Below, piece after piece: positions 1-51,381 of a stretch of DNA of 51,381 bases. The notes below the pieces were generated by a model. That model saw nothing but the letters and a program-made list of their open reading frames with translations. It had not been told where the DNA came from and did not search any database. Positions within the stretch are counted from its first letter, which is position 1; each line of letters begins with the position of its first letter. Made by a program: the position numbers and the translations under genes. Origin of the DNA: a virus; the IMG/VR virus record IMGVR_UViG_3300019360_000016, positions 1 to 51,381 of that record. One strand, given 5' to 3'.

Positions 1-2150
1 AGTGTGACTTCCAACTTGCTGTAGGTGTCGTTGAACCCGATCATGTTGGCTATACCCACGTCATCGGTGACGGGGTAATCGTTGGGGTAAATTAGACGAC
101 AACCTCCACGCACGCCGCTGATGCTCATGAAATCGGTGAGAATGAAAACCCGGACCGCATCAGTGTAGTCGTTGGGCAAGCGGCCAGTACAGAGATTGTT
201 CCACCAGGCGTCCACTAGGAGTGTGATCCGATTGGTGGATATCCACAACTGTACACACTCGCCCACTGCCCTGTTCCACAGATACACGCAGTTGCTCCGC
301 CCGTCGTAGGCGAGGTAAATCCGCTCCCGTGTATCCTTGCTGCTACTCGCCCGAAGCCCGGTGAGATTCTTCGACCACCGATTGTTCACAAAGCGGTCGA
401 GGGCCCCGATCTGCTGGTGATCGCCGGTGTTCCCGTTTACCAACAACACTCCGGAGTAGGTGACGCCGATTATGGTACTGCCGACTACTGTGCTGGAGGA
501 GGGTCCGACAAACTTGTACCCCTCCAACATCTTGTGGATGCTTAGGCTGGCTCCCCGTTTCTGGATGCGATAACTTTCGCCGTCTCCGAGCAGCCATAGG
601 AAGTCGCCCGCCTGGACGAAGTGGGCCCCACTGAACGCCGGAATGCGAGTCCGATACACATTCAATGCCTGCATGTTTTCGGGTTCAATGCGACCTAGTG
701 GGCTCCACTGAATGTTGAGAAATCCGTCTTCCACAACGGCGGCAAACATGGCCCCTTCATAAAACTCAATACACTGCATTGCGGGTACAGTGGTATTCAC
801 CACACCGCTAATCGGATCATACCGTTCGAGTAGTACCAAACTTTCATCACTGAGTTGGTCCTCACCGCCTGCGGTCCCCATGTCGTAGGTGAGGGTGTAA
901 CTGGTGGTGCCGGTGGTGGGTACAGGTATTCGGTTTCGGCGAAACAACAATCCGCCGGGGGGTAAAGTATTGTTGCTGGGGGCCAGTCCTGCGGCGATGG
1001 TCGTGAACACCTCAATGTCACTGTAGTCATTGGGGAGAGGTTTACCTGTATCATTCGTCACGGATAGGACCCCATTCCGATACTTGGTGAGGTCGAAGAT
1101 GGTCGGGGCAGTGCTGGGCCCCGAAGGAGTGGATATACCACTTCTCCGCCGCCTAGTGGAATCGTAATACCTCAAGGCGTACTGGTAGTAGCCGAAACCC
1201 AGGAGGTCGGTCGCGGAGGTCGTCTCGTTGATGGTGAAGGTGACAGCCCCTCCGGTGAGAGCCATCACTTTCGGGCCGAAATCCCTCAGCACCATGATAC
1301 CGTACACTGGGTGCCAGTAGAGTACTTTCGCTACGGAGGCCCCGTTTTTCACACCGGAAATGTAGATCACTCGCCCAGAGTAGGTGACGGAAATCCGGTA
1401 CTCCGACCAATTAGGGGATACTGTGTCCCCGCCCTCCAGAATCCAGTAGTTATTCCAGGTGGAGCCGCCCCCAGCGGAAGTTAGGTTGTCCCGGTAGGCG
1501 AATATCAGCCGGTCTCCCACCCGGAGGATGTAGCCCCTTGTGAGTCCGGAGTAGGGGTTCAACATCTCCACGTACTTCATGTAGGTTACATCTAGGTCCA
1601 GTCCGGTTAGGGCTGTCTGGAAGTTGCCAGCGGCTGTGCGGGTGCTGTTGCTGCTGGGGTCAATAGCTCCCGCTCCCGCAACCGCAGTCGTCATGGTGAA
1701 GGTATTGGTGGAACTCGCCCCCACAAAATTGAATGTAACCCACGCGAAGTAGGCCGAACCGCCCACCACCACGGTATTGAAGTTGGAGGCGTCAGCGGTG
1801 ATTGCGGCCCCAAGACTAGTGGCTATGGTGAGACAGGTTCCCCCGATCTGGAATTGCATTGCGGCAGGAACTCCGGCGGTGGCAGTGAATGTCCTGTCCG
1901 CAATTATAACCGTATCTCCCGCCGTCCAGTTGGCCGCTATCAGAATATGCACTATGCCCTGTTTGCGGGAAGTGCCGGGAAGCCGATCATACTGCCTAAA
2001 TCCGTCGAAAGTCTTGACTTCTCCCCTATACTTGCCATCAACACCCAACAACCACGGGCAGTAGTCACCGCCGGTTTTGGCCCCCGCTTGGCTCCGATCT
2101 ACGGTGGCTTCCCCGAACGAATACGGCCAGACCATTGTTTCGAGTTCCAT
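1..2150 (-). CDS. Large tail (nozzle-like) structural protein, 3' end cut by window edge
   Basis: A continuous frame of 716 codons runs from ATG 2150 to base 1 without a stop. An in-frame TGA lies at 2172-2174, so the start is fixed. The product begins MELETMVWPYSFGEA and is rich in Gly, Thr, Tyr and Trp with beta-strand character, as in phage tail proteins. No catalytic motif is seen. In order it follows the capsid and connector genes and, if the ends join, precedes the ejection-protein genes, which is the position of T7 tail tubular protein B. Joining base 1 to base 51381 would add Leu and then TAA, giving 717 residues. Coding is certain; the nozzle role is inferred from position and size. 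Confidence 0.85.
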   Translation of the reverse strand, partial: MELETMVWPYSFGEATVDRSQAGAKTGGDYCPWLLGVDGKYRGEVKTFDGFRQYDRLPGTSRKQGIVHILIAANWTAGDTVIIADRTFTATAGVPAAMQFQIGGTCLTIATSLGAAITADASNFNTVVVGGSAYFAWVTFNFVGASSTNTFTMTTAVAGAGAIDPSSNSTRTAAGNFQTALTGLDLDVTYMKYVEMLNPYSGLTRGYILRVGDRLIFAYRDNLTSAGGGSTWNNYWILEGGDTVSPNWSEYRISVTYSGRVIYISGVKNGASVAKVLYWHPVYGIMVLRDFGPKVMALTGGAVTFTINETTSATDLLGFGYYQYALRYYDSTRRRRSGISTPSGPSTAPTIFDLTKYRNGVLSVTNDTGKPLPNDYSDIEVFTTIAAGLAPSNNTLPPGGLLFRRNRIPVPTTGTTSYTLTYDMGTAGGEDQLSDESLVLLERYDPISGVVNTTVPAMQCIEFYEGAMFAAVVEDGFLNIQWSPLGRIEPENMQALNVYRTRIPAFSGAHFVQAGDFLWLLGDGESYRIQKRGASLSIHKMLEGYKFVGPSSSTVVGSTIIGVTYSGVLLVNGNTGDHQQIGALDRFVNNRWSKNLTGLRASSSKDTRERIYLAYDGRSNCVYLWNRAVGECVQLWISTNRITLLVDAWWNNLCTGRLPNDYTDAVRVFILTDFMSISGVRGGCRLIYPNDYPVTDDVGIANMIGFNDTYSKLEVT

Positions 2151-2152
2151 CG

Positions 2153-2461
2153 TTAGGCTCCGTTCGGGTTGTCACGGGAATTGGTACGCACGACTTGGCC
2201 CGGAACCCGTCCTGGGCCGTTTTCCACAAACGGGATGTTTTGAAATCCGGGGCGGATGCGGTCTGGGACACCGGGACGCACCAAGCCGATCCCCTTGCGT
2301 TGGACCGGTTGTTCCACACTCGGCATTACCAAGCGGTCACCGTCGTCACTCTTAAGGACAGTGGGGGTGCGGGTAGGCAGCCTTCTCCATGTGGAGTCCA
2401 GGAAGCTGTTGGTCGGAATGTCCTCTTGTCCCGTAGTCATGTTGGAGGGGATCAGTTCCAT
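2153..2461 (-). CDS. Small hypothetical virion-module protein
   Basis: A 102-residue, Pro/Arg/Asn-rich product. ATG 2461 overlaps the upstream stop as TAATG, which favours it over an ATG five codons earlier. The stop lies two bases before the next start. It sits between the connector-like gene and the nozzle-like gene, so it is probably a small tail or head-completion component. No family recognised. Confidence 0.65.
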   Translation of the reverse strand: MELIPSNMTTGQEDIPTNSFLDSTWRRLPTRTPTVLKSDDGDRLVMPSVEQPVQRKGIGLVRPGVPDRIRPGFQNIPFVENGPGRVPGQVVRTNSRDNPNGA

Positions 2462-3432
2462 TAGAGTATGTTCCACAGGTCCTCAATGCGGTATGTCGCA
2501 TCCGACTCCCAGTGCCCGCCGCGAATCGCATCCATGTTGGCGATACCGAGGCGTATGTCCCGGAGTTTCTGCTTGTATTCGTCCGTGAGGAGGCTTACCC
2601 GTTTGAGGTTGCCCTCAGTCCGATGCAGGAATATCGCTGACCGCAGCCCCAGTACAGGCGTGACTGCCCCCAATCCCTCCGGCACAATCTCATAGGTGAG
2701 GGAGGTGATGCTGGGAACGGTGGCCGGGTTGAAATCGAAAACCGGACGCACCTCAATTCGTGGACCGGTTGTGTAGGTGGGAGTGTAGTTGATGATCGGT
2801 CGCGTTTGTGTCGGCCAGAACTTGTACCCGGTCGGATTGTGGGAGGCACCAAGTAGTCTGACCATACTGCCGTAGTAGGCGTTGGGGCGGTAGTCGAAGT
2901 AGCCGACCGTGGGCACCAATCCCGCCGTCTCAAATAGGACGAGGTGGGAGGCATCATTCCCGGTGACTGCTCCGGGGTTAGCCTGTGTGACTAGACACAT
3001 CTCCACATCCCCGTTCTGGATATACTCCAAGGTCATTGTCACCGAACCCCCAGTCCAAATAGGATTGAATGTGAGGTTGGTGCCGTCGAATTGGAACTGG
3101 CTGCCGAACGGATTCTTCCGACTCATATTGAACAGTTCGACCGAAAACCGGCCCGTCACGGGGTCAATAATGCCCAATCGGTAAATGGTCCCAATGTTGG
3201 GCGGCATGAGGTAGGTGTTCGTGTCGTTGGTGACGGCGAAACTGTATTGGACCACAAACGGAATGTCGGAGAGGCGGAGCATTTCTCCGAGCAATTCCCG
3301 GTAGTTAGCTCTGACCACCGGGTACAGCTTGTCGTCTGTATACTTGGCGTTTATTGCAGGCTCATTCGCCCACTGCCGAGTGTAACTGAATACCTGGTTG
3401 AGTTGGCCGGTCGGTTGAACAGTCGTCGCCAT
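2461..3432 (-). CDS. Virion structural protein, probable head-tail connector or adaptor
   Basis: 323 residues starting MATTVQPTGQLNQVFSYTRQ. It combines an N-terminal helical part (about 1-60, including NYRELLGEMLRL) with a beta-rich remainder. It is soluble, with no signal or membrane segment. Downstream of the major capsid protein and upstream of the large nozzle-like gene, it holds the place of T7 tail tubular protein A, although it is longer than that protein (about 200 residues). Function is inferred from gene order only. Confidence 0.7.
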   Translation of the reverse strand: MATTVQPTGQLNQVFSYTRQWANEPAINAKYTDDKLYPVVRANYRELLGEMLRLSDIPFVVQYSFAVTNDTNTYLMPPNIGTIYRLGIIDPVTGRFSVELFNMSRKNPFGSQFQFDGTNLTFNPIWTGGSVTMTLEYIQNGDVEMCLVTQANPGAVTGNDASHLVLFETAGLVPTVGYFDYRPNAYYGSMVRLLGASHNPTGYKFWPTQTRPIINYTPTYTTGPRIEVRPVFDFNPATVPSITSLTYEIVPEGLGAVTPVLGLRSAIFLHRTEGNLKRVSLLTDEYKQKLRDIRLGIANMDAIRGGHWESDATYRIEDLWNIL

Positions 3433-3441
3433 AGTTGAGAC

Positions 3442-3873
3442 TCACAGAAACAATGCCAACTTGTCCCACCGCAAATGGAGACCGCGTTTTTCCCCGGCCC
3501 GCTTCAGGTGTTTTGCCCGGTCCTCCCTATCGCGGGTCCGGTCCTGCCGCTCCATTGCATATCGGTGTAGGCTTTGGTAGTCCTCCGCCGCCTGCTGCTG
3601 CACCCATCGGCGGTGACGGGGACTGCCGATCTCCATGAGGGCAGTCCAATCCGACGGCTTAAATCCGGTCGGAGTGTCTGCGGAGGCTGGTAGTTCTCGA
3701 CCCCTGAACATATCCCGATTCAACCATTCCGCTATGAAGAACTTACCGGTGATGCGACTCTGAATGAGGGTCATTTCCTCGTTGAGGAGCCGCTCCCTTG
3801 CGAGTTCAGCCACAGGGTGGTCGTCCCAAAACCGGTAAAGTTTGGGGTAAAAGGTTCGCGGTCCTGCCACCAT
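3442..3873 (-). CDS. Hypothetical virion-module protein, charged C terminus
   Basis: 143 residues. ATG 3873 overlaps the previous stop as TAATG. The C-terminal half is helical and strongly charged (repeated RxxDRxxDREDR-type residues near 108-122), compatible with a coiled coil or nucleic-acid contact. It lies in the head-tail joining cluster. No family recognised; likely a small head-completion protein. Confidence 0.65.
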   Translation of the reverse strand: MVAGPRTFYPKLYRFWDDHPVAELARERLLNEEMTLIQSRITGKFFIAEWLNRDMFRGRELPASADTPTGFKPSDWTALMEIGSPRHRRWVQQQAAEDYQSLHRYAMERQDRTRDREDRAKHLKRAGEKRGLHLRWDKLALFL

Positions 3874-4244
3874 TACATGCTACTCGCGTATTTGCTCTGC
3901 ATGAATTGGGGGATGTTGATGTTGCCGAACAGGTTTCGGGGAATGTCGGGTACGTTCAGTCGGTTCGTTCCGCCCACCGTCTGCACACCACTGCCGCCGC
4001 CCCCCTGGTACTGCCTGGCGGAGGCGGTTTTCCGTTTTCGTTTGATCTTCACATCGGCGTTGGTAGGGTTGCCGGAATTTTTCTGCTTGGCGTACCACTC
4101 CTTGAGGGCTTCCCGGAAGGATTGGCCCCGCACCTGATTGGTCGTGGGCATGTATCCTTTGGGGGTGGAAACGGCTCCCCTCTGTGCAGGGGGACCGACC
4201 GCAGGGGCCGGAGGTGCTTGTGACATTCCCATTCCGCTAGGCAT
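3873..4244 (-). CDS. Hypothetical low-complexity virion-module protein
   Basis: 123 residues from ATG 4244, which has GGAG six bases upstream; an ATG at 4256 and a TTG at 4259 are alternatives. The N terminus is Met/Pro/Gly-rich, then a basic stretch (KIKRKRK near residue 71), then a Gly-rich linker and the tail QFMQSKYASSM. It directly follows the capsid gene. It could be a capsid accessory or minor head protein; no family recognised. Confidence 0.6.
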   Translation of the reverse strand: MPSGMGMSQAPPAPAVGPPAQRGAVSTPKGYMPTTNQVRGQSFREALKEWYAKQKNSGNPTNADVKIKRKRKTASARQYQGGGGSGVQTVGGTNRLNVPDIPRNLFGNINIPQFMQSKYASSM

Positions 4245-4326
4245 ACCTGTCTCCATCAATGATGAGGGGAGAGATAGGTTGGGTTACCCCGTCCTGTCTC
4301 CCCCCGTCACCAAACCCCCGTCTAGG

Positions 4327-5880
4327 TTAGCTGGTTGCGATATCCTCCTCGAAGCCAGCCAGTCGAACGCTTTGGACATACTCCGGGAAGAACTGGAGCC
4401 ATCGCTTGAACGGGGCCTCCAAGAAGTCTGTCGCCTGACCGGTCGAACTGTTGGTCATGCGGAAGATTGAAGGTCCCGTGATCTTGGCGAAGAACTCAAC
4501 GAACTCGCCGAAACGTCCATCTTTCCCGACGCCGTTCGGATGAGGTGGGACAACCTTCTGGATGTTCCCGTCCCGCATCTTGATGGCGTAAAACACACCT
4601 TGGTTACAGTAGTTGCTGGTCTTGATCTGCAAACTGTAACCGTCCGTGGACTGGTTCCACTCCTTGCCGAAGCCCTCACCGGAAATGCGGATCGGAGTCG
4701 AGGTCCGTTCTCGCCGTCCGGTGTACTCCAGGGCGTTGACGTACTTCGTCTTGACACCGGGAGTTGTAATCCCCGTATCCGGACGACAAGCCGACGGCTT
4801 GGCTTGGAAGAAGCCCATAACGTACCGATTAAAGACCTGCTCACTAGGGGTGGTCTCCCCACCAGTGAGGGTCTTACGCAGACTCTTGAACCACGGATAG
4901 GAGGCAATGGTGAGAGGTCCACCAGTACCGCTAACCGTGAGGCCCGATCCACCGAACAACGTGCCGCTGTTCACAATCCACGAATCCATGCTGTTAGGCT
5001 GGTTCGTGATGATTGAACCCGACGACAGGCTGGACGAATTGAACGGATGCAACTCAATCTGGCGAGTGGCCGTCAGAGCGATGTTGGAGCCACTGTAGGC
5101 TACCAAGGACACGGAAAGGGCAATGTCGTCGATGATGGCCACGAAAACCGGGACCCCCGCCGAAATCTTCACCCAATCCGTACCGTCATGCTCAAACACA
5201 TCTACGCATTCACCCACCTCCAGACGTGCAATCTGGTAGCGGTTGAACACGCTGATGAGGGCCCCGTTCGTAGCCGTGCCGTCCACCGTACCGTTGGCAC
5301 GAATGGTGACACCGCCAGCCGGAACGTTGCCGGAAGCGTAAGCCCCGACGCTGGTATCGCTACCCGCCGTCGAGGAATTACTCTCCGCCCACCAAGAGAG
5401 GTGGTCCCGCAAGGCTACACGCCGGGCCGACGCCTCGATGATGGCCTCCATTTGGTTGCCGATGTTGTTCGGGTTCTGGTCGAGACGGGTAATCTCGGCC
5501 GGAACGTGGAAAATCCCGTACATCTCCTTGAGAGTCGTAGCCACCTGCACATACGCCGGGGCCGTACTCTCAGTGAGGCCAGGGAACGTCTGCGGAGCAT
5601 TGCTGCCCCAAACCGTGAATTGGCCGGGCCCGGAACTGATGCCGGTCGTCAGGCTGCCACCGAGGGTGGACCGCCACGACGCGGCACCACCAAGGCCGGT
5701 CTTGAATACATGCACCTTGTTCCACTGCCGACCGAGATTGTCTCGGCTGACGCCAGTGGAATCCTCAACGATGTCCCGTGTAACCTCGTCGATGTCGTGG
5801 TACGCATCCATGATGGATGGTCCAAAATCCTCCTCGACAATGCGGTCCAGGGACTCAACAACTGTGCTGTTGAGAGCCAT
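4327..5880 (-). CDS. Major capsid protein
   Basis: 517 residues starting MALNSTVVESLDRIVEEDFG. It follows the scaffold-like gene and ends the portal, scaffold, capsid series, the standard order for the major head protein. An N-terminal helical arm (about 1-35) precedes a long mixed alpha/beta body with a Gly/Ser/Thr-rich inserted region (about 160-330), as in large HK97-fold capsid proteins with an insertion domain. No cleavage site is obvious. The leader carries a short hairpin followed by TTTT (about 5893-5912) that might act as a weak attenuator. The call rests on order, size and composition. Confidence 0.8.
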   Translation of the reverse strand: MALNSTVVESLDRIVEEDFGPSIMDAYHDIDEVTRDIVEDSTGVSRDNLGRQWNKVHVFKTGLGGAASWRSTLGGSLTTGISSGPGQFTVWGSNAPQTFPGLTESTAPAYVQVATTLKEMYGIFHVPAEITRLDQNPNNIGNQMEAIIEASARRVALRDHLSWWAESNSSTAGSDTSVGAYASGNVPAGGVTIRANGTVDGTATNGALISVFNRYQIARLEVGECVDVFEHDGTDWVKISAGVPVFVAIIDDIALSVSLVAYSGSNIALTATRQIELHPFNSSSLSSGSIITNQPNSMDSWIVNSGTLFGGSGLTVSGTGGPLTIASYPWFKSLRKTLTGGETTPSEQVFNRYVMGFFQAKPSACRPDTGITTPGVKTKYVNALEYTGRRERTSTPIRISGEGFGKEWNQSTDGYSLQIKTSNYCNQGVFYAIKMRDGNIQKVVPPHPNGVGKDGRFGEFVEFFAKITGPSIFRMTNSSTGQATDFLEAPFKRWLQFFPEYVQSVRLAGFEEDIATS

Positions 5881-5933
5881 AACACTGATCCCAAAACGGG
5901 GCTATCCCCGCACAAATCAGGGGCGGTTTCCAG

Positions 5934-6851
5934 CTACACGCTGAGACCGGCCTCTGAACTTCGTTGGGAGAGGTCATAGGTGAGGCGGGCCGCAAGATTC
6001 CGAGCGTATTCGCCCCGTTTCTTGCCGAACGGTGTTACCGCATCAGGCCGTTTGTCACCATCGAAGGCTCCTGTCCCAGTGACCGGATTGCCCGGTGTGG
6101 GTCCCAAGCCGGGTATGCCTCTGGCTCCCGGTGTCGCGGACGGAGAGATACCGAGAGTCTTGTATTTCTGCACAGTCTTTTTGACGGCAGCCACAATCGT
6201 CGCGGGTCCTTCCGGAGCACCCTGATTCACCGCCTGACGGAAACTCCCATACACTTCATCCATCAGGAGGTCGGACGCATCCTTACTGCGTCCTTTCGTT
6301 AGGGCCGCAAACTCGGCGTTCCCTAACACGACTCTGGAGACCTCGGAACGGTCGTTTTGTTCGACCGAATCGCGGGCCTGAGCCGCCATCAGCAGAAAGA
6401 TATCGCGGGGATTCACCCCTGCCGACTTCAACTGTTTCCATGTTGCCATCATCTCCGCCGTGTCGGGGTCAGGGGCAGCGGATCTGATTTCAGACGGTGG
6501 GTTCTGGGCGGGGGCAGCATTGTCCTCCAAATCGAGGCCAATCATGGCCGCAGCCCGTTGAGCCGCATCATCATCCCCGTTTAGGCCAGCGATGGTGTTT
6601 TTGTAGAAATCCACCGCCGTCTTGTTTTCCTTGAGTATTCTGCCTGCTTCCTCCAATCGACGATCTGCGGCCCCCGACTTCTGGAGTTGGGCGGTCGCCA
6701 CATCAATCGGAATGAGGGTTTCTGTCCCATCCACCACGCTTCGGAGTAAGAACTGCCCGTTCTGCTCCACAATGTGGTTTGTAAGTCCTTGTGGGATCGA
6801 GGGTTGCGGACCGGTAGGAGTGCCTCCGCCGGCGGGGTTCACATCAGACAT
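5934..6851 (-). CDS. Scaffolding protein
   Basis: 305 residues. ATG 6851 is preceded by a strong GGAGGA seven bases away. The product is acidic, largely helical and Ala/Asp/Glu-rich, with a Pro/Gly-rich N terminus, a predicted coil around RRLEEAGRILKENKTAVDFY, and a basic C-terminal tail (GKKRGEYARNLAARL), the usual capsid-binding end of scaffolds. It lies between portal and capsid genes, exactly where scaffolds sit. A TTGCAG-17-TATAAT promoter overlaps the end of the portal gene just upstream, so scaffold and capsid can be made in excess of portal. Confidence 0.8.
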   Translation of the reverse strand: MSDVNPAGGGTPTGPQPSIPQGLTNHIVEQNGQFLLRSVVDGTETLIPIDVATAQLQKSGAADRRLEEAGRILKENKTAVDFYKNTIAGLNGDDDAAQRAAAMIGLDLEDNAAPAQNPPSEIRSAAPDPDTAEMMATWKQLKSAGVNPRDIFLLMAAQARDSVEQNDRSEVSRVVLGNAEFAALTKGRSKDASDLLMDEVYGSFRQAVNQGAPEGPATIVAAVKKTVQKYKTLGISPSATPGARGIPGLGPTPGNPVTGTGAFDGDKRPDAVTPFGKKRGEYARNLAARLTYDLSQRSSEAGLSV

Positions 6852-6871
6852 AAAGTCCTCCAGTACCAAGC

Positions 6872-6900
6872 ATTATATCACATTGGCGTGGGGCCTGCAA
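6872..6900 (-). promoter_or_regulatory. Promoter for scaffold and capsid genes
   Basis: On the minus strand, TTGCAG (6900-6895), a 17-base spacer and TATAAT (6877-6872). It lies across the 3' end of the portal gene, about 20 bases before the scaffold ATG. Confidence 0.75.
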
Positions 6901-8956
6901 CAGACCCTTGGGGGCCCGTTACCCCGGCAGCCGCAGCCCCTTGGGGAGCCGACGCCATCATTTGTTGGGCTACCTCCGGCGGCAACTGGGACAGGGCTTC
7001 TGGGGTCGGCAATAGTTCCGCCCACTGCCCCAAGTTCGACCTATGCCAGTTGAAGTGGATGATGAACTTGGTTTTCACCTCCGGACTAGCCAACTTCCAT
7101 TCTGGGGATTTCATGAAGTCGCCATGAATACGCATATGGATGCGGTGGTCGTCGGAAACGTCGTTGGCTTCAATGGTGCCCGGAGATTTTCCGTCCCCGA
7201 ACAACACCATGTTCTCCAGCCAGCAGGTGCGAAGGCTCTCCACGAGGCCCCGATTCCCCAAAGGTACATCGAGGTTCTGCTTCAGACAGATCGCCGTGTA
7301 ATCCACTAGGTCCATCTTACCAGCCTGTAGTGCTTCATCCACCTCCATTTGCCGTTGGTTCGCCAGTTTCGGCATACGTTCGGCGATGTCGATAATCACC
7401 TCGTGCGGCTTCGGAATGGGGTTGTCTTGGCCGAGTTGGACTGTGCCCGTAGTCGGGTCGAACACCACACCTACAATCGCATCATCCAGGCCGGATAGCT
7501 TGATCGCCTGATAGTTTCCTCCGTCACCCTGTCGGAAGATGTTGCCTGCCTCCTGTAACATGGCGGCATACATTTGACTGAACGCCTTCGCAATGGCGGC
7601 TGTCACCGGGATCAGTGGAATGCTGGCGGTCTCATACAACAATCCGACTGCACGAGCGGAGTCAGTGCGTCCCGGCATTCGGCCAGACCAAATGTCGGAT
7701 TCGCGGGACAGCCGATCAATCATTCCGTGACTAGCTTCCAGTACCTTGCCCGGCATGTCGCCCATGTTCTGGGGCAACAACTGGAACGGTCTCACCTGCC
7801 ATGCGAGATAATCCGGTTCGTAGAACTGATACTTATTGCGGCCTTGGTTCACTAGTCGTTGGCGATTGATGCCCGAAGTTGTCGGAATCCACCGCTCACC
7901 CAAGAGGTCCAGGTCGATGATGTTCTGGAACAGGTTGCCCGCCAACTTCTCCTGCTGCTTATTGATGGGGATAAGCGGCGATATGAAGCTGCGTCCGTAA
8001 AACCCGGTCCTGAAATACTGGGCCACGGCTATCGGCATGATGGGCAGTTCGCCGTCGGTGATGAGGTCGGACTCATCCAAGTCCAACGCCACCCAGTCCC
8101 CGATCTTCACAATGTACCGACCACAGCGGCCCGGCTCAGTCTCCACCCAGTATTCGCGGAGGTACACCATAGGGGTGTGATGCTTTCGGGGGTCCGCGTT
8201 ATCCCTTTGGGCGACGAATGGCTCCTTGGTTCCACCACCCCCTTCCCCAGTGCTGGACGGATTGGGGTCCGCATCACCGGGCAGACGGTTCCCCGGCAAT
8301 ACATACCTGATGCCCAATGCCGCCGACATATCCGCTTTGGGGAACTTCAATGACTCTTTCCCCTTCACCCAATCGTATGTCACCCACCGGTCTCGGATGA
8401 TACCCTTTACGTCGGCACCGCGAGTCGGGTCAACGGGTAGAGGCAGCAGTTCCCATCCCGGAATCCGCTCCACCACCGGATTGTTTCCGAGATGGATTGA
8501 CTTCTGTACCCAGACCCCCAGGCCCGCAATACCGAAGTCCACCAAGTCCTCAACGAACGCCTCTTTAACCGGCTCCAACGGAATGTTACTGGTGAACTGA
8601 TCCAGGGTAACTTGTCCTACAGCCGCTTTCCGCAGAGCGTCAAGGCCAATCCCCTTGCGTCTAACACTCGGTCTTACGTCTGTCCGCATTAGGAGGCCGC
8701 ATTCCCGTTGCCGCTTAACCAGCACGTCCTCGTAGCGGAGTTTCAACTCCCCTTTGTAGTTCTGGTAGGTGGCGGAGACTTCCCCCGTACTGTAATCTAC
8801 GCGGAAGGCCCGGATGCCCTTCAGCCACGCTAGGTCGTGACGCCATCCTATTCGTAGGGAGCGGCGTCGGGCCTTGGCGGTGGACTCAAGGTTGTTGGTG
8901 AGCCGGATGATGTCGTCGTTCTTACCCTTGGCGGGCAAGGCAAATGATTCTTGCAT
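6878..8956 (-). CDS. Portal protein
   Basis: 692 residues, in the size range of podovirus portals. It starts MQESFALPAKGKNDDIIRLT. Portal-like features are the helical wing, the GFYGRSFISPLIPINKQQEK stretch near residue 310, the following long helices (KAFSQMYAAML) and a Pro/Gln/Ala-rich C terminus. It lies downstream of the terminase and upstream of the scaffold. It would form the dodecameric DNA gate at the head vertex and dock the terminase. No frame disruption. Confidence 0.88.
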   Translation of the reverse strand: MQESFALPAKGKNDDIIRLTNNLESTAKARRRSLRIGWRHDLAWLKGIRAFRVDYSTGEVSATYQNYKGELKLRYEDVLVKRQRECGLLMRTDVRPSVRRKGIGLDALRKAAVGQVTLDQFTSNIPLEPVKEAFVEDLVDFGIAGLGVWVQKSIHLGNNPVVERIPGWELLPLPVDPTRGADVKGIIRDRWVTYDWVKGKESLKFPKADMSAALGIRYVLPGNRLPGDADPNPSSTGEGGGGTKEPFVAQRDNADPRKHHTPMVYLREYWVETEPGRCGRYIVKIGDWVALDLDESDLITDGELPIMPIAVAQYFRTGFYGRSFISPLIPINKQQEKLAGNLFQNIIDLDLLGERWIPTTSGINRQRLVNQGRNKYQFYEPDYLAWQVRPFQLLPQNMGDMPGKVLEASHGMIDRLSRESDIWSGRMPGRTDSARAVGLLYETASIPLIPVTAAIAKAFSQMYAAMLQEAGNIFRQGDGGNYQAIKLSGLDDAIVGVVFDPTTGTVQLGQDNPIPKPHEVIIDIAERMPKLANQRQMEVDEALQAGKMDLVDYTAICLKQNLDVPLGNRGLVESLRTCWLENMVLFGDGKSPGTIEANDVSDDHRIHMRIHGDFMKSPEWKLASPEVKTKFIIHFNWHRSNLGQWAELLPTPEALSQLPPEVAQQMMASAPQGAAAAGVTGPQGSVAGPTPM

Positions 8957-8968
8957 TTTATGTCTCCG

Positions 8969-9313
8969 TTAGGGGCCTTGCTGCTCCCAGGGACGAGCCG
9001 ACTCTAACGCTGCCATTTCCGCTTGTTCCTCCGGGCTGTCGGGGGCAGGCTCATAGGTGGGGAGGTTCGGTGGATTCCACACCGGCATGGGTTGGGAAGT
9101 GTGGGCGGCCACGAGGCGGGTAGTCGTGATGTCTCCGGATTGAGCCATCTTCATCGCCACCATTTCCCGCTGACAGGAGGCTAGCACATCCAAAATCTTG
9201 ATGCTCACCAAATCCGGTACACTCCGTGTGAGGTAAAACCGGACCAACTCACCGATAGCTGCTCCGACTGCACAACCCATCACCAATGCTAGGACAAAAA
9301 TCACATTAGACAT
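8969..9313 (-). CDS. Small membrane-anchored protein in the packaging module
   Basis: 114 residues. An N-terminal hydrophobic helix (about residues 4-26: VIFVLALVMGCAVGAAIGEL) is followed by a helical stretch and a Pro/Glu-rich tail. Its start overlaps the 3' end of the terminase gene by 13 bases. It could be a holin-like, spanin-like or terminase-accessory protein; the sequence does not decide. Confidence 0.7.
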   Translation of the reverse strand: MSNVIFVLALVMGCAVGAAIGELVRFYLTRSVPDLVSIKILDVLASCQREMVAMKMAQSGDITTTRLVAAHTSQPMPVWNPPNLPTYEPAPDSPEEQAEMAALESARPWEQQGP

Positions 9314-11217
9314 ACAATCTCTCTGGGATCAAAATCTTCATCCGTGTAAGGGGCCTCAAAGTTAGCTTCGGCTAACCGAGGATTACCACGAGGGACACTG
9401 GCCTCCGCAATCGCTCTCTCCATTTCCGGGGTTATCTGCTCAATCGGAATGGAGTTGAGGAGAGAGATTCCGGGGTGCCCCTCCAAGTATAACTCTCCGG
9501 CGATGATCCGCTCAGCGATTGTTCCCGGCGACTTCTTCACATCCGTCGGGGTTCCCGCCCCACTCACCATGTAATTCATCATGGAGAGGGCGTCAATCAG
9601 GTCGTCGTTGGGGAGGCGGCTCAAATCCGGAGTGAAGTCCTCCGTCTCTTGGTACAAATCCTTCATGGCCTCCTCACGGTTCGACTCATACTTCAACCAT
9701 GAGGGGAACTTAATGCGTCCACCGGTAAACCGCCACTCCAAGTTGCCGATTCGGCTCTCCTTGGTGACACCGGGCGGGTAGCGGATAGCCCTCACTCTAG
9801 GGGTCCATTCCCCGGTGGAGGACATGAGATTCATAAAGTCTTGCACTCGTTGGCGAACCTCATCTTGGACGCTGATCGCCTCAATGCCTACGCTCTTTAC
9901 TCGCCACTTTTTCCCCATGTACCAAATGATGCGGACCAATTCCTCGCTGCGAACCTTGCCCCGCCATGCCGACAGCACCCACAACGTGTTCCGAGGGTCT
10001 ATGCCCCACACCACCGCCGCCGAAAAGTCCGACATGGCGTGTTGAGTGAAGGCGTAATCCACTGTCATGAACCGCTGCATGGAGTTGAGGAGGTCGGAGT
10101 AACTCAGTTCGGTGGGGGTGGTGAGAACCGTCCCCTCCGGCGTCCGGCTCACCTCGTTGAACCTCACCTTGGTGTCACTACTGAAGGGGTCTGCAATTTT
10201 GGTCGGGTCGTGTTCGGGACGGTCGAGATGGTACTCATTCAGCACCGAATCTATGCTGAGGACCGTCTCCTCATCGGAGCGTGGATCATTACAATACTCC
10301 GCCCTCCATGCCCCCAGACCCATGATCTCCTTTTGGGCCTCCAGGAACTCAGGAGTGAGACGGTTTTCCCACAGGTAGGTCTCCTTACCCGACGTGTCTG
10401 CCTGCACCGCCTTGTAGATACGCCTGTTCCACGATCGAAAACGGGTCTCCTCCGTGTGCAGAATGTGAAATAGGTAGGACTTCGCGTGGAGCAAGGTCCC
10501 AATCCAAAATAGCCGACTGGTGGGACCCAACATGCCCACGATCTGCCTCAACAACATCTGGTTGAGGTTCAGATTCATATTCATGATGTTGGAGCCACCT
10601 TCTGGATCGTATTCGGGGTCATCAATAACCACCAAGTCGGCTCTAACTCCCCGCTTACGGCCGTCAACCGAGAGGGCTCTCACCGTCACGCCGTTTCGGA
10701 GACGTAGGCGGGTCTTGTTCCAGGAGCCGGTTTCCGATTTCTTGGGGCGAAGCTGACCGAAATCGTCCCGAATCCGGGCATTGTGGTCCACTTGGAACAT
10801 CATCTTCTCAATACGTTCCAGGCAGAAATCTCGCGTAGCTAGGACAAATAGGATTTCCTGATTCTTGATGCCGGGACTGACCGTTTCCAGAAGGGGTAAC
10901 TCCAAGCCGATCACTGTCGATTTGGCACTGTTGCGGGGAGCACCGATCGCGTTTAGGCGGTACTGGGCCCAAAACTCCACCAACTCCCTATGGAATGACG
11001 GTGACTCCTTGAACTCCTTATAGAAATTGGCCCCCTCCCAGTTGAGGTAGTAATTTCGCCACAGCCACCATGCGGCGAACAACTGGTCAGGGGTGGTGCG
11101 GGCGGCGATGATAGACCGGCGACACTCCTGGCGACCTGTAGTCGTCAAGGTGTAGTAGTCCTCCGGTAGTGGCCACGGAGGAAGGTCTGTTGCCGGTTTT
11201 ATCACCGCTTCCGCCAT
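9301..11217 (-). CDS. terL: Terminase large subunit (packaging ATPase-nuclease)
   Basis: 638 residues. The N-terminal ATPase shows a Walker A-like GAPRNSAKST (92-101) and Walker B LVVIDD followed by PEYD (195-204). The C-terminal RNase H-like nuclease shows FMTVDYAFT (catalytic Asp near 387) and LPNDDLIDALSMM near 550. The length is usual for the family. It cuts concatemeric DNA and drives it into the head through the portal, whose gene follows. Start MAEAVIKPATD at 11217 immediately follows the stop of the upstream gene. Confidence 0.95.
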   Translation of the reverse strand: MAEAVIKPATDLPPWPLPEDYYTLTTTGRQECRRSIIAARTTPDQLFAAWWLWRNYYLNWEGANFYKEFKESPSFHRELVEFWAQYRLNAIGAPRNSAKSTVIGLELPLLETVSPGIKNQEILFVLATRDFCLERIEKMMFQVDHNARIRDDFGQLRPKKSETGSWNKTRLRLRNGVTVRALSVDGRKRGVRADLVVIDDPEYDPEGGSNIMNMNLNLNQMLLRQIVGMLGPTSRLFWIGTLLHAKSYLFHILHTEETRFRSWNRRIYKAVQADTSGKETYLWENRLTPEFLEAQKEIMGLGAWRAEYCNDPRSDEETVLSIDSVLNEYHLDRPEHDPTKIADPFSSDTKVRFNEVSRTPEGTVLTTPTELSYSDLLNSMQRFMTVDYAFTQHAMSDFSAAVVWGIDPRNTLWVLSAWRGKVRSEELVRIIWYMGKKWRVKSVGIEAISVQDEVRQRVQDFMNLMSSTGEWTPRVRAIRYPPGVTKESRIGNLEWRFTGGRIKFPSWLKYESNREEAMKDLYQETEDFTPDLSRLPNDDLIDALSMMNYMVSGAGTPTDVKKSPGTIAERIIAGELYLEGHPGISLLNSIPIEQITPEMERAIAEASVPRGNPRLAEANFEAPYTDEDFDPREIVCLM

Positions 11218-11616
11218 TTACTGACTCTGCATGGGGTTGTCCACTGGTCGTGCGTTCATGGGGGCAAACGGCTTCACTGCTACACCCGCAGCCTGCACAA
11301 TCGCCGGAATCCCATCCACGACCGCCTTGGTCATCTCCACACCGATCTTCATTTGTTCAACGTTCCCGATCCGGTTTTCCACTGATCGCTCAGTGATAAC
11401 CAAGCCGTCCGCGTTGAACTCGGCACCCCCCGACGACTTAGCCTCCAGTCGGTCGGCGGTGAGTCCTCGGCCGTCGTTACTGTAGAACACAAACTTCCGG
11501 CTGATCGGATCAAACTCCATCCGGGTCTCCGGGTTTGCCTGACTCCAAATCGGAGCCGTTCCCATCCCGCAGGCACCACACAATGCCACAACTACAATCA
11601 CCAATGCTCGAACCAT
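11218..11616 (-). CDS. Exported small protein, possible outer lysis partner
   Basis: 132 residues. The N terminus MVRALVIVVVALCGACGMGT is a signal peptide; the Cys residues at 13 and 16 could mark a lipoprotein, but the lipobox is not canonical. The mature part is hydrophilic. GGAGG precedes the ATG. It follows a gene coding for a membrane helix plus coiled coil, and it has its own TATAAT promoter. An inner/outer spanin pair is one reading; a periplasmic protein of unknown function is the other. Confidence 0.7.
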   Translation of the reverse strand: MVRALVIVVVALCGACGMGTAPIWSQANPETRMEFDPISRKFVFYSNDGRGLTADRLEAKSSGGAEFNADGLVITERSVENRIGNVEQMKIGVEMTKAVVDGIPAIVQAAGVAVKPFAPMNARPVDNPMQSQ

Positions 11617-11636
11617 TTGATTTCCTCCGTTCCGAA

Positions 11637-11666
11637 ATTATACCCGGTTTGGGGTCCCTTGTGCAA
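11637..11666 (-). promoter_or_regulatory. Promoter upstream of the exported protein
   Basis: Minus-strand TTGCAC (11666-11661), 18-base spacer and TATAAT (11642-11637). It overlaps the 3' end of the preceding gene and could also serve the terminase and portal genes. Confidence 0.7.
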
Positions 11667-11973
11667 GCGATAACTGGCGGAACCGTTCCTCCAGTCGCCA
11701 CAATTCCTCTCGTGCGTCCCGTAACTCGACGCGGCCCGCCTTAACTTCGAGGAGAATCTCTACGAGCATTTTGTTCTCCTCTGCGATGCGGTCATTCAGG
11801 CCCCCCACCAACTGCCCAATAACCTCCACCATGTCTCGGACCACCACATCACTCCCCGAACTCTTTGGCCACACCTTCCACAGAAACACCAGAAACCCTC
11901 CGACACATAGGAGCAATGCCACTTCCGCCGCCGGAAGGTACCGCACAACACTCTGCACGATCGTCTCCCACAT
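11638..11973 (-). CDS. Membrane helix plus coiled-coil protein, holin or inner-spanin candidate
   Basis: 111 residues. One hydrophobic helix (about 15-35, AAEVALLLCVGGFLVFLWKV) is followed by a long amphipathic coiled coil (about 45-100). The start overlaps the previous stop as TGATG. This layout is that of an inner-membrane spanin or a small holin. Paired with the exported product immediately downstream, a lysis role is plausible but unproven. No endolysin was recognised nearby. Confidence 0.7.
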   Translation of the reverse strand: MWETIVQSVVRYLPAAEVALLLCVGGFLVFLWKVWPKSSGSDVVVRDMVEVIGQLVGGLNDRIAEENKMLVEILLEVKAGRVELRDAREELWRLEERFRQLSLAQGTPNRV

Positions 11974-12593
11974 CAGAACACCTTCAACAGCGAACTATCT
12001 CCGCCCCCCGGCAGAGTGTACTCCACCGTCAGGGTGGGGTTTTCCGAAATCGGTTGATGGGGGGCCTGCCACACACCCACACCCTCCGCGTAGTGGGAGA
12101 GTTGTCGAATCATATACCGAAATGATCCACTTCGATTGTCTATGGCATCTTGCACCATAGCCACCAATCCGGCCCCCGACCACACACGATCATAAGGTGC
12201 TGAATCCGTACCGATGGTCCCATCAAATATAAGAGTCGTGTCGTGGTCCACTCCCGCTGTTGAGGCTCCTGGACTACTCCAAGGGGTTCCCGCACTAGAG
12301 TTGTTCCAAGTGACCGAGCGAGTAATGACCGGTATGAGCCGATAAAACCGCACCGCCCAATCCGATGCTCCGAATCTCTCCAAAATACGATATTTGTGGC
12401 TTACCGCCGTAATCGTGGACCCAACCGGAATTGCAGTCAAATCCCACGCATGTATCAATCGAGTACCATCCAGACTCGAAAAGTTTGACGTACCTGGTGT
12501 TCCGTACAGAACAGTATTGGGGGCCCCGGACACAATTAAACTATCGAAATCACTCACGGTATCTGTGGTGCTGGCGGGTCCATAGGTGGGCAT
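11973..12593 (-). CDS. Beta-sandwich (DNRLRE-like) virion surface protein, paralogue A
   Basis: 206 residues. Beta-rich, with the pattern of DNRLRE-type beta-sandwich domains: STITAVSHKYRIL, then RSVTWNNSSAGTPW, and a final LTVEYTLPGG strand. Such domains occur in surface and fibre proteins. The last residues, SSLLKVF, match the end of the upstream neighbour (SDLLQKVF), marking the two as diverged tandem copies. It probably decorates the virion or tail tip. Confidence 0.72.
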   Translation of the reverse strand: MPTYGPASTTDTVSDFDSLIVSGAPNTVLYGTPGTSNFSSLDGTRLIHAWDLTAIPVGSTITAVSHKYRILERFGASDWAVRFYRLIPVITRSVTWNNSSAGTPWSSPGASTAGVDHDTTLIFDGTIGTDSAPYDRVWSGAGLVAMVQDAIDNRSGSFRYMIRQLSHYAEGVGVWQAPHQPISENPTLTVEYTLPGGGDSSLLKVF

Positions 12594-13150
12594 CAGAACA
12601 CCTTCTGCAACAAGTCACTGCCGCCGAGCCCAGGCACCACATACGTCACGGTGAGCGTGAGTCCGGTTGCCCGTGCAAAATCCACCGTACCCGTGTCGCC
12701 GGATTGTATCTTCATACCGATCAACCAATGGGCGACTGCGGAATCAAGACCGGTTTGGGCATCGAACACAAAATCTACTCCCAAGTCAGTGTTGAAGGCC
12801 CCCACCCCTGCCGGAGTCCAAATGTAATGGGCATACCCGGCGTCGATGTAGTTGTAGAGGTCCTCATCGGAGTCGGTGACATCAAAATTATTCAACATGC
12901 TCACCACCTCCACATCCGGAGTGGTGCCCGGATAGGTGACGATCTCCCCCGACAATTCCACCTTGGTGATGATTGCTCCGGCCGGAATGCTCCCCGGAAA
13001 CGCAAACTTCACCACCGATCGCTTTGGTATCGCCGCCACGGCCACCTTGAGGGGGTTGGTGGTTGTGCGGGTGTACACGCCCAACGAGAGGTCGTTGATG
13101 TAGAACAGGTTGGTTGTGCTGGTGACTGGACCAAAAACCGCGACTGCCAC
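12593..13150 (-). CDS. Beta-sandwich virion surface protein, paralogue B
   Basis: 185 residues from a GTG start at 13150 with GAGGGG upstream. Same layout as paralogue A: VKFAFPGSIPAGAIITKVEL, then a final LTVTYVVPG strand and a C-terminal SDLLQKVF. Its stop overlaps the next start as TGATG. Identical DNA (catcagaacaccttc on the plus strand) marks the 3' ends of both copies. Likely a surface or fibre component. Confidence 0.72.
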   Translation of the reverse strand: MAVAVFGPVTSTTNLFYINDLSLGVYTRTTTNPLKVAVAAIPKRSVVKFAFPGSIPAGAIITKVELSGEIVTYPGTTPDVEVVSMLNNFDVTDSDEDLYNYIDAGYAHYIWTPAGVGAFNTDLGVDFVFDAQTGLDSAVAHWLIGMKIQSGDTGTVDFARATGLTLTVTYVVPGLGGSDLLQKVF

Positions 13151-13162
13151 AACAGCCCCCTC

Positions 13163-13525
13163 TTAGTTGGTGGCCGGGATGTGTTCGATGTAGCCGTTCA
13201 CACAGACATACACTGTGGTTGCGGCTCCACTCAATCCCACCCGCAACTTCTCATTGGTTCCCGCTTTCAGGGCCTTCGAGAAATTGAACACCCAACCACC
13301 CTCCGCCTTGGCGTACCCCTCCCACAACACCGTGGAGGCGGAGTAAATCGTAACCAAGACTCCGGCAGTGGTGCTGGAGTTAGTCACCAAGATGTCGCGG
13401 AGGCAGTAACGTTGGGCTGCCCCCGGAGCACTGGCGGTGAGATCGGTGGGACCGGTGGCTGTGAACGACCCACACACACTGAACGATTGGTCAGTCCCAT
13501 GAATTGCGTTTTCCGGTGACTGCAT
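13163..13525 (-). CDS. Small beta-sandwich virion protein
   Basis: 120 residues, beta-rich, ending YVCVNGYIEHIPATN. Strand patterns (LVTIYSASTVLWEGYAKAEG; FSKALKAGTNEKLRVGLSGA) resemble the 14979-15431 product (FEKPLLFDTSAGTAVRYSTG), suggesting the same fold. Such small proteins often decorate heads or tails. No enzymatic motif. Confidence 0.65.
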   Translation of the reverse strand: MQSPENAIHGTDQSFSVCGSFTATGPTDLTASAPGAAQRYCLRDILVTNSSTTAGVLVTIYSASTVLWEGYAKAEGGWVFNFSKALKAGTNEKLRVGLSGAATTVYVCVNGYIEHIPATN

Positions 13526-13529
13526 AGCT

Positions 13530-14069
13530 TCACTCCCCCAAGGCTCTGCGTGTGAGAGCCGTCATAATTGCATGAAACAGGGTGTACCGAAACAGAATCT
13601 CCCCCGCAGACATCTTCAGGGTGTCCCGGTAGTAGTTGGTGATCCGGTCCACAAACCACGGATCGCTCATCAACTTCTTCACTTCCTCAATGGTTTGAAC
13701 AATATCCGGGTAGGGGTACACCGTCCAACTGGGTAGCCCCAAGGCCAAGAAATGCCTCTTAACCATGTCATCCATGCACATATTGGAGACATCATCAAGT
13801 ATTCTTCGGGTTAGCCCAGACATTTCGCGGACCGAGGACACCGACTCCGGAATGGGGATTGGCCTCAGTTCCGGCACCGGGTACTTTTTGGGTCGTCCGG
13901 CTCTCCGTTTTTCCGGTTTCAGCCTCTCCAACTCCAACATCTTCTGTTCGCTCAGGGCTTGGTCCACCAGCGGCGTCGGCGGTAACTGTTCCGTCGGCTG
14001 TTCCGTCGGTGAGTTGTCGGGGTTCGGCTTCTCGCACTCCAAGGTCACTGTCGGGTTCGCGGTCTCCAT
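13530..14069 (-). CDS. Basic protein with AT-hook-like motif, packaging candidate
   Basis: 179 residues. The start at 14069 has AAAGGA seven bases upstream. A Pro/Glu-rich N terminus leads to KRRAGRPKKY near residue 55, an AT-hook-like minor-groove motif (RPKK core), followed by a helical C terminus. The first 275 bases overlap, in another frame, the 3' part of the upstream gene. Upstream of the terminase, it is a candidate small terminase or DNA-recognition protein, on motif and position only. Confidence 0.65.
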   Translation of the reverse strand: METANPTVTLECEKPNPDNSPTEQPTEQLPPTPLVDQALSEQKMLELERLKPEKRRAGRPKKYPVPELRPIPIPESVSSVREMSGLTRRILDDVSNMCMDDMVKRHFLALGLPSWTVYPYPDIVQTIEEVKKLMSDPWFVDRITNYYRDTLKMSAGEILFRYTLFHAIMTALTRRALGE

Positions 14070-14463
14070 GAAATATCCTTTGTACGTTGGGGTTTACCGG
14101 AGCGGCACTCAACGGCCTCGCCGGGGGGCGGGTAATAGCCCGCACACTCTCAATGTCACGAGTAATGGTTTCACCAGTCTGTTCATCGGTGACTTCACGC
14201 CGCTCCTTCGCGGTCACGAGGAGGCCACTTATTTCTGCGCACTCCCTAACGATGTCGCGGACTTCCTTAATCGCCGCAATCCGTTGGGTCGCCGAAACCG
14301 GGTTGTTGATCGGGTCCTCCGTGATTCCTTTAACGATCTCCGCCAAAGCACCAACCAACTCGGAGGGGGTCAGCCCATGATTCTCTACGGCTTTAGCAAC
14401 TTCCTCCGCATCAAACAGCCTCAGAGCCGCCTTGCACTTCTGGTACACGCTGAGTTCGTTCAT
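13795..14463 (-). CDS. Helical protein with long 3' overlap, small-terminase candidate
   Basis: 222 residues. ATG 14463 overlaps the previous stop as ATGA. Residues 1-110 are helical (LFDAEEVAKAVENHGLTPSE; EIVKGITEDP) and resemble the DNA-binding half of small terminases or regulators. The remaining 90 or so codons coincide with the start of the next gene in another frame and are low in complexity (Gly/Thr/Glu/Ala), so this tail may have arisen by loss of an earlier stop. It is oligomeric packaging protein or regulator; unproven. Confidence 0.6.
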   Translation of the reverse strand: MNELSVYQKCKAALRLFDAEEVAKAVENHGLTPSELVGALAEIVKGITEDPINNPVSATQRIAAIKEVRDIVRECAEISGLLVTAKERREVTDEQTGETITRDIESVRAITRPPARPLSAAPVNPNVQRIFHGDREPDSDLGVREAEPRQLTDGTADGTVTADAAGGPSPERTEDVGVGEAETGKTESRTTQKVPGAGTEANPHSGVGVLGPRNVWANPKNT

Positions 14464-14921
14464 GCGTGTAGCTCCAAAACCGCAGCCTCCATCTCCGCAG
14501 CCAAGTTACGCCGACTAGTATTCTGGATGTTGTCTATTGCGTAGTTGAAACACATCCGCACTCCACTAGCCGCCGGAAACGCAGACGTAAAGTTCAACAC
14601 CGTCACATTGCCGTTACTGGTGTCTATGAACACTCCGGTCGCTTGGAACGTAGGGGTTTGCGTACACGGCAGTTCTATATCCTTACTCGGACGCCATCCC
14701 GGCGGTAGGGTGAAAATGACACTACTCGGTGTAGCGGAGGTAGCCGACACAAATCCTCTGACGTACACCACTGAGCCGATTTTCCGATATGCTGCCCCGT
14801 TACCACTAACGTTGCTCCACCCCGATCCGACCGTCGCTGTCACCCAACCGGTGTCCTCTATGACTCTCCGGGTTTGGGTGAGCCGCCACAGCGTCTCTCT
14901 AAGTCGTCCGTCAGGGTCCAT
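14460..14921 (-). CDS. Fibre or head-fibre C-terminal-type beta domain protein
   Basis: 153 residues. A short helical N terminus (DPDGRLRETLWRLTQTRR) leads to the phage fibre module recognised by GAAYRKIGSVVYVRGFVSA and FTLPPGWRPSKDIELP, common at the ends of tail and head fibres. Probably trimeric, anchored by its N-terminal helix. It starts the surface-protein cluster and may contact the host. Fold match is good; receptor unknown. Confidence 0.75.
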   Translation of the reverse strand: MDPDGRLRETLWRLTQTRRVIEDTGWVTATVGSGWSNVSGNGAAYRKIGSVVYVRGFVSATSATPSSVIFTLPPGWRPSKDIELPCTQTPTFQATGVFIDTSNGNVTVLNFTSAFPAASGVRMCFNYAIDNIQNTSRRNLAAEMEAAVLELHA

Positions 14922-14931
14922 AGGGGGTCCT

Positions 14932-14967
14932 AAAAAGAGTTGAGGGGAGTACTACCTCCCCCCAAAC
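14932..14967 (-). terminator. Possible weak terminator or attenuator
   Basis: On the minus strand, GGGGAG-GTAGTA-CTCCCC is followed eight bases later by TTTTT. It lies between the 14979-15431 gene and the fibre gene. The distance to the U-run makes it weak. Confidence 0.4.
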
Positions 14968-14978
14968 CCGCATCACCG

Positions 14979-15431
14979 CTAGAACGAAGCGGCGTCATCC
15001 TCGTTGCTGGTCCAGAATCCCATCACCGTGATGTTGGCCGTAGCCGAACCGACCGCCGTTCCCGTGCTGTACCGAACCGCAGTACCCGCACTGGTATCAA
15101 ACAATAGCGGCTTCTCAAACTTCAGGTGTACGAGTCGCTGCATCGTGGTCAGACCAGTCGTTCCACCACCACCCACCAACACGTTACTAATCACCGGCAC
15201 TGCACCCGCCAACAGCGTAACCGGAATCAGTGTATCCGCAGCCACCGTAGCACAGTTGATGATGATATCCGTAGCCCAAAACTTCGTCCGTGTCCCCAAA
15301 GCCGTCAGAGTTGCAGCCGAAATCAAATCCGTAGCCGCCGTGGCTCCCGCTACAGCTGCCACATGAGCCACCAGACCGTTCCGCGTGCCCAAGTGTAGCC
15401 CCAGGGCCTTACTAACCGTTCTCAGTACCAT
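14979..15431 (-). CDS. Beta-rich virion protein, first gene of the late block
   Basis: 150 residues, Ala/Thr/Val-rich, with repeated short strands (DIIINCATVAADTLIPVTLL; TANITVMGFW). AAGGGG precedes the ATG. It is the first gene after the 1.37-kb repeat region, so it should be strongly expressed; a decoration or minor capsid protein is likely. It resembles the 13163-13525 product in strand pattern. Confidence 0.7.
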   Translation of the reverse strand: MVLRTVSKALGLHLGTRNGLVAHVAAVAGATAATDLISAATLTALGTRTKFWATDIIINCATVAADTLIPVTLLAGAVPVISNVLVGGGGTTGLTTMQRLVHLKFEKPLLFDTSAGTAVRYSTGTAVGSATANITVMGFWTSNEDDAASF

Positions 15432-15722
15432 AACCGTTTTCCCCTTCGGGTAAAGGGCCTACCACCGAAAACCGCAACCCCCAAGGTGCAGTCCTCACTA
15501 CCGACCCCGTACCGGTAGCAGTGGCCAAAACGTCTCTCCGTTTTGATTCACCGACCATTGTATCATAAAGCCCTCTCGCCTTCCACTATCCCCGTTTTCA
15601 GGCTCCCTACCCGCTCACCCAAAACCGCCTCCCCCTGTTAACTTAGGTAATTTGGACCACCACTCTGGTACTGCCGGTCCTCACCGTTTTTAACCTAACT
15701 CCTTACCCAGCCCCGTTTTAGC

Positions 15723-16010
15723 TCCTGGTACCACCAGTACCGGCACTTTCCGGGTACCCCCTCATAATGATGTTTTTCGATTTTGCCATAAAGGTTGACC
15801 ATCGACAGGTGGTACTGGTGGTACTTTGGGCTTAACTCCTTACCGGGTAAGCAGTTAGTGGGTACCACCAGCAAAAACAGAGTACCGGGTCTCTGGTACT
15901 CGCGGCGTAACCCTAAGCGGCATAAGCAGTTATCGGGTACCACCAGGGTTTTTAGTGTCACCGCTCGTGACACCCGACCAAGCAGGGGTGCGTTTGGCGG
16001 GTACCACCAG
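15723..16010. repeat. GGTACCACCAG direct repeats
   Basis: Four copies of GGTACCACCAG at about 15726, 15860, 15936 and 15999. The middle two are preceded by GCAGTTAGTG and GCAGTTATCG. Related CTGGTACT and GGTGGTACT variants lie between, and an AACTCCTT box recurs at about 15697, 15834 and 16044. CTGGTACCACCAG at 15723 is itself an interrupted palindrome. Confidence 0.75.
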
Positions 16011-16316
16011 TCAAAACCGCGTCAAATTGAGCAGTTCGATCGTAACTCCTTGGTGTGCCTGGTTTTGTGGGAGCCCGTTTTCGGAGTTGGGACCGGGATT
16101 GTGGGTAAACTGGTAATCTGTGCCGGTTGTAGCGGTTATTGGGCACCGTTTTGGGCGGGTAACGTTGGAACCGTTAAACTCCCCCCAGTTTAACCCTGGG
16201 GGCTAAAAGTTGGGGGAAACCATATGAACCCTTCCGTCTGCACTGTCCGACCCACCGGGGGGCCGACGGGGGGTCCGGGTTTGGGGGTCGCGGTTTCCTG
16301 GCTCACACAGAGTTAG

Positions 16317-16565
16317 GCCGGTCCCTGTTAGGATGTTCGGACCCGTTTATCCGTTGAGCGGCGTGAGAACGGGACTGAATCGGAGGCCCGGTGTCCGGTT
16401 TAGGTGCGGGAAGTGTTCGGGGGATAGGGATTCGGGAAAAGTTGGACCGGTCCCTAAGCGGATAATCGGAGCCGTTTGTCCGATGAACGTCACGCGGATA
16501 AGCGGATATGCGGATCGGATTGTCCGGTGATAGGTGGGCGGGTAAACGGATAATCGGATAAGGTG
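16317..16565. repeat. CGGATAA-type repeats and two 50-base diverged direct repeats
   Basis: CGGATAATCGGA occurs near 16458 and 16548, with GCGGATAAGCGGATATGCGG between. Two longer imperfect direct repeats begin GGCCGGTCCCT (16317) and GGACCGGTCCCT (16444) and share CCGTTT-TCCG-GA-CG further on. Iteron-like arrangement. Confidence 0.65.
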
Positions 16566-16699
16566 GTCCGATTTGATGCGGGAAATGTTAGGTGAGAGTT
16601 AGGGGGGACATGAGAAATGTAGTGTGGGTTAGGGAGTGTAGTCTAGGGTACACTTTCCCCCAGCTGGACCGCCGACATGAACCCCCATTTTCACCCCAC

Positions 16700-16755
16700 T
16701 ATTGCAAAATATTGCGACCAACAATAACTGCAATAAAATGCAATAATTGGTCGCA
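16700..16755. repeat. AT-rich dyad with four phased TATTGC boxes
   Basis: TATTGC lies at 16700 and 16710; its complement GCAATA lies at 16730 and 16740. Each pair is 10 bp apart, one helical turn. A perfect 9-bp inverted repeat, TGCGACCAA (16713-16721) and TTGGTCGCA (16747-16755), overlaps the boxes. This is the layout of a protein-binding origin or operator. Confidence 0.75.
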
Positions 16756-16756
16756 G

Positions 16757-16793
16757 AAAAAAAGCCCCCACGCGGCCACAACCGCATGAGGGG
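16757..16793 (-). terminator. Intrinsic terminator after the 16801-17418 gene
   Basis: On the minus strand, CCCCTCATGCGG and CCGCGTGGGGG form a stem closed by TTGTGG and followed by seven T. It ends the early block next to the repeat region. Confidence 0.75.
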
Positions 16794-16800
16794 ACAGCAC

Positions 16801-17418
16801 TTACACGCCTAGCAGCGTTTCCGTGGTCGGCCACCACCGAGCCAGCACGTCCAAGATATGCTCCGTTTTCCGCTCGGCCGCCGCGTGTGTCTCATCCTGC
16901 GTGGCTAGGGGCATACTGGCCACACACTCATCATACACCACTGCCAGGATCGCCGCGTACCGAATCTGTGCCGCGTCGCTGATCGTCCTATCTACCTGCA
17001 CGCCGCGTACCGTCTCCGGTATGCTCCAGCCCGCTCCTCGTACGGCCCTACGCCGCTGTCCGCGTGTCACCGCACGCTCCACCGCCGCCCTCATAGACTC
17101 ATGTAGGTAGTACGTCTCGCACGCACGGGCCGCTACCCTAGCTATCCTCGCCCTAGGCCGTCGCTCTAGCCATCGCTCCCCCCACACCACAGCATTGGCG
17201 GCCCGGGTCAGCCCTGCCTGCAATGCCCGCTCCCCGTGCCGCGTATGCTCCATGATGCCACTAGTCCATTGCCGCACAAATAGGGCCGCCAGGCTGACCG
17301 ACTCACCGTCCAGGGTCCGCCGTCTGAGCCAGGCCCGATCCGAGCACCGATCCTCGACGATCATCGGCACTTCTGCCCGCAACCGAAAATAACGTCTCTC
17401 GCTGGGGTCTAGTATCAT
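16801..17418 (-). CDS. Basic hypothetical protein in compositionally distinct island
   Basis: 205 residues. The frame is open upstream to 17493, but that part translates a terminator; ATG 17418 has GGGGAG eight bases before it. The product is Arg/Ala-rich and helical (RRPRARIARVAARACETYYL; RGQRRRAVRGAG) with no recognised domain. Its DNA, like that of the two genes upstream, is rich in CTAG and GATC compared with neighbours, suggesting separate acquisition. It lies beside the dyad at 16700-16755, so a DNA-binding or replication-control role is possible. Transcription must pass the terminator at 17441. Confidence 0.7.
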   Translation of the reverse strand: MILDPSERRYFRLRAEVPMIVEDRCSDRAWLRRRTLDGESVSLAALFVRQWTSGIMEHTRHGERALQAGLTRAANAVVWGERWLERRPRARIARVAARACETYYLHESMRAAVERAVTRGQRRRAVRGAGWSIPETVRGVQVDRTISDAAQIRYAAILAVVYDECVASMPLATQDETHAAAERKTEHILDVLARWWPTTETLLGV

Positions 17419-17440
17419 CGCGTGTTCTCCCCGCGGCAAC

Positions 17441-17475
17441 AAAAAAAAAACCCCCCGGAGGGCTAGTCCGGGGGG
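17441..17475 (-). terminator. Strong intrinsic terminator or attenuator
   Basis: On the minus strand, a perfect 9-bp stem CCCCCCGGA/TCCGGGGGG (loop of seven) is followed by ten T. It sits between the 17484-17822 stop and the ribosome site of the next gene, leaving no room for a promoter. Confidence 0.88.
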
Positions 17476-17483
17476 CACACCAC

Positions 17484-17822
17484 TCACTCCCACTGCCCAG
17501 CTTTTCCGCCGGATTTTCTCTCGCTGGCCGCGGCGAGATAGAGCCTGAACGCCATGCCGCTCGCTAGGCCGGGCCGAAACTTACTGCCGGCCGATATCAG
17601 CCCGTTTCGGTCGCCGGCCGGCTTGCGGGCGGCCCAGCCGTCCGGATCAGGATACCCGGATTCAGTGTCGATCTCTGCGTGTGGGATGCTGACCACACCA
17701 TCGTCGCCGCCAAGATGCAGCCGGTCCATAGCGTCCAGGGCCCCCTCCAGCACGATGATACCGGCATCCTCCGGTACGTCGATCGTCCGCATAGGTACTG
17801 GGGTTTTTGCTCTAGTGGCCAT
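17484..17822 (-). CDS. Hypothetical protein in compositionally distinct island
   Basis: 112 residues. GGGAG lies seven bases before ATG 17822. Acidic N-terminal half (VPEDAGIIVLEGALDAMDRL), Gly/Arg/Lys-rich C-terminal half. No signal, membrane segment or known motif. It is followed directly by a strong terminator. Function unknown. Confidence 0.7.
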   Translation of the reverse strand: MATRAKTPVPMRTIDVPEDAGIIVLEGALDAMDRLHLGGDDGVVSIPHAEIDTESGYPDPDGWAARKPAGDRNGLISAGSKFRPGLASGMAFRLYLAAASERKSGGKAGQWE

Positions 17823-17890
17823 TCTATGTCTCCCTGCGATCCTGTCTCGGTCGCCTACTCGGTCGGATCACGCCTAGTAGGTGTTTCGGC

Positions 17891-18028
17891 CTACACGGCC
17901 GAACGTAATTGGGCTCCTGTCTCGCGGGTGATCCGCTCGATGCAGGCATCATCCTCGATGATCGTGTCCGAAGGGTGCTCGGGCCTACTCTGACTTACCG
18001 GGCAGAGTGACGAGCCCGTGTGCCGCAC
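17891..18028 (-). CDS. Possible small protein, uncertain
   Basis: A 45-codon frame from GTG 18028 that overlaps the end of the zinc-ribbon gene and fills most of the gap to the next gene. The C-terminal part (DTIIEDDACIERITRETGAQ) has normal protein composition, but no clear ribosome site is visible. May be chance. Confidence 0.3.
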   Translation of the reverse strand: MRHTGSSLCPVSQSRPEHPSDTIIEDDACIERITRETGAQLRSAV

Positions 18029-18248
18029 TCACTCTGAGCACGAGATCTGCGACGATCTTCCGCAGGGCGTGGCCGTCCTCACACACGGTCCCACACGCCG
18101 GATCGCCACACTCCCAGAGCGGAGCGGCCGGGATGGTCAGCGTCAATGTCCCTAGTGGCCCCGTAACCGTATGCTCGTGGACATAGGATAGTGGTAGGAG
18201 CATTTGTCGGCCGCATGCCGGGCATTTTTCGCCGCGTCGTCTAGCCAT
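17985..18248 (-). CDS. Small zinc-ribbon protein (YgiT/MqsA N-terminal-like pattern)
   Basis: 87 residues from ATG 18248 with AAAGGA upstream. Four main cysteines: CPAC near residues 9-12 and CGDPACGTVC near 47-56, with a beta hairpin between them (GPLGTLTLTIPAAPLWECGD), then a helix. The spacing resembles YgiT-type zinc fingers of MqsA antitoxins, but no helix-turn-helix follows and no toxin partner is adjacent. Probably a small nucleic-acid or protein-binding zinc ribbon. Confidence 0.7.
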   Translation of the reverse strand: MARRRGEKCPACGRQMLLPLSYVHEHTVTGPLGTLTLTIPAAPLWECGDPACGTVCEDGHALRKIVADLVLRVSAAHGLVTLPGKSE

Positions 18249-18333
18249 GAGTGTTTTCCTTTGCCTTAGGGGGGCGGCCAATTCCGCCCACATAAGTCGT
18301 ACACTGTGTCAATTCAGTGACTCCGGCCGCCTC

Positions 18334-18714
18334 TCACTGTCTCCCGTTTTCCACACTCCCCAAAACCGGCTCACTACCCCCGCGTGTAACCCCCGACTTG
18401 TCGTCGAAACGGCGAGCGGCTTCCCGAATGAACCGCCTCATTGCATCCCGATCCAGAATGGTAGTCATTTGGAACAACTGATCGCCCCGGCGGACAATTT
18501 CCTCAAAACAAGCCCTTTGGAGAGCATCAGTGTCACGCTCTGAAATCAAATCCTCACGGGCGGCAATAAATATCGCCCCCAACGGGCACACACGCACCAA
18601 CCGTCGTGGCTTCAACTCCCACTCATACAGCATGACCGGGTTCTGTACACGCTCCCAGCCCCGCTCATCCAACAATCCACATACCACTTCCGCACTACCC
18701 ACAATGCTTGTCAT
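18334..18714 (-). CDS. Hypothetical early protein
   Basis: 126 residues from ATG 18714, preceded by TGAGGAGTGTA, the ribosome-site string shared with genes at 19898 and 20700. The frame is open to ATG 18816, which overlaps the previous stop as ATGA, so a longer 160-residue form is possible. A central VRVCPLGAIFIAAREDL recalls, loosely, the C-x-G-Q-L-I-P-D core of the paralogues upstream; relationship unproven. C-terminal half helical and charged. Confidence 0.65.
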   Translation of the reverse strand: MTSIVGSAEVVCGLLDERGWERVQNPVMLYEWELKPRRLVRVCPLGAIFIAAREDLISERDTDALQRACFEEIVRRGDQLFQMTTILDRDAMRRFIREAARRFDDKSGVTRGGSEPVLGSVENGRQ

Positions 18715-18812
18715 AAGGGTACACTCCTCACTGTTCCGGGCCCAACTACACGCAACATGCTCTTTGTGCTGCTGAATGGCCCGTCCCTGCAATCCCACCA
18801 CAAACGCCCCCA

Positions 18813-18944
18813 TCATCGCATACCGGGGAGCGTTGGAGCGAGGACCGTTTCCACGTATTCCGCCAACATCCTCGCCATGTCCACAAACATCATCGAACCC
18901 CTAGCCCGAATTATAGTGCGATCATTCATAATCTCCGTCGTCAT
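18813..18944 (-). CDS. Small early protein (43 aa)
   Basis: ATG 18944 with AAAGGAG upstream; product starts MTTEIMNDRTIIRARGSMMF and forms one amphipathic helix rich in Met. Stop overlaps the next possible start. Too short for family assignment; ribosome site and tight spacing support it. Confidence 0.6.
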   Translation of the reverse strand: MTTEIMNDRTIIRARGSMMFVDMARMLAEYVETVLAPTLPGMR

Positions 18945-18957
18945 GGTACTACTCCTT

Positions 18958-19020
18958 TTACCACAATCCAAAAAACGTAATCAACACACACCACAACCAC
19001 ACCTTCCGTGAATTACCCAT
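18958..19020 (-). CDS. Membrane micropeptide (20 aa)
   Basis: ATG 19020 with AAAGGA nine bases upstream. The whole product is MGNSRKVWLWCVLITFFGLW: a basic start and a single hydrophobic helix. Its stop abuts the ribosome site of the next gene. Probably a cytoplasmic-membrane peptide. Confidence 0.5.
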   Translation of the reverse strand: MGNSRKVWLWCVLITFFGLW

Positions 19021-19040
19021 GAGCACATTCCTTTATGCCC

Positions 19041-19445
19041 TCATTCCTTGTTCAGTATCGTCATCCGTTGACCAATGACGGTTGGTCCGCACCACGAATT
19101 ATAGGAAAACCGTATTCCCTCCAACTGCACTTTCACAATCTCGACAGGCCGTGTAATTTCTGCCCCGATTCGCCCCATCTCCACGACAGCGGACTCCTTG
19201 GCGGCATAGCCATGAAACCCACACAACACCATTTTCCGGCCATCCTCCCGCATCAGCCGTCGTCCGTAAATATCACTCAGCGTACAACCCCTTTCGGCCA
19301 CCCTTGTCTCCCCTGGCCCCATCGGAGTCCCCACCCCATACAAAGGGATGAAACTACACCACCCGATCGCCCACCCCATCACCTTCCAACACTCTACCGG
19401 GTCTGGCCCCTCCCACAACTCAAGATCATTGAGTAACACACACAT
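19041..19445 (-). CDS. Hypothetical early protein (134 aa)
   Basis: Start MCVLLNDLELWEGPDPVECW; GAGGAA precedes ATG 19445. Mixed alpha/beta, several Trp and Cys, with PLYGVGTPMGPGETRVAERG in the middle. Soluble, no recognised motif. Lies between micropeptide genes and the first GQLIPD paralogue. Confidence 0.7.
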   Translation of the reverse strand: MCVLLNDLELWEGPDPVECWKVMGWAIGWCSFIPLYGVGTPMGPGETRVAERGCTLSDIYGRRLMREDGRKMVLCGFHGYAAKESAVVEMGRIGAEITRPVEIVKVQLEGIRFSYNSWCGPTVIGQRMTILNKE

Positions 19446-19457
19446 AAGGGTTGTTCC

Positions 19458-19898
19458 TCACTCCGCCTCGAACGCCCTTAACCCATAGATGGCCGCAACC
19501 GCTCTCGACAAATGACGAACATAGGCCCGGTATGTCTCCGGCTCCGCCCCCAAATCCTCCACCATGTCATGTAGGCGGTTTTGGAGAAAATCCAAGAAGT
19601 ACGCATCCGTCGTGTCTTGCATCCCTAACTCTCTCCTCAACGCCGAATGTAGCATCAAGATTTCGGCGAACGGCTTGTTCTCCATATCCGGCGAGTAAAG
19701 GTCGTCGGGAATTAACTGTCCAGCCGCACACCGAGTCCCATTTGGTCCTCGATACATACATCGAATGTTGTGGTTCAAAGCCATTGTCGCTCGACACCCC
19801 TGCTGCAACAGTCCATCCCTCACAGTTTGCAACCATCCCGACCACCGCTTGGCCCGTTTTGGCGTCAACCTCACATAAAACGTATCCATCGAATCCAT
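19458..19898 (-). CDS. GQLIPD-family phage protein, copy 1
   Basis: 146 residues from ATG 19898 (TGAGGAGTGCA upstream). Shares with 20251-20700 and 22006-22458 the layout: RWxGWLQTVRDGLLQQG near the start, a CMYRGPNGTRCAAGQLIPDD core, LYSPDMEN, and FLDFLQNRLHDMVED near the C terminus. The two core cysteines could bind metal. The same core (CxYRxPxGxKCAxGxLIPD) is familiar from uncharacterised phage and bacterial proteins. Function unknown. Confidence 0.8.
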   Translation of the reverse strand: MDSMDTFYVRLTPKRAKRWSGWLQTVRDGLLQQGCRATMALNHNIRCMYRGPNGTRCAAGQLIPDDLYSPDMENKPFAEILMLHSALRRELGMQDTTDAYFLDFLQNRLHDMVEDLGAEPETYRAYVRHLSRAVAAIYGLRAFEAE

Positions 19899-19930
19899 TG
19901 TTGTGCACTCCTCAAATTGTGTCACCAACC

Positions 19931-20032
19931 TCAAAACAGCGGCAACCCGTAACTCAGTACCACCACCGCATAAAACACAATCACCATCAACCCCGCCGCC
20001 CACATCACATCATTTAACACTCTCTTAGTCAT
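19931..20032 (-). CDS. Membrane micropeptide (33 aa), KRVL type
   Basis: ATG 20032 with AAGGAG upstream, overlapping the previous stop as ATGA. Starts MTKRVLNDVMWAAGLMVIVF and continues hydrophobic: one membrane helix. Its MxKRVL start resembles the 20178-20261 peptide (MSVKRVL), suggesting duplication. Confidence 0.6.
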   Translation of the reverse strand: MTKRVLNDVMWAAGLMVIVFYAVVVLSYGLPLF

Positions 20033-20181
20033 GTCATTCTCCTTTTTCGTCCCACCGAAGTCACCTTTACCGGTCTCCACACACCAAGTGTCCGTCCCTC
20101 AACCTCACAGCAGTAGGCGGAACTCTCCACCCATTTCTTGGGAAACTGAAGCTCCACACTCGGAAACGGATACCTCCTCAT
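20029..20181 (-). CDS. Small early protein (50 aa)
   Basis: ATG 20181 overlaps the previous stop as ATGA, and its own stop overlaps the next start in the same way. Starts MRRYPFPSVELQFPKKWVES; basic C terminus SVGRKRRMT. Soluble, two adjacent Cys. Function unknown. Confidence 0.55.
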   Translation of the reverse strand: MRRYPFPSVELQFPKKWVESSAYCCEVEGRTLGVWRPVKVTSVGRKRRMT

Positions 20182-20261
20182 ACACACCCCACAATCATCG
20201 TAACCATGAGGATCACCCCCACACCACAAATGACACCAAGCAACACTCTCTTAACCGACAT
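20178..20261 (-). CDS. Membrane micropeptide (27 aa), KRVL type
   Basis: ATG 20261 with GGAG upstream, inside the 3' end of the paralogue gene. MSVKRVLLGVICGVGVILMV and a further hydrophobic stretch: one membrane helix with a basic N terminus. Stop overlaps the next start as ATGA. Confidence 0.6.
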   Translation of the reverse strand: MSVKRVLLGVICGVGVILMVTMIVGCV

Positions 20262-20700
20262 TCGGAAAATACTCCTCTCTAGCCCCAATCTCTAAATCAT
20301 AAACCGCAGCTAACATCCGGCCAGCGGCGTATACACACTCCCGGAATACCACTCCCTCCGCTCTCGTCAATCCATCATGGAGAGGATTTTGGAGGAGGAT
20401 CAGAAACGAGAGGTCCAAATTATCCTTGGCCCCTAAATGCGTAGCCACAGCGGGCCACCTAGTGAATAGGCCACTAAAGAACTCGTTCTCCATTTCCGGA
20501 CGGTAGAGATGGTCCGGAATTAACTGCCCAATACCACACTTACGACCATCCGCAGTGCGATACCGACAACTAATCCCATCATGTGCACTCCTGCCTTGGG
20601 CAATCAATCCCCTAATGATTTGCCGAACCCATCCAGCCCACCGCTCTCGCCGTTCCAAACACAAACACACATGCAATGATTCGACTGGTTCCGTTTCCAT
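20251..20700 (-). CDS. GQLIPD-family phage protein, copy 2
   Basis: 149 residues from ATG 20700 (TGAGGAGTGCA upstream). RWAGWVRQIIRGLIAQG, CRYRTADGRKCGIGQLIPDH, LYRPEMEN and FLILLQNPLHDGL align with copies 1 and 3. An intrinsic terminator ends only a few bases before its ribosome site, so its expression may depend on readthrough. Confidence 0.8.
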   Translation of the reverse strand: METEPVESLHVCLCLERRERWAGWVRQIIRGLIAQGRSAHDGISCRYRTADGRKCGIGQLIPDHLYRPEMENEFFSGLFTRWPAVATHLGAKDNLDLSFLILLQNPLHDGLTRAEGVVFRECVYAAGRMLAAVYDLEIGAREEYFPNVG

Positions 20701-20715
20701 GATGCACTCCTCATG

Positions 20716-20761
20716 TACAAAAACAAACCCGGAGAGGGAATCTGACTAAGCCCCCTCCGGG
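20716..20761 (-). terminator. Intrinsic terminator or attenuator after the PKD gene
   Basis: On the minus strand, CCCGGAGGGGG and CCCTCTCCGGG pair (11 positions, one mismatch) and are followed by TTTGTTTTTGT. It lies between the PKD-protein stop and the start of GQLIPD copy 2. Confidence 0.75.
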
Positions 20762-20788
20762 TCTCACCGTAACAGCAACTCGTCACCA

Positions 20789-22006
20789 CTAGCCCAGAAT
20801 AGTTACCGGGCGTTCGTACTCATCCAACAGCACCCCCACCCGGAAAATGCGATACCTCACTTGGTACACACCCGGAGCCGCATACAAGTGCCGTTTCTCA
20901 CACCTAGTTTCCTCCGAGTACACCGAACATGACCCTGACACATTCCCGTCGCCCCACCAAATCTCGAACCGATCCGGCTCAGGACCGCCACCCGGCACTC
21001 CCGCCCACTCTGTCCAGGGCTGCAACCACACGTAGGTCCCGAGCGGAATCGGGTAAGCATCGGTGTTTACCCGCACACCGCCCCTACTCAGAATGAACCC
21101 CGCCCACGGAGCGGTGAAAACCGGAGCACCCGTATTGCACGGCGTGTACCCCCCCGACGGAGGCCCTTCATCCACAAGCAACGTTTGTGTAACCTTGGTG
21201 GAGCGGCCCAAATCATCACTCACAGTGATGTGTCGCAGAAACGTCTTCCGGTTTCGCAGCCCTCCCGTATCCGCCGTCATGCGGGGCTGGTACAACCACC
21301 GCTGCCCGAACTCCGCCCCGGACGTAAGGCCATTAAACACCCGAATCGGTGATTCCCCATCACACGGCTTGAATCCGATGTTAACCACCGCCCTCATCAA
21401 CTTATCTTCGGGGTCGAAGGGCGTGAATCGAAAATCGCTACCTTGACTCAGACCCCACCATCCCACCGCCACATCCCAATCGAGTGCTTCAGTCCCAGTA
21501 GGGAGTAATGGGCCGTAACTCGTCGCCACCACACTCGGAGACTCATTCCACAACTCCGAAGGGTTGGGGTTCGGGGCCACCGTCACCCGGAACAACAAAT
21601 GCTCCGATCGTCTCCCCCACCCATCTTGGCAACATGTGGCGGTGTATGTTCCCGGTTGGTGGTAGTTGTAGGTGAAAACCGGGTTAGCATTGGGCGTCTG
21701 GTTCCCCACCGAAGCGGCATTGGTCATGGGATCCGTGTCCCCCGAACTCATCGTCCACCGATCGGGTTGACTCGTAATGATCGTCCGACAGGAATCCGCA
21801 AAGTCGAACGTAAACGGCATACCCTGCACTGCACTCAACCGCAGAATCGGCAACGGTCGTGCCGTTTGAGCCGGGTAATCCACGCCCCACACACAGGAAA
21901 ACGGATCATTCGTGATCTGTAACTGCTGCGGCGGCACTCCCTGCGGTAGCGGCGGTCCCGCTTGTGCCATCACCCCCATAAGTACTCCCACAATTCTTGT
22001 ATTCAT
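20789..22006 (-). CDS. Secreted PKD-fold protein encoded in the early block
   Basis: 405 residues from ATG 22006 (GGAG upstream; overlaps the previous stop as TGATG). Residues 1-16 form a signal peptide with a signal peptidase I site after AQA. The mature protein is beta-rich with at least two PKD/Ig-like modules: PVFTYNYHQPGTYTATC (near 110-130) and a C-terminal WWGDGNVSG followed by HLYAAPGVYQVRYRIF. Several Cys suggest disulphides. PKD domains bind proteins or sugars at cell surfaces. An exported early protein could block superinfection or alter the envelope; a virion role is also possible. Confidence 0.8.
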   Translation of the reverse strand: MNTRIVGVLMGVMAQAGPPLPQGVPPQQLQITNDPFSCVWGVDYPAQTARPLPILRLSAVQGMPFTFDFADSCRTIITSQPDRWTMSSGDTDPMTNAASVGNQTPNANPVFTYNYHQPGTYTATCCQDGWGRRSEHLLFRVTVAPNPNPSELWNESPSVVATSYGPLLPTGTEALDWDVAVGWWGLSQGSDFRFTPFDPEDKLMRAVVNIGFKPCDGESPIRVFNGLTSGAEFGQRWLYQPRMTADTGGLRNRKTFLRHITVSDDLGRSTKVTQTLLVDEGPPSGGYTPCNTGAPVFTAPWAGFILSRGGVRVNTDAYPIPLGTYVWLQPWTEWAGVPGGGPEPDRFEIWWGDGNVSGSCSVYSEETRCEKRHLYAAPGVYQVRYRIFRVGVLLDEYERPVTILG

Positions 22007-22458
22007 CACTGGTACTCCTGTAAACTGACAAACTTCACTGGTAGCCCATACACCTGAGCTACCGCAACACCCACATCGTACACCGTTTGCCGAAACTCTT
22101 TAGACCCGCAAACCGATATGGTGTCATGCAATCTCGACTGCATCATGTCCAGAAACGTCGTGTCCTGTTCGGTTTTACACCCCAACGCCGTTTTCACTTC
22201 GGGCCAAAGACACAAGACGTTAGCTATTGATTGGCCTTCCATTTGCCCACTATACAGGTGGTCTGGAATGAGTTGTCCGGCGGCACATTTATTGTTGCCT
22301 GCCCGGTAATAACATCGTCGAACCCCGAAATCATCCTCGCCCAACGCTGGTCGTCTTTGGTGGAGCAACCCATTCACCATATTCGTCAACCATCCACCCC
22401 ACCGAACCTTCGTCTCTGCATCCGGAATCAATCCGGCCAATCCCGCCGTGTGATCCAT
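22006..22458 (-). CDS. GQLIPD-family phage protein, copy 3
   Basis: 150 residues from ATG 22458 with AAGGA upstream. RWGGWLTNMVNGLLHQ, CYYRAGNNKCAAGQLIPDH, LYSGQMEGQ and FLDMMQSRLHDTI match copies 1 and 2. It is the first of the three to be transcribed, just after the 269-residue gene. Confidence 0.8.
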   Translation of the reverse strand: MDHTAGLAGLIPDAETKVRWGGWLTNMVNGLLHQRRPALGEDDFGVRRCYYRAGNNKCAAGQLIPDHLYSGQMEGQSIANVLCLWPEVKTALGCKTEQDTTFLDMMQSRLHDTISVCGSKEFRQTVYDVGVAVAQVYGLPVKFVSLQEYQ

Positions 22459-22511
22459 GACACTATCCTTCTGTTGAAGCCGGGTACAACTCTCCCGGTC
22501 CGAACCACCAC

Positions 22512-23321
22512 TTAACCACCTGTACCATAACAACTACCCACCACACCAAGCAGAGCGGCATGAGCGTCTGCGACTATCGGCACTAGCGGGTAAGGCTCAA
22601 TCAATCCCTTGGCCCGCAATGAATCGACATACAGGTATTGCACAGAATACAACGCGGAGGCAGAGTATATGAGTTTGGCCTCAGCTAAAGCCGTATCACT
22701 TTCCACAATGAACTGTAGCCAGTCACGAGGTGTTAGTTTTTCCCCGGTCCGAACACGGATATAAGCCGTACACAATTGATACACCAAGCTGCTCAACAAG
22801 GACTGGTCGTGGTGTCGGTGCCACGTTTCCCAGTCGAAGTTTATCGTGATCTTCTGCCACATATCCACCGTGGCCGATTCGTGGATTGCTTCGGGATGCT
22901 TTCGTGTCTTGAGCATTTTCTCAAAGTCTTGAACGTGAATCCAAGCCATTGTTCTCCAGTAGTACAGAGGGGAGGAAACATCCCAGCCCCGACCCAAGCC
23001 GAGTTTCTGTCGAGCCGGCGTGGGCATGATGTATCGGTATGGGATTCGCACCGACCCCTGGTCTTGTGGGGAATCCTGAACCATCGAGTTGTAAACGGCG
23101 GGACTGTGATCCGGATTGTATCCCTGTTTCCCCGTCTCCCTCTGGAACATCTCCCACAACATCGTCGGCCAATACTCCTCACATAGCTTCCAAGAGGAGG
23201 TGATGTTCCGTGCCGCCAACCATTCCCGCCACCCCGACACAAGTAGGCCCCGCTTCGTCCCATCCGAATGGGCTTGGTCCAATCGTCGGATGTGGAACAA
23301 GTAGATAATATCACTGGTCAT
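22512..23321 (-). CDS. Hypothetical protein downstream of the conjugation cassette
   Basis: 269 residues from ATG 23321, with GGAG upstream and an ATGA overlap with the previous gene. Trp/Tyr/His-rich and mainly helical (SGWREWLAARNITSSWKLCE; WETWHRHHDQSLLSSLVYQL). No motif recognised. It continues the overlapping chain that begins with the ubiquitin-like gene, so it may be a target, adaptor or unrelated passenger. Confidence 0.72.
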   Translation of the reverse strand: MTSDIIYLFHIRRLDQAHSDGTKRGLLVSGWREWLAARNITSSWKLCEEYWPTMLWEMFQRETGKQGYNPDHSPAVYNSMVQDSPQDQGSVRIPYRYIMPTPARQKLGLGRGWDVSSPLYYWRTMAWIHVQDFEKMLKTRKHPEAIHESATVDMWQKITINFDWETWHRHHDQSLLSSLVYQLCTAYIRVRTGEKLTPRDWLQFIVESDTALAEAKLIYSASALYSVQYLYVDSLRAKGLIEPYPLVPIVADAHAALLGVVGSCYGTGG

Positions 23322-23497
23322 GATTTGTTCTCCGTGTTTCGGCCTCTGATGGCCGCCACCAGGCGTTGTGCGGCCGATATCATGGCGGTATTCCCGTAAC
23401 ACCATTCCGCCAAATAGCAGGCGATATAGGTACAACACGCTTCCCGCTCCGCCTTCACCGCCTCAACAATGACGGTTTGTATCTCCTCTTGTGTCAT
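23318..23497 (-). CDS. Small helical Cys-containing protein (59 aa)
   Basis: Starts MTQEEIQTVIVEAVKAEREA; GGAG nine bases upstream; stop overlaps the next start as ATGA. A helical hairpin with CCTYIACYLAEWC in the middle, a type common among small phage proteins. Function unknown. Confidence 0.7.
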   Translation of the reverse strand: MTQEEIQTVIVEAVKAEREACCTYIACYLAEWCYGNTAMISAAQRLVAAIRGRNTENKS

Positions 23498-23508
23498 AGC
23501 ACGGTCTC

Positions 23509-23736
23509 CTACATGATGTGGTGAGCCGACCCCTTTACCACAATATCCTCGGTCGGTTGACCGGTAATCCATTCTACATACAACGCCAACGATTTTCCAG
23601 CGGCCCCCTTCGGCCAGTGGAGGTGATGTTCCAGCCGCCCCATAAACCGACCGAACTCCTTGGAGGTCATCACTCCCGTCACCGCCTTCAGGGCATCGTA
23701 CACCGCATTCCCGTCCCGCACTGAGGGTTGATACAT
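23509..23736 (-). CDS. Small protein following the E1-like gene (75 aa)
   Basis: ATG 23736 overlaps the E1-like stop as TAATG. Starts MYQPSVRDGNAVYDALKAVT and contains KSLALYVEWITGQPTED. The short phrase EWITGQ also occurs in the 28666-28878 product (QEWITGQTCP), so the two may be distant relatives. Tight coupling to the E1-like gene makes it a possible accessory of the cassette. Confidence 0.7.
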   Translation of the reverse strand: MYQPSVRDGNAVYDALKAVTGVMTSKEFGRFMGRLEHHLHWPKGAAGKSLALYVEWITGQPTEDIVVKGSAHHIM

Positions 23737-24440
23737 TATCGGTCTCCGTGCAGGGAGAACTGACACTCGGCCTCCAACATCCCATCGTGGACCTTCACCG
23801 GTAGGGCGGACCCCCTCAACCAGTGAGCGTAACACTCCACCGCCCGACTTCCCGCTTTGGCGGCGGTGTAATACGTTGCCTGAGCCGTACACGGAGCGGC
23901 GTAAGCTTTGTGTTGTGGGAACCACTCCGACAAGTAGTGGTCGTAACGTTCCTGATCGGTGATCGGAATAGTGACTCCCGTTTCCAGGCCCATCCGAGTA
24001 TCCACCAAGAATTGCGGTTTCCGTTTTCGGGCCCACAACGAGGTAACAATCAACCTCCGTGCTTCCATGTTGTCAACACACAGGAACACAGCGGCAGTGG
24101 CGGGTATCAACTTCAACCGATCCGCCGTCATCATCTCCGGCAGACACACCACCTTCACCTCCGGATTCCGGTTTCGCAGATCGTGACTCAGGGCTTGCAC
24201 CTTGGGTTGTCCCAAATCCCCATGAAACCAACCCTGGGTTCCCAAGTTCTCTAACGCCACCGTGTCTCCGTCCACCAATGTAATGCGGTTCACGCCCATT
24301 GACACAAGAAGTCGGGCGATCATGGCTCCGATTGCCCCCGTTCCAATCACCGCCACCGGGTGACTGTTCAACAGATCGGGTGGCAGCACTCCGGAAAACC
24401 GGGCCGCTCTCGCCTCAGCCAATAAGGAGGGGGCTTTCAT
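23736..24440 (-). CDS. E1-like (ThiF/UBA) activating enzyme
   Basis: 234 residues. Adenylation (Rossmann) domain: VIGTGAIGAM (nucleotide loop, G33/G35/G38), LVDGDTVALENLG (D57, D59), LGQPK (K80) and FLCVDNMEARR (D123). A candidate catalytic cysteine is C184 in APCTAQATYYTAAKAGS, the position used by small ThiF-type E1 proteins. The usual NLxRQ is NLGTQ. It would adenylate the C terminus of a ubiquitin-like protein, encoded three genes upstream. The start overlaps the JAMM gene by 26 bases, with GGAG upstream. Confidence 0.9.
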   Translation of the reverse strand: MKAPSLLAEARAARFSGVLPPDLLNSHPVAVIGTGAIGAMIARLLVSMGVNRITLVDGDTVALENLGTQGWFHGDLGQPKVQALSHDLRNRNPEVKVVCLPEMMTADRLKLIPATAAVFLCVDNMEARRLIVTSLWARKRKPQFLVDTRMGLETGVTIPITDQERYDHYLSEWFPQHKAYAAPCTAQATYYTAAKAGSRAVECYAHWLRGSALPVKVHDGMLEAECQFSLHGDR

Positions 24441-25281
24441 CTATCTTCTCCAGACAAAGAGGTGTATCCTTGACCAAACCGGACAGTTCTCCGGTTGCCG
24501 CAAACTTCACCAACTCACCACCACTTAACCACCGCCCACCACCCTTGGTGCTGGGCAACTCCACAAACAGGAGTTTCTTCCAGTGCTTCACATCACGAGC
24601 CCTGCCGAGCGGAGCATATTTATCCCGCCGCCCGTCGTAAATACACAGCACTCCGTTTTGATTGATGAACGGCAAATGCATAGCCACCCTGTGTCCGATC
24701 AACGATTCCGACCACGACTTCGCGGTTTCCGTTTTCGGCCACACCTTGGGGCGAACATTAGCCGAATACAATCTCTCCAACTGTTGATCCAAGTCGGCGG
24801 GCACACCGTAGGGGGGAGCCATGTCGAACAAAAACGGAATGGTCTGCTCCAACCGCAGGCCCCGAATTGTGGATTGCACCTTGGCGTAAGTATCTCCGCC
24901 CCGTGCTGCAATCGCCATCACCGCCCAATCAAACAATCCGAACGTTTCCCGAAACACCGCCTCATCTTGGCCGGACGGATGAGCGCTGGTGCCGGGGTGA
25001 CTATGTATCCACACCCTCATGAATTGGCGTGCCTCCCACCCCGCCCCTTCCCACACCTCCAAAATATCCTGAAGGCTGGACGGGCAAAACTCTGTCCATG
25101 CCGGCTCATCGAATTGTACCGGCACAATCAGATCAGTGACCACCAAGCTCTCCGGGTCCGGCGTTACCCCCAACACCGATACCTCAGTCGGCCCTCTCCT
25201 CATCAACCACTGTAACTTCAACCACGCCAGGGGTTTCAGCACCACCTGTGTTGGCGGTTTCTGGGGTCTTGTCTCCGTCAT
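24415..25281 (-). CDS. JAMM/MPN+ metallopeptidase (ubiquitin-like deconjugase)
   Basis: 288 residues. All JAMM residues are present: E33 in PTEVSVLG, H93 and H95 in WIHSHPG, S103 and D106 in HPSGQD (HxH then ten residues then D). Residues 1-160 are the JAB domain; the rest is a second domain (GHRVAMHLPFINQNGVLCIY; KKLLFVELPSTKGGG), as in PRTRC protein A-like proteins. It should cleave isopeptide bonds or trim the ubiquitin-like C terminus, in the cytoplasm. Start has AAAAGGAG upstream and lies 98 bases inside the previous gene. Confidence 0.92.
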   Translation of the reverse strand: MTETRPQKPPTQVVLKPLAWLKLQWLMRRGPTEVSVLGVTPDPESLVVTDLIVPVQFDEPAWTEFCPSSLQDILEVWEGAGWEARQFMRVWIHSHPGTSAHPSGQDEAVFRETFGLFDWAVMAIAARGGDTYAKVQSTIRGLRLEQTIPFLFDMAPPYGVPADLDQQLERLYSANVRPKVWPKTETAKSWSESLIGHRVAMHLPFINQNGVLCIYDGRRDKYAPLGRARDVKHWKKLLFVELPSTKGGGRWLSGGELVKFAATGELSGLVKDTPLCLEKIDESPLLIG

Positions 25282-26380
25282 GTTTTCTCCTTTTCGTTTT
25301 CGGATTACACTTCACACAGCAACCCTCACTACCCATGTGGGTTGGACAAAAGGACAGGCGGCATTTCTTACATACCCCGCCCAAATTGTGCTTAGGACAC
25401 ACCGTTTTCCCGCAATATCGGCCAGTGGGGGTTCCCACGGCGCAACTAGCTTTATGATAGGTGCTGATAGTTCGTGCCACACACACCCGACAGAACCCCG
25501 CCTCCGGACCCCTCGCCTCCACCACACAAACCGGACAGACATACGGATTCGCTGAAACCGGGCTCAACGGAACTGCGGCCCGACAATGAAGACAATCCGA
25601 CCGGCAACCCGCACACTTAGGCGTATTCATATCCCGGTGGTAGGGCTTGAAGCAGACGTTGCACACTTCCCCCTTCTCATCCCAAAACGCCATGCTTTTG
25701 ATGTGCCGCCCAGTCATATCATGCTGATGTAGGTAGTCCCACAACACACTGAACGCTTCCGGAACATCTTGGTGGCGAAGGGCTCTTTCATACGGCATTT
25801 CCGCTCCACCCAAACACGGCTTGAACCATCCCTCCATTATTGTCCACTGTTCCTGCCACTGAGGGGCTGCCTCGTGAGGATGCAAAATGTGGGGCGAAAT
25901 CTGCTGCTGCAAATCCGCATACCGATGCGGCGACCTATCTCCGAACACCCTAAACAACGGCTGGGCATTCTGATTCAACCGCCACAACCAAAACGGAATC
26001 ATCACTCGAAACTGCCCCAACCTCACCGGATCATCTCCCACATAGCCCGGTACTGGTGGGTCCACCGGCAGGGATACCATCGGGGTGTCAATCCATACCC
26101 GCTGAATGCCCCCCCTTGAATCTGCTCCCCACTCTCCACCCGGAATACACGTCGCCAAGGCCAATATCAATGCGTCGGGATTCTCATACAGCTTGTAGGG
26201 CACACGCCGCGATGCCCCTGTCATGCCGAACTCCGAGTTGGCGATGTGCTCTGCGGCTACTGTATCCGCCAACTCAGCCCACTCCAAAAACATTTCCTTC
26301 GTCAGTCGTCGTTGCTCCTCCTCTGTCGGCGTGCGGCACATGTACATCCACAACTTGGTGACAACTTCCTCTCTCGTCAT
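25184..26380 (-). CDS. Possible E2-like domain fused to cysteine-rich (RING/ribbon-like) zinc domain
   Basis: 398 residues from ATG 26380 (GAGGAG upstream). Residues 1-235: helical start, then beta strands (FRVMIPFWLW), SPHILHPHE (162-170) and a solitary Cys in FKPCLGG (C189), the order expected of divergent bacterial E2 (UBC) folds: His-Pro-His, then a catalytic Cys followed by helices. Residues 240-358 hold 19 Cys, mostly in CxxC pairs (CNVC, CAGC, CLHC, CPVC, CRVC, CKKC, CVKC) plus CPKH and CPTH, which suggests several treble-clef or ribbon zinc sites. A charged tail follows. Zinc binding is clear; E2 and E3-like roles are inference from pattern and operon. Confidence 0.75.
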   Translation of the reverse strand: MTREEVVTKLWMYMCRTPTEEEQRRLTKEMFLEWAELADTVAAEHIANSEFGMTGASRRVPYKLYENPDALILALATCIPGGEWGADSRGGIQRVWIDTPMVSLPVDPPVPGYVGDDPVRLGQFRVMIPFWLWRLNQNAQPLFRVFGDRSPHRYADLQQQISPHILHPHEAAPQWQEQWTIMEGWFKPCLGGAEMPYERALRHQDVPEAFSVLWDYLHQHDMTGRHIKSMAFWDEKGEVCNVCFKPYHRDMNTPKCAGCRSDCLHCRAAVPLSPVSANPYVCPVCVVEARGPEAGFCRVCVARTISTYHKASCAVGTPTGRYCGKTVCPKHNLGGVCKKCRLSFCPTHMGSEGCCVKCNPKTKRRKHDGDKTPETANTGGAETPGVVEVTVVDEERAD

Positions 26381-26475
26381 GTCTGTCTCCTCAAAACTAA
26401 GCGGCATAGAGCTATCACCGCACTTGTATCCCGCAGACACTCACAAGCTCCTTAAACGGTGCTCGCGGCATTCTC

Positions 26476-26721
26476 TCAGGCCCCCGCCACGTTCGCCGGA
26501 GCCACCCCGATCCGGCTACCGTCCTGCACCGTCGTCCGGGCGGCTTCCTCAGCATCAACCGTTCGGCGACTCCCATCCGGGGCCGTCAACCGAATCGTAA
26601 CCTTGGTGGAGGGATTGCTGCCGATCTGCCGCTCCACAATCTCCTTCACCGTGGTCCCTTCCGGGACCTCCAACTCCACAACCTGCCCCTCTCCAAACGG
26701 GGAACTAAACTTGATCTGCAT
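26476..26721 (-). CDS. Ubiquitin-like (beta-grasp) modifier
   Basis: 81 residues from ATG 26721 (GGAG seven bases upstream; another ATG at 26733). Secondary structure pattern fits a beta-grasp: MQIKFSSP, a second strand VVELEVP, helix TVKEIVERQI, strand KVTIRLTAPDG, and a final VQDGSRIGVAP strand. It ends ANVAGA; removal of the last Ala would leave a C-terminal Gly. First gene of the cassette, upstream of the E2/zinc, JAMM and E1-like genes, as expected for the modifier. Confidence 0.8.
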   Translation of the reverse strand: MQIKFSSPFGEGQVVELEVPEGTTVKEIVERQIGSNPSTKVTIRLTAPDGSRRTVDAEEAARTTVQDGSRIGVAPANVAGA

Positions 26722-26853
26722 AGCTTTCTCCATGAAGAAAAATACCCTTGTTCCCGAAACCGGCCACAGATTGAGGAGTGTTTCCTCGTTCTGGTGGGGG
26801 ACATTTTCCCTTTGGCGGCATCGGTCACGTTCCTGGGACCTACACCGGCCCCA

Positions 26854-26993
26854 TAGCCACAGGAGGGACTTGAACCCTCACCGGCAGGACACACTCCGAA
26901 GTTATTAGCCGCTCGGTGTGCCCCGTTCCCGAAGTAACCGCAGTCACTTCGTTCAGCATTGTCTGCCTGCCTCTACTTGGGCTACTGTGGCTA
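26854..26993 (-). ncRNA. tRNA-like RNA with large insertion
   Basis: A perfect 9-bp acceptor-like stem, TAGCCACAG/CTGTGGCTA, closes the element. Next come TA, a D-arm-like GCC-CAAGTAGA-GGC, then a stem GGCAGG/CCTGCC and a canonical T-arm GAGGG-TTCAAGT-CCCTC joined directly to the acceptor. About 79 bases, including the hairpin CGAAGTGAC-TGCG-GTTACTTCG, replace the anticodon loop. No anticodon can be assigned. It might be an interrupted tRNA, a tRNA-like domain of another RNA, or a decayed tRNA. Confidence 0.6.
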
Positions 26994-27060
26994 AGGAGAC
27001 TTCATCGCCGCCCTACATGACGGGGTGGACCGGGCGACAACAATTCTCAGAGGTCTCCTT
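26993..27060 (-). ncRNA. Hairpin RNA abutting the tRNA-like element
   Basis: A perfect 8-bp outer stem, AAGGAGAC/GTCTCCTT, encloses an inner stem around GTCGCCC/GGGCGGCGAT with an 18-base loop. It ends exactly where the tRNA-like acceptor stem starts, so both may be parts of one transcript. Its outer 5' strand contains AAGGAG. Confidence 0.5.
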
Positions 27061-27086
27061 CCCCTGTAAGGAGTGATCCACCTCAA

Positions 27087-27707
27087 CTACAATTTGGAAA
27101 CCTGCGCAAAGTGCTGTTTCCACAGTCGTCGCCACTGGGCTCTCCTCTTACTACAAGGGATACTACTAGCCTGAGAGTTGAACCAGTGGATATAGGCCCT
27201 GAGGAGTGGATACATGGATTGCCCGCCGGTGTCGATCCACCACTTTATCAGGGAGGACATCAACCATTTCGCATCCTTCGGCTCAAACGAATCAAACCAC
27301 ACCACGACTGCCGCAAACTCTTTACTCGACACCTCTGGGTTGAGTTGCCGCTCCAATGCCTGCACCTCAAAGGGCAGAGTGAGTGCGTTCCCTATCGGCA
27401 CCCAAGTGAGTTTTCCGTTCGGGGCCAGACACTCTTTGGCTGCCCCCACCAGACTCATCGCACACCCCCCGCAGGCGTTGCGGGCCTTAGTGAATTCCTC
27501 CCTGTGGAAGTATCCCTGTAAACTCGGAGCCATCCCGTCCTCCAACGGGCAGGAGAGTTTCCCGAACGTACCCATTATCAGCCGAAATCCCTGCCGCAAC
27601 AGCTCCCTCATTTTCTGTGCCAAGAGGACACGTCTGGCCCGTTTCGAGTACGACCCGAACGGCTTGAAGGATGTAACTTCCTTCGCAACTTTGTTCTTTT
27701 CTGCCAT
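27087..27707 (-). CDS. Hypothetical protein upstream of the conjugation cassette
   Basis: 206 residues from ATG 27707 with GGAG six bases upstream. Basic, helical ends (SYSKRARRVLLAQKMRELLR; CSKRRAQWRRLWKQHF) around a central CGGC and KLTWVPIGNALTLPFEV. No family recognised. Separated from the ubiquitin-like gene by the structured RNA region. A GTG-started frame (about 27608-27820) overlaps its 5' end but is judged a shadow. Confidence 0.7.
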   Translation of the reverse strand: MAEKNKVAKEVTSFKPFGSYSKRARRVLLAQKMRELLRQGFRLIMGTFGKLSCPLEDGMAPSLQGYFHREEFTKARNACGGCAMSLVGAAKECLAPNGKLTWVPIGNALTLPFEVQALERQLNPEVSSKEFAAVVVWFDSFEPKDAKWLMSSLIKWWIDTGGQSMYPLLRAYIHWFNSQASSIPCSKRRAQWRRLWKQHFAQVSKL

Positions 27708-27916
27708 AACTTGCTCCGCGTTCTGGATTTCCGGGCCACCCACAACGAATGGCCGCGACTCTCTTGTTCCACAGGGTCCTCTATTTCTACAGTGACCCCG
27801 ACATACACTGCAACTCCTATAATGTCGGAGTGCAACTGATTAACTTAAACTCTCCCCGCTCCAGCCGAAGGAGCAAACCTCAACCATCCCCCAGCCTCTG
27901 TCGAACTGGGGGCATG

Positions 27917-27954
27917 AAAAAACCCCACGAATAGCACTAGCCACCCGTGGGGTT
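27917..27954 (-). terminator. Intrinsic terminator after the micropeptide cluster
   Basis: On the minus strand, a perfect 9-bp stem AACCCCACG/CGTGGGGTT is followed by further T residues. A second hairpin, CCCCCAG/CTGGGGG, follows at about 27884-27912. It ends the transcript carrying the genes from 28878 to 27984. Confidence 0.8.
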
Positions 27955-27983
27955 CCCCTCTCAAACACCGACTTGTCGTCGAA

Positions 27984-28106
27984 TCATTTCCACCATTGAC
28001 TCCGCCGATACCGGGTCCAGATATGGGCGAGGATTTCGGCTAGTACTATGCTCACAGTCGCAGTTGTCAATACGGCGATCAAAAACTCAGGACCATTTGC
28101 CGTCAT
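27984..28106 (-). CDS. Membrane micropeptide (40 aa), AH-RY-WW type
   Basis: ATG 28106 overlaps the previous stop as TGATG. MTANGPEFLIAVLTTATVSI leads a single membrane helix, followed by AHIWTRYRRSQWWK. The arrangement mirrors the peptide immediately upstream (AHVFYRIKRGRWW). Probably a diverged tandem copy; holin-like or membrane-regulatory role possible. Confidence 0.65.
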   Translation of the reverse strand: MTANGPEFLIAVLTTATVSIVLAEILAHIWTRYRRSQWWK

Positions 28107-28216
28107 CACCACCACCTCCCCCTCTTAATGCGATAAAACACATGGGCCAGTGCTAGGGCTCCCACCAGCCCCACAATGGTCATCAGCAGACTAGCAAGTA
28201 GTAACTCTGGAGTCAT
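28106..28216 (-). CDS. Membrane micropeptide (36 aa), AH-RI-WW type
   Basis: ATG 28216 has GGAG nine bases upstream. MTPELLLASLLMTIVGLVGA plus LALAHVFYRIKRGRWW: one membrane helix and a basic, Trp-ending tail. Paralogue of the next gene. A 26-codon frame (28191-28271) overlapping its 5' end is doubtful. Confidence 0.65.
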   Translation of the reverse strand: MTPELLLASLLMTIVGLVGALALAHVFYRIKRGRWW

Positions 28217-28276
28217 GCGGTTTTTCTCCGTTCACCACTACTACTTCGACCGATACGAGACACACCACCATAACTC

Positions 28277-28354
28277 CTACACCAACCACGGGATGAGTAT
28301 GAGTCCTGCACCAGACAGAATACCAATAACAAACTGAGCCCACGGAGGTATCAT
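28277..28354 (-). CDS. Membrane micropeptide (25 aa)
   Basis: ATG 28354 has GGAG six bases upstream and overlaps the previous stop as ATGA. MIPPWAQFVIGILSGAGLIL then IPWLV: a single hydrophobic helix without charges. Confidence 0.55.
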   Translation of the reverse strand: MIPPWAQFVIGILSGAGLILIPWLV

Positions 28355-28440
28355 TTCAATCTCCATCTCGGACACAACACACCGAGAATAGCAGTAATCG
28401 CAACCTTCGCTGCCGTCCAGATTATCACGCCCCAGCCCAT
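28351..28440 (-). CDS. Membrane micropeptide (29 aa)
   Basis: ATG 28440; MGWGVIIWTAAKVAITAILG and VLCPRWRLK: one membrane helix and a basic tail. No clear ribosome site. A 15-codon frame (28472-28425, MTPELNEAFIGWAGA) precedes and overlaps it in another frame; its MTPEL start matches the 28106-28216 peptide, so a frameshift could join the two. Confidence 0.5.
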   Translation of the reverse strand: MGWGVIIWTAAKVAITAILGVLCPRWRLK

Positions 28441-28468
28441 CCAATAAATGCTTCGTTCAATTCCGGCG

Positions 28469-28660
28469 TCATACAGTCTTACCTTTCCGGGCCTCATTTA
28501 CCGAGACCCCTTCACTCTTACACTTCGGACACCACGGCACATACTGGGCCCGTTTCGGCATGGAGGCAATCACCACCACGCTCCACTCAAACCCACAACA
28601 CTTCCACGTCGCCAACTCCCATCCCTTCCGGTGGGTCCGGGTAATCTTCGGTCCAGCCAT
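28469..28660 (-). CDS. Small zinc-ribbon protein (63 aa)
   Basis: ATG 28660 follows the previous stop by five bases. KCCGFEWSVVVIASMPKRAQ followed by WCPKCKSEG: CC plus CPKC probably bind one zinc. Basic N terminus (KITRTHRKGWEL). Likely a nucleic-acid or protein-binding accessory. Confidence 0.65.
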   Translation of the reverse strand: MAGPKITRTHRKGWELATWKCCGFEWSVVVIASMPKRAQYVPWCPKCKSEGVSVNEARKGKTV

Positions 28661-28665
28661 AACGG

Positions 28666-28878
28666 TTAATCCCAGTCGTCTCCCTGTTGGGCCGGTTTTC
28701 CCGCCTCCAGCCACCTCTCGTAGTCGGAGAGGTACACGGCCGGTTTCACTCCGATCATCGGACAAGTCTGCCCGGTTATCCATTCCTGAAAACGGGCCCA
28801 ATCCTTGGCGGTGTGGTGGTCTTTAATGTCCTCCCCCCACACATACGCAATGCCCATCATTTTGTGTACCGGTATCAT
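28666..28878 (-). CDS. Small hypothetical protein (70 aa)
   Basis: ATG 28878 overlaps the primase-helicase stop as ATGA. MIPVHKMMGIAYVWGEDIKD, then FQEWITGQTCP and YLSDYERWLEAGKPAQ. It shares EWITGQ and a Leu-Tyr helix with the 23509-23736 product. Function unknown; translationally coupled to the helicase. Confidence 0.68.
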   Translation of the reverse strand: MIPVHKMMGIAYVWGEDIKDHHTAKDWARFQEWITGQTCPMIGVKPAVYLSDYERWLEAGKPAQQGDDWD

Positions 28879-30248
28879 CGTTCGGCCTCCGTCAATCCCA
28901 CCCATACATGCGGTTTCTGGGCCCCGGCTTTACGTCGAGCCGATACAATACCCGGAAACACCCTACTCACATCCGCAATCAGGCGGGGGGGCGTGTACCC
29001 CACCGGAAGGACAATCTCCTTCCGTGCTTCCGCAACCCGAATCGCATCCCACAAGTCACTGCGGGGCACAGCTACATCACGGGCCGGCTCATAACTGTAC
29101 TGGGTCAGGAGCCACGTCCTGATCGGATCAGACTCCGCCCTCAATGAGTCCCCTGCCTCGGTGACTGCCCGGCTCTCCGTGAATCGACCGTTAGTCCACA
29201 GGCGGATCAGCCCCTTCACCGCCCAGTTGAAGATTCCCGGTAACTCCGCCGCCGCAATTTTCTTCCCCAAATCTGGAATCTGTTTGTCGCTGGGCACAGT
29301 GTTAGTCCAAGGCATAAGTATGATCCGTCTCCACAAGGCGTTGGTAGGGTCCGCAAACTGGGGTCTCTGATTCATGGAGATCACGAACCGAGCGGTGGGA
29401 TCGGCGGTGAACGTATCCTTCCCTTTGCGTTCAAAGGTGAACGATTCCCCCGTAACAAGGTGTCGAAGCGTTGCAACCGGAACCCGAATACCTGGGTCCG
29501 TCTCCCCACATATGTTGACCAACTTACCCAATGTTCCCACCGGAGCAAATTGCCGTCCGAGTGACCCTAGATCGGTGGCAGAACAGTTCCCGTGTCCGAC
29601 CATAGCTCTAAGTACATCCATCGCTTGTGTCTTACCGTTAGCTCCAGGACCCTCCATGAGTAGCATCTTCTCCAAGGAGGTATCGAATGTACAACAATAC
29701 CCGAACCACTCCTGTAACACCGCCACCCGTTCGGGGTCCTGGGACAAACTCTGCCCCAGAAACTCCAGCCACCTCGGACACTCCGCATGAGGATCGTAGT
29801 CGTAGGGCAGGCAGGAGGTGCAAAACCACTCCTCACTGTGGGCGGCGAGCACCGGTTGCTTGCCCGCTAGGCAGGGGTGGAGGTCCAGAATCCCGTTGCG
29901 GAGGGCGGTCTTGAACCTGTGTTTGTCGGTTTGCCCTAGCTTTCCCGGCATCGCTTGGTCGAGGGGACAAAAACACGCCGATCTCAAACGTCCCTCTATC
30001 TCCATTGCGGAAAACCCCGAAACCTGTAATCCGGTAGCAGCAGTTTGGTGCCACCGGTCGATTAGCATTCGCATGAAGTCCTCCGATCCCGCCTCCTCGT
30101 AGTGTGTCCCTGAGTAATGCCAATAGCTGTTCGCCCACCAGACTAACTTTTTCCCGTAGTGGTTCAGAAACTTCCTCGATGCCAATACATACTTCATGCG
30201 GGAGCATTGAGGACTGGGTTTCTCCGTTTCCGGCAGGTCGGTGTTCAT
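28875..30248 (-). CDS. D5/P4-type primase-helicase (SF3)
   Basis: 457 residues. The N-terminal D5_N-like region (NHYGKKLVWWANSYWHYSGT; LRNGILDLHP) is followed by an SF3 helicase: Walker A GPGANGKT (200-207), Walker B-like LVNICGET (243-250), sensor FVISMNQRP (N293), and arginines WRR near 306-308. No zinc-finger primase domain is evident, so it may act mainly as replicative helicase with P4-like features. ATG 30248 lies inside the upstream gene; the first 416 bases are shared in another frame. Confidence 0.9.
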   Translation of the reverse strand: MNTDLPETEKPSPQCSRMKYVLASRKFLNHYGKKLVWWANSYWHYSGTHYEEAGSEDFMRMLIDRWHQTAATGLQVSGFSAMEIEGRLRSACFCPLDQAMPGKLGQTDKHRFKTALRNGILDLHPCLAGKQPVLAAHSEEWFCTSCLPYDYDPHAECPRWLEFLGQSLSQDPERVAVLQEWFGYCCTFDTSLEKMLLMEGPGANGKTQAMDVLRAMVGHGNCSATDLGSLGRQFAPVGTLGKLVNICGETDPGIRVPVATLRHLVTGESFTFERKGKDTFTADPTARFVISMNQRPQFADPTNALWRRIILMPWTNTVPSDKQIPDLGKKIAAAELPGIFNWAVKGLIRLWTNGRFTESRAVTEAGDSLRAESDPIRTWLLTQYSYEPARDVAVPRSDLWDAIRVAEARKEIVLPVGYTPPRLIADVSRVFPGIVSARRKAGAQKPHVWVGLTEAER

Positions 30249-30597
30249 AGTTCGGCATGTCCATTAACTCCGGGGGCAGTAATCCACGGGCAACCATCTC
30301 CCTCGTGTGCATGGCTCCCATAACGTTGAAGGCCATAGCCGCCTCGTGATCCTCGTCCACCATTCCTTGGGCGGCTTTCACCCTATGCCGCTCCAACGAA
30401 TCCATGTAGCGGGAGTACGGTATGCCCCGTTCCCAGTTGCGATCCCCGTATTTGGTGGCACCTAACTCCAACCACCGAGCCAACCGCTCAAGGAGCACCG
30501 GACTGATGAGGTCAAACCGTCCTTTCCCCGCCTGTGTATCGCGGCGTGCTCCGGTATTCCATTCCTGTCGGGTCCCCGAATCCTTCATATCGTACAT
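29833..30597 (-). CDS. MazZ-like (DUF5664) dATP/dGTP pyrophosphohydrolase with overlapping tail
   Basis: 254 residues from ATG 30597 (GAGGAG upstream). Residues 15-110 carry the DUF5664 pattern: KGRFDLISPVLLERLARWLE, LGATKYGDRNWERGIPYSRY and DEDHEAAMAFNVMGAM. Family members hydrolyse purine deoxynucleotides and accompany 2-aminoadenine synthesis in some phages. The last 138 codons coincide with the start of the primase-helicase in another frame and are Pro/Gly/Arg-rich; this tail may be accidental. It follows the HD phosphohydrolase gene with a 13-base overlap. Confidence 0.85.
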   Translation of the reverse strand: MYDMKDSGTRQEWNTGARRDTQAGKGRFDLISPVLLERLARWLELGATKYGDRNWERGIPYSRYMDSLERHRVKAAQGMVDEDHEAAMAFNVMGAMHTREMVARGLLPPELMDMPNYEHRPAGNGETQSSMLPHEVCIGIEEVSEPLREKVSLVGEQLLALLRDTLRGGGIGGLHANANRPVAPNCCYRITGFGVFRNGDRGTFEIGVFLSPRPSDAGKARANRQTQVQDRPPQRDSGPPPLPSGQATGARRPQ

Positions 30598-31139
30598 CCC
30601 AATCTCCTCTGTAACTCTGAGTGAGCAGCCAAAAACTCCTGACGACAATCACGAGCCCCCATCATAAACTCCACGGTTCTCGATGATCCCGGTGCCCTCG
30701 GAAACAGGTTGTCCCGTTCCATTTCTCGCTGGAACATATCCAAATCCTTGACCTCCTGTGGGATCGGCCACATGCCGCTGTAACGGGTAATGATCGTGCG
30801 TAGTAATCTGTTTTCAAATGTCTCCAGACTCAGTACATCAGCGGAGGTGTGTCCCAGACGCATATCGAGATGCTGCTTAATCGGTTGAATGATGTCTCCG
30901 ATGTAGGTCTCCGCCGAGTCGTGGTGCAAGGCGGACACCAAGAATGCGGGGTCCTCGTTAATGAACTTCGCATGTCGGTACACCCTCACAGCATGAGCCG
31001 CAACCGGCCAAGGGATTACCGTGTTCCCGTTGTACCGGTTTTGATTGGCCAAGCTGTGAACAATGTCCCCTATACGTATGGAGGAGGGGAGTAACGGATC
31101 AATGTCCACCTCCCCGGACAGCACACGAACCTTAATCAT
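30585..31139 (-). CDS. DatZ/YfbR-like HD phosphohydrolase
   Basis: 184 residues. HD-fold signature: RIGDIVHSLANQNRYNG, VAAHAVRVYRHA (H49), LVSALHHDSAETYIGDIIQP (H73, D74, E77, D82). The pattern is that of the YfbR and DatZ families; DatZ hydrolyses dATP in phages whose DNA contains 2-aminoadenine. Its neighbour is the MazZ-like gene. It would empty the dATP pool or clean other deoxynucleotides. GGAG precedes the ATG. Confidence 0.87.
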   Translation of the reverse strand: MIKVRVLSGEVDIDPLLPSSIRIGDIVHSLANQNRYNGNTVIPWPVAAHAVRVYRHAKFINEDPAFLVSALHHDSAETYIGDIIQPIKQHLDMRLGHTSADVLSLETFENRLLRTIITRYSGMWPIPQEVKDLDMFQREMERDNLFPRAPGSSRTVEFMMGARDCRQEFLAAHSELQRRLGCTI

Positions 31140-31509
31140 CTTGGGGTTCTCCTAATGACTCCTCACTGGAAGCCCTAACGCCTGTACGCCTAAAGTGATT
31201 GATGCTCTCCGATTCCAGAAACGCAGCCAGCCCCGCACACACCACCGGATCACCTCCTAGCAGTCGCCGCGTGAATGGTTTCCCCTCCTCAATGATCTTC
31301 CGCCCGGCACAAACGAATCCCTGATTGAATCTACCACCCAACTCCATCATCAGCACGTCATCGGAGACAAACTCAATGTGTCCCTGAGCCGCATCCCGTG
31401 CTATCTCCGCACACTGATGGTCGAGGAGCATAGTGAGTGAGTCTGCTGGGTCCTGCATAGAGGGCAATCCACTCAAAAACCGAGCTGCTGCCTCCTTGTT
31501 GTTAACCAC
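31132..31509 (-). CDS. Hypothetical early protein (125 aa)
   Basis: Starts at GTG 31509 with AAGG six bases upstream, overlapping the preceding stop. NNKEAAARFLSGLPSMQDP, FNQGFVCAGRKIIEEGKPF and a Ser/Glu-rich C terminus. Mostly helical, soluble. Ends eight bases inside the HD gene. No family recognised. Confidence 0.68.
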   Translation of the reverse strand: MVNNKEAAARFLSGLPSMQDPADSLTMLLDHQCAEIARDAAQGHIEFVSDDVLMMELGGRFNQGFVCAGRKIIEEGKPFTRRLLGGDPVVCAGLAAFLESESINHFRRTGVRASSEESLGEPQDD

Positions 31510-31678
31510 AAAGCACCTTCTGCCGGTGTAACTTCAACAGTGCTTCCAGAAACCAATTTGAGATCGTGGCGAATACATACTCCCAGTCGTCGGGGTCCTT
31601 GAGGCCGTTCCTGGTCAGTTCGGAACACGCCTCCCCGATTGCCCTGCGGGCGATCACGTCCAGTTGTTCACTTTCCAT
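31502..31678 (-). CDS. Small early protein (58 aa), copy-like neighbour 1
   Basis: ATG 31678: MESEQLDVIARRAIGEACSE, then DDWEYVFATISNWFLEALLK. Helical. GGAG lies upstream. It overlaps both neighbours, and is the same length as the next upstream gene; sequence similarity between them is slight. Confidence 0.65.
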   Translation of the reverse strand: MESEQLDVIARRAIGEACSELTRNGLKDPDDWEYVFATISNWFLEALLKLHRQKVLCG

Positions 31679-31844
31679 CGGTAGGCTCCACCATTTTGTC
31701 GATACGATCCGCCAACCAACCTTCCAGTCGTGCCATAAACTCCTGCCGACAGACCGGGTTCAGCATGTCTGCGATGCCCCTAATGCATATTCGGGCTGCC
31801 GTTTCCGCTTTCTCGATACTTGCTAACTGTTCTCCGACATCCAT
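31668..31844 (-). CDS. Small early protein (58 aa), copy-like neighbour 2
   Basis: ATG 31844 with GGAG upstream: MDVGEQLASIEKAETAARIC, then CRQEFMARLEGWLADRIDKM. Helical, with an arrangement like the downstream 58-residue product. Overlaps the next start by 11 bases. Function unknown. Confidence 0.65.
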   Translation of the reverse strand: MDVGEQLASIEKAETAARICIRGIADMLNPVCRQEFMARLEGWLADRIDKMVEPTDGK

Positions 31845-31856
31845 AACGTGTCTCCG

Positions 31857-32030
31857 TCATAGGCATTGCTCTATTGCGGCCGTAGATGCGTTGGCGAACT
31901 CTGCCTTCTCCAACGCCTTACGTAGTTCATTTCTCTGTGCCATTATTTCGGCATCGAGTTGGCCCAGAAGCTCGATGATCTGCAAGATGGTCTCATCATA
32001 TACTTTAATTTCTTTGATCTTCTTTTTCAT
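31857..32030 (-). CDS. Small coiled-coil protein (57 aa)
   Basis: ATG 32030 with GGAG six bases upstream: MKKKIKEIKVYDETILQIIE, then LLGQLDAEIMAQRNELRKAL. A single coiled coil, probably dimeric. First gene after the palindrome and possible promoter at 32096-32127, so it may be a regulator. Confidence 0.68.
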   Translation of the reverse strand: MKKKIKEIKVYDETILQIIELLGQLDAEIMAQRNELRKALEKAEFANASTAAIEQCL

Positions 32031-32095
32031 CGCTGTCTCCGTTTCGGTTATGGTTGTCACTCTGCCGGAATCCCCTTACACCGGCCCAACTGCCA

Positions 32096-32127
32096 CAGAT
32101 AATCTATCTGCACACCGTCCCATCCAA
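32096..32127 (-). promoter_or_regulatory. Possible promoter with overlapping palindromic operator
   Basis: Minus-strand TTGGAT (32127-32122), 17 bases, GATTAT (32104-32099). The -10 box lies inside CAGATA-ATC-TATCTG (32096-32110), a perfect 6-bp inverted repeat. Lies in the gap between 32146 and 32030. Confidence 0.45.
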
Positions 32128-32145
32128 GAGGACAACACTTACCGC

Positions 32146-32595
32146 TTAACCCTGAATCGCCACCGCCTTGACCGCACCCTTCTTCTTCGAGTTGTAGGTG
32201 TAAATCCGGAGCCGGGCCTTGGTTCCGAACGCCTCACCCAAAGCCAGCACACACCCTTTCGTGGTGCTATCCTGCGGCTTGTCACCGGTCAGGATGGTGG
32301 TGAAGTCCTGGAGGGCGGCTTGGTCGTAGGGGTTATTCCCCCAGAACGCCCGCTCAATCAGGCGGTTCTTGTTGGCCCCGTCAATGACTTGGAACCGGAG
32401 ACACACGTTGAGGAATGACACCCCCTCATCACTCTCCGTGATGAAGGTATCGAGGTCGTTGAACACCGTCTCATAGGTGCCGACATCGGGCAACGGATTA
32501 GCCCGCGTCTTGCTGGCACCCTCCGCACACACCTCGTTCTGGGCGTCCTCAGTGTATTCCTGAAGGTTCTTCAGTACGCTTTCCTTCAGACTCAT
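32146..32595 (-). CDS. Single-stranded-DNA-binding-like (OB-fold type) protein
   Basis: 149 residues: a helical start (SLKESVLKNLQEYTEDAQNE), then beta-rich YETVFNDLDTF, FLNVCLRFQVIDGANKNRLI, ARLRIYTYNSKKKG. This layout is that of DUF669/DUF2815-like phage ssDNA-binding proteins, which sit beside RecA-like ATPases as here. It would coat ssDNA during replication and recombination. Assignment is by pattern and context. Confidence 0.65.
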   Translation of the reverse strand: MSLKESVLKNLQEYTEDAQNEVCAEGASKTRANPLPDVGTYETVFNDLDTFITESDEGVSFLNVCLRFQVIDGANKNRLIERAFWGNNPYDQAALQDFTTILTGDKPQDSTTKGCVLALGEAFGTKARLRIYTYNSKKKGAVKAVAIQG

Positions 32596-32598
32596 AAC

Positions 32599-33441
32599 TT
32601 ATCCCTTCTTCTTGTCATTGTGGGTCGCCATTGCAGTAATCGACTTCTGGAAGATCGCGTCGTAGGCATCCCACAACTCCGACGAATCTCCGCTCTGTGG
32701 CCACTCCGGAAACTCCTCCGGCAACCAGACACGCGTTTTCGGGTTGGCCAAACTGGTACGCCTTCCGGGACGGGTAGAAACATGGTACAGGAGTTTCTTG
32801 TCCATTTTCTCCTTCCCGGATTTGGGGTCCACGACTGTCACCGGAATCCACTCCAGACCTAGAGTGAATATGTGATGACAGTCCTGCTCCAAATACTTCA
32901 ACACTGAGGCAGGCAGTAGGGCCTCAGTAACAATCTCCTCCTTTTCTCCGGTTTTGGATATGAGTTTCTTACGCAGGTGGTCGGTCATCAACAGCCAATA
33001 ACCAGCCCGAAGTAGTTCCAGCCACATGTTCCGCATGTTAGCGGCCACCTTGTTGTGGTCGAAACCGGTAATCTCCTCCACCCCCAACTGCTTCCGGGTG
33101 TACTCGTTGGCGAAACCGAGGAACCCGCCACCTGGGTCCCAAATCACCACATCGTAACGGCGATCCGGACCATTGGCTTCGGCGTCTGCCAGCAACGTTT
33201 TGTGTACCGCCATATATTCGTCGTGGCTGGACACCTGCAATCGGTCGGAGCGAGGATTGACTACGTATCTACCTCCGCCTCCGGGGTCCGCATCCACATG
33301 AATACTCCTTGGGCACCCTCTGACGAAGGAGGTCTTTCCGCTTCCGGGCAGTCCCCGAATAACGAGAAAGCAGTGGTGAGCCTTGCCTGGGTCGAACTTC
33401 CCGCCGATTGAGAACTTATCCCATCCGACTGACTTGGACAT
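32599..33441 (-). CDS. Sak4-like RecA-fold ATPase
   Basis: 280 residues. Walker A GLPGSGKTS near 31-39; IHVDADPGGGG; Walker B-like YDVVIWDPGG near 108; a sensor region WLLMTDHLRKK. Phage AAA_24/Sak4 ATPases of this size catalyse strand annealing or recombination with an SSB, encoded next. Start at 33441 lies inside the upstream small gene. Confidence 0.82.
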   Translation of the reverse strand: MSKSVGWDKFSIGGKFDPGKAHHCFLVIRGLPGSGKTSFVRGCPRSIHVDADPGGGGRYVVNPRSDRLQVSSHDEYMAVHKTLLADAEANGPDRRYDVVIWDPGGGFLGFANEYTRKQLGVEEITGFDHNKVAANMRNMWLELLRAGYWLLMTDHLRKKLISKTGEKEEIVTEALLPASVLKYLEQDCHHIFTLGLEWIPVTVVDPKSGKEKMDKKLLYHVSTRPGRRTSLANPKTRVWLPEEFPEWPQSGDSSELWDAYDAIFQKSITAMATHNDKKKG

Positions 33442-33572
33442 ACTTGTTCCTTCACATTAGATGTTTCGGTTTTCGGAGACCTATCCCCGAAAATGGTATC
33501 CCACTTCCTCGAATACTCCTCGTAACTAATTTGGCGGGGACGAATCCGGCTCCCCTTACCGTTCCTTGTCAT
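33261..33572 (-). CDS. Small hypothetical protein with long 3' overlap
   Basis: 103 residues from ATG 33572 (GGAG eight bases upstream). The non-overlapping start MTRNGKGSRIRPRQISYEEY, then SRKWDTIFGDRSPK, looks like genuine protein. The last 60 codons lie over the ATPase gene in another frame and are Ser/Pro-rich. Possibly a nuclease accessory; no family recognised. Confidence 0.6.
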   Translation of the reverse strand: MTRNGKGSRIRPRQISYEEYSRKWDTIFGDRSPKTETSNVKEQVCPSQSDGISSQSAGSSTQARLTTAFSLFGDCPEAERPPSSEGAQGVFMWMRTPEAEVDT

Positions 33573-33649
33573 TCCAGGTACTCCGCAGGATATCAGATAG
33601 ACAGATCAAAGTCAAGAGGCTCAACACCACAACTACCATCCCGGCCCTC

Positions 33650-34837
33650 TCAGTTGATTTCCAGTTCAATCGACTTCGCAGTATCTCGGACATACAACCT
33701 CGGAATTATGTGGGCCCACTCCGCCGGGCTCCTCGCCGAACACAGCGGCAGAAACTCACACGGAGCACGTCCTGGTCCCCCCCTACACAGGAACGTATTC
33801 TTGGTGCGGGTAAACTTATGTACCCGCGTAGCCCCACTACAGGCTGCATCCGCTTCCCGCAGGTGGACCTGAAACTCATAGGCCAACACCGGCTCCTCAT
33901 ACCTATGCCAGTAGGGCTCCGGCATGGCGGCGGGACCACCGGCGGTGGAAGTGGGGTGCGTGCCCTCATACCACGACTTCGCTTCCGCCAACCACTCCTC
34001 CGAGGACTGCTTCTGCTTCTGGCGAATGGTCGGACGCTGAATCGCCTCATACACCATACCCACAACCGGAGTGTCCTTCGGCAGCGGGGCGTGGACCGTT
34101 TCCCCATTCAGTGTCGTTGTCACAGTAGCCTTGCCGGATTGGAGATAGGCCAGAGCCGCCAACCTATACATGCGGGTCTGGGGATCGAAGGGGGCAGTGG
34201 AATGAAACTTCACCGGATCATCCCCGGTGATCTTAATGTCTGCCACCCACAACTCCTTCTCCTGGGTGTCGTACATCAACCGATCCATGATGCACTTCAA
34301 CGATGTAGCTAGGCCGGGTAAATCCATGTTGACTTCCACTTCAGTTGCCACCGTTTTGAAATTCTCCGGCAGCTTGTACTTCTCCCAGAACAACTGTGCC
34401 ACCACAGAAGCCAAGGCGAAATCTCCGAGTAGTGACTTCTCCAACTCCTCCTTCGACTTACGACAGTCGGGTTCGGCAGCTATATCTTTGAGGAGTTTCG
34501 CCGTAGCCTTGCGGCCAGCGTTGAGGGCTTCAGACACCCCCACCCCGTCGTGGAGGCTACCGATAATTGCATGGCCAATAGTCCCCGTTTCCCGTGCCGA
34601 CGAGTACCCCTTCTGTTTGAGTTGATACCGATGCCGCAACATGAACTTCATCAGGCAGTCCTGGAGCGTACCGAACATAGACGGGGAGAGGCGGGGTCTC
34701 ACCGACTCCCACCCCACAAACATATTCCAGTTATCGTTGGAGGGCGTACCGGTCCCGGACACCGCCCACTCCTCGAAGGTTTGTACCCCGTTAGTCTTGT
34801 TGTATCCCAGTACCGGTAGGGCAATTGTCTCCGACAT
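33650..34837 (-). CDS. PD-(D/E)XK nuclease, RecB/Cas4-like
   Basis: 395 residues. RLSPSMFGTLQDCLMKFMLR is the classic N-terminal helix with the first cluster cysteine; GTIGHAII follows. The nuclease core is LKCIMDRLMYD and LWVADIKIT (D, then DxK near 220-250), then QTRMYRLAALAYLQ. A C-terminal FLCRGGPGRAPCEFLPLC supplies three further cysteines for an Fe-S cluster, as in Cas4 and AddB. Likely an exonuclease for recombination or host-DNA breakdown. AAAGGA precedes the ATG. Confidence 0.85.
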   Translation of the reverse strand: MSETIALPVLGYNKTNGVQTFEEWAVSGTGTPSNDNWNMFVGWESVRPRLSPSMFGTLQDCLMKFMLRHRYQLKQKGYSSARETGTIGHAIIGSLHDGVGVSEALNAGRKATAKLLKDIAAEPDCRKSKEELEKSLLGDFALASVVAQLFWEKYKLPENFKTVATEVEVNMDLPGLATSLKCIMDRLMYDTQEKELWVADIKITGDDPVKFHSTAPFDPQTRMYRLAALAYLQSGKATVTTTLNGETVHAPLPKDTPVVGMVYEAIQRPTIRQKQKQSSEEWLAEAKSWYEGTHPTSTAGGPAAMPEPYWHRYEEPVLAYEFQVHLREADAACSGATRVHKFTRTKNTFLCRGGPGRAPCEFLPLCSARSPAEWAHIIPRLYVRDTAKSIELEIN

Positions 34838-35378
34838 ACAATCCTTTCAGGAAATCTAAATCTTTACTGTTCCGGGCCTGACGAACATGACTCCACAGCA
34901 CTCGAATCACCGTTTCCCCCAACCGCTTCGGGTTCACCTTGGGGAGCCACAACAACCGAACATTCAGGCGGGCCATCTCCACAAGCAGCTTGTCCAAAAC
35001 CTCATCACTCGACTTGTAGGTTTCGCGGCGAAGTCCCGTGAAGGCATTGAGGTCCCCATCCAGGAGCAGATACTTCACCCCCGGTAGGTCGGCAAACTTC
35101 TGCCACGCCTTACTCGCCCGCACTCGGTCCGACTTGCTGAACCAATTCTTGTAACACTCATCGAGGTCCTTCTTGCGCTCCAGGGCTGCGATGTTCTGCA
35201 AGGCTTGTCCGCTTACTCGTAGGTAATAGTCGCCTGCCGCAATTTGCTCCGTGGTCTGTTGGATGCGGTAGAGCCGAGACTTCCCTGAGATATCCGTCAG
35301 ATACATGGTCTCCGGAAACCGCAACCTATACTTCGGTTTCTCGTTCCGGTCGATCACCACTTCCAAAATCGGGAGCAT
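34791..35378 (-). CDS. ERCC4/XPF-type nuclease
   Basis: 195 residues. D10 in EVVIDRNEKP, GDYYLR (49-54) and the signature ERKKDLD (67-73, ERKx3D), then VKYLLLDGDLNAF, make the ERCC4 nuclease core. Phage members cleave branched or flapped DNA. It overlaps the RecB-like gene by 47 bases and follows the GroES-like gene. Confidence 0.83.
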   Translation of the reverse strand: MLPILEVVIDRNEKPKYRLRFPETMYLTDISGKSRLYRIQQTTEQIAAGDYYLRVSGQALQNIAALERKKDLDECYKNWFSKSDRVRASKAWQKFADLPGVKYLLLDGDLNAFTGLRRETYKSSDEVLDKLLVEMARLNVRLLWLPKVNPKRLGETVIRVLWSHVRQARNSKDLDFLKGLYVGDNCPTGTGIQQD

Positions 35379-35701
35379 CAGGCACCGAAACCTTCAACGA
35401 ACATGGTCTCCCCGGAAGCCGTCACACCGAATGCGAGGACGGTTTTCTCCGGCAACATCAGGTACAGTTGGCCCCCGATTCGGACCTCCTGCCCGCCGTA
35501 CTCACTAAACAATACCCGCATGCCCGGTTTCCAAGTGTTTAGACAGGCATTGCCCACCCCGACCACAGTTCCGGTATTCTCCTGCACCTTGGCGGAATCC
35601 GGCAACTCAATCCCGGTCTCTATCGCCTTCACCGGTGGGTCCGGCACAATCATCAGTTGGGCTCCCACCAGTCTCCACCGAACAGCATCCGTTTTTGCCA
35701 C
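35378..35701 (-). CDS. GroES-like co-chaperonin
   Basis: 107 residues from GTG 35701, with GGAG eight bases upstream. GIELPDSAKVQENTGTVVGV is the mobile loop and first strand pair; PGMRVLFSEYGGQEVRIGG and YLMLPEKTVLAF match the GroES core. It would cap the host GroEL, perhaps to fold capsid or other phage proteins. It is in the early block, next to nuclease genes rather than head genes. Confidence 0.85.
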   Translation of the reverse strand: MAKTDAVRWRLVGAQLMIVPDPPVKAIETGIELPDSAKVQENTGTVVGVGNACLNTWKPGMRVLFSEYGGQEVRIGGQLYLMLPEKTVLAFGVTASGETMFVEGFGA

Positions 35702-35963
35702 GTCTAGTTCTCCACAGTAAGGCCCCTACAGCACTAACCATTAGGGCTCCTCCCCCAATCCACACCGTGTTTTCCAGGAGTCCCGCATACCACGGTGCCC
35801 CGTAGTACACGGTACTCTTTTGGTGAGCGTTGTCACCGGCCACCTGCTCCGTGCGGCTCCGGCCTAACTCCGCCCCGCACCCCACCATGATATACCCCAG
35901 GAGGAGCAAAGTCAAGAGGCCGTAAATTATCGCCTTCCACCACTGCCACCGCATTCGGGCCAT
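35607..35963 (-). CDS. Two-helix membrane protein
   Basis: 118 residues from ATG 35963 (GGAG upstream). Helix 1 IIYGLLTLLLLGYIMVGCG (about 12-30), a loop of about 45 residues, helix 2 IGGGALMVSAVGALLW (about 70-86), then a basic cytoplasmic stretch. The final 32 codons overlap the GroES-like gene in another frame. May be exclusion-related or holin-like. Confidence 0.68.
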   Translation of the reverse strand: MARMRWQWWKAIIYGLLTLLLLGYIMVGCGAELGRSRTEQVAGDNAHQKSTVYYGAPWYAGLLENTVWIGGGALMVSAVGALLWRTRRGKNGCCSVETGGSPTDDCAGPTGEGDRDRD

Positions 35964-36178
35964 TCGGGTCTCCACAAGGGTTCATTGGTTCTGGCTCTCG
36001 GTTTTCCGGGAACCGCACATCCCGCCGCGTCCCCACAACTCCTCCCCACCTCATACCGGAGTCGTTCAGTTAACTCCGCCCTGGTTATGGGGTCCGTATC
36101 CGGGTGGGGAGTCAGTAATGCTACCCGGTCTAGGATGCGGTCTGGGTCCACGTCCTCAAGTGATTCGACAATTCTCAT
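35927..36178 (-). CDS. Small early protein (83 aa)
   Basis: ATG 36178 with AAAGGA upstream: MRIVESLEDVDPDRILDRVA, then DPITRAELTERLRYEVGRSC. Helical, acidic start, Pro/Gly/Arg-rich end overlapping the membrane-protein gene. Follows the polymerase gene by 19 bases. Function unknown. Confidence 0.68.
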   Translation of the reverse strand: MRIVESLEDVDPDRILDRVALLTPHPDTDPITRAELTERLRYEVGRSCGDAAGCAVPGKPRARTNEPLWRPEWPECGGSGGRR

Positions 36179-36197
36179 CTCTCTGATCCTTTGAGAG

Positions 36198-38879
36198 TTA
36201 CGCCCTGGTGGTGAGGATTTTCACCTCAGCATCCAGGGGGCATGTTCTCCCGTAATGTTGTTCAAGTTGGTGCCAGAAGGGTACATCTCTCAGGTGCCGG
36301 AGACAGACCTCTTCCACCACCGGGTACTCCGCCTTCGGGCATTCCACTAGCATTGAGTCGTAAATCTTCAGGTTGGACATAGCCGCCATGTCTCGTGCCC
36401 TAAACTCCTCCTCCACCCACCATGAGGCGTCAATCAGCGTGTCGGCGGCGAGGGTCTGAATGGGGAAGTTGGATATTTCGTTGATCTTGTTCTGGGTTCC
36501 CCTCACTCCGCCCACAAAGAGTCGTGACTGTCCGAGCACCGGTAGGGCGGCGTACCTAGTCGCCACGGTGGACTTGATCCACTGCTCCTGCCACCGCCCA
36601 AACTCCTTGTGATCGGAGTAGTAGGCGGATATAAGTTTCTGCCAGAATCGCACCGGAAGCAGCAACTTATTGTCCCTCGCGGCTGTCTCCATGAGTTTGC
36701 GGGCTCCGGCTTTGAATAGCACTGCGAAGTTCACCGTTTTCCCCAACTGCCTCCAAGTTTTCACCCCCGGCGTGTCTTTGGTGGCGGTAGGGCCTGAGAA
36801 CAGTTGCTCCAACCAGTCCCGTTCTACTCCGGCGAATTGGTTGAGGTTCCCCGTTTTCATGTAGTCACGCATTTCGCGGAGAATCATCAACCCTGTGGTG
36901 AGGTGTATGTCACGGTCGAGGCGGTAGTCCTCCAGCATCAAGGGGTCCCCTGACACCAAGGCGGCGGTCCTGAGTTCAATCTGGCTCTCATCCCCTTCAC
37001 ACAGGACGCCCGGTGAAAACCGGGTCCACAGGGTGCGTTTCAGCGGCTTCGACAAATTGAGCAGGCCCGGATTGCGGCAGGTAATTCGTCCCTGCTTGGT
37101 GCCCCCCGACGACGTATCCTCAAACTGGCTGGGGATAACGTACCAAGTCGGGTAGGCGGTGTCAGTTAGTAGGCAGGACGCCTTGGAGAGTTCCGTTTGC
37201 CCCTTAACTTTTCTGCCCACCAGAAGCGGACGGGTGTATCGGGAAACGGTGTCTCTGAGAGTTTTGAACCTCTGTATGCACCGAACCTTCCGAGCGGACT
37301 CACAGTAAGGATCAAGATTACCAAGTAGCAGATTGAAGTTCTCATCACCGGCGGATATCTCCTTGGTTTTGGGGGTCCGTTTCACTCGCCGATCATTGTG
37401 GAGATTGGCTAAAATCAATGCCTCCTCCATGACCGCCGAGTACCACCCCTTCACTCCCTTACCGTCCAATTTCCCCTGCCACCTAGTTTGTGCATATCGT
37501 CGTAGTCGGTCTGCACGAACGTTGCTAGTGCCCTGAATCTCGGCAACAACACGGCTGTCGATAGTGACTCCTCGCTCTGAGGCGTACATCGCCCACCACA
37601 ACAATCTATTGTAGTGGTCGTAGCAGGCCGGGGAGAGTTTGTCCGTTTCCGGGTAGTCGCGGCGGATGCTTTCCACCAACGATTCATAGTTGACAAGAGT
37701 GGCCACCGTATCTTTGGCGTTGTAGTCATAAAGTCGAGAGTCCTCCACAGACGGGTAACGATGGGTTTTGAGATTCAGTTCCTCATCGTAGTCAGCCACC
37801 ATGAGGAGTTTGGAGAGGTTCTTGAGGCTGCGTTCTGGCCGAACCTCACTGAACAGGTAGTTAATGACGCCCAATTCAATCAGTTTCCACCGGGTGTGGT
37901 TGAAGGTACGGCCCCACGGATACGCAGCCCGCAGGAACATCACATCAAACGGGATGTTCATACCCAAGAGTGTACGGCAGCCCCGTTTCCAGGAGTAATC
38001 CAGCAGGGCCCTAAACGATTTCCGCCCCTCCCGTGTCTGCATGTTGTATACCGCCGTCCGTAACCCGTCCGGGGTCCTCCATGAAACCGCAGCAGTTTGA
38101 ATGAGTTGATTCCGGCGGCACTGATCTGTCACCAAGGAGCGTGTCGGCTGGAACACGGTCTGCTTGGGGAGGCCCTCTATGCAGCCATAGGTCTCAAAAT
38201 CCAACGATAGGAGGTCGGGCACAAACTCCCCGACGGAGACTGCATTCCACTCCAATGTGGGCACTTCCGCTCTGGTGGGGATGTTTCCCGTTTCCAGGTA
38301 GGTCACAAGGAGATTGAGGTGATCAGCTACGTTGGCGGCTTCCTCTGGGGCCCGGTCCTTCATGAGTGCGGCCGGGTTCGAGGTCCAGAACACCGGCACC
38401 GAAACCGCCCCCACCGACACCGAACGGCCCTGCTGATAGAGGGCCTTCTCCAACGGTTGACTAATTAGGCTGCGGGAGGCTCCGGCACCAGCACCTAGAA
38501 TTACCACCCTCCTGTACTGGGCGGCTAGGGTTGCCACATCTTCCACGAGATGGGCATGGCACTGTTTGTACTGTCCCTGTGTCGGCTTCACATCCTTCGG
38601 GGGGCAACACCTCACCGCATTGGTGACGTAGATATCGGCGAAACGGCTAAGCCCCGCCGATCTCAGGTACACCGACTCAAGTAGTCGTCCGGACGGTCCG
38701 GTGAAGTGGGCGTTGAGGGTGTCCTCCACCACTCCGGGACAATCACCGACAATCAGTAGGGCAGTATCTCCGTTTTCGGGGCCTGACTGTATAAGCCTTG
38801 TACCAATCCCGATGTTGGTACACGTCTCCCAAAGATCACAATTCCGACATTCCGGGTGGGGATTAAGCACTGGCAACAT
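36198..38879 (-). CDS. Family-4 uracil-DNA glycosylase fused to family A DNA polymerase
   Basis: 893 residues from ATG 38879, six bases after the previous stop. UDG4 domain (1-200): C11 and C14, GDCPGVVEDTLNAHFTGPSG, YVTNAVRCCPPKDVKPT and a fourth Cys near 108, the Fe-S set of family 4. The catalytic HPS/A motif reads SNPAAL, Asn for His. Proofreading domain: LLSLDFETYG (DxE), NIPFDVMFL, YNAKD. Polymerase: RITCRNPGLLNLS, DESQIELR (motif A, canonical DYSQIELR), KTVNFAVLF (motif B), KIYDSMLVE (motif C, YDS for HDE). It copies the genome and may excise or sense uracil. Confidence 0.92.
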   Translation of the reverse strand: MLPVLNPHPECRNCDLWETCTNIGIGTRLIQSGPENGDTALLIVGDCPGVVEDTLNAHFTGPSGRLLESVYLRSAGLSRFADIYVTNAVRCCPPKDVKPTQGQYKQCHAHLVEDVATLAAQYRRVVILGAGAGASRSLISQPLEKALYQQGRSVSVGAVSVPVFWTSNPAALMKDRAPEEAANVADHLNLLVTYLETGNIPTRAEVPTLEWNAVSVGEFVPDLLSLDFETYGCIEGLPKQTVFQPTRSLVTDQCRRNQLIQTAAVSWRTPDGLRTAVYNMQTREGRKSFRALLDYSWKRGCRTLLGMNIPFDVMFLRAAYPWGRTFNHTRWKLIELGVINYLFSEVRPERSLKNLSKLLMVADYDEELNLKTHRYPSVEDSRLYDYNAKDTVATLVNYESLVESIRRDYPETDKLSPACYDHYNRLLWWAMYASERGVTIDSRVVAEIQGTSNVRADRLRRYAQTRWQGKLDGKGVKGWYSAVMEEALILANLHNDRRVKRTPKTKEISAGDENFNLLLGNLDPYCESARKVRCIQRFKTLRDTVSRYTRPLLVGRKVKGQTELSKASCLLTDTAYPTWYVIPSQFEDTSSGGTKQGRITCRNPGLLNLSKPLKRTLWTRFSPGVLCEGDESQIELRTAALVSGDPLMLEDYRLDRDIHLTTGLMILREMRDYMKTGNLNQFAGVERDWLEQLFSGPTATKDTPGVKTWRQLGKTVNFAVLFKAGARKLMETAARDNKLLLPVRFWQKLISAYYSDHKEFGRWQEQWIKSTVATRYAALPVLGQSRLFVGGVRGTQNKINEISNFPIQTLAADTLIDASWWVEEEFRARDMAAMSNLKIYDSMLVECPKAEYPVVEEVCLRHLRDVPFWHQLEQHYGRTCPLDAEVKILTTRA

Positions 38880-38884
38880 ACAGG

Positions 38885-39706
38885 TTACACCGCCTTCTGC
38901 ATCCAACGGGGCCACTGATCCAAAGCCGGAGTTGAACCACCGTCCATTACATCCGACGCAATCCCTGCCACCGTGTTGCGGGCTTGGCTGATGGTAAACT
39001 TCGACAGGTCGCCCCGGACTTGGAAGGGTAACGAGTTTTGCGGTTTCGTCGGGAATATACAATCCGTGATGATGAGATGTCCCGGATTGAGGAAGGCACT
39101 GGGACCTTCCACTCTGGGGGCTCGTAGGTTTTGTATGTAGGCGTATCGGAAATTGCCGATACTGGGTGTCCGATATCCTGTGTTCACCTCCACGGCGGTC
39201 ATGAGGATATTCTCGCACTTGTCGGCCAAGATTCCTTTACTTGCCCATCGATCCTGGACCCACTCCTTATCCGGCTTAGCTCCTCCACAGATCACGCCAT
39301 CCAACCAGAGATTTCTAACATTCACCGCCGATAAGGCATCATCACTGGACTGCCTCATAGTGGAATGGCGTATGAGGCACATCTCAATGTCCCCCACCGA
39401 CAGACTCCGCCAGCCACCCAACGGGATTTCCGTTTTCAATTCCTCGATAGGTTTCCCATAGGCGGCGTCGAACAAACAATCGAATATCCCCAAAGCCCCA
39501 ATGTTAAGGAATCCAGTTTGGCCGCTCCGCACCGTCAGTCCTACGGCGGTAACAGAGGCAAAGTCTCGAATCTCCACCGGCTTCTTGACCAGTGTCACGC
39601 CCGGTAACAGCAGCAGGACGGCTCCCGGTTCCCCCTTGATGACGGTGGTAGGGGCATCCGGGGCCTTGTCGATGAGGTCCTGAAGCGTTGAAACTACCTG
39701 TAACAT
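38885..39706 (-). CDS. Right-handed beta-helix (pectate-lyase-like) protein
   Basis: 273 residues from ATG 39706 (GGAG upstream). Repeated short strands (LTVRSGQTGFLNIGALGIFD; SVGDIEMCLIRHSTMRQSSD; AVNVRNLWLDGVICGG; GILADKCENILMTAVEV) are those of a parallel beta-helix such as pectate lyases and tailspikes. No signal peptide. It is the first gene after the early promoter, an odd place for a tailspike. Activity on polysaccharide is possible; the exact substrate cannot be read. Confidence 0.78.
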   Translation of the reverse strand: MLQVVSTLQDLIDKAPDAPTTVIKGEPGAVLLLLPGVTLVKKPVEIRDFASVTAVGLTVRSGQTGFLNIGALGIFDCLFDAAYGKPIEELKTEIPLGGWRSLSVGDIEMCLIRHSTMRQSSDDALSAVNVRNLWLDGVICGGAKPDKEWVQDRWASKGILADKCENILMTAVEVNTGYRTPSIGNFRYAYIQNLRAPRVEGPSAFLNPGHLIITDCIFPTKPQNSLPFQVRGDLSKFTISQARNTVAGIASDVMDGGSTPALDQWPRWMQKAV

Positions 39707-39731
39707 TCGTGGCTCTCCGTGTTTAGGCTAT

Positions 39732-39760
39732 TTGCGTTTACCTTGCCTATCAATTATAAT
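39732..39760 (+). promoter_or_regulatory. Plus-strand promoter, leaderless start
   Basis: TTGCGT (39732-39737), 17 bases, TATAAT (39755-39760). The A of the ATG at 39767 lies seven bases after the -10 box, so the mRNA probably begins at the start codon. Confidence 0.7.
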
Positions 39761-39785
39761 ACCACAATGGCCCACAAAAAGTCAA
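39756..39785 (-). promoter_or_regulatory. Early minus-strand promoter
   Basis: Minus-strand TTGACT (39785-39780), 18 bases, TATTAT (39761-39756). It overlaps the -10 box of the plus-strand promoter and reads into the beta-helix and polymerase genes. Confidence 0.6.
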
Positions 39786-40186
39786 ATCTGAAACCGTTCC
39801 AAGAGGTGGTGGCTAGGTTCGTAATCAACCCCACCGAGGGTACGACCGATATCCAATTCGATAAGTGTGTCGAGACTACCCACACCGCCGAAATCAAAGC
39901 CTACATCATGGCGGCATTCCACTTCTGTGGGGCCCTGGGCGGAGTGGAACCCGCTTACAACTTCATGCGGGCGGGCCTTCAGACGGTCCGGGAAATGGCT
40001 ACCCCTAGCCCGGCTGTGGTGGACCCCCTAGGATTGCCGTTCGTCCTGTCACCGGAACCACCCATCGACAACATCGGCAAAGAGTTGAACTCCGTGAGTG
40101 ATGGGATCAGCGAAAACGAACCCGACCAAACAGCCCAAAACGCTAAACAATCCGATCTCCCGAACACGACGCATACAATCTCCTAA
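39767..40186 (+). CDS. Only plus-strand gene, hypothetical regulator candidate
   Basis: 139 residues: MAHKKSNLKPFQEVVARFVI, then TTDIQFDKCVETTHTAEIKA, a helical middle, and a Pro/Ser/Asn-rich disordered tail. No ribosome site precedes the ATG and the promoter implies a leaderless mRNA. Its stop overlaps the stop of the converging 1137-residue gene by three bases. Its setting between the early and late blocks suits an early regulator. No family recognised. Confidence 0.72.
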   Translation: MAHKKSNLKPFQEVVARFVINPTEGTTDIQFDKCVETTHTAEIKAYIMAAFHFCGALGGVEPAYNFMRAGLQTVREMATPSPAVVDPLGLPFVLSPEPPIDNIGKELNSVSDGISENEPDQTAQNAKQSDLPNTTHTIS

Positions 40187-43100
40187 CGGTAAATCCCGGC
40201 GGAGTTCAAAATCCCACCGGAGAGAAGTTCATTGGTTGTTGCTTCTGCCCGTTCCATGAACGAGGAACCGGCAGGACTAGCCGACCCAGACCCTGGTGGT
40301 ACTGAGGACGGACGAATACGGTACGGGTCTCTTTGGGCGGCGGTGGTCCCGGCACTGAGACCTCCCGGCTGCAATCCCAGAAACCCCGGATCATTCCCAA
40401 AGGCCACACCCATAGTGGCGAGAAACTGGGCTCTCAATTCCGGCGGTAACGTCTCTAACAGTCGCTCACTCCGCCCCACATCCTGACGCAAGTGGACTCC
40501 CCGCCACTGACTCTTACTGATGGGGATGGGGCCGGGAGCAATGGTCTGGTATTCCTGCTCCACGGTATCGGCTAGGCGTTGATCCCCAGACATTGCGGCC
40601 TCAACGTACTCCCGTTTCAGTTCCGCCACACGGGGAGCCACCCCGATCATCCACCGAGCGAGGGCCTGCTCCTGACTCCCATTGATGTCACCCAGCCCCA
40701 GACTCCGAGCGTAGAGTTGGGTTGGTGAGTAGTAACCGATGAGGTTGCCGTCCGGAGTGTACAGCGGATATCGGCCGTCGGGACCTTGCTGACGGTTATC
40801 CACATACGACCGTCCGATCAGTTGCCCCACCGCCGGGGCCACTGGCCCAGGTCCAACAGTGGTCAAGACTCTCGCTAAGCCCACCCCACCGGGGACGAGG
40901 AGGGGCAGCGATCTCTGTAGTTGGGTCGGGTCCCCGGTGAGACCCGCCACCGCCGCACTGCCCGCCAACTGCACCACCGGGGGCACCAAGGGTAACGGGT
41001 AGAATGGGCTACCTTCACGGGGGATCGGTAAAGCCCCAGTCGTTGTAGCTTGGCTTGCAATGTCCTCTCCGAATTGGCCGAGTATCAGTTTCGCCGCCCC
41101 AATGGTCAGCCCCGTTGCCACTAAGGCTCGGCCCCAGAAACCTGGACCGCCGCGAGCAAACAGGTTGGCGTAGCGGATAGGGAACTGAGACAACATCCTG
41201 AATGTCGGGTTCCACTCCGCCATGAGTTTCGGGATGTTGCTGATGCCGCCCCCGAACTGGGTAGCCGCAACTCCCTCCATCGCTCGGATTTTCACCAAGT
41301 TGTTAGCCACCGCATCCGAATAGAGAGCTTTCCCTTTGGGGAGCACATGCTCGCCGAACGTCCAGTGGTTGAAAACCGGGACTCCCTCACTGCTAAACTC
41401 CGCCATTTGTTTCCAGGCGGAGTGGCGGAAGGAGTTGTGGGCGACAATCCGGTTCCCGGTCTCCGAAGTGGAGAACAGTGACATCATTCGCCGTCGCCAG
41501 ACATCGTAAGTTTGTCCGGCGGGGCTCCGGGTTTTGAGCAGTGCATTCTTGGTCTGATCCAACGCCTGCACCAATGAGTCATCCATTGTGAAGGCGGACT
41601 CAGCGAAATCCTTGAATGCAGTCCTGAATGCCTCCTCATGGGTGACATTGCCATGACGAAGTTTGATGTAGTGGTTCATTTGCTCCAAGGAGTCTTTGAT
41701 CCCCTGGACCGTACTCTCCACTCCTACGTATGGTAGAGTGGAAATCAATATCTGGAACAGGTTCTTCACGGGGGCAATGAGGTTGGGAGCCGCAAGAGTG
41801 GATTGGTAGAAGTAGTTGGCGATGCTCCGAGTAGCCTGCCGATACCCCAGTTTCGGGGACTCCGCAATGGCCACCTGCAACGACTGCCGTAACTCGTTGG
41901 CTCCGGCAGCACTCAACATCTTCCCCATAGGTGCGTCCGGTTTCAGAGAATCGCTTGCCAGTTTCCGCATGTGATCCCAGCGTTGGCTGTTGAGGTGCTC
42001 CTTGGGGGTCATGTTACCTAACACCGCCGGCATGTAGGTGTCACGGATGAAAGCTGCCCGCACTGGGTCCTTGAAGTCGGGCAGGTCTCTGAGGATTTCC
42101 CCCTCCGGTGTGACCGTTTTCCCGTAGGCGAGTTCCCTCAATACCCTACTCCAACCCTCGCCCAGTGAGTGAGTTGCTCCGGGTGGCCTGACACTCCACC
42201 CGTAATCGCGGGCACGAGTATGGTTGTAACTCTGAGCGACTCCAAGTGTATCCATGCGGAAGCGGTGGGGCATAGAATTGTAGAGAATGTAATCCTTACT
42301 GACGCCCAAGTTCTGTTGGAGTGCTGCCTCGGCGGCCGGGTTCCCGTGGAGGGGTGTGAGCAGTTTCTCCACCCGGTTGTCGATTACTCGCATCTTGGTG
42401 GCGGCGTCAGCGTAGGGGCCTCCCATTTTCACTAAGTCGCTCGTCTCCGGCAACATACCGAAAAACCGCTGAAGATGTCCGCCACTCGCAACTTTGGCGG
42501 TGGCTGCTGATTCCTGTCCGGCGATAAACTCTCCGACGTACTCCCGAAAACCGCCAAGCACGGCCTCCTTGTCGAGGAGGTCTAAGCCGCCACCCCGATC
42601 GGCGAGGTAGTGCCCCATCAGGCGGTTAAGCTCTGAGGGAGTCAGGCGGATGGGCCGTCCCTGGAGCATTAACCCTGACTCCTTCGCACCCCTCGCCAGA
42701 ACGTCCACACTGTAGGAGTCTTGGAGGGCTTTGAGGTGTTTCGGGTCCGTGTGCAGGAGCAGCGGGAAGTAGCCCCGGTTCAGTTTGGTGCCGATCGGTG
42801 GTGCCTCAGTGCGTAACCCGGTAAACTTCCGCCCCTTCCGGGCCAGGGATTGGGGGATGCCGTTTACCAAATCGGGTCCCGTTTTGTCGTACACCCAGTC
42901 GAAGTATCCGTCCAACTGGGAATTGAGAGCCCGTTCTGACGCCGACAACTCCACCTTGGGTAAAGAGCGTAGTGCATCGGCTGCCGATTTGATCTCTGCC
43001 GGTAACACCAACCCCTTCTCCGCCAACAGCCCCAACCGCTTCTCATACTCCTTCACGGCGTGGTTGAGGTAGCCGGATTCCTGGACCCGGTGCAGAGCAA

Positions 43101-43596
43101 TGCGGTACTCCGACAGGATGTCAGGGGCCTTGCCGGAGAGGTTCTTAAAATCGAGAGCCGCCTGACCGATCATTTCGACTCCCCGTTTCTGGAAGTCGTG
43201 AACGCGGGACCCCAACTCCGTCATCAGGGCCGGGAGCGGGGTACCCCGGTAAATCTCCGCAAAGGACATAGTGTCATCCAAGAGTGGGATCAGTGGTTTC
43301 AGGCCCTTGGTGAATTGTTCCTGCTGACTGAAAAACTGCCGTGTCCCCATCACCGGGTACTTCGCCGTCAGAATCAGCCCCAACACCACTCCGGGATTGG
43401 TGGTGGTCTGTACCAAGGTTTGCAGTGGTCCAGGCTCCGACAACCCGAAAAACTTCTCGGCGATCGTTTGGCGTTCTAGCGGTGACAGGCGATCTGGATT
43501 TAGCAATGCGGCCCCGGCTGCCCCCAAGTTACCTTGGAGAGCATTCGACATAGCGATGTCGAGACGGTCTAGGGCTGATACATTGACTTCCGGCAT
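40183..43596 (-). CDS. Large internal virion (ejection) protein
   Basis: 1137 residues, mainly helical, with amphipathic stretches and one hydrophobic segment around WGRALVATGLTIGAAKLILG (about 812-832). It starts MPEVNVSALDRLDIAMSNAL and ends in Gly/Ser/Pro-rich sequence. The last and largest of the ejection-type set (50147-51295 down to here), it corresponds in position and size to T7 gp16-like proteins that leave the head and span the envelope. No transglycosylase motif seen. Confidence 0.75.
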   Translation of the reverse strand: MPEVNVSALDRLDIAMSNALQGNLGAAGAALLNPDRLSPLERQTIAEKFFGLSEPGPLQTLVQTTTNPGVVLGLILTAKYPVMGTRQFFSQQEQFTKGLKPLIPLLDDTMSFAEIYRGTPLPALMTELGSRVHDFQKRGVEMIGQAALDFKNLSGKAPDILSEYRIALHRVQESGYLNHAVKEYEKRLGLLAEKGLVLPAEIKSAADALRSLPKVELSASERALNSQLDGYFDWVYDKTGPDLVNGIPQSLARKGRKFTGLRTEAPPIGTKLNRGYFPLLLHTDPKHLKALQDSYSVDVLARGAKESGLMLQGRPIRLTPSELNRLMGHYLADRGGGLDLLDKEAVLGGFREYVGEFIAGQESAATAKVASGGHLQRFFGMLPETSDLVKMGGPYADAATKMRVIDNRVEKLLTPLHGNPAAEAALQQNLGVSKDYILYNSMPHRFRMDTLGVAQSYNHTRARDYGWSVRPPGATHSLGEGWSRVLRELAYGKTVTPEGEILRDLPDFKDPVRAAFIRDTYMPAVLGNMTPKEHLNSQRWDHMRKLASDSLKPDAPMGKMLSAAGANELRQSLQVAIAESPKLGYRQATRSIANYFYQSTLAAPNLIAPVKNLFQILISTLPYVGVESTVQGIKDSLEQMNHYIKLRHGNVTHEEAFRTAFKDFAESAFTMDDSLVQALDQTKNALLKTRSPAGQTYDVWRRRMMSLFSTSETGNRIVAHNSFRHSAWKQMAEFSSEGVPVFNHWTFGEHVLPKGKALYSDAVANNLVKIRAMEGVAATQFGGGISNIPKLMAEWNPTFRMLSQFPIRYANLFARGGPGFWGRALVATGLTIGAAKLILGQFGEDIASQATTTGALPIPREGSPFYPLPLVPPVVQLAGSAAVAGLTGDPTQLQRSLPLLVPGGVGLARVLTTVGPGPVAPAVGQLIGRSYVDNRQQGPDGRYPLYTPDGNLIGYYSPTQLYARSLGLGDINGSQEQALARWMIGVAPRVAELKREYVEAAMSGDQRLADTVEQEYQTIAPGPIPISKSQWRGVHLRQDVGRSERLLETLPPELRAQFLATMGVAFGNDPGFLGLQPGGLSAGTTAAQRDPYRIRPSSVPPGSGSASPAGSSFMERAEATTNELLSGGILNSAGIYR

Positions 43597-43612
43597 AACT
43601 CTTTCACCGTAA

Positions 43613-43680
43613 GCCGTTCACAGGAATTGAACCTATTCCGTGCGGATTACAAATCCGACGGGCTCCCAGAGCAAAACGGC
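43613..43680 (-). tRNA. tRNA-Thr (UGU), shortened D-arm
   Basis: 68 bases. Acceptor GCCGTTT/GAACGGC (one G-U pair); D-arm reduced to CTC-TGG-GAG; anticodon loop TTTGTAA between CGGA and TCCG, giving anticodon TGT; variable ACGGA; T-arm ATAGG-TTCAATT-CCTGT. CCA is not encoded. The three-base D-loop is unusual. Lies between the acidic zinc-ribbon gene and the largest ejection gene. Confidence 0.8.
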
Positions 43681-43686
43681 GTCCCC

Positions 43687-43977
43687 TTAGTCATCGTCGT
43701 CAGGGTCATCATCGAAGGAATCATCATCAACAAACAGTTCCTCCGTTGAGGACTCAAAATCATCCTCCACGGAGTTCTCGCTGTTCTCTCCGTTCTCCAC
43801 CACCTCCACCACACTCACGGTGTAGTCGGCTGTGCCCTCCGCTCCACACTCGGAGCAACTCCACTGAGCGAGGATTTGCTCCACTCCGTCCTGCTCCGTG
43901 TCGGTGATTTCCAGTTGGGCGGAGGCCCCACAACTCGGACACCGACCCTTGGCGAACTTCTTTGTGACCGCATCCAT
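43687..43977 (-). CDS. Zinc-ribbon protein with very acidic tail
   Basis: 96 residues. CPSCG (13-17) and CSECG (41-45) form a zinc ribbon; the last 40 residues are almost all Asp, Glu and Ser, ending DDDSFDDDPDDDD. The combination suggests a protein that binds transcription machinery or mimics DNA. Located in the late block near a nuclease and metallopeptidase. Confidence 0.78.
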   Translation of the reverse strand: MDAVTKKFAKGRCPSCGASAQLEITDTEQDGVEQILAQWSCSECGAEGTADYTVSVVEVVENGENSENSVEDDFESSTEELFVDDDSFDDDPDDDD

Positions 43978-43989
43978 AACCGTTTACCT

Positions 43990-44538
43990 CTAAACTACAA
44001 TCCGGGATAGAGTCTTTATGTGTGGTAGAGCCGCCCGGTACACGTCCTCCAACACAATCACATCCTGCTTACAATGGGTGACGATCTCCTTGTAGGCTGC
44101 ACGATCACCAGCCGTGGCCCTCTGCCAAATCTCTGGGGTTAGGGGTGTTTTCTTCTCCGTCAGGTTCATATACTCTTGGACTCGGAGCAATGACCGTCTC
44201 GACATCTTGAGGCCAAACTTCACCCAGAAATACAAATCCACATGGAAGGCGTAGAGGTAGGGGCGTTTGCCGATCCCCAAGGCCCTAGTTTTCAGAAACG
44301 GGACATCAAACCCCTTCCCGTAGTATGTTACCCACACGTCGTAGTTTTGGAGCAAGGCGAGAGTCTTGTTGACCACCTTGGAGTCATCCCAAGGGCGGGC
44401 CTGAAACCGCTTCGGCCAGTCGGTTTGACTCACCACAATTGGTGCTTCCCCCAGCGGCTTAATGCACGCACACAGTACGCGGCCAAAATCCGCCGACAGG
44501 TTGGAGGCTTCAATGTCCAACATACAGACCTTCATCAT
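43990..44538 (-). CDS. DnaQ-like 3'-5' exonuclease (RNase H fold)
   Basis: 182 residues from ATG 44538, overlapping the previous stop as TAATG, with AAAGGA upstream. DEDD motifs: CMLDIEAS (D8, E10), YYGKGFDVPFL, FHVDLYFW, and HCKQDVIVLEDVY. This is the PolB-like/YprB-like exonuclease family. Acts on DNA or RNA ends; independent of the polymerase's own proofreading domain. Confidence 0.85.
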   Translation of the reverse strand: MMKVCMLDIEASNLSADFGRVLCACIKPLGEAPIVVSQTDWPKRFQARPWDDSKVVNKTLALLQNYDVWVTYYGKGFDVPFLKTRALGIGKRPYLYAFHVDLYFWVKFGLKMSRRSLLRVQEYMNLTEKKTPLTPEIWQRATAGDRAAYKEIVTHCKQDVIVLEDVYRAALPHIKTLSRIVV

Positions 44539-44852
44539 TATCCTTTCAGACATTCCTCCGACCAAACCAGCTGACCGGAGAGGGTTAGATCAGCCAACTG
44601 AGCCCCCAATCCGTCACACAGGGCTTCGGCGGCGGTTTTGTCAATGTAGTTGTTGAGTCCGGCACGGGCAAGCATTTGGTGAATCACCTCATGCCAGAAC
44701 ACCATCTCCCGAATCTCCAACGTCGCCTCCTCGGAGAGCCGGATTTGGGCTAGAGAGTCAGTGTAGTCGCCCAGTAGTTTGCCGCCGGAGAGTTTCTTCT
44801 CCGTTTTCACCCCGTAGGGTATGCCGCCGATGGTGTACCGTTTCGGGATCAT
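44538..44852 (-). CDS. Small HExxH zinc metallopeptidase
   Basis: 104 residues from ATG 44852, with GGAGG upstream. RYTIGGIPYGVK, then FWHEVIHQML (H54, E55, H58) and AAEALCDGL with a third ligand candidate E76. This layout is common to small phage metallopeptidases related to ImmA/IrrE and SprT folds. Possibly cleaves a host regulator or a virion protein. First gene after a clear promoter. Confidence 0.82.
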   Translation of the reverse strand: MIPKRYTIGGIPYGVKTEKKLSGGKLLGDYTDSLAQIRLSEEATLEIREMVFWHEVIHQMLARAGLNNYIDKTAAEALCDGLGAQLADLTLSGQLVWSEECLKG

Positions 44853-44868
44853 CGACACCTCCGGGGAC

Positions 44869-44897
44869 ACTATACCACAACTCGGCACTCAATGCAA
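44869..44897 (-). promoter_or_regulatory. Promoter for the metallopeptidase-exonuclease group
   Basis: Minus-strand TTGCAT (44897-44892), 17 bases, TATAGT (44874-44869), overlapping the 3' end of the upstream virion gene. Only about ten bases of leader before the GGAGG site. Confidence 0.72.
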
Positions 44898-46859
44898 GAC
44901 AGAACCTGGCGTACCGGTGGAAGGTTGGGTGGCTGCCGGTTTAGGTGTCGGGGCAGCTCCCGCCGGGTCCATAATCCGTGCCAGTACCGCCGGAGGCATG
45001 AAGCGGATTTGGCCTGTGAGGGCGGCGTTTTTGAGATTACTGTACGCCTCCACCTGCTGCTCCGCCAAGATCATCTTAGCCACCACTGAGGGGTCCGGGG
45101 CTGCCGCTCTCCGCAAACGACCAGCACGTTCCTCTGGGTCCCCGAAGATTTTGCGGGCCAAAATCTCGGACCCAATCGAAGTGCCTTGGAGTCCTGCCAT
45201 AGCACCTTCCCAAGCCAAGGTTCCCGTCAACAGCCCCTTGGTGGGATTCGCCAATGTGTGTTTTAGGGCAGTCTTCAGGAACTTGACAAAGCCCACGCCC
45301 TCTGTGGCCACCGGAGCCGCAACTTCCACCCTCGGCGGCAACCGACTTGCCAACTTCTGCTCCACAGCATAGGCTGCGGGGTCTGTGGCAAACTGGGTAA
45401 ACCGGGAGGCAAGTCCCCCGCCGCGTCCCACTGAAGCTTTGGAGGTCCGAAACTGGGCTCCGGCACCGGGACCAATCAGTTCATCCAAGGTGGACTCAAG
45501 AACGGCCCTATTGGCGTCCCCCACGGTACGGGCAAATTGTCGATAGGCTTCCTCACCGGTAATGCCCATGTAGCGGCGACCCAAGTTTTGCAGTCGGACA
45601 GCTTTCTCCGCCTCGGTTTGGTACTTGTAGGTCGCCCCCGGCAACAGGCCCTTAATCGGTCGGGGCCCCGCATCCGACAACATAGCCTTGGGACGCAGCC
45701 TCTCAGCCAATTTGGTCCGGAGGGCAGCCGCTTGACCGGCTTCAGCTTCAGCCGCCGCCGCCGCCCTCTCAATGCGTTCAAGTTGCCTCAGACTAGCCTG
45801 GTTGAGTCTGGTTTCTCCTTGGGGAATGACTTGTTGGCGTTCAAAGATGTTGTACTTCTGGGAGCCCCGTGCTGTCTCCGTGGCCAACTGCTTGGCGGTT
45901 TCCGACATGCGTTCGAGCCGCGTCTGTACCAACAACTCTTTGTGTTGGAGTCCCGGCTCACGGAGACTCTTGGCCCCCTTCACCAAGTTGCTGATGTGAT
46001 TCTTGGCTCTCGCTCTCGGAATGTCGCCGAAGTCGTCGGGCAAAGCGGTCTCCAGTTGGGAGAGCAATTCTTTGTCTGCGAGGATTCCGTGTTTTTCCCG
46101 AAGCTGTGTGACGGCGAAGGCACGAACATTGGCGGGACTGATCGTTTCCGCATCCCCCGCCACCGTCGTCATGAAGTCGGTGAACCCTTCAGCACTGCTG
46201 AGACGGCGATTCACATTGGTGAGAAAGAGGTCTGCGTCCGTAATGCTCACGTCCTCCGCTTCTTGGAGGGCGTTGAGGACTCGCCGTATCGCCGGTTCGT
46301 TGCGGCGTTCCCCGGTGCGAGCGAACTGGAACATGCCATTCGCTGTCCGACTCCCCGGTTTCACCATCTCTGCCATGAGTTTGTCGATGTCGGCTTGGGT
46401 GAAGCCTAGTTTATCTTTGAACATGCTCCGGAGCCGATCCTCCAGTTCCGCAATGTCCTGATTGGCGAAGGTCTTGGCGGCTGGGGCCTTGGATATCTGT
46501 TCGGTGGCCGCCCGCACTCCACTCTGTCCCTCCGATGGGAGTTGCGTGGAATCAATGAGTGCCTGTCGAGAACGGAGAAGATTCGCCGTTTCGGTGGGGG
46601 TTAGTTCTTTGCGGCTCAACAACAGGTCGGAAAGTCTCTGCGGCTCATCCAGGAACAACTCTTGAGCCGTTTTTCGTACCTCCGCAGGCAGACGGGCAAG
46701 TAACGCACTCACCTCATCAGCGGTAAGAACAGTGCCCTTGACCGGTGCCGGGACAGCTAGAACCTTGGCGGGTGTGACTTTGGCGGCTTTGGACTTTCTA
46801 CCGGTCAACTTGGCCGCTAATCCTTGTTCCAGCTTCTTACCTTTGTTGGTTTTCGCCAT
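44889..46859 (-). CDS. Internal virion (ejection-type) protein
   Basis: 656 residues: basic start MAKTNKGKKLEQGLAAKLTG, then long Ala/Leu/Arg/Glu-rich helices with probable coiled coils (RLERMSETAKQLATETARGS; AAAAEAEAGQAAALRTKLAE) and a Pro/Thr-rich C terminus. No enzyme motif. In the ejection-protein series; position and composition resemble T7 gp15-type proteins. Confidence 0.7.
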   Translation of the reverse strand: MAKTNKGKKLEQGLAAKLTGRKSKAAKVTPAKVLAVPAPVKGTVLTADEVSALLARLPAEVRKTAQELFLDEPQRLSDLLLSRKELTPTETANLLRSRQALIDSTQLPSEGQSGVRAATEQISKAPAAKTFANQDIAELEDRLRSMFKDKLGFTQADIDKLMAEMVKPGSRTANGMFQFARTGERRNEPAIRRVLNALQEAEDVSITDADLFLTNVNRRLSSAEGFTDFMTTVAGDAETISPANVRAFAVTQLREKHGILADKELLSQLETALPDDFGDIPRARAKNHISNLVKGAKSLREPGLQHKELLVQTRLERMSETAKQLATETARGSQKYNIFERQQVIPQGETRLNQASLRQLERIERAAAAAEAEAGQAAALRTKLAERLRPKAMLSDAGPRPIKGLLPGATYKYQTEAEKAVRLQNLGRRYMGITGEEAYRQFARTVGDANRAVLESTLDELIGPGAGAQFRTSKASVGRGGGLASRFTQFATDPAAYAVEQKLASRLPPRVEVAAPVATEGVGFVKFLKTALKHTLANPTKGLLTGTLAWEGAMAGLQGTSIGSEILARKIFGDPEERAGRLRRAAAPDPSVVAKMILAEQQVEAYSNLKNAALTGQIRFMPPAVLARIMDPAGAAPTPKPAATQPSTGTPGSVLH

Positions 46860-46863
46860 AACA

Positions 46864-48123
46864 TTATCGTCCGTAATCGGCAGCCGCAGCCAACCCCAGA
46901 CCGGCCGGGTTCAGAGCATTGGGGTCCGCTGGGGGTGTAACCGAGTAGGCCATTTGTAGGAGGTCGCGGGCAGTGGTCGGGGCCATTTGTGATCCGCGAG
47001 CCCCTTCCCGTGCGAGGTATTGGGCAGCCAATCCCTCCATCATGGGGCCGAGAAACTTGGCGGTGATGGCATCCATTGCGGCAGGCTCCAACACCTTCGC
47101 CTGTGCAGTAGCTCTCTCCGTCCGGTCTATAGCATCCTTGTTAGCCTCGTTCCGGGCAGCAGCAGCCCGAATAGGCAGCAGGGTTACGGCATCCAATGTC
47201 TGCATTGCGGGGCCCATAATTTGACTGGCCCCGATTGCTCCACCGATACCTGCTCCAGCCACGAGTGCCCCCTTCTTCGTGAACAGTTGCTTCAATCCGT
47301 GGCCTGCCGCCTGCGAAACGGTCATAGCTTCGATCTTCGCAGCCTCCGCAGCCCGGGCGGCTGGACTCCCGAACAATACATTCTTCAGCTTTGCAAATCC
47401 CCTGCCGATGGGGCCCGCTGCCTTTGCCGCTTTGGGAATTGCTCTGACTGCCCCGGCCATTGGACCGAATGCTACTCCAGCAGGACCCATCATCGCGGAC
47501 GACTTCAACTGTTCCACAATGAAAGGGGGCCGATTTAGTTCCTCCCAGTCAACCTCCCCTGCAACCACCTTTTCCAAGAGTTTCAGGGTTTCAGCATCCT
47601 TAATGTAGAGATTGCCCTCGGCGTCTTCGGTGGTATAGCGAGCTGCGGCCTTAGCGTTGGGTCCGAATACTTCAGTCCACTCTTGGAGTGTCCACGGAGT
47701 GGCCAGTGCTTGGTTCACACGTTGCTGCGGGGACAACTTCTTCAGGAACTCCGTTTTCAGTTTTTGACTAACAGCATCGAGTTCTTTCTTCGCTGGCTGT
47801 TTCGGTTTTTGGCCGGTCAACAACTCATCGTCTTGGTTCACTCCTACTGTCGCCTTGCCGGATTTTAGTCGTTGCAACTGAGCTAATGCTCCGGAGTCCT
47901 TTATGTAGAAGTTTCCATCCGCATCCTGCGTGAACCACTCCACCGTGTTAGCAATCGGTTCGTCTTGGAGATACACTCCCCCCGTGCCCCCTCGCCTTAA
48001 TTCGATTCCGAATGCCTCCTCCAACTCCTTTGGGGTCCACGGCGTAGCCAGTGCTTGATTGAGACGCTGTTGGGGGGACAGCTTCTTCAGGAACTCCTCT
48101 TTCAGTTTCTTGCTCTTAGCCAT
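46864..48123 (-). CDS. Internal virion protein with duplicated N-terminal module
   Basis: 419 residues. Residues 6-92 and 121-190 are diverged copies: LKEEFLKKLSPQQRLNQALA against LKTEFLKKLSPQQRVNQALA, both followed by TPWT, and TQDADGNFYIKDS against TEDAEGNLYIKDA. The C-terminal half is Ala/Gly-rich with hydrophobic helices (LVAGAGIGGAIGASQIMGPA), suggesting membrane insertion at ejection. Next to other ejection-type genes. Confidence 0.75.
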   Translation of the reverse strand: MAKSKKLKEEFLKKLSPQQRLNQALATPWTPKELEEAFGIELRRGGTGGVYLQDEPIANTVEWFTQDADGNFYIKDSGALAQLQRLKSGKATVGVNQDDELLTGQKPKQPAKKELDAVSQKLKTEFLKKLSPQQRVNQALATPWTLQEWTEVFGPNAKAAARYTTEDAEGNLYIKDAETLKLLEKVVAGEVDWEELNRPPFIVEQLKSSAMMGPAGVAFGPMAGAVRAIPKAAKAAGPIGRGFAKLKNVLFGSPAARAAEAAKIEAMTVSQAAGHGLKQLFTKKGALVAGAGIGGAIGASQIMGPAMQTLDAVTLLPIRAAAARNEANKDAIDRTERATAQAKVLEPAAMDAITAKFLGPMMEGLAAQYLAREGARGSQMAPTTARDLLQMAYSVTPPADPNALNPAGLGLAAAADYGR

Positions 48124-49219
48124 TGGTGGGCCCCGTTTGCGGTTTCGGTTTCGACTGACTCCGTGACGGCGACGGCTGCTGTGACTGCTGTTGAGGTTGG
48201 TCGGTTTCGGGTGGCGGTTTGTCGAATGCTGCGAACCGACTTTGGGCCTTCCGCTGCAACTCCGCCATTTCCTGCATCTTCTGCGACTCCTTCACCATCA
48301 CCGCCTGCTTACGGAGAGTGAAGGACTCCGGGACTCCGTTCGGGGCCTCCACTCCCACCGGATAGGCGTCGTGGTGCAGGTAGGTGTGACGCCGGATTTC
48401 TGGACGCACTTCCTCATCCAATCCGTATTTGCGTATGTCGGCGGGCGGCAATGTGTCCCCGTAGAATCCGTCAAACCACTCCTTGATGATCGGAAGCTGT
48501 TCGGGATTGTCAGTCAGGTCGGATTCCAGTCCGGGGTCCACCGCCCACCCCTGACTCAGATATTCCTGCTTCAACTTCTGGTAGCCCTCCCGGTCTTGTG
48601 AATACTGGGCGACAGCGAGTTGACGGGCAAGGTCTGCCGGAAAAACGGTCTCCCCGTAACCGTTAGGGGAGTGGCCTTGGATAATTTTGCCGAACGTGTG
48701 CAACATCCACGCATTCGACGAATCCTCAATCCGGAAACTGTTGGGGATCGGTTTCAGGTAGGCGAGTGTTTTCCGAACGTCCTCCGATAAGTCGATGAGG
48801 GGTTCGATGTAGGGTTTGAACTGCTTGTGGCCAGACAACTCGTGTACCACCGTACTGAGTGACTGGTGTAATGCCTGCCCCATCATTTGAGCCGACAGCA
48901 ACCTCAATCCGTCCCCGTAAGGGTTCCCTTCGGCATGGACTGATGTGGGGTCCTCGAACAGCCGCTTCGCATTCTCATCCGGGAACATCTTGGAGAGGAT
49001 GGCCGTTTTCAGTTGCTCCAGCCTGGGCGGAATGCTCCCGGTCCCAACACTATCCGCCACCATGCGGTGCTCCGACATGGCTCCCATTATTACTGCTGGT
49101 AGGCCGGTCAGAGCAGAATCATAGGCGGCTTTCACCGACTTCAGAGCCCTCCGGTTGTGGAGGTCCTGCCCTAACGCCTTCTCGTAGCCACCGATCACCT
49201 TGTTGATGTTATCGAACAT
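48116..49219 (-). CDS. Internal virion protein, Pro/Gln-rich tail
   Basis: 367 residues starting MFDNINKVIGGYEKALGQDL, helical, with TVVHELSGHKQF (not an HExxH site) and a low-complexity tail rich in Pro, Gln and Ser from about residue 335. GGAG precedes the ATG, which overlaps the upstream gene's end by 11 bases. In the ejection-protein series. Confidence 0.7.
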   Translation of the reverse strand: MFDNINKVIGGYEKALGQDLHNRRALKSVKAAYDSALTGLPAVIMGAMSEHRMVADSVGTGSIPPRLEQLKTAILSKMFPDENAKRLFEDPTSVHAEGNPYGDGLRLLSAQMMGQALHQSLSTVVHELSGHKQFKPYIEPLIDLSEDVRKTLAYLKPIPNSFRIEDSSNAWMLHTFGKIIQGHSPNGYGETVFPADLARQLAVAQYSQDREGYQKLKQEYLSQGWAVDPGLESDLTDNPEQLPIIKEWFDGFYGDTLPPADIRKYGLDEEVRPEIRRHTYLHHDAYPVGVEAPNGVPESFTLRKQAVMVKESQKMQEMAELQRKAQSRFAAFDKPPPETDQPQQQSQQPSPSRSQSKPKPQTGPTNG

Positions 49220-50138
49220 TCGATTGCTCCGCCGGTTGGGTGGTCGGGGGTCTCAGTTGGGACATCTTACTGTTGCGGACCATGTTGTAGGCTTCGTCGT
49301 AGACTTTCATCATTTGGCCCAGAAACGCCGCCCACCCAGCCAGTGTCCCAAACGTGTACATTGTGTTTTGGGCTGCTTGCTCCCTCTGGGCAACGAGGAG
49401 TTGAGCCTCGTGAGCCAACGCCATGCTGGACTTATCCGGGTAGGGGTCCGGGCCCTGAATCCTCTCAATCATATCCGGAATGGCGGGTAGTCCTCCGAAT
49501 GCTCCCCCGGTCATGGTGGGAATGGTACGGATACCTTTTACCCCATTGTATGGGGAGGTGACGAAGTTGTTGTTGGTGGGGTCCATTGGGTTGAAGTTGG
49601 GAGCCGTCACCGTTGGCCCCAGCATCGACTCTGTCTCTTTGACCGCCTTCCAGTAGTCCGGGTTTTCGAGCCCCGTCCGCCACGGAGACACACCTTCGGC
49701 GGGTGGGCCCATTACGTTCGGATCGGCTCCGGCAACGCCCGACACCAATCCTTTGAATTGCTCCTTGCGGGTCCGTTCCTCTAACGCCCTCGCATGGAGG
49801 TAACTGTAGGTGCCCAACTCCAGTATCCGCCAAATACGCTGAGTGGGTGTGATTTTCTCGGAGGGCATTTCGGCCCCCATAGCCTGATCGCCCGCGGCCC
49901 GGCGTTTGGCGAACACCTTGTCGGCTTCCTCCATGCGGACACGGGACTGATTCTCCGGAGTGTTGGCCCTGAAACTTTCCGCCTGGGCTCTGGCTAAATC
50001 TATGCCCGCTTTGCGTTCCTCCTCGGCGTGGGGATCATAGTTGAACCCCACACTGGTTCCGGGTTCGTCAGAGCTCCCACCTCGACTTACTTGGAACCCG
50101 CCCCCGTAACCGCCCTGTCCCAATACTTTCACCGGCAT
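49209..50138 (-). CDS. Internal virion protein
   Basis: 309 residues. Gly-rich start (MPVKVLGQGGYGGGFQVS), helical middle, Pro-rich loops, and a C-terminal helix with partial hydrophobic character (YTFGTLAGWAAFLGQMMKVY). Second gene of the series driven from the 51330 promoter. No motif recognised. Confidence 0.7.
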   Translation of the reverse strand: MPVKVLGQGGYGGGFQVSRGGSSDEPGTSVGFNYDPHAEEERKAGIDLARAQAESFRANTPENQSRVRMEEADKVFAKRRAAGDQAMGAEMPSEKITPTQRIWRILELGTYSYLHARALEERTRKEQFKGLVSGVAGADPNVMGPPAEGVSPWRTGLENPDYWKAVKETESMLGPTVTAPNFNPMDPTNNNFVTSPYNGVKGIRTIPTMTGGAFGGLPAIPDMIERIQGPDPYPDKSSMALAHEAQLLVAQREQAAQNTMYTFGTLAGWAAFLGQMMKVYDEAYNMVRNSKMSQLRPPTTQPAEQSNVR

Positions 50139-50146
50139 AGTTCACC

Positions 50147-51295
50147 TTATGTGATCATGATGTTCCCGCCGGTCCCGGCGACAGTGGCCCCGAATCCAAA
50201 GCCGCGACGGCCACCTCCACCGCCCCCACCGGAGCCTGCCGCAGCCGCGATGGAATCATTGGCTATGCGGCTAAATCCGGGAACCGTAAACGACCACTCC
50301 GACAACATCCCGGCACTAGAAAACAATCCTTGAGTGAGAAGGCTTTCCGCACCGAGTTGGATGTTAGCGTCAGTAGCCTCGTGTTGGTAGTCGATGGCGG
50401 CGGCATCCGCGTCAATCATGTTCAGGTTGTTGGCCATAGCAAATGCGGCGGAATTAGCATTGTTGAACGCCTCAAACCGGCTCTTGGCGAAATCAGACCG
50501 CAATACACCCATCGCTACCGCCATGCGGGTATTCGCGTCTTGTTCGACGGAGGAGGCTTCAGTAATCGCCCGCACACCTGCAATTCCGAGGTTCGCTTCG
50601 GTGTCTGCCAATCTCGCATGAGTGTCGGCCACCCGGTCCTCGTAGGTGTTCCAGGCTTGCCTGGCAGTTACCGCCGTCTGCTGGGCATACCGCATTTGAT
50701 ACTTGTTCTTCATCTCCATAGCCTGCGGCGATCCTGGCTTAAATCCGGCCGCAGAGAGTTCATCCATGCCTTCCTGGACCATACTCTCCGCTAATTCGTC
50801 GTTGGCGGCACGGTACGACTGGACCTCCGCACTCACATTGTTCTGGAGGGCCTCGATTGTTGCCTGCTTACTGGCGGCAAAACGGTTATTCACGTCCTGC
50901 ACCATGCTGCGAGTGGCGGCTGTGTGGGCTGCCCCGGCAACTCTGATCCGATCCGCTTCCGTTTCCGACTTGCTCAACGCCTGTGAGGATTCCAGTTGGA
51001 AATCCTCCAAGGATTTTCGGACACCGAAAAACGGAGAATCTGGAGCCGCCCCCTGAAAGTCGGCCGCACCCGCTCCCCTCTGGCGGTTCCGTTCGTTGAT
51101 GGGGTTGAAAATCGCCTGTCCCCGCTCCTTCAGGCCACGACCAACCTGCTGAGCCGCTGCTGCCCGACTCGGCAGACCGGTATCCAACCGCAGTAACCCG
51201 CCCAGTTGGGTAAGTTGTTCCAGGATGGATGCAAAGCCTTCAGCACCCCCCTGGAGTGTCCCGGCAGCGGCCTGTAGTGTTGTCCCATAACCCAT
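50147..51295 (-). CDS. Internal virion protein, long coiled coil
   Basis: 382 residues, very Ala-rich and helical (about 80-300: SKSETEADRIRVAGAAHTAA; ADTHARLADTEANLGIAGVR), with a Gly-rich end (seven or more Gly then RRGFGFGATVAG). AAGGA lies nine bases before ATG 51295. First gene after the 51330 promoter; on a circular map it follows the nozzle-like gene, where T7 gp14-like proteins sit. Confidence 0.72.
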   Translation of the reverse strand: MGYGTTLQAAAGTLQGGAEGFASILEQLTQLGGLLRLDTGLPSRAAAAQQVGRGLKERGQAIFNPINERNRQRGAGAADFQGAAPDSPFFGVRKSLEDFQLESSQALSKSETEADRIRVAGAAHTAATRSMVQDVNNRFAASKQATIEALQNNVSAEVQSYRAANDELAESMVQEGMDELSAAGFKPGSPQAMEMKNKYQMRYAQQTAVTARQAWNTYEDRVADTHARLADTEANLGIAGVRAITEASSVEQDANTRMAVAMGVLRSDFAKSRFEAFNNANSAAFAMANNLNMIDADAAAIDYQHEATDANIQLGAESLLTQGLFSSAGMLSEWSFTVPGFSRIANDSIAAAAGSGGGGGGGRRGFGFGATVAGTGGNIMIT

Positions 51296-51329
51296 GACAT
51301 CTGTTCCTTCTGGGGCCTACCAGTCCCCC

Positions 51330-51359
51330 ATTATACCATATTTGTAGGGTTAAGTCGAA
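51330..51359 (-). promoter_or_regulatory. Promoter for the internal virion protein genes
   Basis: Minus-strand TTCGAC (51359-51354), 18 bases, TATAAT (51335-51330), followed by a short leader and the 51295 start. Lies between the end of the nozzle-like gene (on a circular map) and the ejection genes. Confidence 0.7.
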
Positions 51360-51381
51360 TGCACCGACTGGTTGGGGTTAA

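What the first reader, a model, noticed from the sequence alone, without database searches (positions are those of the whole stretch)
23736..26721. A phage-encoded ubiquitin-like conjugation cassette
Seen: four consecutive minus-strand genes encode a beta-grasp ubiquitin-like protein (26476-26721), a possible E2-like plus zinc-rich protein (25184-26380), a JAMM peptidase with every metal residue (24415-25281) and an E1-like ThiF enzyme with nucleotide loop and candidate Cys184 (23736-24440). The last three overlap. Known: bacterial Bil/Bub-type and PRTRC operons have the same parts (modifier, E2, E1, JAMM), and Bil is antiviral. Inference: here a virulent phage carries such a set, perhaps to tag host or own proteins, to counter a host ubiquitin-like defence, or to mark virions. 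Its location in the early block favours takeover or anti-defence. I know of no characterised complete cassette of this kind in a podovirus.
Basis: partly seen in the sequence, partly recalled or inferred. Interest (0 to 1): 0.96.

Follow-up and report, generated by a model that had tools for sequence, protein, structure and literature searches.

The report
Phage-encoded ubiquitin-like protein-tagging cassette
This phage carries four adjacent genes that together look like a complete, self-contained ubiquitin-style system for attaching a small protein tag to other proteins and removing it, and nearly the same set turns up in about a hundred other phage genomes (including the cultured human-gut phage crAss001) and in some planctomycete bacteria, which the papers I could search do not seem to have noticed.

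Summary
Confirmed and strengthened. Four minus-strand genes at 23736-26733 encode, in order, a beta-grasp ubiquitin-like protein (Ubl), an E2-like protein with a zinc-rich tail, a JAMM peptidase and a ThiF/E1-like enzyme. Profiles built only from other genomes pick exactly these four ORFs out of the 761 in the window (E = 3e-14, 1e-6, 2e-32, 2e-56). The set recurs in the same order in phages as divergent as crAss001, a jumbo Xanthomonas phage (without JAMM) and a distant relative of this phage, and in Planctomycetota genomes. Catalytic residues are essentially invariant: E1 Cys184 (105/106), JAMM E33/H93/H95/S103/D106 (all rows with a residue), E2 His167-Pro-His and Cys189. The E2 profile aligns with yeast E2 enzymes with HPN and Cys in register. 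The Ubl ends in Gly plus one residue, as if trimmed by the JAMM before activation. All genes tested are under purifying selection, and mobile introns interrupt the JAMM active-site codons in five phages. It is not Bil, PRTRC, CBASS Cap2/3 or a sulfur-carrier system by the features tested. Best reading: a working phage Ubl-conjugation pathway used in the replication phase. The target is unknown, and no biochemistry exists. The weakest points are the E2 fold model and the biological role.

The parts
26476..26733 (-). Ubiquitin-like modifier (81-85 aa), beta-grasp fold, C-terminus ...VAPANVAGA; Gly80 (nt 26484-26482) is followed by a single Ala
   Evidence: AF2 pLDDT 85.5; Foldseek ubiquitin/NEDD8; profile vs PDB: SAMP2 6e-5, PF1061 1e-4, MoaD 3e-3; leave-one-out E=3.4e-14
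25184..26440 (-). E2-like conjugating protein (398-418 aa) with His167-Pro168-His169, Cys189 and Gly191 (numbered from ATG 26380), followed by a Cys-rich, probably zinc-binding tail
   Evidence: HPH, Cys and Gly invariant in 21/21 and 33/33 aligned relatives; hhalign to yeast E2s P=2.1e-5 with HPN and Cys in register; leave-one-out E=1.4e-6
25247..25654 (-). Cys-rich tail of the E2-like protein (repeated CxxC pairs; RING/treble-clef-like by appearance only)
   Evidence: sequence; CxxC repeats conserved in the closest relatives; absent from the crAss-type E2s
25814..25816 (-). codon of candidate E2 catalytic Cys189
   Evidence: invariant column; aligned to the E2 catalytic Cys
24415..25281 (-). 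JAMM/JAB metallopeptidase (288 aa) with E33, H93-x-H95, S103, D106
   Evidence: Pfam Prok-JAB 3.4e-6 over cut-off; H93/H95/S103/D106 81/81 and E33 79/79; leave-one-out E=2.2e-32
23736..24440 (-). E1-like (ThiF-fold) activating enzyme (234 aa), single adenylation domain, GxGxxG, D59, K80, D123, Cys184
   Evidence: Pfam ThiF 5.5e-27; K80 and D123 109/109, Cys184 105/106; leave-one-out E=1.9e-56
23889..23891 (-). codon of candidate E1 catalytic Cys184
   Evidence: 105 of 106 aligned relatives have Cys

Best explanation
The cassette is a self-contained ubiquitin-like conjugation pathway of the phage. Proposed steps: (1) the JAMM trims the terminal Ala (or the longer tails of relatives) to leave a C-terminal Gly on the Ubl; (2) the E1-like enzyme, acting as a single-domain (probably dimeric) ThiF-type enzyme, adenylates that Gly and takes the Ubl as a thioester on Cys184; (3) it is passed to Cys189 of the E2-like protein, helped by the HPH motif; (4) the E2, whose zinc-rich tail may bring in targets or act as a built-in E3, attaches the Ubl to lysines of target proteins; (5) the JAMM also removes the tag, making the modification reversible. 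It probably acts during takeover and replication on phage and/or host proteins. Shown by sequence: the parts, their order, intact catalytic residues, deep conservation and purifying selection. Inferred: every reaction step, the timing and the target.
For: Leave-one-out profiles single out the four genes. Same gene order in phages and Planctomycetota. Among 70 distinct contigs chosen by E1 alone, 67 also carry the JAMM, 54 of them within 100 nt, and 59 carry the E2 or a variant of it. Catalytic residues invariant. E2 profile aligned with yeast E2s, score 35.0 against a maximum of 17.4 in 60 column-shuffled controls. Ubl fold and Gly tail: 29 of 34 Ubls have Gly within the last six residues, 18 with exactly one residue after it. 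crAss Ubls continue past ...KKIKSGA into a further domain and another group ends TGGKK, which fits JAMM trimming. dN/dS 0.05-0.57 for all genes tested. Mobile introns in the JAMM active-site codons. The cassette is shared with a phage whose portal, terminase and polymerase are only 26-32% identical.
Against: No biochemistry. The AF2 model of the window E2 is poor (pLDDT 64) and finds no E2 in the PDB. E2 homology rests on profile alignment and motif; the hhalign probability is 77%, not near 100%. The crAss-type E2s do not align to yeast E2s directly, only through the phage HPH class. The E1 lacks the Arg of the NLxRQ motif found in ThiF/MoeB (position 68 variable). No substrate or E3 is known. 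A single Gly is less typical than GG, although cGAS conjugates through a C-terminal Gly or Ala (PMC10097602).
Confidence: 0.78

Rival explanations
1. A sulfur-carrier pathway: the Ubl is a ThiS/MoaD-like thiocarboxylate donor, the E1 a ThiF/MoeB-type activator and the JAMM its processing peptidase, used to thiolate a nucleotide, base or metabolite.
For: The Ubl family is nearest to ThiS/MoaD/SAMP2 by profile. The E1 scores best against ThiF-type families. JAMM with a ThiS-like protein and E1 occurs in sulfur-assimilation operons (PMC1779556).
Against: An E2-like protein with an invariant HPH...Cys sits in the operon. The E1 is far below the ThiF/MoeB equivalog cut-offs (74 of 159 bits, 60 of 266). 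No rhodanese or sulfurtransferase was found among the flanking genes scanned. The E1 lacks CxxC zinc motifs and the NLxRQ Arg (sequence).
Confidence: 0.1
2. Same chemistry, but the role is immunity: the cassette is a Bil-like system that tags virions or proteins of competing phages (superinfection exclusion).
For: Same part list and order as BilABCD, an antiviral bacterial operon (PMC11354881). The E2 evolves faster than the E1 (omega 0.33-0.57 against 0.10-0.21 in most pairs tested), as in arms races.
Against: Defining Bil features are not met (see membership test). The cassette lies in replication modules and is kept across very divergent phage genomes, which suggests a core rather than an accessory function.
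Confidence: 0.12
3. Counter-defence: the useful part is the JAMM (or a decoy Ubl/E2), which strips or jams host ubiquitin-like defences such as Bil or CBASS Cap2/Cap3.
For: JAMMs remove Ubls, and known host Ubl systems attack phages (PMC10097602, PMC11354881). Early position in the genome.
Against: The forward enzymes are as conserved as the JAMM, with catalytic Cys residues kept. A pure deconjugase or decoy would not need an active E1 and E2. The phages concerned appear to infect many unrelated hosts.
Confidence: 0.1

Closest known systems
BilABCD (bacterial ISG15-like antiviral operon)
   Same: Four separate genes: Ubl, E2, JAMM, E1, in that order; Ubl trimmed by the JAMM to expose Gly (as described in PMC11354881)
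   Different: Here one Ubl domain instead of two; E2 with HPH before the Cys instead of CEHH with His after it; E1 of 234 aa instead of a pseudodimer with a Cys domain; zinc-rich tail on the E2; carried by phages
Operon type 6d of Iyer et al. 2006 (PMC1779556), which I equate from memory with the PRTRC plasmid cassette
   Same: Small Ubl with C-terminal Gly, JAB, E1-like and E2-like genes together, on mobile elements
   Different: E1 scores 34.7 bits against the PRTRC_ThiF cut-off of 144.75; the type 6d E2 lacks the upstream His and has a downstream one; the extra alpha-helical protein was not seen
CBASS Cap2/Cap3
   Same: E1 and E2 activities plus a JAB peptidase; conjugation through a C-terminal Gly or Ala is established there
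   Different: Separate E1 and E2 genes, a true beta-grasp modifier, no cGAS-like gene found next to it
crAss001 (Bacteroides phage) gp76-gp79
   Same: Same cassette: Ubl with extension, E2-like, JAMM, E1
   Different: Annotated only as 'thiamine biosynthesis protein', 'metalloprotease domain' and hypotheticals; E2 has HSH and no zinc tail
Lambda tail-assembly TAPI/TAPK
   Same: A phage Ubl plus a JAB peptidase
   Different: No E1 or E2, NlpC/P60 fusion, tail-gene location

Membership tests
Ubiquitin-like conjugation system (functional kind) | Beta-grasp modifier with a C-terminal Gly at or near the end | tested here: met
Ubiquitin-like conjugation system (functional kind) | E1 with nucleotide-binding motif, Lys/Asp and a catalytic Cys | tested here: met
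Ubiquitin-like conjugation system (functional kind) | E2 (UBC) fold with HPx...Cys active site | tested here: inconclusive
   Motif and register met; fold not confirmed by the AF2 model
Ubiquitin-like conjugation system (functional kind) | JAMM with all metal and catalytic residues | tested here: met
Ubiquitin-like conjugation system (functional kind) | Covalent adducts on target proteins | not testable with these tools
   needs biochemistry
Bil (BilABCD) | BilA with two Ubl domains | tested here: not met
   single domain of 81 aa; definition from PMC11354881
Bil (BilABCD) | E2 CEHH motif (Cys, +6 Glu, +8 His, +13 His) | tested here: not met
   window C189 +6 Met, +8 Tyr, +13 Arg; HPH upstream instead
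Bil (BilABCD) | E1 pseudodimer with inactive domain and Cys domain | tested here: not met
   234 aa, one adenylation domain
Bil (BilABCD) | Antiviral activity | not testable with these tools
   needs phage challenge
PRTRC / type 6d | PRTRC_ThiF (TIGR03736) above curated cut-off | tested here: not met
   34.7 of 144.75 bits
PRTRC / type 6d | E2 lacking the upstream His, with a conserved downstream His | tested here: not met
   HPH upstream of Cys invariant (definition)
PRTRC / type 6d | Partner genes (alpha-helical protein and others) | not tested
   -
CBASS Cap2/Cap3 | Fused E2-E1 protein next to a CD-NTase | tested here: not met
   separate genes; neighbours scanned show no CD-NTase
ThiF/MoeB sulfur-carrier activators | Equivalog cut-off; NLxRQ Arg; CxxC zinc site | tested here: not met
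   below cut-off; position 68 not Arg; no CxxC in the sequence
Lambda TAPI/TAPK tail module | JAB fused to NlpC/P60, tail-gene location | tested here: not met
   replication-region neighbours

The most novel reading that the evidence does not exclude
Reversible ubiquitin-like protein modification is an old, core function of several unrelated phage lineages (crAss-like phages, jumbo phages, the lineage of this window and others). It is run by an E2 family closer in active-site layout to eukaryotic E2s than BilB is, works on phage replication or takeover proteins, and the Planctomycetota cassettes derive from, or were exchanged with, the phage ones.
Probability: 0.35. Interest if true: 0.95.

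Novelty: new variant of a known kind. Interest (0 to 1): 0.88.

Why it matters
Ubl conjugation in bacteria is so far known mainly as defence against phages. Here phages themselves hold what looks like the complete pathway, widely and with conserved catalytic sites, including in the cultured phage crAss001, where the E2 and Ubl genes are annotated as hypothetical. If it works, it is a reversible protein-tagging system of viruses that can be tested directly in a laboratory phage. It also adds an E2 family with HPx...Cys to the question of where the eukaryotic ubiquitin pathway came from.

Tried and rejected
DNA and protein searches of named phages with the window E2 and JAMM found nothing; only the E1 reached crAss-like and jumbo phages. 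A single-sequence scan with the E1 and one with the terminase found no viral relatives; the JAMM scan did and opened the family. AF2 of the window E2 was low-confidence and Foldseek found no UBC, so no fold claim is made from it. HMMER of the E2 profile against the PDB gave only chance hits and very weak UBC hits; hhalign was used instead, with shuffled controls. The first genome-contig scan with the JAMM found nothing, the second with the E2 found Planctomycetota. Rejected: Bil, PRTRC, CBASS and lambda TAPI/TAPK membership; decayed remnant (purifying selection). The E1 tree is a quick tree with many open forks, so no direction of transfer is claimed. Literature searches (papers read) found no description of a phage Ubl-E2-JAMM-E1 set; subscription papers (among them Hor 2024 and Chambers 2024) and preprints are not held, so prior description cannot be excluded.
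Full report
What is there. The window is a whole IMG/VR virus record of 51,381 bases. On its minus strand lie four consecutive ORFs: a small protein (26476-26733), a 398-418 aa protein (25184-26440), a JAMM protein (24415-25281) and a ThiF-like protein (23736-24440), the last three overlapping. Pfam recognises the ThiF domain (5.5e-27) and the JAB domain (3.4e-6, over cut-off) but neither of the other two.

The family. The JAMM led to two other viral contigs, L002 and L003, with the same four genes in the same order. The E1 led to crAss-like phages and jumbo phages, where the neighbours proved to be the same parts: crAss001 gp79 (Ubl with an extension), gp78 (E2-like), gp77 (JAMM), gp76 (E1). 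The jumbo phage PhiXhv-12 has a Ubl ending in GG, an E2-like protein with zinc tail, and an E1; no JAMM was found in the 10.4 kb examined. Profile scans of IMG/VR brought about a hundred contigs. Of 100 with the E1, 96 have the JAMM, 85 directly beside it, and 75 an E2 by profile, with about ten more carrying an HPY...CLS variant. Because L026-L105 were chosen by the E1 alone, the co-occurrence is not circular: of 70 distinct ones, 67 have the JAMM and 59 the E2.

Is the window a member? Profiles trained without the window were run against its 761 ORFs. Each picks its own gene: Ubl 3.4e-14, E2 1.4e-6, JAMM 2.2e-32, E1 1.9e-56; the next ORF never beats 0.5.

The modifier. AF2 gives a confident beta-grasp (pLDDT 85.5); Foldseek finds ubiquitin, NEDD8 and BfUbb; the profile finds SAMP2, PF1061 and MoaD; seven of 21 members match Pfam ThiS. 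The tail is the telling part: VAPANVAGA here, VTPTNIKGA in L002, ITPTKVEGAC in L013, TITPTKIEGA-type in Planctomycetota. Of 34 Ubls 29 have Gly within six residues of the end, 18 with exactly one residue after it. In crAss phages KKIKSGA runs on into another domain, and another group ends TGGKK. This is the pattern expected if the JAMM trims a precursor, as BilC does for BilA (PMC11354881).

The E2. In 21 and in 33 aligned members the only fully shared residues are His-Pro-His, Cys and Gly (with one more Gly in the first set). The stretch reads HPHINIDGSICLG or HPHVGNDGFICLG, next to HPNINANGNICLD in yeast Ubc4. hhalign of the HPH class against four yeast E2s (written from memory; Ubc4 checked against the PDB) gives P = 2.1e-5, probability 77%, with HPN and Cys in register, against at most 1.5% in 60 shuffled controls; the crAss class joins the HPH class at P = 3.8e-7. 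The fold is not confirmed: the AF2 model is weak and has no PDB match. A Cys-rich tail with repeated CxxC pairs follows in the window and its nearer kin; a built-in E3 role is only a guess.

The peptidase and the E1. JAMM residues E33, H93, H95, S103 and D106 are invariant in all rows with a residue there. E1 residues G33, G35, K80 and D123 are invariant and Cys184 is kept in 105 of 106; the Arg of NLxRQ seen in ThiF/MoeB is not kept.

Selection and context. dN/dS is 0.05-0.57 for every gene tested; the E2 changes fastest in most pairs, and the E1 (in most pairs) and the L002/L003 Ubl slowest. In five phages mobile elements interrupt the JAMM gene at its active-site codons; LAGLIDADG endonuclease ORFs are present in four and Rfam recognises a group I intron in two. 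Such elements settle in sites that must be kept. The cassette travels with replication genes: primase, DnaB-type helicase, UDG, exonuclease and Sak4-like ATPase in relatives, and primase, exonuclease, Sak4-like and UDG-PolA genes in the window. The phage of L002 shares the cassette and also portal, terminase, primase, polymerase and others at 24-32% identity, so the cassette is as old in this lineage as its core genes, unless it was exchanged between them.

Bacterial relatives. The same four genes, same order, occur in Planctomycetota genomes (L107-L120, among them Lacipirellula limnantheis) and partly in one other bacterial genome (L121). Some sit near a GHKL ATPase and DUF2958. In a quick E1 tree they fall among phage sequences, but support is too weak to give a direction.

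Comparison. Gene content and order equal BilABCD, but Bil's two-domain modifier, CEHH E2 and pseudodimeric E1 are absent. PRTRC and ThiF/MoeB cut-offs are not reached. Operon type 6d of Iyer 2006 has an E2 without the upstream His. So it works like these systems, on inference, but is not filed as a member of any. I found no paper describing such a set in phages within the open-access library; that is a limited search.

Mechanism and confidence. I hold with about 0.78 that this is a working Ubl-conjugation and deconjugation pathway. Its target and role are open: modification of phage or host proteins in the replication phase is my first choice, then exclusion of rival phages, then counter-defence.

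Noticed in passing
L073:3576-4665, L093:4654-5107, L052:1221-2182, L103:3776-4695, L105:2631-3732: Mobile elements interrupt the JAMM gene at its active-site codons (in L073 between the two His of HxH); LAGLIDADG-type ORFs in four of them, Rfam group I intron in L073 and L093. In L105 the E1 gene is also interrupted near its NLxxQ motif.
   Followed up: partly
L004 (NC_049977.1 crAss001 gp76-gp79): Annotated 'thiamine biosynthesis protein', 'metalloprotease' and two hypotheticals; these are the E1, JAMM, E2-like and Ubl genes of the cassette.
   Followed up: yes
L107-L120: The same four-gene cassette in Planctomycetota genomes, some near a GHKL ATPase and DUF2958, one (L111) near an AAA ATPase; whether these loci are mobile elements was not settled.
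   Followed up: partly
L015, L019, L011, L025: Phages with two Ubl genes; L015 and L019 also have a second E1, and L011 a second E2-like ORF: possible second cassettes.
   Followed up: no
window 36198-39218: A uracil-DNA glycosylase domain fused to a family A DNA polymerase; in L002 the two are separate neighbouring genes just downstream of the cassette.
   Followed up: partly
window 19458-20003, 20251-20700, 22006-22533: Three paralogous small genes sharing a 'C(A/G)(A/I)GQLIPDxLYxxxME' motif; one matches phrog_17693 (unknown function).
   Followed up: no
window 43612-43680 (-): Weak Rfam tRNA match (29.5 bits, cut-off 29); ARAGORN finds no tRNA.
   Followed up: no
L027-L049 group: Variant cassette with HPY...CLS in place of HPH...C-x-G and, in L047, a Ubl ending TGGKK.
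   Followed up: partly

Follow-up and report, generated by a model that had tools for sequence, protein, structure and literature searches.

The phage genome described here carries four nearly touching genes on its minus strand that encode, in order, a ubiquitin-like protein (Ubl), an E2-like protein with a cysteine array fused to it, a JAB peptidase, and a ThiF-type E1. Judging from sequence comparisons and structural models, we put at about 0.62 the probability that these genes form a phage-encoded ubiquitin-like conjugation cascade, with the array on the E2 serving as a zinc adaptor or E3-like tail in cis. The window, that is, the whole stretch of DNA analysed, is the complete IMG/VR record IMGVR_UViG_3300019360_000016 (51,381 bases); it is recognisable as a phage genome by genes for a terminase, a DNA polymerase, and a D5-type primase. 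Coordinates are given in Table 1.

Table 1. Features of the putative conjugation operon and the basis on which each was placed
Feature	Coordinates	Strand	Basis
Ubl, 85 aa, C-terminus ..ANVAGA	26476..26733	-	window-free profile match
Ubl C-terminal VAGA, predicted processing/activation site	26479..26490	-	last codons before stop; aligned with relatives' ends
E2 + Cys-array protein, operon gene 2, 418 aa from GTG	25184..26440	-	translation
E2 (UBC-like) core, residues ~113-235 (398-aa numbering)	25676..26044	-	hhalign; model fold matches
His-Pro-His, 167-169 (398-aa form) = 187-189 (418-aa form)	25874..25882	-	invariant H, P
Predicted catalytic Cys, C189 (398-aa form) = C209 (418-aa form)	25814..25816	-	invariant column
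Cys array first half, C-x2-C-x12-C-x2-C-x3-C-x2-C-x15-C-x2-C	25526..25663	-	RING/FYVE-like spacing
Cys array second half, 11 Cys, CPKH + CPTH pairs	25307..25492	-	translation; CKKCRLSFCPTH unit
JAB/JAMM metallopeptidase, 288 aa	24415..25281	-	Pfam Prok-JAB; metal-site residues
JAMM metal-binding motif HSHP..SGQD	24964..25005	-	alignment of JAB proteins
ThiF-type E1-like adenylating enzyme, 234 aa	23736..24440	-	Pfam ThiF
Predicted E1 catalytic Cys, C184 in APCTAQAT	23889..23891	-	Cys column of aligned E1s

We envisage that the JAB peptidase would cut the Ubl precursor close to the C-terminal glycine; it may also remove the Ubl from its targets afterwards. The ThiF-type E1 would adenylate the Ubl and hold it on C184, from which it would pass to C209 of the E2 (C189 in the shorter form) and then be moved onto a lysine of some host or phage protein. 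The predicted zinc-type array, being fused to the E2, would act in cis as a substrate adaptor or E3-like module, so that a separate E3 gene would not be needed. What the sequence itself establishes is the presence and order of the four genes, the fusion, and the conservation of active-site residues; zinc binding, the enzymatic steps, what the array does, and the targets are inferred.

A first-pass annotation, made from the DNA letters, had described the second gene of the operon as an E2-like domain apparently fused to a RING/ribbon-like array. The details of its motifs are borne out by translation: positions 26380-25184 on the minus strand yield 398 residues, with His-Pro-His at 167-169, a lone C189 in FKPCLGG, and 19 cysteines at 240-358. 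The frame is open back to a GTG at 26440, which would give 418 residues, with HPH at 187-189, C209, and the cysteine array at 260-378. Since a Shine-Dalgarno-like sequence precedes both candidate starts (AAGGAG before the GTG at 26440, GAGGAG before the ATG at 26380), both numberings are kept here, C189 being the same residue as C209.

The annotation had also asked whether C189 is conserved in homologues, and it is. H167, P168, C189, G191, and L217 are invariant in all 19 rows of an alignment of the window protein with 18 relatives. Among 44 distinct phage and MAG E2s (E≤1e-3), about half of which had served in building the profile, the Cys is kept in 44, a Gly two positions after it in 43, and His-Pro in 41. 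Classical E2s carry an HPN motif, with Asn third. That Asn is absent from the window E2, which has His at this position, as do 35 of the 44 proteins (Asn occurs in 1 of 44). As far as motifs go, HPH instead of HPN lowers the claim to the label "classical E2" and not the case for E2-like working.

Individually, the E2-array protein is hard to place: its one Pfam match, to SWIB, was weak and fell short of the cut-off, and PHROGs, NCBIfam, and PADLOC yielded no match. A profile built from 23 relatives, with the window excluded, ranked the window E2 first among the window's 288 ORFs, at E=0.0015 against 1.1 for the runner-up; this HMMER match, taken alone, is weak and is split by an insertion between HPH and the Cys. 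When the window was aligned with 21 phage E2 cores by hhalign, the probability was 90% (E 1.5e-6), compared with 0.1% for a control in which the window E2 was set against the JAB family. Of the E2 family profile's 73 matches in PDB, 57 of the best 60 were named E2 enzymes, with the Cys and His-Pro aligned in the printed alignments, every match lying at E≥0.084 (best 0.084). Pfam UQ_con matched 3 of 21 family members, with a best E of 0.0049.

A fold comparison of the N-terminal half, also suggested by the annotation, gave E2/UEV/RWD matches over the domain, but from a low-confidence model. AlphaFold modelled the window protein poorly (pLDDT 50, pTM 0.38), with strands and then helices just after C189; of its 50 VIA rows, 28 lay over the domain, 27 of them E2, UEV, or RWD by title and one a SEAC chain. 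We discounted 18 rows on the N-terminal helices, which were to unrelated proteins, and four Mediator rows, at about 20 Å. The model of a relative, from the locus labelled L124, was more confident, with a pLDDT of 66 that rose to 80-90 over much of the core; 48 of its 50 VIA rows were E2 or RWD by title, with Z up to 7.0. Plain Foldseek searches against PDB with both models, and against BFVD with the L124 model, returned no match at E≤0.001. A Z below 8 would not by itself prove the fold, and the E2 fold rests mostly on the agreement of all lines. On the strength of relatedness, with Z modest and the window model of low confidence, we assign the window protein to the E2/UBC superfamily; the conserved Cys and His-Pro, the profile match, the fold matches, and the operon context all support the E2-like domain proposed earlier. 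The neighbouring Ubl, JAB, and E1 genes, which the annotation had not used, change the weight of the E2 finding.

For the Ubl, a profile of 26 phage Ubls with the window left out picked the window protein at E=4.6e-7, the best of 288 window ORFs (next 0.46); a Pfam scan of the window Ubl alone gave nothing above cut-off. The family of 27, with the window included, matched SAMP2 in PDB at 6.4e-12, and also ubiquitin, MoaD, and ThiS. We therefore class the 85-aa protein, by profile and C-terminal Gly, as a predicted ubiquitin-like beta-grasp protein. The tails of its relatives mostly end in KGG, KGA, RGG, or AGA with a few residues more, an arrangement that suggests trimming of the Ubl C-terminus by the JAB protein, and the window's ..AGA aligns at this place. 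The window JAB scored 27.4 bits against Pfam Prok-JAB (cut-off 25), and its metal-site residues E33, H93, H95, S103, and D106 are invariant in 14 of 14 aligned rows. The window E1 scored 94.9 bits against Pfam ThiF (cut-off 28.1). At the Cys column of APCTAQAT, 38 of 42 E1s (from E2-bearing loci plus the window) have Cys, three others have a Cys within two positions, and one has a gap.

The 19 cysteines of the array lie at 240, 243, 256, 259, 263, 266, 282, 285, 297, 300, 313, 323, 328, 337, 340, 345, 354, 355, and 358 (398-aa numbering). They form nine Cxx(C/H) pairs; 2,000 shuffles of this tail averaged 2.7, and not one gave as many as nine. The first eight (240-300) fit a loose RING/FYVE cross-brace expression, which 43 of 5,000 shuffled tails fit too. 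The strict C3HC4 expression is absent from the window array and present in the tails of L117 and L124; ligand orders other than C3HC4 were covered by the loose expression only. Neither profile-library nor structure searches gave a significant RING match to the window array. With phmmer against PDB, the best match of the array was a FYVE domain, at E=0.12. FYVE fingers have a basic R(R/K)HHCR signature. It is absent from the translated window protein, and the FYVE likeness is one of spacing only. The array part of the window model is mostly at pLDDT <50, and weak FYVE-, PHD-, and Rim2-zinc-finger Foldseek rows for L124 (E 2-4) were not taken as proof. The second half of the array holds CKKCRLSFCPTH, and such units occur seven times in L117 and six times in L124. 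Of the annotated E2-ligase fusion, the link between an E2 and an array of cysteines thus holds good and is also found in other phages; the RING/E3 part is at most putative, given the lack of strict C3HC4 spacing and of a significant RING match.

Among relatives, the number of cysteines after the E2 motif ranges from 0 to 41. Several (L082, L093, L105, L114, and L130) have no Cys-rich tail, which means that proteins of the E2 family can do without the array. On an E1 tree, the window groups with the array-bearing loci L117, L021, and L124 (support 97/78, not starred, on a long branch). Array-bearing loci are clustered on this tree, with tail labels assigned by the author from the Cys-tail survey of the loci: seven changes were counted, against a shuffled mean of 11.4, and 1 of 500 shuffles was as low. 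Compared across these sequences, the cysteine array is a real, recurrent, and variable attachment to the E2. In L124, the Ubl and the array-bearing E2 flank a separate 284-aa ORF with 19 Cys (2868-3722), a possible stand-alone zinc partner.

How widely is the operon distributed? Searches with the window E2 as a single sequence found nothing in phages, plasmids, or IMG/VR; likewise, the window JAB had no match in phages, and the window E1 alone had none in IMG/VR. Relatives of the operon were reached only via E1 alignments, which gave 70 and then 63 IMG/VR loci (overlapping sets); a primase-based search gave three loci. In many IMG/VR loci, the four genes share a strand and follow one another as Ubl, E2, JAB, E1. 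All four components were found in 25 of the 63 loci, three in 11, E1 plus one other in 10, and E1 alone in 17, some of which lie at contig ends. The figure of 25 of 63 is descriptive and no independent test, since JAB calls relied on the motif alone and some of these loci had also contributed to the E2 and Ubl profiles. E2 profile matches were present in 38 of the 63. When bacterial and archaeal genomes were scanned, 80 loci were retained. Six of these had an E2, all on MAG contigs that are possibly phage derived; seven more had a Ubl match and no E2, five of the seven ending alike in APMQGG (ThiS-like), and the remaining 67 had neither match.

Several of the E2-like proteins are unusual in form. 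Beside ThiF, Xanthomonas phage PhiXhv-12 and Erwinia phage Ep032 (L008 2298-5672; L006) encode a protein of 892 aa that combines an HPHM..CLG E2-like core with Cys clusters. At L114 6661-8823 and L100 2674-4608, two adjoining genes each match the E2 profile, perhaps as an E2 pair. An E2-like protein with 30 Cys is encoded at L153 2-1507, on a 3.3-kb contig binned as Shapirobacteria.

It is conceivable that the cascade is real and that the array is simply a zinc module that binds nucleic acids or proteins, or adds stability, without acting like an E3. In favour of this, the array varies between relatives and is missing from some; the lack of strict RING spacing and of a significant RING match in the window points the same way, as does the operon's strand, which is shared with the primase, with exonuclease, Sak4-like, and polymerase genes further up. 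We consider this somewhat unlikely, however, given that the array is attached to the E2 itself in array-bearing loci (L124 having a separate Cys-rich ORF in addition) and that these loci cluster on the E1 tree. An adaptor or E3-like role for the predicted zinc-type array seems to us the most likely one, given its fusion to the E2 and the lack of any other recognisable E3 gene.

The remaining alternatives touch the chemistry itself. A ThiF-like E1 and a Ubl whose family also matches ThiS and MoaD could form a sulfur-carrier system, supplying sulfur for a metabolite or tRNA after maturation of the carrier by the JAB protein. What makes this improbable is the presence in the same operon of an E2 with an invariant Cys, together with the E2 matches in more than half of the 63 relatives; moreover, the window proteins that were scanned included neither a recognisable rhodanese nor any recognisable product of a sulfur-metabolism gene. 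More improbable still is a catalytically dead scaffold of the UEV/RWD type, an idea that draws on the UEV and RWD domains among the fold matches but would have to accommodate retention of the Cys in every one of the 44 distinct proteins and of the following Gly in all but one. We return, then, to the conjugation cascade and to how it compares with known systems.

The NCBIfam PRTRC models matched none of 21 phage E2 cores or 27 Ubls, and the window E1 scored 34.7 bits against PRTRC_ThiF, far under the cut-off of 144.75; on these grounds, we do not assign the phage set to the PRTRC system, which we take to be bacterial operon type 6d. Type 6d comprises a Ub-like protein, a JAB protein, an E1-like protein, an E2-like protein, and a helical protein (Iyer et al. 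2006, PMC1779556). By that account, it resembles the phage set in having the same four activities as separate neighbouring genes and a small Ubl with a C-terminal glycine, whereas its E2s are described without the classical His and with one after the Cys, and the phage proteins have His-Pro before the Cys. The same source, where it treats the lambda/T1 tail-assembly genes, lists TAPI (Ub-like) and TAPK (JAB); these too are a phage-encoded Ubl and JAB, but they are tail genes, and no E1 or E2 is described there.

As described in PMC5654768, Caldiarchaeum subterraneum has a set of ubiquitin, E1, E2, small RING (srfp), and Rpn11. Compact genes, JAMM trimming of the precursor, and a zinc E3-like part are common features; the RING is separate there, whereas the phage Cys array (a putative RING) is fused to the E2. 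For the CBASS Cap2/Cap3 system, PMC10097602 reports conjugation via a C-terminal glycine or alanine, as the phage VAGA end would also allow. Both CBASS and the Bil/ISG15-like defence, which is named in the review PMC10952713, share with the phage set E1, E2, and JAB chemistry and a bacterium-phage setting. However, they are bacterial anti-phage systems, and Cap2 holds E1 and E2 in one protein, unlike the separate, phage-encoded enzymes here. The window E2 and Ubl had no match among the PADLOC CBASS type II and Bil models, and we do not count the phage set among these systems; the ThiF part of the E1 reached 59 bits, and JAB matches were weak. Of two other papers, PMC11354881 is a review, and the words ubiquitin, ThiF, and JAB do not occur in PMC7886860. 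In the open-access literature searched, we found no description of a phage-encoded Ubl-E2-JAB-E1 set.

Bacterial ubiquitin-like conjugation has so far been discussed mainly as bacterial defence. If phages carry a complete cascade, this would be a reversal, a takeover or counter-defence by tagging, and it would bring independent E2s that have their own zinc modules to bear on how E2-E3 relays arose. One can go further and imagine that several unrelated phage lineages, including crAss-like gut phages, carry complete Ubl conjugation that tags proteins in infection, that the window lineage merges E2 and E3-like functions, and that the crAss-like Ubl is first made as part of a longer precursor, at its head, and is then freed by the JAB protein. 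This wider picture we offer tentatively, as a possibility.

CrAss-like phages may carry a distant version of the set, for which the sequence evidence is suggestive only. L005 (1359-5726), L007 (2054-5732), and many IMG/VR loci, including L024-L054, encode in this order a Ubl-like head with an extension, an HSH..PC(T/L)G protein, a JAB protein, and ThiF, near primase and uracil-DNA glycosylase genes. The heads end in ..(K/R)SGA or alike, and then the extension follows; all 15 aligned heads keep Ser-Gly (21 heads listed), and all 14 aligned E2-like proteins keep HSH, Cys, and Gly. Comparison with the phage families by hhalign gave 43% (P 2.5e-4) for the Ubl head and 33% (P 4.7e-4) for the E2-like protein, versus 0.2 and 0.3% for controls, and the HMMER Ubl profile matched the crAss upstream proteins weakly (best 0.00064, in a set of 21). 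PDB searches with the crAss Ubl-like and E2-like profiles brought up no Ubl and no E2, which counts against the crAss extension. A full-protein MAFFT alignment that included crAss and jumbo-phage proteins was dropped since the active sites were misaligned. As crAss001 is cultured and appears to have a distant version, the idea is directly testable.

Elsewhere on the minus strand of the window, three paralogues (19461-20003, 20254-20700, and 22009-22533) have RWxGWL...GQLIPDxLY...ME in common and are 38-40% identical to the first; one matches phrog_17693, of unknown function. Near the operon, a 406-aa protein (20789-22009, minus strand) shows weak PKD-domain matches.

What the first reader, a model, noticed from the sequence alone, without database searches (positions are those of the whole stretch)
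29833..31139. DatZ-like and MazZ-like genes together, but no PurZ seen
Seen: an HD phosphohydrolase with the YfbR/DatZ pattern next to a DUF5664 nucleotide pyrophosphohydrolase. Known: phages with 2-aminoadenine (Z) DNA pair DatZ and MazZ with PurZ and a dedicated family A polymerase. Here the polymerase is present, yet no PurZ-like gene was recognised in the apparently complete genome. Inference: Z-DNA via a host or diverged synthase, another purine modification, or a nucleotide-cleaning module that predates Z.
Basis: partly seen in the sequence, partly recalled or inferred. Interest (0 to 1): 0.8.

Follow-up and report, generated by a model that had tools for sequence, protein, structure and literature searches.

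The report
Phage nucleotide-cleaning pair, not Z-DNA
Two neighbouring phage genes that resemble the helper enzymes of phages whose DNA swaps adenine for 2-aminoadenine are in fact from sister enzyme families that are common in phages without the key Z-DNA gene, so they most likely just break down or clean up DNA building blocks.

Summary
The genes are real: an HD phosphohydrolase (30585-31139, -) and a DUF5664 pyrophosphohydrolase (domain 30250-30597, -), beside a P4-type primase and near a UDG-fused family A polymerase. No PurZ is detectable in the record. The Z-DNA reading is not supported. The HD protein belongs to the phrog_318/Atu1052 family, not to DatZ: a tree splits the two without error, the fold is far closer to Atu1052 (Z 20.7) than to DatZ (8.6), and the DatZ residue that excludes 2-amino purines (I22) is Gly here and in 82/82 relatives, never Gly in 69 DatZ sequences. 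PurZ lies beside 76/80 DatZ loci but 0/80 loci of this HD family and 0/80 of this DUF5664 group; whole-record searches gave 0/43 and 0/50. The adjacent pair recurs in three other PurZ-less contigs. A solo DUF5664 enzyme is published to hydrolyse dATP, dUTP and dGTP, so the likely role is dNTP -> dNMP -> deoxynucleoside pool cleaning. One clue points the other way: the polymerase has Phe where DpoZ enzymes lose a conserved Tyr (non-Tyr in 28/28 PurZ-phage polymerases, 6/92 others), but this polymerase is generally divergent. The record's left end cuts a gene, so completeness is not shown.

The parts
30585..31139 (-). HD-domain phosphohydrolase of the phrog_318 / Atu1052 family (184 aa), predicted deoxyribonucleoside 5'-monophosphate phosphatase
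   Evidence: phrog_318 E 1e-26; AlphaFold model pLDDT 91.6, VIA-align Z 20.7 to 2gz4 against 8.6 to DatZ 6zpa; tree and site tests
30250..30597 (-). DUF5664 (PF18909) nucleotide pyrophosphohydrolase domain, predicted dATP/dUTP/dGTP -> dNMP + PPi
   Evidence: PF18909 E 7e-17, phrog_18716 E 5e-28; most residues conserved across the family are shared with the assayed Wayne enzyme
29833..30249 (-). out-of-frame extension of the DUF5664 ORF lying inside the primase gene; probably not a functional domain
   Evidence: GC by codon position fits the primase frame; many relatives end at about 115-130 aa
28875..30248 (-). P4-type primase C-terminal / D5-like helicase
   Evidence: TIGR01613 E 4e-46, phrog_864 E 2e-62
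36198..39218 (-). family A DNA polymerase with N-terminal family-4 UDG-like domain; Phe in NFAVLFKAG at the phiVC8 DpoZ F459 position, YDS instead of HDS in motif C
   Evidence: PF00476 1e-18, PF03167 2e-14; TIGR00758 8e-22; residue surveys
32599..33441 (-). AAA_24 / Sak4-like ATPase of the same replication block
   Evidence: PF13479 1e-7
33650..34837 (-). PD-(D/E)XK nuclease
   Evidence: PF12705 3e-18
43990..44565 (-). RNase H-like 3'-5' exonuclease
   Evidence: PF13482 2.5e-13, phrog_403 2.6e-22

Best explanation
The pair is a PurZ-independent nucleotide-pool module. DUF5664 cuts dNTPs (by analogy dATP, dUTP and dGTP) to dNMP plus pyrophosphate, and the neighbouring HD enzyme then removes the 5' phosphate from dNMPs, so that surplus or unwanted deoxynucleotides are dismantled dNTP -> dNMP -> deoxynucleoside beside the phage's own replication genes. 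Keeping dUTP out of DNA copied by the UDG-fused polymerase is one plausible purpose; balancing or draining pools shared with the host is another. The virion DNA most likely carries ordinary adenine. Shown here: family identities, conserved active sites, and separation from the Z-phage clades. Inferred: substrates, the two-step order, and the purpose.
For: PurZ profile found beside 76/80 DatZ-homologue loci but 0/80 HD loci of this family and 0/80 loci of this DUF5664 group. Whole-record PF00709: 0/50 DUF5664 records and 0/43 HD-family records, while SH-Ab 15497, phiVC8, S-2L, Wayne and two further PurZ contigs were all found. HD tree: DatZ and the HD family split without error, support 1.0, window with the HD family. 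The column of DatZ I22, the residue that excludes 2-amino groups (PMC8065100), is G in the window and in 82/82 HD-family sequences, and I/L/M/V/A in 69/69 DatZ; metal ligands are intact. Fold: Atu1052 Z 20.7, DatZ 8.6, YfbR 8.4. DUF5664: the window groups with PurZ-less relatives and falls outside the clade that holds all sampled Z-phage members. Wayne DUF5664, a solo domain, hydrolyses dATP, dUTP and dGTP to dNMPs, and DUF5664 occurs in canonical-DNA Arthrobacter phages (PMC12884076). The pair is adjacent in L040, L063 and L078, all PurZ-less. An HD relative in Tunturi_4 sits between a polymerase and a dUTPase.
Against: No biochemistry was found for a close member of this HD family, and a paper reports that E. 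coli YfdR, whose gene neighbours yfdQ as the Hafnia yong2 relative's does, has much lower nucleotide affinity than YfbR (PMC4776307). The polymerase has the Tyr-to-Phe change common to DpoZ enzymes. Two of three primase-related contigs (L006, L007) are PurZ phages, although identity is only about 30%. The record is truncated at the left.
Confidence: 0.72

Rival explanations
1. The phage makes 2-aminoadenine DNA, with PurZ in the unsequenced end, supplied by the host or a co-infecting phage, or replaced by an unrelated synthase; HD and DUF5664 stand in for DatZ and MazZ and the polymerase is DpoZ-like.
For: Polymerase Phe at the DpoZ position: non-Tyr in 28/28 PurZ-phage polymerases against 6/92 others. 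DUF5664 can remove dATP and dGTP in the Z phage Wayne. The left end is truncated.
Against: No PurZ, DmtZ/DutZ or MazZ homologue in the record. In the reference Z phages purZ lies close to datZ, mazZ or the polymerase, and those surroundings are present here without it. Gly in place of I22 should not spare dZTP (inference). The polymerase breaks 10 of 29 conserved columns, so Phe may be general divergence; its grouping with Wayne DpoZ has support 0.38 only; five PurZ-less records also carry Phe.
Confidence: 0.05
2. The pair serves another base modification, by clearing a canonical nucleotide that a modified one replaces.
For: Related UDG-fused polymerases sit beside thymidylate-synthase-type genes and, in one Manatee Spring phage (L178), a gene annotated 'pyrimidine hmase synthase'.
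Against: No thymidylate synthase, hydroxymethylase, dCMP deaminase or kinase relative found in the window by phmmer, and no base-modification family in Pfam scans of its proteins.
Confidence: 0.08
3. The HD protein is a regulator rather than a nucleotide enzyme, for example acting on host replication initiation as reported for YfdR binding to DnaA, and the DUF5664 neighbour is an incidental dUTPase-like enzyme.
For: YfdR binds DnaA and has low nucleotide affinity (PMC4776307); a relative in Hafnia phage yong2 lies next to a yfdQ homologue.
Against: Full conservation of the metal-binding and catalytic residues in 82/82 relatives; neighbours of the family include deoxynucleotide kinase, dUTPase, thymidylate synthase, DUF5664 and polymerase.
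Confidence: 0.15

Closest known systems
phrog_318 HD family / Atu1052 (PDB 2gz4)
   Same: Sequence (phrog_318 E 1e-26) and whole fold (Z 20.7, 168 of 184 residues aligned), R-[FYW]-x-G and H..HD..E..D motif set
   Different: About 25-32% identity; no assayed close member was found
DatZ (S-2L, phiVC8, SH-Ab 15497)
   Same: HD superfamily, metal ligands, Lys equivalents of K81 and K116
   Different: Separate clade; I22 gate is Gly; W20 is Tyr; no PurZ association
YfbR 5'-deoxynucleotidase
   Same: HD fold (Z 8.4), catalytic residues
   Different: Below Pfam and NCBIfam cut-offs (17.2 against 25.9 bits; 15.6 against 122 bits)
Wayne DUF5664 (DUF5664-1)
   Same: Solo DUF5664 domain with the conserved G, K, Y, N, W, R, H, G, H positions
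   Different: About 30% identity; Wayne has PurZ0, DutZ/DmtZ and DpoZ-1, and lacks the DSGxRxEFxTGAxRD N-terminal stretch seen here
SH-Ab 15497 MazZ (DUF5664-DUF550 fusion)
   Same: N-terminal DUF5664 (27% over 80 aa)
   Different: No DUF550/MazG half here
DpoZ (phiVC8, SH-Ab, Wayne)
   Same: Family A polymerase with Phe at the F459 position
   Different: UDG-like N-terminus, YDS in motif C, no supported sister relation

Membership tests
DatZ | falls in the DatZ clade | tested here: not met
   152-sequence tree, error-free split with support 1.0, window on the other side
DatZ | bulky I22-type residue that excludes 2-amino purines | tested here: not met
   Gly38 in the window; I/L/M/V/A in 69/69 DatZ
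DatZ | encoded with PurZ | tested here: not met
   no PF00709 in the record; the record is truncated at the left end
DatZ | dATP-specific triphosphohydrolase activity | not testable with these tools
   needs an enzyme assay
phrog_318 / Atu1052 HD family | profile match, shared fold and conserved motifs | tested here: met
MazZ-1 / DUF550 and MazZ-2 | homology to the MazG-like MazZ proteins | tested here: not met
   no phmmer hit of S-2L MazZ, phiVC8 MazZ-2 candidate or the L006 MazZ-2-like ORF to window ORFs at E 10
DUF5664 (PF18909) | match over the gathering score and conserved residues | tested here: met
   61.6 bits against 27; residues
Z-phage DUF5664 clade | groups with DUF5664 of PurZ phages | tested here: not met
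   all 17 Z-phage members fall in a 21-member group, support 0.90, that excludes the window
PurZ/PurA | PF00709 homologue in the genome | tested here: not met
   the record is not proven complete
DpoZ | conserved Tyr lost (Phe/Thr) at the F459 position | tested here: met
   NFAVLFKAG
DpoZ | supported grouping with DpoZ-1 or DpoZ-2 | tested here: inconclusive
   next to Wayne with support 0.38 and a very long branch
DpoZ | prefers dZTP to dATP | not testable with these tools
   needs a primer-extension assay

The most novel reading that the evidence does not exclude
A phage that uses 2-aminoadenine or another purine analogue without a recognisable PurZ: a divergent, UDG-fused DpoZ-like polymerase combined with independently recruited dATP- and dGTP-degrading enzymes of other families.
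Probability: 0.04. Interest if true: 0.85.

Novelty: new member of a known kind. Interest (0 to 1): 0.22.

Why it matters
It separates what in the 'Z-cluster' look is diagnostic (PurZ, the DatZ clade with its I22-type gate) from what is not (any HD phosphohydrolase next to DUF5664). It suggests that such pairs assemble repeatedly in PurZ-less phages and gives a simple one-residue rule (I/L/M/V/A against Gly) for telling DatZ from the common phage HD family. It also offers a screen for odd polymerases: Tyr lost at the DpoZ position without PurZ.

Tried and rejected
Close relatives of the whole phage: no megablast match in the phage collection; single-protein scans with HD and terminase found none. 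A frameshift at the DUF5664 end was considered; relatives end with the same 'PPEL.DMP.YE' stretch (L103), so the domain looks intact and the read-through tail stays unexplained. The MazG-type fold was considered for DUF5664: best structural match AF_0060 (2p06, Z 8.1), S-2L MazZ only 3.8, which for a helical bundle proves nothing either way. DmtZ/DutZ, dUTPase, thymidylate synthase, dCMP deaminase, hydroxymethylase and MazZ queries gave no window hits. DUF5664 as a marker of odd polymerases was rejected: of the six non-Tyr polymerases from PurZ-less loci, five came from the polymerase survey and only one from the DUF5664 set (L102, Gly).

Full report
The window is the whole of one IMG/VR record, 51,381 bp, linear, completeness unknown. 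Nearly all plausible genes are on the minus strand. The left end cuts an ORF of at least 723 aa and no end repeat is present, so the phrase 'apparently complete genome' is not established. By position the cut falls in the structural block, after the portal and capsid region, and the right end also starts with long ORFs that look structural, so the gap may be small; that is inference.

The two genes are real. The HD ORF 30585-31139 matches phrog_318 (E 1e-26), a family annotated as deoxyribonucleoside 5'-monophosphate phosphatase, and matches DatZ (phrog_7076) only at E 0.035. The DUF5664 domain matches PF18909 (E 7e-17) and phrog_18716 (E 5e-28).

The HD protein is not a DatZ. A tree of 152 sequences split DatZ from the window's family without error, support 1.0. 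An AlphaFold model (pLDDT 91.6) aligned to Atu1052 2gz4 at Z 20.7, but to DatZ 6zpa at 8.6, YfbR at 8.4 and OxsA at 8.3. In S-2L DatZ, I22 sterically excludes a 2-amino group and W20 excludes ribose (PMC8065100). The I22 column is Gly in the window and 82/82 family members, and I 58, L 4, M 4, V 2, A 1 in DatZ; the W20 column is Tyr here. All HD metal ligands and the catalytic Glu are intact.

Gene association separates the families as clearly. A PurZ profile found PurZ in the flanks of 76/80 DatZ-homologue loci, 0/80 loci of the window's HD family, and 0/80 loci of its DUF5664 group. PF00709 on whole records found 0/50 DUF5664 records and 0/43 HD-family records, while the positive controls SH-Ab 15497, phiVC8, S-2L and Wayne were all found, as were L006 and L007, two PurZ contigs that had been fetched through the primase. 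The five records that carry both an HD-family gene and DUF5664 have no PurZ; in three of them (L040, L063, L078) the genes are adjacent. Many of these records are fragments, so absence in a single record is weak, but the contrast is strong. tblastn against named phages shows DUF5664 mostly in Propionibacterium/Cutibacterium and Arthrobacter phages.

DUF5664 has published enzymology. Wayne's solo DUF5664 converts dATP, dUTP and dGTP to dNMPs, and related proteins occur in canonical-DNA Arthrobacter phages (PMC12884076). The window protein keeps most residues conserved between Wayne, SH-Ab and the family but sits outside the group holding all 17 sampled Z-phage members.

The polymerase is the one pro-Z clue. 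[quoted passage not shown] The window has Phe there. In our sample the residue is non-Tyr in 28/28 PurZ-phage polymerases and 6/92 others. However, the window polymerase differs at 10 of 29 highly conserved columns, including H to Y in motif C; five PurZ-less records carry Phe too; and its placement beside Wayne has support 0.38 only. It also has a family-4 UDG-like domain, which the three DpoZ sequences examined appear to lack; the polymerases of Serbin, Almagne and ctfzr933, to which it aligns through that domain, lie among thymidylate and dUTP metabolism genes.

Mechanism: the most economical model is dNTP -> dNMP (DUF5664) -> deoxynucleoside (HD), next to primase, polymerase, AAA ATPase and nuclease genes. 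Exclusion of dUTP from DNA made by a UDG-linked polymerase, or general pool balancing, would fit. Tunturi_4 has the analogous order polymerase, HD, dUTPase, and neighbours of the HD family include deoxynucleotide kinase, dUTPase, thymidylate synthase, DUF5664 and polymerase. Substrates and purpose are inferred, not shown.

Verdict: observation partly confirmed, the Z reading unlikely (about 4-5%), an ordinary nucleotide-pool module likely. Interest is low, with a small residual for the polymerase.

Noticed in passing
window 23736-26733 (-): Ubiquitin-like conjugation cluster on a phage contig: E1/ThiF-like (PF00899 5e-27; PADLOC E1-E2 9e-17), JAB-like peptidase (PF14464 3e-6), a 418-aa Cys-rich protein without a convincing family match, and an 85-aa ubiquitin-like candidate (by eye only). 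The JAB-like protein has no tblastn match in 50,697 phage records.
   Followed up: partly
window 36198-39218 (-): Family A polymerase with Phe for the conserved Tyr, Lys for Gly after it, and YDS instead of HDS in motif C, fused to a UDG-like domain; five other PurZ-less contigs (L269, L275, L276, L277, L295) also carry Phe.
   Followed up: partly
window 29833-30249 (-): The DUF5664 ORF has no stop for about 415 bases and overlaps the primase gene out of frame.
   Followed up: partly
window 19458-20003, 20251-20700, 22006-22533 (-): Three apparently paralogous 150-180 aa proteins sharing a 'C(A/G)xGQLIPDxLY' motif; no Pfam match for the two that were scanned.
   Followed up: no
window 35378-35701 (-): Phage-encoded GroES-like co-chaperonin (PF00166 4e-11).
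   Followed up: no
L006 and L007 (IMG/VR 3300044858_003524, 3300002026_000086): PurZ phages with a P4-type primase. L006 carries primase, polymerase, PurZ, a small MazZ-2-like ORF and DatZ in order; its polymerase has Met at the DpoZ Tyr/Phe position.
   Followed up: partly
window 47662-47763 and 48007-48108: 102-nt direct repeat, 78% identical, inside one ORF (internal protein repeat).
   Followed up: no

What the first reader, a model, noticed from the sequence alone, without database searches (positions are those of the whole stretch)
36198..38879. Uracil-DNA glycosylase fused to DNA polymerase, with altered active sites
The first 200 residues keep the four-Cys Fe-S set and GDCPG motif of family-4 glycosylase, but the usual HPS/A reads SNPAAL (Asn for His). 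The polymerase part has DESQIELR and YDS instead of DYSQIELR and HDE. The glycosylase may sense uracil or bind it tightly rather than excise it, while tethered to the replicative enzyme.
Basis: partly seen in the sequence, partly recalled or inferred. Interest (0 to 1): 0.72.

Follow-up and report, generated by a model that had tools for sequence, protein, structure and literature searches.

The report
Phage polymerase with disabled uracil-removal domain
This uncultured phage's DNA-copying enzyme carries a uracil-removing repair domain whose key catalytic amino acids have been replaced, one of at least ten times this has probably happened in related phage polymerases, which suggests the domain is kept to grip DNA rather than to cut out uracil.

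Summary
Window 36198-38879, minus strand, encodes 893 aa: a family-4-like uracil-DNA glycosylase (UDG) domain (1-200), a 3'-5' exonuclease with all motifs, and a family-A polymerase with both catalytic Asp. The architecture is known (phages SPO1, PaBG; also Serbin, PMBT14). The polymerase 'alterations' are ordinary: 78 of 82 fusions lack the Glu of HDE (71 have Ala or Ser), and the Tyr of DYSQ varies.

The UDG change is genuine and larger than reported. Three Thermus UDGa catalytic positions are replaced together (E41 to D46, N89 to D96, H155 to N168), while the four Fe-S cysteines, stacking F59 and uracil-reading N87 stay. Near relatives keep GEAPG and HP, so this is lineage-specific. Across 81 fusions 28 lack at least one of four core residues; the polymerase tree needs 16 changes, 10 on well-supported branches. 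All 61 bacterial UDG4s sampled (high scorers) are intact. Degenerate domains keep the cysteines and evolve under purifying selection.

Best reading: an excision-deficient UDG fold retained as a DNA-contacting polymerase module; uracil reading is untested. Side results: phage T5 polymerase's N-terminal extension looks like a truncated UDG domain, and some relatives may make the fusion by +1 frameshifting.

The parts
36198..38879 (-). UDG-exonuclease-polymerase fusion gene, 893 aa plus stop
   Evidence: adjacent to upstream ORF 38885-39706 (-)
38280..38879 (-). Family-4-like UDG domain, residues 1-200
   Evidence: Pfam PF03167 E=2e-14; UDG_fam4 78 bits; AF2 pLDDT 95, VIA Z 21-23 to UDG4/UdgX
38838..38849 (-). 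First Fe-S cysteine pair C11, C14 (CRNC)
   Evidence: invariant columns in A5; positions
38607..38609 (-). Fe-S cysteine C91
38559..38561 (-). Fe-S cysteine C107
38733..38747 (-). Motif A GDCPG (45-49); D46 replaces E41 of TtUDGa
   Evidence: E41 substitutions impair TtUDGa (PMC5387724)
38703..38705 (-). F59 (TtUDGa F54, in the uracil pocket), kept
38619..38621 (-). N87 (TtUDGa N80, hydrogen-bonds uracil), kept
38592..38594 (-). D96 replaces N89 (water-positioning residue of TtUDGa)
   Evidence: role from PMC5387724
38376..38378 (-). N168 replaces H155 (leaving-group-stabilising His, motif B)
37680..38210 (-). 3'-5' exonuclease domain; D227, E229, D312, Y386, D390 present
   Evidence: alignment with relatives
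36201..37562 (-). Family-A polymerase domain; motif A D630, motif B R710/K714/F718/F722, motif C D841
   Evidence: Pfam PF00476; VIA Z 29 to Bacillus Pol I over residues 205-891
33650..34837 (-). PD-(D/E)XK (Cas4/RecB-like) exonuclease, neighbour in the replication module
   Evidence: Pfam PF12705 E=3e-18; a Cas4-like nuclease lies near 38 of 81 fusions
32599..33441 (-). AAA/Sak4-like recombinase, neighbour in the replication module
   Evidence: Pfam AAA_24; PHROG 124

Best explanation
This is the family-A DNA polymerase of an uncultured tailed phage, carrying an N-terminal family-4-like UDG fold. In this lineage the fold has lost three residues that drive uracil excision in Thermus UDGa (E41, N89, H155 became D46, D96, N168), while the Fe-S cysteines, the fold and the uracil-contacting F59 and N87 stay. 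Shown: the architecture, the substitutions, their absence from the nearest relatives, and recurrent loss of UDG catalytic residues across phage UDG-PolA fusions with retention of the Fe-S cysteines. Inferred: excision is lost or very slow. Inferred with less support: the domain is kept because it grips or scans DNA for the polymerase (a built-in tether or processivity module), possibly with residual uracil recognition. A glycosylase that cut template uracil at a moving fork would leave abasic sites in single-stranded template, which gives a reason to switch excision off while keeping DNA binding.
For: Window residues and relatives' intact motifs. H155S in TtUDGa lowers k2 by over three orders with Km nearly unchanged, N89A lowers k2 several-fold, E41 substitutions (Asp included) impair activity: PMC5387724. 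Survey: 28 of 81 fusions lack at least one of E41, aromatic 54, N80, H155, against 0 of 61 bacterial UDG4s. The polymerase tree needs at least 16 changes, 10 of them forced by starred branches. In degenerate domains the Fe-S Cys stay at 96-100%, while A42, G44 and N89, which were not used to define degeneracy, fall to about 40%. dN/dS of degenerate UDG domains is 0.05-0.25 in five pairs and 0.54 in Muddy/SweatNTears. The window's UDG branch is not unusually long (UDG/pol ratio 1.28, relatives mostly 0.4-1.7). UDG and polymerase stay genetically linked: fused, adjacent, or overlapping in another frame. A processivity role for the SPO1-type UDG domain has been suggested (PMC5135824).
Against: No biochemistry was found for this clade. 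H155N and an Asp-Asp-Asn combination were not found in the held text on TtUDGa. The window keeps F59, N87 and E52, so uracil-specific function is not excluded. Most fusions (53 of 81) keep the four core residues, so the ancestral function was probably catalytic. Poxvirus D4, a known case of a UDG serving as a polymerase processivity factor, is recalled from memory and was not tested here. No structure with DNA exists for this protein.
Confidence: 0.5

Rival explanations
1. Uracil reader: the domain flips out and binds template uracil without cutting it, so that the polymerase pauses or recruits repair, functionally like the uracil read-ahead pocket of archaeal family-B polymerases.
For: F59 and N87, whose equivalents contact uracil in TtUDGa, are kept, and H155S barely changes Km. 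Fusion to the polymerase places it near the template.
Against: E41Q and G42D mutants of TtUDGa showed no U-DNA binding, and the window is altered at both positions (D46, C47). Other degenerate fusions lose N80 or F54 as well, so uracil reading is not what is generally conserved. No dUTPase, dCMP deaminase or thymidylate synthase homologue was found in the window with the queries used.
Confidence: 0.2
2. Still an active glycosylase with rearranged chemistry: Asn at the motif-B position and Asp in motif A give a slow, perhaps mismatch-specific enzyme, as families 2 and 6 also lack the motif-B His.
For: The His is absent in active families 2 and 6 (PMC5387724). N87, F59 and E52 are kept. L138 shows the same H-to-N change.
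Against: The family-2 water-positioning Asn (third motif-A position) is absent; the window has C47 there. N89, the other water-positioning residue, is also gone.
Confidence: 0.17
3. A decaying remnant with no function that is merely tolerated.
For: Three catalytic changes in one lineage; in actinophage and T5-like polymerases the domain is further eroded or truncated.
Against: All four Fe-S cysteines are kept; the predicted fold is confident; UDG divergence is no greater than for the polymerase part; dN/dS is below 1 in other degenerate pairs.
Confidence: 0.1
4. UdgX-like covalent uracil trap.
Against: The R-loop KRRIH with nucleophilic H109 is absent (sequence; alignment); motif A is GDCPG, not GEQPG; UdgX family score 49 bits against a cut-off of 190.
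Confidence: 0.02

Closest known systems
SPO1-type / Lupandier (PaBG) phage PolA with N-terminal UDG domain (PMC5135824, PMC7412058)
   Same: UDG, 3'-5' exonuclease and polymerase in one chain
   Different: The window clade is about 30-36% identical to its nearest relatives, has no close cultured member in the phage collection, and the window has three catalytic UDG positions replaced
Serratia phage Serbin / Pseudomonas phages PMBT14, Almagne DNA polymerase I
   Same: Same fusion; UDG active site also degenerate, by different losses (E41D, F54G, N80P)
   Different: They keep the motif-B His and lie beside thymidylate synthase and dCMP deaminase genes; neither was detected in the window
Family 4 UDGa (Thermus thermophilus, 1UI0)
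   Same: Fold, four Fe-S cysteines, F54 and N80 equivalents
   Different: E41, N89, H155 and R161 replaced; fused to a polymerase
UdgX (Mycobacterium smegmatis)
   Same: Fold; Fe-S cysteines
   Different: No R-loop or H109, no GEQPG
phiLo family-A DNA polymerase (PDB 9qhs)
   Same: Solved phage polymerase containing a UDG-like domain (VIA Z 16.0; profile E=3e-23)
   Different: Longer chain (1142 aa); its UDG active-site residues were not read here

Membership tests
Family 4 uracil-DNA glycosylase (UDGa) | UDG fold with four Fe-S cysteines | tested here: met
   C11, C14, C91, C107; VIA Z 21.5 to 1ui0
Family 4 uracil-DNA glycosylase (UDGa) | Motif A GE(A/G)PG | tested here: not met
   GDCPG
Family 4 uracil-DNA glycosylase (UDGa) | Motif B His (HPA/HPS) | tested here: not met
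   N168-P-A
Family 4 uracil-DNA glycosylase (UDGa) | Curated UDG_fam4 score | tested here: not met
   78.1 bits, cut-off 125.3
Family 4 uracil-DNA glycosylase (UDGa) | Uracil excision activity | not testable with these tools
   needs purified protein
UdgX | KRRIH R-loop with nucleophilic His | tested here: not met
   no insertion between N87 and C107
Phage UDG-exonuclease-PolA fusion polymerases | N-terminal UDG domain, 3'-5' exonuclease motifs, PolA motifs A/B/C in one ORF | tested here: met
Phage UDG-exonuclease-PolA fusion polymerases | Polymerase part groups with other UDG-fused polymerases | tested here: met
   groups with 20 UDG-fused polymerases, SH-aLRT 100* (the tree holds fusions only)

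The most novel reading that the evidence does not exclude
Phage family-A polymerases have repeatedly converted a fused uracil glycosylase into a non-cutting uracil reader that senses template uracil during replication, a bacterial-virus counterpart of archaeal polymerase read-ahead; the window is a lineage in which the reading residues survive while the cutting residues are gone.
Probability: 0.15. Interest if true: 0.75.

Novelty: new variant of a known kind. Interest (0 to 1): 0.47.

Why it matters
Why phages fuse a uracil glycosylase to their polymerase has not, as far as the held literature shows, been tested. If excision is repeatedly discarded while the Fe-S fold is kept, the useful property is DNA engagement (or uracil binding) rather than repair. 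That can be tested in one fusion and applies to many sequenced phages, including Serbin-like and Muddy-like polymerases and, by the N-terminal similarity found here, T5.

Tried and rejected
Close relatives by single-sequence patterns in viral contigs: none. Genome contigs scan returned only general PolA genes. Literature searches for UDG-polymerase fusions mostly returned nothing; the PaBG and Shbh1 papers were found. Link between UDG degeneracy and thymidylate synthase / dCMP deaminase genes: no clear association (11-12 of 53 intact, 9 of 28 degenerate). A phage polymerase-swapping paper does not mention UDG. VIA on the full model tests only the polymerase part. AlphaFold coordinates could not be read in the Python box, so distances in the pocket, including H58 next to F59, were not measured. 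T5 N-terminus against bacterial UDG4 alone is not significant; it is significant against the fusion profile. The 61 bacterial controls were the top-scoring matches and also seeded the alignment model, so the contrast with fusions is biased in their favour.

Full report
OBSERVATION. The frame 36198-38879 on the minus strand encodes 893 aa starting with ATG at 38879, five bases after the upstream ORF ends. Pfam finds UDG and DNA_pol_A. The best PHROG match, a DNA polymerase family, runs from residue 39 to 888, so that family already includes the UDG part.

ARCHITECTURE. AlphaFold2 on the window protein with 21 clade members gives pLDDT 88.4 and pTM 0.87; the UDG domain alone gives 95.2 and 0.92. 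The UDG model matches UdgX and family-4 UDG structures at Z 21-23 and rmsd 2.2-3.0; residues 205-891 match Bacillus Pol I at Z 29. The exonuclease motifs (D227/E229, D312, Y386/D390) and polymerase motifs (D630, R710, K714, D841) are present. In 82 fusions the residue after the motif-C Asp is Glu in only 4 and Ala or Ser in 71, and position 2 of motif A is Tyr in 53, otherwise Leu, Val, Phe, Ile, Gln or Glu. So YDS and DESQ are not anomalies.

THE UDG ACTIVE SITE. Mapped to Thermus UDGa, the window has E41 to D46, G42 to C47, N89 to D96, H155 to N168 and R161 to K174, and keeps E47 (E52), F54 (F59), N80 (N87) and the four Fe-S cysteines. In Thermus UDGa H155 stabilises the leaving uracil (H155S: k2 from 0.23 to 7e-5 per second, Km nearly unchanged), N89 positions water, and E41 substitutions impair activity (PMC5387724). 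H155N itself was not found in that text.

IS IT CLADE-WIDE? Profile searches in IMG/VR gave about 70 relatives. The nearest fused ones (L017-L020, L097-L101) keep GEAPG and a motif-B His where the region is present. H-to-N recurs only in L138; the His is also lost in L102 and L125. No close cultured member was found in the phage collection.

WIDER SURVEY. Of 81 UDG-PolA fusions, 28 lack at least one of E41, aromatic 54, N80 or H155 (H155 of four split alignments was read, the partial L021 was left out and Muddy was added by hand). On a quick tree of the polymerase part the state changes at least 16 times, 10 of them forced by starred branches; changes on an unrooted tree do not by themselves tell loss from regain. 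All 61 bacterial stand-alone UDG4s are intact, with the caveat that they are the top-scoring matches. In the 26 degenerate fusions that could be scored the Fe-S cysteines are 96-100% kept, while A42, G44 and N89, which do not define the class, drop to about 40%. dN/dS in degenerate UDG domains is 0.05-0.25 in five pairs and 0.54 in Muddy/SweatNTears, somewhat above the polymerase part. The window's own UDG branch is 1.28 times its polymerase branch, inside the range of most relatives. This is selective erosion of the pocket with the fold kept, not general decay.

GENE LINKAGE. In the window's superclade UDG and polymerase are fused, or are separate neighbouring ORFs with SMUG1/MUG-like GMNPG or GQNPG in place of GEAPG, or overlap in a +1 relation. 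In the overlap, variable columns sit at the UDG third codon position upstream and switch to the polymerase third position about 24 bases before the exonuclease motif codons. That fits +1 frameshifting, though an upstream TTG/ATG start of the polymerase is not excluded.

FUNCTION. The most economical reading is that excision is lost or very slow here, and that the domain is retained for DNA engagement by the polymerase. A processivity role of the SPO1-type domain has been proposed (PMC5135824). A uracil-reader role is possible because F59 and N87 remain, but changes at E41 or G42 abolished detectable U-DNA binding in Thermus UDGa. Neither role has been shown.

KNOWN VERSUS NEW. UDG-exonuclease-PolA fusions are known (PMC7412058; PMC5135824) and one UDG-containing phage polymerase structure is deposited (9qhs). 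In the literature I could search I found no account of recurrent active-site loss in them; the searches were limited to open-licence papers.

Noticed in passing
L323:11098-13665 (phage T5 pol), also L318, L320, L321, L322: The N-terminal extension of phage T5 DNA polymerase looks like a truncated UDG4-like domain: hhalign 96% and E=1e-9 against the fusion UDG profile, E=5e-10 against the actinophage N-domain, shuffles under 1%. Not significant against bacterial UDG4 alone.
   Followed up: partly
L148, L151, L155, L157, L158, L162, L163, L166, L167, L170, L172 (about 24-36 bases before the pol exoI codons): UDG ORF overlaps the polymerase ORF in a +1 relation; third-codon-position variation switches frame at a conserved GACATYCARCCNSCCMGAYCCCC site, suggesting +1 frameshifting that makes UDG alone or UDG-Pol. 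A TTG/ATG start upstream is not excluded.
   Followed up: partly
L120-L176 separate UDG ORFs: UDGs next to, but not fused with, the polymerase often carry GMNPG or GQNPG (SMUG1/MUG-like) in motif A together with YHPAA.
   Followed up: no
window 23736-24440 and 24415-25281 (-): E1/ThiF-like adenylyltransferase (Pfam E=5e-27) next to a JAB-domain protein: a possible phage ubiquitin-like conjugation cassette.
   Followed up: no
window 35378-35701 (-): Cpn10/GroES-like protein (Pfam E=4e-11), downstream of the polymerase.
   Followed up: no
window 30585-31139 (-): HD/YfbR-like deoxyribonucleoside 5'-monophosphate phosphatase (PHROG 318, E=1e-26).
   Followed up: no
L006, L007, L008, L009 (Muddy, SweatNTears, Triscuit, KimJongPhill): Actinophage DNA polymerases keep a strongly eroded UDG domain at the N-terminus (hhalign 99.7% to the fusion profile, Pseudomonas phage SM1 in the same alignment), annotated only as DNA polymerase I.
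   Followed up: partly
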